The notes beneath the pieces were generated by a model. The model was not told the origin of the DNA and did no database searches. It was given only the letters and a program-made list of their open reading frames with translations. 22,367 bases of DNA from a virus, in IMG/VR virus record IMGVR_UViG_3300021424_000259, positions 1 to 22,367 of that record; one strand, given 5' to 3'. A program made the translations under genes and the position numbers. This document shows positions 1 through 22,367 of this stretch, piece by piece (position 1 is the stretch's first letter; each line of letters starts with the position of its first letter).

Positions 1-20
1 TAAAAGTTTTGACTATCAAA

Positions 21-278
21 ATGTCAAGTCTTGAGCAGTATAAACCACCAGTGCCAGCAACTGCCGCAGCGGCACCTATGGGCGTCAGTAACCAATCCGC
101 AAATGGGGATGGCGGAATAATTATCAACAATATTATGGCTGCTTCTGCTGGCGGCGGGGGTGGTGGTGGGGGTGCATCTTCACGCAATGGTTATAGAACT
201 GCTGACACTGCTGCTCCACCAGACGCAAGTGGCACAGCAGCATTATTAAATCGTTCACCATTCGCAGTTTATAGATAA
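21..278 (+). CDS. Small Gly-rich protein, probable structural or hypothetical
   Basis: An 85-residue protein that I do not recognise. It begins MSSLEQYKPP, has an Ala/Pro-rich stretch, then a run of eight glycines at about residues 44-51 flanked by Ala and Ser, and ends in NRSPFAVYR. It looks mostly disordered, with no catalytic motif, signal peptide or membrane segment. ATG at 21 was chosen. A TTG at 9 is in frame, and the frame is open to the window edge, so the true start could lie upstream. No clear ribosome-binding site is visible. Its stop codon overlaps the ATG of the next gene by one base (TAATG), so the two are probably translationally coupled. By location it may be a baseplate accessory protein, but that is inference only. 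Confidence 0.55.
   Translation: MSSLEQYKPPVPATAAAAPMGVSNQSANGDGGIIINNIMAASAGGGGGGGGASSRNGYRTADTAAPPDASGTAALLNRSPFAVYR
150..173 (+). repeat. G-rich tract encoding eight glycines
   Basis: Eight consecutive Gly codons (GGC, GGG and GGT) form a guanine-rich run in an otherwise AT-rich region. A very similar run of eight Gly codons occurs at 2342-2365 in the gp5-like gene. Such tracts are prone to replication slippage and could form G-rich structures. At the protein level they probably act as flexible linkers. Confidence 0.8.
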
Positions 279-1654
279 TGGCTAATTTAAACGCACAAGT
301 AAAAAAAGTTGAAATAATTGATAAGTCTGGTGTGTCGCATTTATTGACAGGCAACAAACCAGAAGCACAATTACTCAATATAAAAATTGTAGAAAGTATT
401 GAGTATTCTACAATGATAGCAGAATTGATGGTTATGGATACTGGCGTAAACATGATTTCTTCTATACCCATTGTAGGATTAGAAAAAGTAAAAATGACCC
501 TATCTGTTCCTGAAATGTCAGAAACAGAATATAAATATGAATTTCAAATTTATGCAATTCGAAATAGAATTGTTTCCGATAGAAGTCAAGCATATATTTT
601 GGATTGTGTATCACCCGAAGCAATAACTAATGAAGTAGTTAGGATAGGCGCTACTTTAGCAGGACCAGCAAATGAATTGACTAAGAAAATTATAAAAGAA
701 AATCTGTCATCAAATAAAAGAATATTTGATGAAGCATGTCTTTACAACATAAAAGAAATACCAGCATTAAAAAGACCGTTTGATGTAATTAATTCTTTCT
801 TGCCGCGTTCCATATCATCTGCTGCATCATCAACATCTGGAGCAAGAAGTTCTGTTTCTTCTTCATCGAGTGGAAGCAATACAGCAAGGACTGCTGCCGC
901 AACTGCTCGCACTGCTGCCGCAGTGGTTTCTGGTTCGGCGGGTTATTTGTTTTTTGAGACGTATAATGGATATGTGTTTAAATCTATTGACAGAATCTTG
1001 ACAGAAACACCATATCGATTAATGTATGCTTACAGTAAAGCAAACGCATCTGAGAATACTCAAGCACCTAATGTGATTTTAAATTACAGTTTTGTAACGC
1101 AAGAAAATATTCTTGAGAAATTAAGACATGGTGTATATTCCTCGATGATGTCATTCTTCAATCCATCTACTTTGCAATATGAAGAATACTTCTTTGATTT
1201 AAGCAAAGAATATCCACAAATGGTTCATTTAGGAACCGACAATGCTTTACCTGACAATGTTAAAAACTTGTCACAATATCCTTCTAGAGTAATTTTTCAA
1301 TCATATGATAATGAGACATTTCATAACTCTGCATCTCCAGCAAGTTCTGGTACACAGTATCCAGATTTTAAGAAGCAATGGATGGCACAAGCAATTAGTA
1401 GGATGCAGATACTAAATAATCAGGTATTGAATATCCAAGTCCCATTGAATTTTGAGTTGAGGGCGGGCGATAAATTAAATATTAAATTACCTAATCTTTC
1501 TGTAGAATCAAAAAGAAAGGAAGATATGTTTGATGAAACAAACAGCGGGTTATATTTAATTAAAACTATTTCATATGAAATCATAAGAGATAATACAAGA
1601 GGACTGGTAGCAGTCAACAACATTACTTTAATCCGCGATAATTTAGGAAGTTAA
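278..1654 (+). CDS. Baseplate hub protein, gp27/GpD-like
   Basis: A 458-residue protein resembling contractile-tail hub proteins (T4 gp27, GpD-like). The N-terminal ~175 residues are a beta-rich domain (the LMVMDTGVNMISSIPIVG stretch). After it comes a low-complexity Ser/Ala/Thr insert at about residues 178-221. The core then resumes with GYLFFETYNGYVFKSIDRIL and a C-terminal domain with LRAGDKLNIKLPN and GLYLIKTISYEI, the kind of ending seen where these hubs contact the spike. In the T4 model this trimeric protein joins the tail tube to gp5. The position just upstream of a gp5-like gene supports this. T4 gp27 is about 390 residues, so the insert explains much of the excess. The start ATG overlaps the stop of the previous gene. 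The family call rests on context and remembered motif similarity, not on alignment. Confidence 0.68.
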   Translation: MANLNAQVKKVEIIDKSGVSHLLTGNKPEAQLLNIKIVESIEYSTMIAELMVMDTGVNMISSIPIVGLEKVKMTLSVPEMSETEYKYEFQIYAIRNRIVSDRSQAYILDCVSPEAITNEVVRIGATLAGPANELTKKIIKENLSSNKRIFDEACLYNIKEIPALKRPFDVINSFLPRSISSAASSTSGARSSVSSSSSGSNTARTAAATARTAAAVVSGSAGYLFFETYNGYVFKSIDRILTETPYRLMYAYSKANASENTQAPNVILNYSFVTQENILEKLRHGVYSSMMSFFNPSTLQYEEYFFDLSKEYPQMVHLGTDNALPDNVKNLSQYPSRVIFQSYDNETFHNSASPASSGTQYPDFKKQWMAQAISRMQILNNQVLNIQVPLNFELRAGDKLNIKLPNLSVESKRKEDMFDETNSGLYLIKTISYEIIRDNTRGLVAVNNITLIRDNLGS

Positions 1655-1656
1655 TC

Positions 1657-1869
1657 ATGGACAACATTCGCAAACATATTGAACGCGATAAGGAAATACT
1701 AGATGACCCTTTAGTGTCATCACAGTTTCGTAGACACGTAGAAGAAGAATTAGAGTCTTTGCAGAGATATCACGAAAGACATCCAGAGGATGAACATGAC
1801 CCAACTCCATTGGAATTATATTGTGATGATCATCCAGGAGCAATAGAATGCAGAGTTTACGATAACTGA
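1657..1869 (+). CDS. Conserved-looking small acidic protein, function unknown
   Basis: A 70-residue protein, rich in Glu, Asp and His, starting MDNIRKHIERDKEILDDP and ending PGAIECRVYDN. The central part (about residues 5-40) looks alpha-helical and possibly coiled. The tail has two cysteines, in YCDDHPGAIEC. No signal peptide or membrane segment is seen. The gene sits two bases after the hub gene and one base before the gp5-like gene, so it is surely co-transcribed with them. I recall similar small proteins next to gp5-like genes in other cyanomyoviruses, but I cannot name a function. An assembly factor or baseplate accessory role is only inferred from position. Confidence 0.7.
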   Translation: MDNIRKHIERDKEILDDPLVSSQFRRHVEEELESLQRYHERHPEDEHDPTPLELYCDDHPGAIECRVYDN

Positions 1870-1870
1870 T

Positions 1871-4729
1871 ATGATACCCGAGCTAAACACCCCAGTAGGA
1901 TTTTTAGGTAGAGATGGTTTCTACTGGTGGATGGGTCAAATTGAAAAACGCGATAACGTAAAAAAAGCTTATCGTTATAAGGTCAGGATTGTTGGGCAAC
2001 ATGTTATGAGTTGCTCATCGGTAAGTCCTGATGATTTACCATGGGCAAATGTAGTGTATCCTGTTACTGCTCCAAGTAGAGAAGGGAATAGTAATTCAAC
2101 ACCAGTTAAATTAGATAAAGGTGACTGGGTTCTTGGTTTTTTCCTTGATGGGCAGACAGGTCAACAACCAATGATTTTAGGTGCGCTACACAAAATTGTT
2201 GGTAGTACACCCAACCCATCTTTTTCCCCAAATTCTTATGGTAACAGTTGTTTAGCTTTCAAGAGATCTTTTGCCCCAACAAATACATATGTATCGGTGC
2301 CAAAGAGCGAGCAAGACCCTGCTACGCCTCCAAGCAATCCAGGCGGCGGTGGTGGTGGTGGTGGTTCCACACCCCCAGTAATTAGTGGTTCTAAAGAGGA
2401 AAATACCAAAACTAATCAATCAGGAAGACACCACTGTGTTATTTTACCTGATGCTGGTTGTAAAGACCCAAAGAAAAAGCAAAGTGATTTTGAAAGAGTT
2501 TTATCAGAATTTTTCGCATCAGTTCAAAATAATGGTGGGCAAATAGGAACACAGATTCTTAGCGATGTTACTGGAACACTAGTAGATTATTCCAATGCAG
2601 CAAATGGATACATCACTAGAATATTTGGATTAGCTAGAGCATATATTGGTGCAGCAAAAGCAGAACTATTCAAGCAAATCAAAACTGGAGTTTCTTCTTT
2701 ACTCAAAATATGTTTGGGTATTCCAACGCCAACACCTCCAGACGCCACTGGTGCAAAAGCTCCAAAAACCAGTAGCAAAACTGGAATTCTTGGTAAACTA
2801 ACAACTTTTTTGAATGATTTGTTGGGTAAAATTAATTGCCAGATAGTAGATTTAGAAACTGCAATTTTAAACTTTTTAACAAATTTAATTTTTGGTTTGA
2901 TTGAAGATATTGTGAACGGTGCAACTTGTATTGCTGAATCTGTAGTTTCACAAATTTTATCAGAACTAGAGTCATTTCTTTCAGGAACAGTTGCTACAAT
3001 TCTTGGCATATTGCAGGATATTTTGTCGATTGTAGCTTCTCCACTGAATATTCTGGGAGCAGCATTACAATATATCTTTCAGTTATTTGGCATCTCGTGT
3101 AGTGGACCGTCAAATGAGTGTTTAAGTGAGGAGGAACGAACATATTGCACAAAACAAAAAACAAAACCAGGAGCATCAGATTTTGCAGCTTTAGATCGTT
3201 TGATTGCCGACGTATCTAAGAATGGTGTACTACCTCTTCAAACATCATGTGAGTCTGCATTGGCGAATCCATGCCCAGTAGCAACAGAAGCTTATGTGAC
3301 TGGCGGTGCCCCAGTAACTACACCACCAGATGATTCTTTAACTGTTCTTCCTCAAGTTGTAATTAGTGCTAGTCCACCTTCAGTTCCATATAACGGAAGC
3401 ACCACGATTACGTGGACAAGCACAAATGCAGATTCCGTTGTTTCTTCTAACTTTGGTGCTACGACAACAAGTGGGAGCCTATTGGTAAATGATTTAACGT
3501 CTGATACCACTTATCAAATAGTTGTGCAGGGTTCTGATGGTGCTGGAGGAACTTGGAATACTAGTGCTAATACTGTAGTATTTGTGGGAATACTAGCATC
3601 TCCAGCACCTCCTGACCCACCACCATTACCTATTCCTGGACCACCACCTGTTTCAATATCTTCATCTATTGTTGGAACTATTGTGGTTGCTGGTAGTTCT
3701 TCAATTACATCATTGATTGGCACAATAGACACAATAACTGTAGACTCCATTGCTTATGTAAGCATTTCATCTACTTCTAGTAATTCTTTTGTTCCTACTC
3801 TTGCGACTAGCATTGCCATTGGCACTACTCCCATACCTCCTTCTGCAGTCCAGGTACAATATTCATTGACGACTAATAAGACTTTAGTTACAACATCAGA
3901 TACGGTAACATTTACATTTAGCGTTGTCAATGGTTCTGTTCCTAATGGTACTGTATATGATTATTTTATTTTTGGTTCGGTTGAATTGAATGATTTTGTT
4001 GCTAAAACCATAAAAGGAACTATGACCATGACAAATGGTACTGCCATAGTTAACATACAAACTGCATCTTCTTTTAGTTTTTATGGCGAAAAGCCAATGT
4101 CTTTTATTGTATTGCAATCTGGAAATTCATTAGCTTCGGTTGGATTTACATTATCAAATCCATCCCCAATAATTCCTACTTCTCCTATTACTCCAGCAAT
4201 AATAAAACCAGACTTGTGTAAGGTAGAAGTTGATAGTAAAGGAAAAATTATGAGTGTTGGTATTTGTGTAGTTGGTACACCATATGCAAGAAAACCAATT
4301 ATTACAATAACAGGAGAGGGGCAGGGAGCATCTGTTGTGCCTGTTTTAGATGAGAAAGGATATCTAGTAAAAGCAAAGGTATTGAGACCTGGCATTGGAT
4401 ATGTTCCTACTAGATATAATCCGAATTGCATTATCGATGGGTTTATTATTATAAGACCTGGAGTTGGTTACACGCAACCACCAACAATCTATGTCGATGG
4501 CGATGATACAATTGCTAAAGCAGTTGTCAATTCTAGCGGTTACATGATTGATGTCGAAGTAATAAATAAAACTAAGACATTTGACACATTTCCAACTATT
4601 GAAATAATTGGTGATGGGATGGGAGCAAAAGCAATACCAAGCTTGGGTTGTCTTGACGAAGATTCATATAAATCATATGTCTCTGAGGTTGCTCCTTCTG
4701 GTACAGATAACGTCATTGACTGCCCGTAA
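1871..4729 (+). CDS. gp5-like baseplate hub/spike protein without visible lysozyme
   Basis: A 952-residue multidomain protein. Residues 1-115 resemble the OB-type N-terminal domain of gp5/GpV/VgrG hub proteins (start NTPVGFLGRDGFYWWMGQIE, then KGDWVLGFFLDG and QQPMILGALHKI). Next come an eight-Gly linker (158-165), a long hydrophobic helical region with several cysteines (about 200-430), and an Ig-like beta domain (about 496-575). A Pro-rich linker (about 578-595) and another beta-sandwich-like segment (about 655-760) follow. The C-terminus (about 780-952) has repeats with G-x-G-Y-x-x-P and P-x-I-x-I-x-G cores. T4 gp5 is about 575 residues with a central lysozyme domain; I see no such domain here. 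The gene lies one base after the 70-aa gene and six before the next. In the virion it should sit at the tip of the tail tube. Confidence 0.72.
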   Translation: MIPELNTPVGFLGRDGFYWWMGQIEKRDNVKKAYRYKVRIVGQHVMSCSSVSPDDLPWANVVYPVTAPSREGNSNSTPVKLDKGDWVLGFFLDGQTGQQPMILGALHKIVGSTPNPSFSPNSYGNSCLAFKRSFAPTNTYVSVPKSEQDPATPPSNPGGGGGGGGSTPPVISGSKEENTKTNQSGRHHCVILPDAGCKDPKKKQSDFERVLSEFFASVQNNGGQIGTQILSDVTGTLVDYSNAANGYITRIFGLARAYIGAAKAELFKQIKTGVSSLLKICLGIPTPTPPDATGAKAPKTSSKTGILGKLTTFLNDLLGKINCQIVDLETAILNFLTNLIFGLIEDIVNGATCIAESVVSQILSELESFLSGTVATILGILQDILSIVASPLNILGAALQYIFQLFGISCSGPSNECLSEEERTYCTKQKTKPGASDFAALDRLIADVSKNGVLPLQTSCESALANPCPVATEAYVTGGAPVTTPPDDSLTVLPQVVISASPPSVPYNGSTTITWTSTNADSVVSSNFGATTTSGSLLVNDLTSDTTYQIVVQGSDGAGGTWNTSANTVVFVGILASPAPPDPPPLPIPGPPPVSISSSIVGTIVVAGSSSITSLIGTIDTITVDSIAYVSISSTSSNSFVPTLATSIAIGTTPIPPSAVQVQYSLTTNKTLVTTSDTVTFTFSVVNGSVPNGTVYDYFIFGSVELNDFVAKTIKGTMTMTNGTAIVNIQTASSFSFYGEKPMSFIVLQSGNSLASVGFTLSNPSPIIPTSPITPAIIKPDLCKVEVDSKGKIMSVGICVVGTPYARKPIITITGEGQGASVVPVLDEKGYLVKAKVLRPGIGYVPTRYNPNCIIDGFIIIRPGVGYTQPPTIYVDGDDTIAKAVVNSSGYMIDVEVINKTKTFDTFPTIEIIGDGMGAKAIPSLGCLDEDSYKSYVSEVAPSGTDNVIDCP
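2342..2365 (+). repeat. G-rich tract encoding eight glycines
   Basis: Eight Gly codons (two GGC followed by six GGT) encode residues 158-165 of the gp5-like protein, between its OB-type domain and its helical region. This is the second octaglycine tract in the baseplate block; the first is at 150-173. The near-perfect trinucleotide repetition makes length variation by slippage likely. Confidence 0.8.
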
Positions 4730-4735
4730 AAAATT

Positions 4736-6250
4736 ATGGCAACGAGTTGGTTAGAGTTACAATCAGATTTAAAACGAGGCGCAGCTAGACTTGCCGTTCC
4801 TAAATCAAATTTAGGATGTGGTTTAACATACACTACAGGTACGCCTGGTAGTATATTAAATTTACCAGACCCGTCTGTATCTGCTGCTAGTGTTACAGAC
4901 GCACTGAATTCAGTACAAGATGCAATAGATCAATTTGGGTCTGATGTCATGTCAGTCCTCCAATCTATTGGTGCATTTGTACCCGATGGATTATTTACTG
5001 CAGACTCTGCTGTAACTTCAACAACAGTTGATAGAGATGCGCCAGATGCTGTTGATCAACATAGTACTGAAACGATGGCTGGTGGTAATATCGCAGTTAC
5101 TACTGGACATGATACGCAAACAGGCGATTCTTTCTATCAAATACGAACATCATCTGGCTCTGGTATAACATTTGATACTCAAGGTGGGTGTTTTATCACA
5201 ACAGCAAAAAATCCAGATGAAGATCCAGATACTGGAAAGTTTGTAGTTACTGCTAATGGCATGGCATCATTTAAGTGTCGTGAAGGAGTACTCTGGGAAA
5301 TTAATAACGATAATAATATTAGAAAAACTTCGTTTGGTCTAAACCTTTTAAATGGTGCATTAGAAATAGCAGTTAATGTTGGTGATATTACAATTAGGGG
5401 AAATGATAATATTATTATTGAAGCAGGAAAATCATTAGAACTAAAGGGGTCTGATGTTAAAATACATGCTGGCACAGGAACTGGCACACCAGCTAAGGAC
5501 GGGAAACCAGTTACTGATGAACAATCAGGTGTTGTTGAAATTAAAGCAGGTGTTTTTAAAAATTCTTCTATAACACAACAAAATATAGAAGGAGCTAGTT
5601 TTCATAAAGTAACGGGTGAAAAAACTTTTGTCATGGAAGATTCACAGGCAGCATTTACAATTGAATCTAAAGGTAGTTTAGAACTCAAGTGTAAAGGAGA
5701 TATGATCGAAACTATTGGTGGCAAAAAACTCACCAAAGTAATGACATATTCACCTGCAGATTTAGTTTTAGATGGCGGCATTCCTCCATTATCAATAATA
5801 ACAGATCAATCTGCTGGATATTATATCACAAATGCTCAACCAATGGTTCCAGCTGATTCTGCAGAAGCCGACCTCCCAGGAACATTATTACAAATAGTTG
5901 GTAGTGGGCCAGGTGGTGCGGGTATTAAAGTTGATGCTGGTATCAAAGGAAATATTATTTTTACTACTCAAACAGGTAATATTGCTTTTGCATCTGAAAC
6001 TTCATTATACGCTGATATGACACAACCTAGTGTATCGCCACTTGATCCTAAGTTGATGAAAGGATTAAAACCAGGAATGTATATTGGTGCTGCAACAAAA
6101 GCTGTTCAAGTATATAGCGATACTGAAGTTGCAATGGGATTAACCGTTGGTCTTGGTCCACCGAAGGCTCCATTCACGGATAATTCTGTTTCTGTAAGTC
6201 AGAAAGGAACTTATATTACTGATAGAACAAGAGGAATCTATCTGAACTGA
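4736..6250 (+). CDS. Virion structural protein, beta-rich, candidate baseplate spike
   Basis: A 504-residue protein. The N-terminus (about 1-110) is soluble and partly helical (SWLELQSDLKRGAARL). The middle and C-terminal parts are made of short alternating beta strands such as GDITIRGNDNIIIEAG, KSLELKGSDVKIHAG and FTIESKGSLELKCKGDM. This strand-turn pattern recalls the triple-stranded beta-helix of the gp5 C-terminus and of VgrG spikes. Because the upstream gp5-like protein seems to lack that needle, this gene may supply it. It starts six bases after that gene with no clear ribosome-binding site. A promoter begins two bases after its stop. No enzymatic motif was recognised. An alternative is another baseplate or fibre protein (cyanophage annotations use names such as VrlC for structural genes in this area). 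Confidence 0.62.
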   Translation: MATSWLELQSDLKRGAARLAVPKSNLGCGLTYTTGTPGSILNLPDPSVSAASVTDALNSVQDAIDQFGSDVMSVLQSIGAFVPDGLFTADSAVTSTTVDRDAPDAVDQHSTETMAGGNIAVTTGHDTQTGDSFYQIRTSSGSGITFDTQGGCFITTAKNPDEDPDTGKFVVTANGMASFKCREGVLWEINNDNNIRKTSFGLNLLNGALEIAVNVGDITIRGNDNIIIEAGKSLELKGSDVKIHAGTGTGTPAKDGKPVTDEQSGVVEIKAGVFKNSSITQQNIEGASFHKVTGEKTFVMEDSQAAFTIESKGSLELKCKGDMIETIGGKKLTKVMTYSPADLVLDGGIPPLSIITDQSAGYYITNAQPMVPADSAEADLPGTLLQIVGSGPGGAGIKVDAGIKGNIIFTTQTGNIAFASETSLYADMTQPSVSPLDPKLMKGLKPGMYIGAATKAVQVYSDTEVAMGLTVGLGPPKAPFTDNSVSVSQKGTYITDRTRGIYLN

Positions 6251-6252
6251 GA

Positions 6253-6281
6253 TTGACAAACACGCTAAATATTGCTATACT
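6253..6281 (+). promoter_or_regulatory. Strong sigma70-type promoter with extended -10
   Basis: A perfect -35 box (TTGACA, 6253-6258) is separated by 17 bases from a -10 box TATACT (6276-6281). The TGC just before the -10 makes it an extended -10. It starts two bases after the stop of the 504-aa structural gene. It would drive the 62-aa ORF and tRNA(CAT), with transcription beginning near 6288. A CTAAATA motif, a candidate cyanophage late element, lies in its spacer at 6265-6271. Confidence 0.82.
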
Positions 6282-6305
6282 AGCAATGTGGCGCTTTGAG
6301 AACCG

Positions 6306-6494
6306 ATGAATCTCCAAAATCCTTCAGAACAAGCTCTTAACAAAATCATTGTAGACCTCTATAATAAAAAGGTAATCATCAGAGGCGAAAATGAAACGAC
6401 ACTCACCTTTAGATGTGCTACAATCAACGAGTTGGTTGCTCTCAAAGAAAAATGTAGTAAACTCTTAAAGACAGAGAACTTCATTTATCGCTAA
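6306..6494 (+). CDS. Small hypothetical protein upstream of tRNA(CAT)
   Basis: A 62-residue protein, lysine-rich, that I do not recognise. It begins MNLQNPSEQALNKIIVDLY, then has a short beta-like segment (KKVIIRGENETTLTFRCATI), and ends in a helix (NELVALKEKCSKLLK). No signal peptide or membrane segment is seen. The start ATG has a GAG at 6298-6300 at good spacing for ribosome binding. The gene lies about 25 bases downstream of a strong promoter and ends one base before tRNA(CAT), so mRNA and tRNA are probably cut from one transcript. An early expressed small host-interaction protein is possible, but this is inference from the promoter type. Confidence 0.65.
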   Translation: MNLQNPSEQALNKIIVDLYNKKVIIRGENETTLTFRCATINELVALKEKCSKLLKTENFIYR

Positions 6495-6495
6495 T

Positions 6496-6568
6496 GCTGG
6501 TTTAGCAATCTGGTGAATGCAACGAACTCATAATTCGTGTGAGGTGGGTTCGATTCCCACAACCAGCA
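6496..6568 (+). tRNA. tRNA with CAT anticodon (Met or lysidine-type Ile)
   Basis: A complete 73-nt cloverleaf. The acceptor stem GCTGGTT pairs perfectly with AACCAGC. The D arm has a three-pair stem and a GG in its loop. The anticodon stem ACGAA/TTCGT carries loop CTCATAA, giving anticodon CAT. The T stem GTGGG/CCCAC has loop TTCGATT. The discriminator is A, and no CCA is encoded. The full seven-pair acceptor stem starting with a G-C pair argues against a bacterial initiator. It is either elongator Met or an Ile tRNA reading ATA after C34 is modified to lysidine; the sequence alone does not decide. Confidence 0.93.
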
Positions 6569-6569
6569 T

Positions 6570-6598
6570 TTGACAATCCCAGCAACGTCTGCTATGAT
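6570..6598 (+). promoter_or_regulatory. Second sigma70-type promoter with extended -10
   Basis: A TTGACA box (6570-6575) is 17 bases from TATGAT (6593-6598), again preceded by TGC as an extended -10. It starts one base after the tRNA(CAT) gene and would drive tRNA-Leu, with initiation near 6605. It may continue into the 88-aa ORF, cpeT and tRNA-Thr up to the terminator at 7560. Its design matches the promoter at 6253. Confidence 0.8.
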
Positions 6599-6612
6599 TG
6601 TTTCATACAAAT

Positions 6613-6695
6613 GGGAGCATGGTGGAATCGGTAGACACACCAGACTTAAAATCTGTTGGGCAGTGCCCGTGGGAGTTCAAGTCTCCCTGCTCCTA
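6613..6695 (+). tRNA. tRNA-Leu (TAA)
   Basis: An 83-nt class II tRNA with a long variable arm. The acceptor GGGAGCA pairs with TGCTCCT through a G-T wobble at the first position. The D loop contains the typical GGTGGAATCGGTAGACAC sequence of bacterial tRNA-Leu. The anticodon loop CTTAAAA gives anticodon TAA; the outermost anticodon-stem pair is a C-T mismatch. The T stem GGGAG/CTCCC has loop TTCAAGT, and the discriminator is A. No CCA is encoded. It would read TTA and TTG, common codons in this AT-rich genome. Confidence 0.94.
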
Positions 6696-6702
6696 TTTCT
6701 CA

Positions 6703-6709
6703 CTAAATA
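6703..6709 (+). promoter_or_regulatory. Candidate cyanophage late promoter element CTAAATA
   Basis: The heptamer CTAAATA lies between tRNA-Leu and the 88-aa ORF, 18 bases before its ATG. I recall this motif being proposed as the late promoter of T4-like cyanophages, related to the T4 TATAAATA. The gene has a possible ribosome-binding site, GTGGGA, at 6717-6722. In AT-rich DNA the motif also occurs by chance, so this is tentative. Confidence 0.4.
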
Positions 6710-6727
6710 AATTGTAGTGGGAATGTT

Positions 6728-6994
6728 ATGAAATACACACTATCACAAGCATATGTCTTTTATATGGGACAGGTTGTGCGTATGTATTTCATACAAAATC
6801 TTCCATATACGTTTGATGAATTACCTCATATAATTCAAGATCATCCATCAGTTCAAACTGAAGCATTATCTCATCAAGATTATGATGATGAGGACATGTG
6901 GAGAGTATCAAATTATTTAATTATGGAAGAAATGCATCCTTTGATGTTTGACTTAGAAGTAGAAAACCCCGAATTGTTACCTAAAGATGATTGA
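6728..6994 (+). CDS. Hypothetical acidic protein upstream of cpeT
   Basis: An 88-residue protein of unknown function. The N-terminus (MKYTLSQAYVFYMGQVVRMY) is hydrophobic and aromatic but too polar for a clear membrane segment or signal peptide. The rest is strongly acidic and His-rich, with HQDYDDEDMW near the middle and an acidic tail PELLPKDD. A GTGGGA at 6717-6722 is a plausible ribosome-binding site. The last eight bases overlap the start of cpeT, so the two are likely translated in a coupled way. That makes a shared role possible, but nothing in the sequence shows it. Confidence 0.7.
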   Translation: MKYTLSQAYVFYMGQVVRMYFIQNLPYTFDELPHIIQDHPSVQTEALSHQDYDDEDMWRVSNYLIMEEMHPLMFDLEVENPELLPKDD

Positions 6995-7472
6995 CGAATT
7001 TTGTGAATACTTTGAAGGAACTTTTGAAAATAAAATGCAAGCAATGTGCGAACCCACAAAGTTTGCTATGATTGAACTACTTCATATTCCTTATGGTGAG
7101 CGTAAATATCGTTGTATTCAACGTTATTATGTTGACAAGAATCAATATCGAAATACTATTATTTCGGTAGAACAACAAGATTCTAGAATTCTTGTAAAGA
7201 ACTATAAGGAAAAAACGCCTAACAGTGAGCAGTTGACATACCTAGAAGGATGTGATACAATATTTGAGAAGATAGGCAATGAGTTTCACGGCAAAAATCT
7301 TTGTAAGACCTGCTATGTGAATTGGTCGGGGAAACAAACCTACCTTCAAATAGAGAGTATTCTTGGAAGAGGATACTATCGCGTTATAGACAAAGGATAT
7401 GACGTAAACACTGACGAACATATATGGGGTTCCTTTTATGGGAGCTTCCAGTTCGTCAAATCGCCTGAGTAG
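6987..7472 (+). CDS. cpeT: CpeT-like phycobiliprotein lyase (T-type)
   Basis: A 161-residue protein of the CpeT/CpcT family. These lyases bind a bilin chromophore and, in cyanobacteria, help attach it to phycobiliproteins of the light-harvesting phycobilisome. Family hallmarks are clear in the second half: LEGCDTIFEKIGNEFHG (host proteins have LPGCN...GNSFKG), SGKQTYL (host KGQKTYLDSEF), and DKGYDVNTDEHIWGS followed by GSFQFVK (host DRGRDLETDAHIWGS, GPFEFVR). The upstream part has RYYVDKNQYRNTIISVEQ and ILVKNYK as the expected beta-barrel strands. It is shorter than the roughly 200-residue host proteins. A cyanophage CpeT homologue has been studied (phage P-HM1) and binds phycoerythrobilin. 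The start overlaps the preceding ORF by eight bases, and the TAG stop lies inside tRNA-Thr. It is an auxiliary metabolic gene, probably acquired from a host. Confidence 0.9.
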   Translation: MIDEFCEYFEGTFENKMQAMCEPTKFAMIELLHIPYGERKYRCIQRYYVDKNQYRNTIISVEQQDSRILVKNYKEKTPNSEQLTYLEGCDTIFEKIGNEFHGKNLCKTCYVNWSGKQTYLQIESILGRGYYRVIDKGYDVNTDEHIWGSFYGSFQFVKSPE

Positions 7473-7536
7473 CTCAGCTGGATAGAGCAACGGTTTTGTA
7501 AACCGTAGGTCGTCGGTTCAAGTCCGACCTTAGGCT
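7464..7536 (+). tRNA. tRNA-Thr (TGT), overlapping the cpeT stop codon
   Basis: A 73-nt cloverleaf. The acceptor GCCTGAG pairs with CTTAGGC with one G-T wobble. The D stem is GCTC/GAGC, and the anticodon stem ACGGT/ACCGT carries loop TTTGTAA, anticodon TGT. The T stem GTCGG/CCGAC has loop TTCAAGT. The discriminator is T, unusual for Thr tRNA, and no CCA is encoded. Its first nine bases are also the last three codons of cpeT, including the TAG stop. A small inverted repeat, CTTCC (7535-7539) and GGAAG (7547-7551), follows the 3' end. Confidence 0.94.
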
Positions 7537-7559
7537 TCCGTGTGAAGGAAGTCAGAACT

Positions 7560-7583
7560 CCTGGGGTACGCCCCAGGTTTTTT
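7560..7583 (+). terminator. Intrinsic terminator with TACG tetraloop
   Basis: A perfect seven-pair GC-rich stem, CCTGGGG/CCCCAGG, closes on the loop TACG, a UNCG-type tetraloop known for high stability. Six T residues follow at 7578-7583. It lies 24 bases after tRNA-Thr and ends the tRNA/cpeT island. Confidence 0.92.
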
Positions 7584-7585
7584 CT

Positions 7586-7593
7586 TATAAATA
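7586..7593 (+). promoter_or_regulatory. T4-type late promoter TATAAATA
   Basis: An exact match to the T4 late promoter -10 octamer, recognised in T4 by the gp55 sigma factor. It lies 39 bases upstream of the giant structural gene's ATG and starts three bases after the terminator's T-run. It would launch late transcription of the giant fibre-like protein and the collar genes. Confidence 0.82.
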
Positions 7594-7632
7594 ACTCAGA
7601 AGAAATCACCATATCCACGGGTAACTGAGAAG

Positions 7633-10600
7633 ATGCCATTAACAAGATTAGATAATCTCATCTCAAGTAAAACTGGAAAATATCTATACGTTTCACCTGA
7701 TGATTTTAACGCTAGCGATGCTTTAGATAATAGAGGCAATTCACCTCTAAGACCATTTGTAAGTATTCAACGTGCTTTTCTTGAGGCTGCAAGATTTTCG
7801 TATCTTCCAAACGTAGATAATGATAGATTTGACCAGTTTACTATTATGCTTGCCCCTGGCAATCACTATATTGATAACCGTCCAGGAATCAGTGATGTTG
7901 CTTCTCTGCCAGTATTTCAGTTTAATCAATCAACAAATGAATGGGAAGCTAATTCTAATGTAAGTTTTAATTTATCTGACCCAGATAATATTCTATATAA
8001 GTTCAATGGTCGTGATGGTGGTGCGACTATTCCTAGAGGTACATCATTAGTAGGTACAGACCTTCGCAGAACTCAAGTTCGTGCTCTATATGTTCCTGAC
8101 CCTGCTGATACTGATGTTCCACGTACATCACTTTTTAACGTAACTGGTGGTTGTTACTTCTGGCAGTTCACCATTCTCGATGGTGATTTTTCTTCTGGTT
8201 CTCCTTTATATGATGCCACTTCTGCTGTAGGTAAAGTTTATACTCAACCAAATAATAGCACAAACAAAGCTATTCCTGAATTCTCTCACCACAAAATTAC
8301 AAACTTCGTGTTTGCCGATAGAGAAGATTTGGGATTACTATACAGAAAAATTGCTCGTGTATTTAGCGATTATCAACCAACAATTGATGATGTATATGTA
8401 GAAGGTTCAGTCAATCCAGTTACTGATGCTTGGTTGTCTACTGTAACCTATCAAATCGGTGATAGAATTCTTTATAATGGTGATGCTTATATTGCATCTG
8501 CTTCAAGTACAAACGTGTTGCCAGATAGTGATGAAACAAAGTGGGGTCGTCTTGTAATTCGTGGTAGAGAGCTTGATTTTAGAGTTCAAGAAAATAGAAT
8601 CGTTGGTCCATTACAAGATGCTATCAGAATTGATTCATTAAAAATTCAAGATTCGGTTCCTGTTGGTGTTGTAACTGTTACCGCAAGAACAAAAATTAAC
8701 CATGGATTGTTCCCTGGTCAGTTTGTTGCTGTTACAAATAATGGGTTGAGTATTAATTTGAATGGTGTATTTAAAGTTGCAACTATTAGTCAAACAGATC
8801 CAAAAGAATTTACCTATACGGTTCCTACCACTGCTAGCGGTTTAGGACTTATTTCTGGGGCAGTTTATAATGCAGTTTCGAGTCCTGCTTTAGATACAAA
8901 CGCCACAATTCAATCGGAAATAGACTCGGTAGAATCTGCTTCACCATACGTCTTCAACGTTTCAATTCGTTCTGTGTGGGGTATTTGTGGTATCTGGGCA
9001 GATGGTAGGAAAGCAACTGGTTTCAAATCAATGGTTATCGCCCAATATACGGGTGTTTCGCTACAGAAAGATGACCGTGCGTTCATTCGCTACGATGAAT
9101 TTAGCAACACATGGAATCAGGCACCGTTAACTGATGCATTTGCTACAACTCCTTATCACATCAAAGGTGATGCATATTGGAAAGATGAATGGCGCAACTT
9201 CCACGTTCGTGCTTCAGATGACTCATTCATTCAGAACGTTTCTATTTTCGCTGTAGGTTTTGCTGACCACTTCTTACTTGAGAGTGGTGGTGATATGTCT
9301 ATCACCAACTCCAACTCAAACTTTGGTAACACTTCGATGCATTCGAAGGGATTCAAAGGATTTGCGTTCAACCAAGATAAGGGCGGATATATCACTGATA
9401 TTATTCCACCCCAAACTCTATCGACTTTAAATATTTCTAAGCAACAATACTATTCTATTGATGCTCTACTAACAAGAAGCACAACCAATAACCCATCAAC
9501 ATCCAAGTCAAAGCTTTATATTGCTTCTGAAGATGCTAGAAATCCAGAAAATCGTCCAGCAGCTTCTATTGCTGGTTATAGACTAGGTGCAAGAAGAAAT
9601 GAAAAATTATATGTAAAACTAGATACAACTGGTGCTAAGTTTGGTGAACTTAATCCTTCTGGATTTAAGAAGTGGACATCTAGATTAACCACACTAACAC
9701 CTACCAGTGCACGTTCAAGTGAGGATGCAACTAAGTTGTATGTTGCTAGCAGCACTGGTTTTGCTGTTAACAACATTGTAAGAGTTGATAATGAGTATTT
9801 CCTTGTTACTGCTGTTACCCCAACTTATCTTTCTGTAAGCAGAGCACAATTAAATAGTCTTCCAGCAACGCACACAGCAAGCACTGCTGTAGTTAAGTAT
9901 GTTCAAAATACAACTGTATCTACTGTTGTTAATGAAACTGTAGATGCAACTGAAACCATTTTAACCTTAACCAGTTCTGCTGGATTTGCTGCTAATGGTT
10001 ATGTACAAATCAGCAATAATCAAACCTCAATTACTGAAATTGTTAGAGTTATTTCTGTAGAAAGTAATGATATTGTTGTACAACGTGCTGCCCTTGGAAC
10101 GACTGCTGTTTCTCAACCAGTTAGTTCTGTCGTAACTGCAACTTTCTTATCAAATACATTCTCAGCCGCATCTCCTGCAGTTTCCACAACATTAACGCAA
10201 GCATATCCACAACTTATTAGTGCAACTAATACTTTAAGTGAAACTGATTACAACCTTGCTCAAGATGCTGCAAACCTAATTGATTCTAACAAAGCATTTA
10301 TTCAAGCGGAAGCATTTGGATACGTTCTTGAAAAGTATCCTTTCCTACAAAATTTACCATACGTCAATCCAAACATCACAGCAGAAACTGGTAGATATCG
10401 TGATGGAAGCAACTTAATTAAAGCAAACCGCCAAGAAATTATTGATTATGCGTTTGCTCAAATGCAAGCTGCTTTCCCAACATTCACTGTTCCTGGTGTA
10501 AATGGCAATGACAAGTGCAAGCGTGATATTGGACTTGTTGTTGATGCTATTTCACAAGACTTATATGATGGTGGTAACTCACACACAGTTGATGCAACCA

Positions 10601-13600
10601 AATTATATTTTGATAGCAACGGAGCATTAATTTCTAATGGTTTACTTGGTGAAGAAATACAGTCTGTTTATGCTTTTAATCGTGCAAGAGATTGGGCAAA
10701 GAAAGCAATCTCTAACTTATTAACTAGCACATCATTATTGTCTGTAAGTTCTATAACTGCTAGCGGAACAACTATTACAGTTACTACCAGCACTCCACAC
10801 AACCTAACCAACGGAAGCACAATTACTGTTGGTGGTGCTACACAATCTGGTTATAATGGTAACTTCACTGTTTTAGCTGCTGGATTAACTTCAACTCAGT
10901 TTAGATATACTGCACTCACAACCCCTGCTGCTTCGCCTGCGACTGGCGCATATTATGTTTCGACAATTATTATTGATCCAGTTAATGATGATGTAACTGT
11001 AGGTAGATTTAAAGACGCTTATAATTTAATTAATTTAAACCGCCAAGAGATTATTGATAGAGCATTTGCTGAAATTGCTATTCAATATGACGAAGCTGCA
11101 TGGGGAAATAATTGGATTGTTCCTGGTGATACAGTCACTACAAATCTTTCTCGTTATCTTGATGCATACAGATTAATCCAAAAAAATAAACAAATTTTAA
11201 TTGAAACTGCATATGCTACTGTAGTTGCTTCCCCACCTTCACCAGCACCCACTGACTTACTAAACAAGTGTAAGCGTGATATTGGTTTGTTTATTGATTC
11301 AGTATCACTTGACATTTTCCTTGGCGGCGGTAATAAGTATACTCGTAAATTCATTCAACAATATTTCTCCAACAATACAACTTTACTTACAAATGGTCTT
11401 GCTGGTGAGATAACACAGTCAATCACAGCATTTAATAAAGCTCGTGATGCAATGAAATCAGCAGTAACAAATACTCTTGCTGCTTTCTCTGGAGTTGTTA
11501 CGTCAAGTCCAGCTGGTGGAACTTGGCAGGATGGTACAACTGGTACTAAAGTTGTATATACAGACCTTACTATTTCTTCTGGTCCTGCTACTTTTGGTGG
11601 AGGTGGTGGAAACATTGCAAATAATAATGCTGCCGCTTGTTCTGATGTCAGAAGTGCAATCGATACTTTAGCATCGCTGGTCCAGACAACTTTAACTGCT
11701 TCGCCTCTTGATTTAAGTGCGATGACTGCAGAATCAAATGGAATAGCGGAGGGTCCAGGTGAACTCAAGTGTATGCGCGATATTGGAATTATCGTTGATT
11801 CTGTTGCTCAAGACCTTTTCTGGGGTGGTAACGAGTTTACGGTTGGTGGTGTAAGAGAATACTTTAATCTTGCTGGCACACCAATTTCAAACGGATTGGT
11901 CGGTGAAACACTTCAATCTGTAATTGCTTTCAACGCAGCCAGAGATGTGGTTAACAAAGCAGTAACAAATCAATTATACGGTAAGAATCTAAACATTTCT
12001 TATGGTCCTGCTACTGTTGGTGGAAGTGGAGGAAACGTCACCTATACACAGTCTGGTAATAGTGCAACATGTATTGATGTTCAAAATGCTGTAACTAATC
12101 TATTTGCTGTTGTAACTGATGTAGTTTCTGCTGGTACACTTAATAATCTACCATTAGTAGATAATGGTGATTCTGATTGTGCAAACGTAAGACAATCAAT
12201 CGATAGTTTGGTTGGTATCTTGACAACAGCTCTTGCAAATGGTAATCTAACGAATCTGCCCAATAGAAACGAAGGAACTTGGTCTCAGATTGGTGAGAAT
12301 AGCAAGTGTAAGAGAGATATTGGTTACGTTGTAGAAGCAATTACTTCTGACCTAAGACTAGGTGGAAACGTTAGCGCAATCAATGCTGCTGAATCATACT
12401 ATACAGCAGTTCCTTCTGGTTATGTTTTAGATTATATTGAGAATGAAAGACCACAGACAATTGATGCATTCAATTATGTAAGAAGTTTGGCTATCTCAGC
12501 AATGAGAAACCACAATACATTCATCAATAATGCATCTACAACCAATGGTTCTCCAATTGTTACTGTTGCAAGTACGATTGGTTTGGCAGTTGGTATGCGT
12601 GTAAGAAGTGTCGATGCTATTCCAACTAGTTCAACTTCCACATATAATTTCACCGCAACAATTCCATCAACCGCCTACATCAAAAAGATTGGTGATGGTA
12701 CAAATGGTCTTGCAACTAATCAAATTCAACTTGGTGTTCAAGGAAGCAAATTTGATAGTGGAACAACTGTAAATGCTACCTCAACATCTTCGACGGTCAA
12801 GTTGTATGTTGAACTCACGCAAGGAGCCTGGGCTAACCCAGAAGTGGCACCAGTTGTAGATACTGCAGTCATCCAAGATTATAATTACCTCGCTGCTGGA
12901 GACGCTTCTACAGGTGCTCCAGGTGGAGAGTGTGCATCCGTTGCAAACACTATTGTTAACTTGACGAACGTTATCAGTACAGTTCTAAACAATGGTGTTG
13001 GTAGTGTTCCTAGAACTTATTCAAGCTTGAATACAGGAAGTCTAGCACAAAGAGCAACTCTATTTACACTGACTGAAAATGATAGTAGCGGTAATCCAAC
13101 AACAAACCCACACGATTTAGAAACAGGAACTGCTATTAGATTAGTTCCTAGAGCAAAAACAGGTGTGCTGGTTGATAAGCGACTAATCAGATTACCTAAA
13201 GGGTTTGATACAAATACAATCTATTATGTAATTGCTCCTGGTAGAAAAACAGACCCATTTGATTATTCAAATAGCGTTGGATTTAATGGAGCAAACCAAC
13301 AAACACTAATGCTTGCAACGAGCGTAGAAAACGCTGCAGCTGGTATTTACATCTATTCTTCGGAAACAGATAACGTTGATGGAAATGTTGAGGTTGATGT
13401 TTATCAGTATGTTCTAGATACTTCATATGATTTACACAAATATCAAACAACTATTGCTAATGGTAGTTCTGAAATACTAGAAACTGCTGCTCCTCATATT
13501 TTTGATAAACCAGCAAACAATGTAACACCACAGAAAGTATTCTTCCGTGTTGCTAGTGATATTACTGGTTCTTCTCTGCCTACACTTTCTTCCACTTTTG

Positions 13601-16600
13601 GTGGTACTACAATTAGTAGCAAAGTTGAATATTTTGTACGCTATGTAAGTAGCAAGAGATTTAAGATTTACGAAACATTTGCGAATGCTCGTGATGATAT
13701 TAGTCCAGTTACTTTCCAACCAGGAAGCACTGCAGTATTCTACACATTTGCTAATAAGAAGAGAAGCCCAATGCGCTTTGATGCTAGCGTAGGTAGCACA
13801 GCAATTAGCGATAATGGTTGCTGGTTTATCAATACTTTATCTTCAAACAACCAGATTATTCCTGTTCTACAGACCAGTGGTATTGGTTGGGAATCAAGAG
13901 CAAGAACAACTGATACTTACTTTGAGCGTGTAGAAGATTCTCGTGCAAAAGAAGATAGAATTTATAGATTACGTTATGTTATTCCTAAGAATCTAAAAAC
14001 AGTTCGTGACCCTCTACGTGGTTTCGTTCTTAAGATTCGTACAGATGAAAAGAGAAGATTGTTACCACAAAAAATTCTTCTCAAACCAACTGCTGCTGGT
14101 GCATCTTTAGCAACAATTAATGCTCCTCTTACTGGGGAGCGTTTGGGGTTAACCTTTGCTGAATTGCAAGCTCTTAATCCTAATTATGATACTACAACTT
14201 ATGACCCATCACCATTTGGCAATCCAAAGAGAATTGAAACCACTTCTAAGGTGGCGTTTACAATTCAATCTGCTAGAAAGAAAAGAATTGCTGGTAAAGA
14301 TTATCTAGAACTTAAAGTATTTGATATTGGAATTGACTCGGAAGCTTACAAAACGCAGTTATTTACTACTGTCAGGATTTCTTCTCCACAGGGAGGAAAT
14401 GGTTCGTTTGTAGCAAGTATTCCTAATATTCAAACAGGTAATCCAAATGCTATCAACAAAATTACTTGGAGTGGTAATTCCAAAGGAACTGCATATGTTC
14501 ATTCATATTTTGCATATGAAAATGATTATTATCTAATCCTTAAAGATTTTACTGGTAATTCTGAAGTTGCTTATAATGAAAATGTAGCAACTACATTTAC
14601 ACAGGGTTCTGTAACTGCAACTCTATTAGATTCTCCTAATGGAGGAAGATCGGATATTAAAAATTACTTATATGTTGTTGAAGGTGCTAACGTCTACACC
14701 ATGACAGTTGGTGACACTATAAACGATGACAATGGTGTATCCTATACGATTGCTGATGTTGAAGATTCTGAAGAAATGGAAAGCACCTTCTATATCTTTG
14801 ATATCAATACAATTCGTAGAAGAATTGCTGGTCAGCAAGATGGTGTTTATTATCTAACATGCTTACGTGGTGATATTCGTCCATATCCAACAGGTTCTGG
14901 TGTAGGTGAAAACTTCAGAAACTTTAGATTCTCTCAACCTGTTTCAAAACTATATCCCGAGTTCTATAAAAATGACCCAGAATGGTATAAAGGAATTGAC
15001 CCATCAACCGCAACATTAATTGACCCACCTCCAACTATTTCAGCAGCGGATAACTATGTTCATGGTCTTGTAACAGTTAGCGATTCTAAAGGTTCCGTTA
15101 CTAAAGAAACTGTTCTTGATTTTATTTCTGACCCTGGTTCTGGAGTTTATACTTTCAGTGGCACAACTGCAATTCAAGCAAAAACAGGTGGCGCTTCAGC
15201 TGGTTCAGAAGCAAGAAAAATTACCATCAGTGGTAACTCACCATATCCAACCGAGAACAAACTGTTTGTAGAACTTCGTAGACCATCTATTGCTCGTTCA
15301 GGTAACCATACATTTGAATATCTTGGATTTGGTCCTGGTAACTACTCAACTGGTTTCCCAGTTCGTCAAGAAATTGTTCTTACTGATACTCAAGACTTCT
15401 ACGCTCAGGCAAAGAGAGAAGATGCTGGTATCGTATTCTACACTGGTTTAAACTCTAATGGTGACCTTTATATTGGTAACCGTAAGATCAATGCTATTAC
15501 TGGCGAAGAAACATTCCTAGAAAGAGCAGTTTTAACTGAATCGGAAGATACTACAGATAGTATTGGAACACTGGTAACCACATTTGACACGGCAGTTACT
15601 TTCAATAACATCATCACTGTTAATGGTGATGGTGGAGACATGGAAAGTTTCTTCAACTCTCCTGTTGTAATCAACAATGCTACATCGTTTGGGGCAGTTG
15701 AAAATTATCCATCACTCAAGATTATAACTGGCGAGGGAACTTCTGTTGGTTATGATGCTAAGTTAGAAAATAATATTGCTGGACAAAAGACTGGTGATAT
15801 TGTCATTCATCAAAATAAAATTTCTTCTGCAATTTTTGATTTCAATCCAAGAGGTACACAAGATTATACTCTAAGAGTTGCGCTATCAAATAGAACTCCA
15901 GACTTCTTGAATACATTTGGAGCAACAACGGGTGGTCCAACTCAACTACAAAATACTGATTTTGGAACTAGAGACCCACTCAAGTCTGGTGATATTCAAT
16001 TCAAGGGAGCACAGACATTATTCACTGGTTCTCTCGGTTGGGTTTATGCAAACGATTACATTCAGATTACAAATGTATCTGGCACAGGAACAACTCCACA
16101 AATTGTGGGCATTCAAGGTGCTGCAAGTGGAACAATTGTTAGATTGAATTGGAACACTGGTGTAACAAATACAAACGTTGGAATTACCACTGGTTCTCAA
16201 ATTAGAATTACTGGTGCTGTTGGAGCTCTTGCAGTTGTAAATGGCGTATGGCCTGTTTACAGTTCTACTTCTCAACCATTCAACGCTTCAAATAACTTTG
16301 TTGATATTGCCATCACTGCTAACTTACCAATTTACAATATTGGTTTGAACAGTGGTAAAGGATATCCTGTTGACCAGATTGCTCAACCATCTATTGATAT
16401 CTCTCGTTCAATTGCTGCATTCAAAGAAGTTGGAGTAATTGGTGCAGAGGCACTCAGAACAGAGACAGCAACAGTTGGTGACTACAAGTTAGGTATTAAT
16501 ACAGTTGCACGTTCTGCACATTCTGCATATCAAACTGCATTTGTTTCTTCCGAGACTACACCTAGAGCAAACTTAGATGTTGTTGGTACAGCATTCATCA

Positions 16601-19473
16601 GTGGTAAGAAGATTAATTCTTATCTAACTGAAACTGGAACCACTAAGACACAAACTAACCAAGACAATGCACTCTTGGTTGGTGGTGATAGTGCTACTCC
16701 AAACGATGCTGCTACTCTTCGTGTAATGACAACGAACAGTGGTAGAGTTGGTATCAATGCTACAAATGCTCAGTTAGACAGAAGTCTTGTTATTATTGGT
16801 GATGGTAGAGTTACTGGTGATTTCAAATTTGAATCTGATATAGAAGTAAATGGTGGAGATATTACAACCACAACTACTTCTGGAACATTTAACTTTGTAA
16901 ATAATACCACATTCACTGGTACGCTAAACATTGGTAATTGGCCAACAACTGCAAACTTAGTAGCAAGAGCTGCTGCGTTGAATATTGCAAATATTACAAC
17001 ATCAACGCAAACAATTAATATTGGTAATGCTACTACTAACCAAACTCTTGCAATTGGTACAGCAGCAACAACTGCTACGCTCAATATTCATACTGCAGCA
17101 ACTGCTTCAACAATTAATATTGGCACTGTAGCAAGTTCTACAACAAATACTTCTAACATTATAATCGGTGGTGCATTTGCTAACTCTGCTGGCAGCAGAC
17201 TCACAATTAGAAATGCTAACGTACAAATAGATGGTGACCTAGAAGTTAATGGTGGAGACCTCAAATCAACTGCAGCAACATTCAATTTACTTGATATTTC
17301 TGGTGCAGTATCTACACTCAACTTCGCTCGTTTTGCATCAACCATTAACATGGGCGCAGTTTCTGGTACAACGACTATCAGAAATGCTCTAACAGTTAAC
17401 AGTAAAATTACTGACTTTGGAGATTTCACGCTTATTGGTGGTTTAAGAAGTGCTGCTGTTCTAGCAACTAGAGGTTCGCTAAACACAACTGCCTCATTCC
17501 ATAACGTAGGTTCACTATCAAATTCAAACGTAGACTTCTATGAATTTATTGATAATATTGACGGTAACATGGCAATTGTTAGCGTTTCTTCTAGCGCAAT
17601 TAATGTTGTAGATAACTGGTTAAATAATAACGATAAGGTTGTATTCTCCAGTCTTGCTAATGTTACTGGTATTAGTAATGGTGTTGTATACTACGTTGTC
17701 AATAGAACTTCTACAAGTTTCCAAGTTCAAACAGCTCCATCTGGAAGCATTGGCATCAGTCCACTTACTCTTGTTACTACTGGAACTGTTAGTGGGTTTG
17801 CATCGCTTTACTACACTGCATTAGATGGACAGGGTGGTGCATCAATTAACTCTAGTGTAACAAGTATCGCTGTTAAGAATCCTAAAGGATTGAATCAGTT
17901 TGATTATATTCTGATTGACAGTGAGATGATGAGGATTAGCACTCCACCTGCTGCAACCGCTCCATACACATTCACAGTTGAAAGAGCGGTAGATGGCACA
18001 ACTGCAGCAACTCACACTGATGACACTGCAGTCTATAAATTAAACAAAACAACTGGTGCTACTTTCATCGATCCAGGTCCAATTCCTGCTGCTGATGTTA
18101 CTACAAACGTAACAGCTATTGATACAGTATCTAACTTCTTCACTAAAGCAGGCACAACGGGAATTTTCAATGGTCAAACAGTCAAGTTTACTTCGATTGG
18201 TTCTATCACAGGTATTAATACTACTGCCAATTACTTCTTGGCAAACGTATCCGCATCTGGCAGCAATCAAATATTCCAACTAAGCAGCACTTACCCAACT
18301 CTCAATGTTATTGACATTGGTGGTTCGTTGGGCACAACTCCAGTATTTGTTGTAGATGATAACTTCATCAACCTTTCTGAATTTGGTGGTTCACTAAAAG
18401 CAAATGACTTCTTGAGAATTGATAATAACGAACTTGTTCGCGTAACATCAGTTTCTAATGCAGACCCACAGGGACTCTTTATTACTGATGGTGGTTCACC
18501 AACTCAGTTAACTACATTTAGTGTACAGTCAACGACTGGTAATACTATAATTGGTAATCCCAACATTAGTGGTACATTTGGAACTGGTACACTTACTGTT
18601 TATGATACTATTACTTTCTCTGGTAATAGCGCCATTGATTCCACAGCACAACGATTGGTTGTTACTAATGGTACTACTACAGAAACATTCTCTGTACGAA
18701 GTGCTGATGGTTTAACAAATATTGCTGGTGCATTAACGGTTAATAATAATTTCTCTATCACCAATGGTGGAACAACCTTCTTCTCGGTTGCCTCTACTAC
18801 AGGTAATACTGTTATTGGTAATGGCAATAGCGGAACACTTAGGGTAGAATCTAATGCTGGTTCTACTAGTACTTCTACTGGTGCATTAGTTGTTGATGGT
18901 GGTGTTGGTATTGGTGAAAATCTATATGTTGCTGGTGATGCATTTATTCAAGGAGGAGATTTAACTGTTTCTTCTTCTGGAACAACCAGATTTAAAGTCA
19001 ACAATAATGGTTCTATTGACCTTGGAAACATTACAAACTTCTATACACCAACAGGTGGTAGAAAGTGGTTGTTTATCTCAACAGCTTCAAACAATGATGC
19101 AACTGCTCCAACTCTTGTTGCAAATACTAACTATATAATTAAACCAAGTGGAACTGCAACAAACTTAATTTTAAAACTCCCTCCTAATGCTCAAACTGGT
19201 GATATGATTAGAATTGTTGATGTTGGAGGTAACTTGACATTCAACTGTACTCTGATTATTAGAGCTCCTGGTGGTACTAGTGGTACTGGAATCAAGATTC
19301 AGGGAGATAACACAGGAAGCACAGCTGGTAGTCTTAGTGTAGCTCATACTGGTGGTGAATTAATTATTCAAACACCTAATTGTGGATTTGGATTGGTTTA
19401 TGTGGGCGATACTGACGGCGCTGGCACAACGACAGACACCGACGCTAGAGGTTGGTGGTTAATGGAGATTTGA
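7633..19473 (+). CDS. Giant mosaic fibre-like virion structural protein
   Basis: A 3946-residue protein. The N-terminus (about 16-90) has YVSPDDFN, RPFVSIQRAFLEAARF and FTIMLAPGNHYID, like right-handed beta-helix proteins of the DUF1565 kind. Residues about 870-1600 carry two interleaved repeat families: D-x2-x2-LI-x2-N helices at 873, 921, 1125 and 1174, and KCxRDIG modules at 961, 1212, 1379 and 1558. A recurring beta module with YYV/YFV and F-x-I/V cores appears near 338, 1037, 1820, 1937, 3317 and 3493. Residues 3097-3180 form an INIG ladder, and GALVVDGGVGIGENLYV (about 3751) is typical of cyanophage fibres. The C-terminal ~140 residues end in ARGWWLMEI and may be a tip domain. There is no signal peptide and no enzyme motif. 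A late promoter precedes it, and it is followed by collar genes. It is probably a host-contacting fibre or baseplate protein; the exact place in the virion is unknown. Confidence 0.8.
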   Translation: MPLTRLDNLISSKTGKYLYVSPDDFNASDALDNRGNSPLRPFVSIQRAFLEAARFSYLPNVDNDRFDQFTIMLAPGNHYIDNRPGISDVASLPVFQFNQSTNEWEANSNVSFNLSDPDNILYKFNGRDGGATIPRGTSLVGTDLRRTQVRALYVPDPADTDVPRTSLFNVTGGCYFWQFTILDGDFSSGSPLYDATSAVGKVYTQPNNSTNKAIPEFSHHKITNFVFADREDLGLLYRKIARVFSDYQPTIDDVYVEGSVNPVTDAWLSTVTYQIGDRILYNGDAYIASASSTNVLPDSDETKWGRLVIRGRELDFRVQENRIVGPLQDAIRIDSLKIQDSVPVGVVTVTARTKINHGLFPGQFVAVTNNGLSINLNGVFKVATISQTDPKEFTYTVPTTASGLGLISGAVYNAVSSPALDTNATIQSEIDSVESASPYVFNVSIRSVWGICGIWADGRKATGFKSMVIAQYTGVSLQKDDRAFIRYDEFSNTWNQAPLTDAFATTPYHIKGDAYWKDEWRNFHVRASDDSFIQNVSIFAVGFADHFLLESGGDMSITNSNSNFGNTSMHSKGFKGFAFNQDKGGYITDIIPPQTLSTLNISKQQYYSIDALLTRSTTNNPSTSKSKLYIASEDARNPENRPAASIAGYRLGARRNEKLYVKLDTTGAKFGELNPSGFKKWTSRLTTLTPTSARSSEDATKLYVASSTGFAVNNIVRVDNEYFLVTAVTPTYLSVSRAQLNSLPATHTASTAVVKYVQNTTVSTVVNETVDATETILTLTSSAGFAANGYVQISNNQTSITEIVRVISVESNDIVVQRAALGTTAVSQPVSSVVTATFLSNTFSAASPAVSTTLTQAYPQLISATNTLSETDYNLAQDAANLIDSNKAFIQAEAFGYVLEKYPFLQNLPYVNPNITAETGRYRDGSNLIKANRQEIIDYAFAQMQAAFPTFTVPGVNGNDKCKRDIGLVVDAISQDLYDGGNSHTVDATKLYFDSNGALISNGLLGEEIQSVYAFNRARDWAKKAISNLLTSTSLLSVSSITASGTTITVTTSTPHNLTNGSTITVGGATQSGYNGNFTVLAAGLTSTQFRYTALTTPAASPATGAYYVSTIIIDPVNDDVTVGRFKDAYNLINLNRQEIIDRAFAEIAIQYDEAAWGNNWIVPGDTVTTNLSRYLDAYRLIQKNKQILIETAYATVVASPPSPAPTDLLNKCKRDIGLFIDSVSLDIFLGGGNKYTRKFIQQYFSNNTTLLTNGLAGEITQSITAFNKARDAMKSAVTNTLAAFSGVVTSSPAGGTWQDGTTGTKVVYTDLTISSGPATFGGGGGNIANNNAAACSDVRSAIDTLASLVQTTLTASPLDLSAMTAESNGIAEGPGELKCMRDIGIIVDSVAQDLFWGGNEFTVGGVREYFNLAGTPISNGLVGETLQSVIAFNAARDVVNKAVTNQLYGKNLNISYGPATVGGSGGNVTYTQSGNSATCIDVQNAVTNLFAVVTDVVSAGTLNNLPLVDNGDSDCANVRQSIDSLVGILTTALANGNLTNLPNRNEGTWSQIGENSKCKRDIGYVVEAITSDLRLGGNVSAINAAESYYTAVPSGYVLDYIENERPQTIDAFNYVRSLAISAMRNHNTFINNASTTNGSPIVTVASTIGLAVGMRVRSVDAIPTSSTSTYNFTATIPSTAYIKKIGDGTNGLATNQIQLGVQGSKFDSGTTVNATSTSSTVKLYVELTQGAWANPEVAPVVDTAVIQDYNYLAAGDASTGAPGGECASVANTIVNLTNVISTVLNNGVGSVPRTYSSLNTGSLAQRATLFTLTENDSSGNPTTNPHDLETGTAIRLVPRAKTGVLVDKRLIRLPKGFDTNTIYYVIAPGRKTDPFDYSNSVGFNGANQQTLMLATSVENAAAGIYIYSSETDNVDGNVEVDVYQYVLDTSYDLHKYQTTIANGSSEILETAAPHIFDKPANNVTPQKVFFRVASDITGSSLPTLSSTFGGTTISSKVEYFVRYVSSKRFKIYETFANARDDISPVTFQPGSTAVFYTFANKKRSPMRFDASVGSTAISDNGCWFINTLSSNNQIIPVLQTSGIGWESRARTTDTYFERVEDSRAKEDRIYRLRYVIPKNLKTVRDPLRGFVLKIRTDEKRRLLPQKILLKPTAAGASLATINAPLTGERLGLTFAELQALNPNYDTTTYDPSPFGNPKRIETTSKVAFTIQSARKKRIAGKDYLELKVFDIGIDSEAYKTQLFTTVRISSPQGGNGSFVASIPNIQTGNPNAINKITWSGNSKGTAYVHSYFAYENDYYLILKDFTGNSEVAYNENVATTFTQGSVTATLLDSPNGGRSDIKNYLYVVEGANVYTMTVGDTINDDNGVSYTIADVEDSEEMESTFYIFDINTIRRRIAGQQDGVYYLTCLRGDIRPYPTGSGVGENFRNFRFSQPVSKLYPEFYKNDPEWYKGIDPSTATLIDPPPTISAADNYVHGLVTVSDSKGSVTKETVLDFISDPGSGVYTFSGTTAIQAKTGGASAGSEARKITISGNSPYPTENKLFVELRRPSIARSGNHTFEYLGFGPGNYSTGFPVRQEIVLTDTQDFYAQAKREDAGIVFYTGLNSNGDLYIGNRKINAITGEETFLERAVLTESEDTTDSIGTLVTTFDTAVTFNNIITVNGDGGDMESFFNSPVVINNATSFGAVENYPSLKIITGEGTSVGYDAKLENNIAGQKTGDIVIHQNKISSAIFDFNPRGTQDYTLRVALSNRTPDFLNTFGATTGGPTQLQNTDFGTRDPLKSGDIQFKGAQTLFTGSLGWVYANDYIQITNVSGTGTTPQIVGIQGAASGTIVRLNWNTGVTNTNVGITTGSQIRITGAVGALAVVNGVWPVYSSTSQPFNASNNFVDIAITANLPIYNIGLNSGKGYPVDQIAQPSIDISRSIAAFKEVGVIGAEALRTETATVGDYKLGINTVARSAHSAYQTAFVSSETTPRANLDVVGTAFISGKKINSYLTETGTTKTQTNQDNALLVGGDSATPNDAATLRVMTTNSGRVGINATNAQLDRSLVIIGDGRVTGDFKFESDIEVNGGDITTTTTSGTFNFVNNTTFTGTLNIGNWPTTANLVARAAALNIANITTSTQTINIGNATTNQTLAIGTAATTATLNIHTAATASTINIGTVASSTTNTSNIIIGGAFANSAGSRLTIRNANVQIDGDLEVNGGDLKSTAATFNLLDISGAVSTLNFARFASTINMGAVSGTTTIRNALTVNSKITDFGDFTLIGGLRSAAVLATRGSLNTTASFHNVGSLSNSNVDFYEFIDNIDGNMAIVSVSSSAINVVDNWLNNNDKVVFSSLANVTGISNGVVYYVVNRTSTSFQVQTAPSGSIGISPLTLVTTGTVSGFASLYYTALDGQGGASINSSVTSIAVKNPKGLNQFDYILIDSEMMRISTPPAATAPYTFTVERAVDGTTAATHTDDTAVYKLNKTTGATFIDPGPIPAADVTTNVTAIDTVSNFFTKAGTTGIFNGQTVKFTSIGSITGINTTANYFLANVSASGSNQIFQLSSTYPTLNVIDIGGSLGTTPVFVVDDNFINLSEFGGSLKANDFLRIDNNELVRVTSVSNADPQGLFITDGGSPTQLTTFSVQSTTGNTIIGNPNISGTFGTGTLTVYDTITFSGNSAIDSTAQRLVVTNGTTTETFSVRSADGLTNIAGALTVNNNFSITNGGTTFFSVASTTGNTVIGNGNSGTLRVESNAGSTSTSTGALVVDGGVGIGENLYVAGDAFIQGGDLTVSSSGTTRFKVNNNGSIDLGNITNFYTPTGGRKWLFISTASNNDATAPTLVANTNYIIKPSGTATNLILKLPPNAQTGDMIRIVDVGGNLTFNCTLIIRAPGGTSGTGIKIQGDNTGSTAGSLSVAHTGGELIIQTPNCGFGLVYVGDTDGAGTTTDTDARGWWLMEI
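10249..12500 (+). repeat. Interleaved KCxRDIG and LIxxN protein repeats
   Basis: Inside the giant gene, four diverged modules begin with K-C-K/M-R-D-I-G, then VDA/VDS, a DL and GGN, and continue to SNGL-x-GE-x2-QS and AFN-x-ARD. They start at 10513, 11266, 11767 and 12304, with spacings of 251, 167 and 179 residues. Between and before them lie helical repeats with DA-x2-LI-x2-N at 10249, 10393, 11005 and 11152. Short Cys-containing helical units (SDVRSAIDTL, CIDVQNAVTNL, CANVRQSIDSL) fill other gaps. They point to duplication within the gene. Confidence 0.8.
16921..17170 (+). repeat. INIG beta-ladder repeats in the giant gene
   Basis: About 80 residues (3097-3180) repeat a short strand-turn unit: TLNIGN, LNIANIT, TINIGNATT, LAIGTAATT, LNIHTAA, INIGTVA and IIIGGA. 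Ala, Thr and Asn dominate. Such short-period ladders are typical of trimeric phage fibre shafts with an intertwined beta structure. Confidence 0.75.
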
Positions 19474-19479
19474 TAAAAT

Positions 19480-20580
19480 ATGACACAGTACTATAATAAT
19501 CAAAAATCAATGAAAGGTGCCTGCGTTGGCACAATTATACCTTGGACTGGTAGCTTGACTGAGATTCCAAGGGGATGGTTGCTGTGTAATGGTACATTTG
19601 AAAATATTGCTGATTATCCTGACCTTTATAGTGTTATTGGAGTAACATATGGTGCTGGAGTTGGTGTTTTTAGATTACCTCAGATTGGTAATAGAACATT
19701 AGCTGACATCAAAAATGACACAGCTTATATTGGTTCTGGACAACCATCTGTTGTAACGAGTTTGATGGGTAATGATGGTTCTAATAACACTTCTAATTTA
19801 GAAACATCAAATATTGATTTAAATGTTAATATTAGTAACGCCGCAGCAGCTGGTGGATATAATGCTGTTTTAACTGGGGTAAATCCAAACAACCCTGCTT
19901 ATTTTGATGCTTTTAAAACTACTGAAAGAAAACTTGGTGATTTGCATATGGCTTCGCATAGTCATGAAGGAAGTTATCAATCAGTAACAAAACTGACTTC
20001 TCCTAGAGTTGAAGCATGTCAAGGATTTGGTGCTAACTCTCCTTTTACTGGTTGTGGACTTTTTGGTAATGCAGATTGTTGTGAAGGATTAAATCATTAT
20101 TTGGTAGAATTAAACTGGACTGGAAATTCAGTTAATGCATTATATAAAAACTCTATTTTGGCTGGTTATCCTATAGGTGGTTCTGGAAACGACCCATCAT
20201 ATCTTGCTCAAGGAACTCCTACTGTAAATAGCCCACCTAGAGTTAATGCATCTCCTAAAAACTGGTTAGGTACTGTCGATGATACTGAGTTGAAATCGGA
20301 AGCTCTTGGATATGCTTGGAATTTTCCAACTACATTAAGTTCTGATTACACTAATTGGACTACAAACACAACCAGTCAACTTACTGGACACTCTCATGGA
20401 GATCTTAATTATTCTATTAATAGAGGTAATTTTAATTTAGCTACGCCAGTATCTTTATCTGATATTCAAACAGGAACTGTCGCTCCAGTCAATGTCACGG
20501 GAAATGTTGGAGTTTTAAAAGTAGAAGTAGATACTGCTACTCCATCCTTATCAATTACGTATATCATCAGAGCGTTCTAA
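19480..20580 (+). CDS. Tail-collar (short-tail-fibre-like) protein 1
   Basis: A 366-residue protein with a phage tail-collar domain near its N-terminus: GTIIPWTGSLTEIPRGWLLC, then NGTFENIADYPDLYSVIG, TYGAGVGVFRLPQIGNR (about residues 17-75). Beyond it are two HxH motifs, His160-Ser-His162 (in MASHSHEG) and His304-Ser-His306 (in TGHSHGD). In T4 gp12 an HxH motif from three chains holds a zinc ion at the receptor-binding end. The middle is Asn/Thr-rich and has a Cys cluster (CGLFGNADCCEG). The gene begins six bases after the giant gene, which ends in tandem stops (TGA TAA). It is probably a trimeric fibre tip that contacts the host surface. It may be exported on the virion without a signal peptide. 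Confidence 0.8.
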   Translation: MTQYYNNQKSMKGACVGTIIPWTGSLTEIPRGWLLCNGTFENIADYPDLYSVIGVTYGAGVGVFRLPQIGNRTLADIKNDTAYIGSGQPSVVTSLMGNDGSNNTSNLETSNIDLNVNISNAAAAGGYNAVLTGVNPNNPAYFDAFKTTERKLGDLHMASHSHEGSYQSVTKLTSPRVEACQGFGANSPFTGCGLFGNADCCEGLNHYLVELNWTGNSVNALYKNSILAGYPIGGSGNDPSYLAQGTPTVNSPPRVNASPKNWLGTVDDTELKSEALGYAWNFPTTLSSDYTNWTTNTTSQLTGHSHGDLNYSINRGNFNLATPVSLSDIQTGTVAPVNVTGNVGVLKVEVDTATPSLSITYIIRAF

Positions 20581-20583
20581 GAA

Positions 20584-21474
20584 ATGAGACACTATTCATT
20601 CGAAAAAGGAAAACACGGTGGAGTAGTAGGAACTATTCACCCATTTTCAACAACTTTGGTTGGTAATAATCCATCTTCTTTAGATTGGAAAACAAAAGTT
20701 CCCGCTGGGTTTTTGCGTTGTGATGGTGCTGTAGTTAATGCTGATTTATATCCAGCATTAGCAGATGTGTTAGGAGTCGGAGAAGATTCATTTTACAGAA
20801 AAGATGGTATTACTTTACAGGAAAGAAATTCCAGTGGAACTGGGGGTCAATTTCAATTACCAGATATTGGTTCCAAATATATTAAAGCTAGTTCACAAGG
20901 TAGTGGATACAATAACCTTTTGGTAACTACGACAACTGGTGCTAATCAAAGAAGAGTAGGTGTTGCTGTAACTTTAAATTCTAATTTAGGCACTGGTAAT
21001 ACTGTAAATGCAACCGTTGTTTATAGTGGAGCATTTGCAGCTCCATTAAACACTTTATCTATGTCTGGTAATTTTTCTCTTACCATGAATACCACAGTGG
21101 GTGCTGCTAATGTAACAGTTGACCAAATTTTACCTCATGCACATTTTGCAAACACAGTTTCAGCAGAAGATCCAACTAATAAAAGAGGAAATGATAATGT
21201 TGATAATGGGCAAAATTACAGCGCAAAGGGGCAATGGGACGTTGAAGCTGTAACAGGATTTGTTCCTTCTACTGGATTGAATTTGGCCGATACTTCACAC
21301 GATCATTTAGTTGAAAGAACAGCTATTAGTAGAGCATTAGTACCAACAGTTCCTGCTTATAATATAAGTGCAGAAAATATTTCAACAGCTGTCACATTAC
21401 GTGTTAGAAGTACTTATGTTATGAATGATTTGCAATCTAGATTTATATTAGTAGAATACCTTATCAAGTACTAA
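20584..21474 (+). CDS. Tail-collar (short-tail-fibre-like) protein 2
   Basis: A 296-residue collar-family protein. The collar domain spans about residues 15-107: GGVVGTIHPFSTTLVG, then VPAGFLRCDGAVVNADLYPAL, ADVLGVGEDSFY and a GQFQLPDIGSKYIK ending. It has an insert between the CDG and the LPDIG elements. Two HxH motifs follow, His185-Ala-His187 (LPHAHF) and His239-Asp-His241 (TSHDHL). It ends in ILVEYLIKY. It starts three bases after collar gene 1 with only a weak AAGAA before the ATG. It is probably a paralogue of its neighbours, diverged strongly outside the collar domain and the HxH sites, and likely a fibre or tip component. Confidence 0.8.
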   Translation: MRHYSFEKGKHGGVVGTIHPFSTTLVGNNPSSLDWKTKVPAGFLRCDGAVVNADLYPALADVLGVGEDSFYRKDGITLQERNSSGTGGQFQLPDIGSKYIKASSQGSGYNNLLVTTTTGANQRRVGVAVTLNSNLGTGNTVNATVVYSGAFAAPLNTLSMSGNFSLTMNTTVGAANVTVDQILPHAHFANTVSAEDPTNKRGNDNVDNGQNYSAKGQWDVEAVTGFVPSTGLNLADTSHDHLVERTAISRALVPTVPAYNISAENISTAVTLRVRSTYVMNDLQSRFILVEYLIKY

Positions 21475-21476
21475 TC

Positions 21477-22367
21477 ATGCCAGTTAATTACGCAAAAACA
21501 CAAAGAAGAGTTGGAGCAGCTATTGGCACAATTATATGTGCTCCTAGACCATCTGGATGGAGTTCTGGTACGGATAACTGGAACTTAACTACAAATTTTC
21601 CAGGATATTTAGAATGCGATGGCACTGCTCTCAATCCAAATAATTATTTTGCATTATATCAAATAATTGGTACTACTTATGGCGGTAGCGTAAGTGGTTC
21701 TTATCCAAGCTTTACTGGAACATTTAATCTTCCTAATTTTCGTGGTAAATATGTAATGGGAACAGGAACAGTTGATGGTAATACTGGTATTGCTCCTGGT
21801 CTAACACCCCAATTTACTGCTTCTGGTTCTACAGGTGGTTCATATAATGATTGTGGTGCTACTGGAGGAACATTTACAATCAATACTGTTAGGCAATTAC
21901 CAGCTGGTAGTGAAATTACTCCTGGCTCTCCTGGTTCGCCAATTTCTATTGGCGGGGCGGCAACAGATACCTTTGAAATTGGAACTTTCAGAACATCTGG
22001 TTTCAGTACGGCGGTTGCTCAACCAAATGCTAATATTACAGGAAACGTGAGTTGGACTACTGGACCAATTAAAACTCAAAAAGTGTTTGGTGCTATGCCT
22101 CATGGTCATACATTAGTATCAACAAGAGTCATAAGTTCAACTGCATCATCAACTGCAGATGGCGGTCCTGGTGGACCCGATAAAATGCCATTTTATCAAA
22201 GTTCAACTGGTGGCATTGTTTCCTACACTCGATTTGTACCAACATGGGCAGGCTCAGGAAGCGGAGCAGTTGGAACTATTACGATTACAGGTGGTGTAGT
22301 TACTGGACAGAGTGTTACATCTGGCGGTAGTGGATATGTTTCACCTCCTGGAGTTACTTTTACTTTT
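21477..22367 (+). CDS. Tail-collar (short-tail-fibre-like) protein 3, 3' end outside window
   Basis: The first 297 codons of a gene cut by the window edge. Starting MPVNYAKTQRRVGAAIGTII two bases after collar gene 2, the frame stays open to the last base. The collar domain is the most canonical of the three: FPGYLECDGTALNPNNYFAL, then YQIIGTTYGG and FNLPNFRGKYVMGTG (about residues 40-100). One HxH motif, His209-Gly-His211 (AMPHGHTL), is present. Near the cut end, TSGGSGYVSPPGVTF resembles the G-x-G-Y-x-x-P-P repeats at the C-terminus of the gp5-like protein, so the missing part may hold more of these. It is probably a virion fibre or tip protein. Confidence 0.85.
   Translation, partial: MPVNYAKTQRRVGAAIGTIICAPRPSGWSSGTDNWNLTTNFPGYLECDGTALNPNNYFALYQIIGTTYGGSVSGSYPSFTGTFNLPNFRGKYVMGTGTVDGNTGIAPGLTPQFTASGSTGGSYNDCGATGGTFTINTVRQLPAGSEITPGSPGSPISIGGAATDTFEIGTFRTSGFSTAVAQPNANITGNVSWTTGPIKTQKVFGAMPHGHTLVSTRVISSTASSTADGGPGGPDKMPFYQSSTGGIVSYTRFVPTWAGSGSGAVGTITITGGVVTGQSVTSGGSGYVSPPGVTFTF

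Follow-up and report, generated by a model that had tools for sequence, protein, structure and literature searches.

Cyanomyovirus gp5-type baseplate hubs with no recognisable lysozyme and with cysteines that vary in pairs

Introduction

T4-like phages are frequent in seawater. For their cyanobacterial branch, most of what is said about the entry step is an extrapolation from T4. The tail-associated lysozyme of T4, gp5, combines an N-terminal OB domain with a Phage_lysozyme domain and, in the same chain, Gp5_C needle repeats, and has no cysteine across the 561 amino acids examined. The gp5 proteins of Vibrio phage phi-pp2 (KVP40 group) and Stenotrophomonas phage YB07 have the OB domain and no Pfam lysozyme but retain the fused needle repeats, and that of YB07 is also free of cysteines. 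An OB domain with no Pfam lysozyme is likewise found in gp5 of the Prochlorococcus and Synechococcus phages P-SSM4, S-RIM8 and S-SM2. The gp5 proteins of S-PM2, Syn1, S-CAM3 and Sf-FR1 belong to PHROG 1922, a family labelled "baseplate hub subunit and tail lysozyme".

Two other contractile tails are relevant here. The hub gp15 of another cyanophage, Anabaena phage A-1(L), itself carries lysozyme, endoglucanase and peptidase domains (PMC10966104). In Agrobacterium phage Milano, cysteines brace the contractile tail through bonds described between subunits of the sheath, tube and baseplate, a redox role in tail stability or triggering is reported, and iron is noted in the spikes of P2, phi92 and Mu (PMC10811340).

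Here we describe a hub gene in a viral sequence of 22,367 nucleotides (IMG/VR record IMGVR_UViG_3300021424_000259), referred to as the window. All features lie on the plus strand.

Results

Domain layout and family of the hub

The gene at 1871..4729 encodes a 952-residue gp5-type baseplate hub protein without a lysozyme. Its profile match to PHROG 1922 (E 2.7e-136) covers residues 9-952, a match of the whole length that is beyond chance, and judged by its sequence the protein is an ordinary member of this large cyanomyovirus hub family. It resembles gp5 of S-PM2, Syn1, S-CAM3 and Sf-FR1 in domain order, invariant cysteines and neighbouring genes, with 29-31% identity to the last three. The original prediction of a gp5-like hub was borne out by the OB domain (about residues 9-122; 1895..2236; AlphaFold2 strands at 18-105), which Pfam Gp5_OB matched at residues 51-116 with E 9.3e-5 (23.1 bits, below the 25-bit cut-off), while a PDB profile search with the family profile (positions 17-114) matched the solved T4 gp5 at E 5e-12. 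Gp5_OB was matched in 43 of 46 family members at E 0.05 or better. The structural matches of the full-length AlphaFold2 model (mean pLDDT 64) comprised the T4 gp5 OB domain and many Ig-type proteins, and its top BFVD matches were mainly cyanophage hubs. The domain set does differ from that of T4 gp5, as had been predicted, but it is standard in the cyanophage family and not special to this genome.

A Gly/Pro-rich linker, in part poorly conserved, follows the OB domain (residues 123-184; 2237..2422; pLDDT below 50 at 137-168). The place of the T4 lysozyme is taken by a Cys-rich helical domain (residues 185-475; 2423..3295); in P-SSM4, S-RIM8 and S-SM2 this domain is weakly or not detectable, and P-SSM4 gp5 has 2 cysteines. 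The Ig-like region and G-x-G-Y repeats that had been noticed were both recovered. An Ig/fn3-like region at about residues 490-572 (3338..3586) has a weak fn3 match at 512-568 (E 0.1), and a Calx-beta-like beta-sandwich at about 660-763 (3848..4159) was modelled with pLDDT mostly 87-96. The region between the helical and C-terminal domains is variable in the family, with several members having Pfam Calx-beta there; Calx-beta was matched in 23 of 46 members and not in the window protein, and the family profile places one to three copies of the sandwich in relatives. The repeats (PGIGY, PGVGY) lie within the C-terminal domain (residues 780-952; 4208..4726), which was modelled confidently over 780-940 (pLDDT 86-94 to residue 940).

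Neighbouring genes

The gene order in the window and in a longer contig of the same type (L007) is Y, gp27-position gene, gp5, spike, and in relatives a second large gene, X, precedes Y. Only the 3' end of Y, at the tape-measure position, falls in the window (3..278, open at the window start); in L007 it extends over 2-2482, where its 5' end is open too. The gene at 278..1654 encodes a 458-residue protein matching PHROG 350 "tail protein" (E 4.1e-88), and it would be the gp27 equivalent by its position just before gp5 in relatives.

Gp5_C repeats were not matched in the window hub or elsewhere in the 46-member family tally. A separate protein, the product of the following gene (4736..6250; 504 aa), is the probable needle, and its sequence has gp5C-like octads at aa 216-247. 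Other PHROG 1922 phages also have a separate downstream gene at the spike position, and an ORF of at least 150 aa directly follows the hub in 87 of 99 loci; by sequence the window spike matched few of these 87 genes (21 matches at E ≤10, its own copies included). Hydrophobic residues of the spike recur every eight positions in hand-chosen stretches (lag-8 p 0.0085 for aa 201-350 and 0.0005 for 281-345), whereas over aa 101-504 lag 9, and not lag 8, was below 0.05. PHROG 4540, which bears the name "baseplate hub and tail lysozyme", is matched in a close relative at E 4.5e-10, and a PDB profile search of the window spike gave no significant match (best 0.074).

Wall hydrolases are found upstream of the hub in many relatives

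In agreement with the predicted absence of a lysozyme, the window hub had no lysozyme or peptidase profile match at E ≤1. Wall-hydrolase Pfam matches at E 0.05 or better were found in 0 of 46 family members (window included), each scanned individually and taken from 63 family proteins. The same library matched Phage_lysozyme in T4 gp5 with E 1.3e-12, so the test was able to detect a gp5 lysozyme. Our M23, Lysozyme2 and GH24 profiles also matched none of the hubs of 66 relatives. Because no member had a match and the T4 control was detected, the "tail lysozyme" label of PHROG 1922 hubs is misleading and appears wrong. Lysozyme is named in 28 of the 40 family records listed, and the label probably spread from T4 gp5 via the common OB domain. 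A search of the literature, mostly open papers, returned no report of a lysozyme-less PHROG 1922 hub or of its cysteine pairs, nor do the accessible parts of PMC10966104, PMC3037559, PMC2993671, PMC10665884, PMC10811340 and PMC2984593 report them.

A genome scan for a separate tail lysozyme had been proposed alongside the original prediction, and many relatives do carry at least one hydrolase in their large upstream genes. M23, Lysozyme2 or GH24 profiles matched upstream of the hub in 24 of the 34 loci for which 7 kb or more of upstream sequence was available. Six loci provided the seeds of these profiles; Syn1, Sf-FR1, L054 and L021, four of the six, are among the 34 and match by construction, and the upstream hydrolases of those four were also matched by Pfam. 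The other 10 loci had no match to these profiles, and one of them, L022, had weak Hydrolase_2 and SLT matches. No Pfam hydrolase was found in X or Y of S-CAM3 and L071, and X of L071 matched PHROG "tail associated lysin" (E 5.3e-8).

X and Y proteins were taken from 47 loci wherever a suitable ORF was present. The 34 X proteins matched Peptidase_M23 (14), Phage_lysozyme2 (6), Phage_lysozyme (6), Hydrolase_2 (4), Amidase_3 (3), SLT (2) and Glucosaminidase (1), where a single protein may count under several families; among 45 Y proteins the families were M23 (5), CHAP (3), Hydrolase_2 (2), Phage_lysozyme2 (1) and Glucosaminidase (1). For example, S-PM2 (hub S-PM2p210; upstream proteins S-PM2p207 and S-PM2p208) has Phage_lysozyme2 (7.7e-26) and M23 (1.4e-15) upstream, and the close relative L054 has M23, Lysozyme2 and Phage_lysozyme, all upstream of the hub. 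X of Syn1 and of L054 matched a PHROG tape-measure family (E 6.1e-12 and 2.2e-6). In the lineage of the window, X lies outside the window and its gp5 contigs and is known solely by linkage through L356. The X gene of a contig sharing 99.95% identity with L007 along 1,942 bp of Y matched M23 (1.2e-7), with a sub-threshold SLT match (0.0016). An ADP-ribosyltransferase-like motif seen by eye in Y of L007 had no Pfam support, the search giving just two poly(ADP-ribose) glycohydrolase matches at E 0.4, and that reading was dropped.

Outside the family, no Pfam hydrolase was found in the upstream proteins of P-SSM4 and S-RIM8, which were partly truncated, and the annotated transglycosylase of S-SM2 had no Pfam match, while that of S-CRM01 matched Phage_lysozyme (4.2e-13). 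Among the entries of the published S-CREM2 virion proteome is a long "endolysin" gene located upstream of the central-spike genes (PMC10665884).

The helical domain

The helical, Cys-containing region noticed in the original prediction contains the invariant C323, C353 and C410 and has five AlphaFold2 helices (200-220, 240-281, 306-319, 328-380 and 393-405) in a model of low confidence: pLDDT was about 48-67 to residue 380 and 33-37 for 381-410, and residues 185-482 modelled alone with 99 sequences reached a mean of 65. Its best 19-residue hydrophobicity window scored 1.78 (Kyte-Doolittle) against a family mean of 1.59, which makes it borderline as a membrane helix. Charged residues are scattered through the region (17-24% of it in six members), and 48% of 67 members have a window of at least 1.6. 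Four of the helices were amphipathic (p 0.0025-0.044), and the longest, 328-380, gave p 0.097.

The suggested search against pore-forming and tape-measure-like folds yielded weak PHROG tape-measure profile matches (phrog_5493 for the window, 3.2e-4; phrog_1535 for S-PM2, 4.8e-5; phrog_4200 for S-SKS1, 3.6e-6) and no significant fold match. Foldseek gave no PDB match at E 0.001 or better (lowest E 2.4) and the best Z in VIA was 3.9, both with the low-confidence model, for which an absence of matches is uninformative. PDB profile matches were similarly weak, to a circular tendon repeat protein (2.8e-4, the best) and a mannose-6-phosphate receptor binding protein (0.004). The residues invariant across 99 sequences of the domain comprised Cys, Gly, Leu and a single Asp, and neither Glu nor His was among them.

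Variable cysteines come and go in pairs

The window hub has 17 cysteines. Those of the helical domain include the three invariant ones and the nearly invariant C417 and C197; C48 lies inside the OB domain and C127 just past it, and the C-terminal domain holds C783/C799, C853/C927 and the near-terminal C951. C783/C799, C281 and C468 are additional to those of gp5 in S-PM2, Syn1, S-CAM3 and Sf-FR1; S-PM2 also lacks the C48/C127 pair, and Sf-FR1 has C48. For counting, 312 full proteins were reduced to 161 (window included) by removing near-duplicates with k-mer filters and truncated ORFs and by requiring all three domains, and the final pair tests used a FastTree tree.

Across these relatives the variable cysteines behave pairwise, which is new here. 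C48 and C127 gave the table [[68,4],[0,89]], with 7.8 concordant changes on average and 0 opposite in 8 independent tree comparisons (median p 0.008). C189 and C426 gave [[134,0],[1,26]], concordant in 4 of 5 comparisons with 0 opposite. Gaps, scored as lacking cysteine, number 45 in column 127 and 12 in column 189, so some misalignment is possible in these two tables. C783 and C799 gave [[8,0],[0,153]], concordant in 2 of 2 comparisons, while columns 776/803 ([[23,0],[0,138]]) and C853/C927 ([[150,0],[0,11]]) each represent a single event. Only 48/127 passed the tree-corrected sign test, 189/426 and 783/799 having too few events. Mismatched control pairs mostly did not track one another.

The 23 sequences with 776/803 and the 8 with 783/799 do not overlap. 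Their index sums, 1579 and 1582, together with predicted strands at 781-787 and 793-800 roughly fit one hairpin, for which the two pairs may be alternative staples.

Through shared ancestry, raw counts also link cysteines that are not necessarily partners (for example 189 with 460, 853 and 927, or 715 with 814). Although C468, present in 11 sequences, occurs in each of the 4 that have C281, the two do not track on the tree, and C281/C468 was dropped as a pair. C460, C853 and C927 are jointly absent in 11 sequences, but close to the C460 position the S-SKS1 homologue carries cysteines at 453/459, so an alignment gap is the probable cause of the missing C460, and the loss of C853/C927 stands as one event. 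Seven cysteines (197, 323, 353, 410, 417, 460 and 951), an odd number, are invariant or nearly so, and covariation gives no partner assignment for them.

Discussion

We consider it probable that the window protein is a structural hub braced by disulfides, with a separate needle and with wall cutting left to upstream tail proteins. It would form the centre of a T4-like cyanomyovirus tail, presumably as a trimer that, by homology with T4, is anchored on the gp27-type ring through the OB domain. In the slot of the T4 lysozyme sits the Cys-rich helical domain, with the beta-sandwich domains and then the G-x-G-Y domain after it, and the hub would have no enzymatic role. Peptidoglycan would be opened by hydrolase domains of X and Y, and in the closest clade also of the gene before X, with the enzyme family varying between phages. 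We infer that X and Y are present in the virion, the probable location of their hydrolases being inside or at the tube (the tape-measure position), and that these are delivered at infection. The paired cysteines point to predicted disulfides C48-C127, C189-C426, C783-C799 and probably C853-C927; C197, C323, C353, C410, C417 and C460 are also likely to be partners. The paired positions belong to the sequence of a single chain, whereas the bonds described for Milano join subunits, and the putative bonds here may be intra- or inter-chain.

Hydrophobic segments of tape-measure proteins have been proposed to line a channel or enter the inner membrane, and the helical domain could be a membrane-active element of this kind, its helices freed once the needle is through the envelope. 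The weak tape-measure matches, the hydrophobic windows in about half of the members and the amphipathic helices are what such a domain might display. Weak matches spread over many unrelated tape-measure families are, however, something that composition alone could produce, and the domain profile also has weak matches to unrelated helical proteins in the PDB. Given also the density of charged residues and the lack of a significant pore or tape-measure fold match to the low-confidence model, we regard this as unlikely, and release or insertion of the helices is speculation. The invariant cysteines and C189/C426 suggest a compact cross-linked domain, pointing to a disulfide-braced structure at least as much as to a membrane role. 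In favour of the cysteines instead holding a metal or an iron-sulfur cluster are the iron in other phage spikes (PMC10811340), the C410-x6-C417 spacing and the odd count of invariant cysteines. Gain and loss two by two fits disulfides better than four-ligand sites, an argument that applies to the variable cysteines and is silent on 197, 323, 353, 410, 417 and 951, and overall we find metal binding improbable.

That the hub is a divergent enzyme, with hydrolase activity in the helical or C-terminal domain unseen by profiles, seems the most improbable of the readings. The frequent lysozyme naming, the domains without a fold assignment and the enzymatic hub described for A-1(L) (PMC10966104) speak for it, and because both models are of low confidence a very divergent hydrolase in the helical domain is still conceivable. 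Against it are the absence of wall-hydrolase matches in the 46 hubs scanned, the lack of Glu or His among the helical-domain invariants and the recognisable hydrolases already present upstream in most testable loci. A more elaborate proposal, and quite a long shot, is a redox-gated injector in which disulfides cage hydrophobic, tape-measure-like helices outside the cell and reduction at or inside the envelope frees them to open the inner membrane, while wall cutting is left to exchangeable upstream enzymes. If true, this delegation would make the hub and the wall-cutting enzyme independently swappable.

Correcting the label shifts the search for the wall enzyme to the large upstream genes with their interchanging enzyme families, which are a plausible site of adaptation to host walls. 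The paired cysteines amount to a concrete prediction of which bonds occur in which lineages, and they raise the question of a redox role in stability or triggering, like that reported for Milano.

The hub belongs to a known family in which no wall hydrolase was recognized

The hub open reading frame (1871-4729, plus strand, 952 aa) is intact and lies in a viral record of 22,367 bases. Residues 9-952 match the profile of PHROG 1922 (E 2.7e-136). Neighbors in the window are a tail protein in the gp27 position, the following spike-position gene, CpeT, tRNAs, a giant ORF, and collar proteins, an order that resembles that of the cyanomyoviruses Syn1, S-CAM3, Sf-FR1, and S-PM2. The original observation of a gp5-like hub without lysozyme was confirmed. 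A Pfam scan of the hub returned only the Gp5 OB domain, slightly below the cut-off, and a weak fn3 match. When 46 family members were scanned singly, window included, Gp5_OB was found in 43, Calx-beta in 23, and a wall hydrolase in none; as a positive control, the same library found the lysozyme of T4 gp5 at 1.3e-12. "Lysozyme" is in the annotation of 28 among the 40 matches listed (536 records matched), a name that we infer was transferred from T4 via the OB domain. The hub is a typical representative of an established family, one whose label is misleading. In Melnitz-3, gp5 is divided another way, with the hub in two proteins (L014:4986-8029): the OB protein matches a VanY-like peptidase (1.1e-4) and the second protein Gp5_trimer_C, both below threshold.

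In many relatives, wall hydrolases are found in variable proteins upstream of the hub

Relatives share the order X (about 570-1,300 aa), Y (in the tape-measure position, about 720-1,240 aa), gp27-position gene, hub, and following gene. The 34 X proteins scanned matched Peptidase_M23 (14), Phage_lysozyme2 (6), Phage_lysozyme (6), Hydrolase_2 (4), Amidase_3 (3), SLT (2), and Glucosaminidase (1); the 45 Y proteins scanned matched M23 (5), CHAP (3), Hydrolase_2 (2), Phage_lysozyme2 (1), and Glucosaminidase (1). M23, Lysozyme2, or GH24 was present upstream in 24 of 34 loci with at least 7 kb of upstream sequence, and in 0 of 66 relatives' hubs. None of the three was found upstream in the remaining 10 loci, one of which (L022) weakly matches Hydrolase_2 and SLT; X and Y of S-CAM3 and of locus L071 gave no Pfam hydrolase match. 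In L054, from the closest clade, M23 is found in the gene before X, and Lysozyme2 and Phage_lysozyme in X itself. A PHROG tape-measure family was matched by X of Syn1 (6.1e-12) and of L054 (2.2e-6). In the published virion proteome of another cyanophage, S-CREM2, one long gene located upstream of the central-spike genes is listed as endolysin (PMC10665884).

For the window lineage the hydrolase link is indirect, running from L007, a contig with 7 mismatches to the window across 12.7 kb, to L356, which shares a 1,942-bp stretch of gene Y with L007 at 99.95% identity and whose X gene matches M23 at 1.2e-7, with a sub-threshold SLT match. Beyond this stretch, and still inside gene Y, L007 (L007:1-2482) and L356 diverge at a junction some 262 bases to the left of window position 1; the hubs of the window and L356 are only 32% identical. 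The window-type contigs L005 and L006 start 141 and 126 bp left of the junction. Either hub modules were exchanged between near-identical phages, or the contigs are chimeric at the shared stretch. An ADP-ribosyltransferase-like motif seen by eye in gene Y (H-G-T ... G-F ... G-E-G-V-Y; L007:2-2482, residues about 470-505) was rejected, having no Pfam support; the PDB search gave matches to poly(ADP-ribose) glycohydrolase alone, at E 0.4.

Genes downstream of the hub

In Syn1, S-CAM3, and Sf-FR1, the gene that follows the hub carries the annotation "baseplate hub and tail lysozyme". In the window this gene (4736-6250) has an 8-residue periodicity at aa 201-350 (p 0.0085) that was not found over aa 101-504, and it is probably the needle, separated from the hub. 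A CpeT-like antenna gene (6987-7472; Pfam CpeT 1.4e-23) adjoins tRNA genes. The giant fiber-like ORF (7633-19473, 3,946 aa) matches Pfam Phycobilisome at residues 927-970 above the curated cut-off (E 8.6e-6), possibly a helical-repeat coincidence.

Paired cysteines suggest a braced hub

The hub contains 17 cysteines (1.79%), compared to 0.34-1.64% in five other large window ORFs counted and none in T4 gp5 (561 aa examined). All 161 full relatives of a non-redundant set that includes the window have C323, C353, C410, and C951; C417 is present in 160, C197 in 158, and C460, C853, and C927 in 150 each. The variable cysteines are paired (both, one alone, neither): 48/127 (68, 4 and 0, 89), 189/426 (134, 0 and 1, 26), 783/799 (8, 0 and 0, 153), 776/803 (23, 0 and 0, 138), and 853/927 (150, 0 and 0, 11). 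The very divergent S-SKS1 hub has lost two whole pairs, 189/426 and 853/927, and retains 197, 323, 353, 410, 417, and 951. Raw counts also associate probable non-partners (189 with 460, 853, and 927; 715 with 814), so only a tree test (FastTree, common cysteine columns left out) was taken as support. Across 8 independent tree comparisons, 48/127 changed the same way 7.8 times on average and oppositely in 0 (sign test, median p 0.008); 189/426 did so in 4 of 5, with 0 opposite, and 783/799 in 2 of 2. Single-event pairs carry little weight by themselves. The control pair 48/189 did not track on the tree (1 same, 1 opposite, 6 no change), nor did 48/426. The pairs 776/803 and 783/799 are mutually exclusive (overlap 0 of 23 and 8) and, judged by the model, would approximately match a single hairpin (strands 781-787 and 793-800). 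The simplest reading of these sequence patterns is a set of predicted disulfides. In S-CAM3, a gene annotated glutaredoxin (L002:13967-14158) is found in the vicinity of the Cys-rich hub, about 0.8 kb downstream of the spike-position gene.

The helical domain (residues 185-475) occupies the place of T4's lysozyme. It is kept in 98 relatives aligned (26-57% identity to the window) and recognizable in S-SKS1, and is weakly detected or undetected in the hubs of P-SSM4, S-RIM8, and S-SM2. Fold searches with its low-confidence models gave no significant match, and PHROG tape-measure profiles matched it weakly, with which the speculative membrane role originally suggested for the helices may be compatible. 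What this analysis adds is that wall hydrolases are placed in upstream proteins that vary, and that there is evidence for a hub braced by disulfides.
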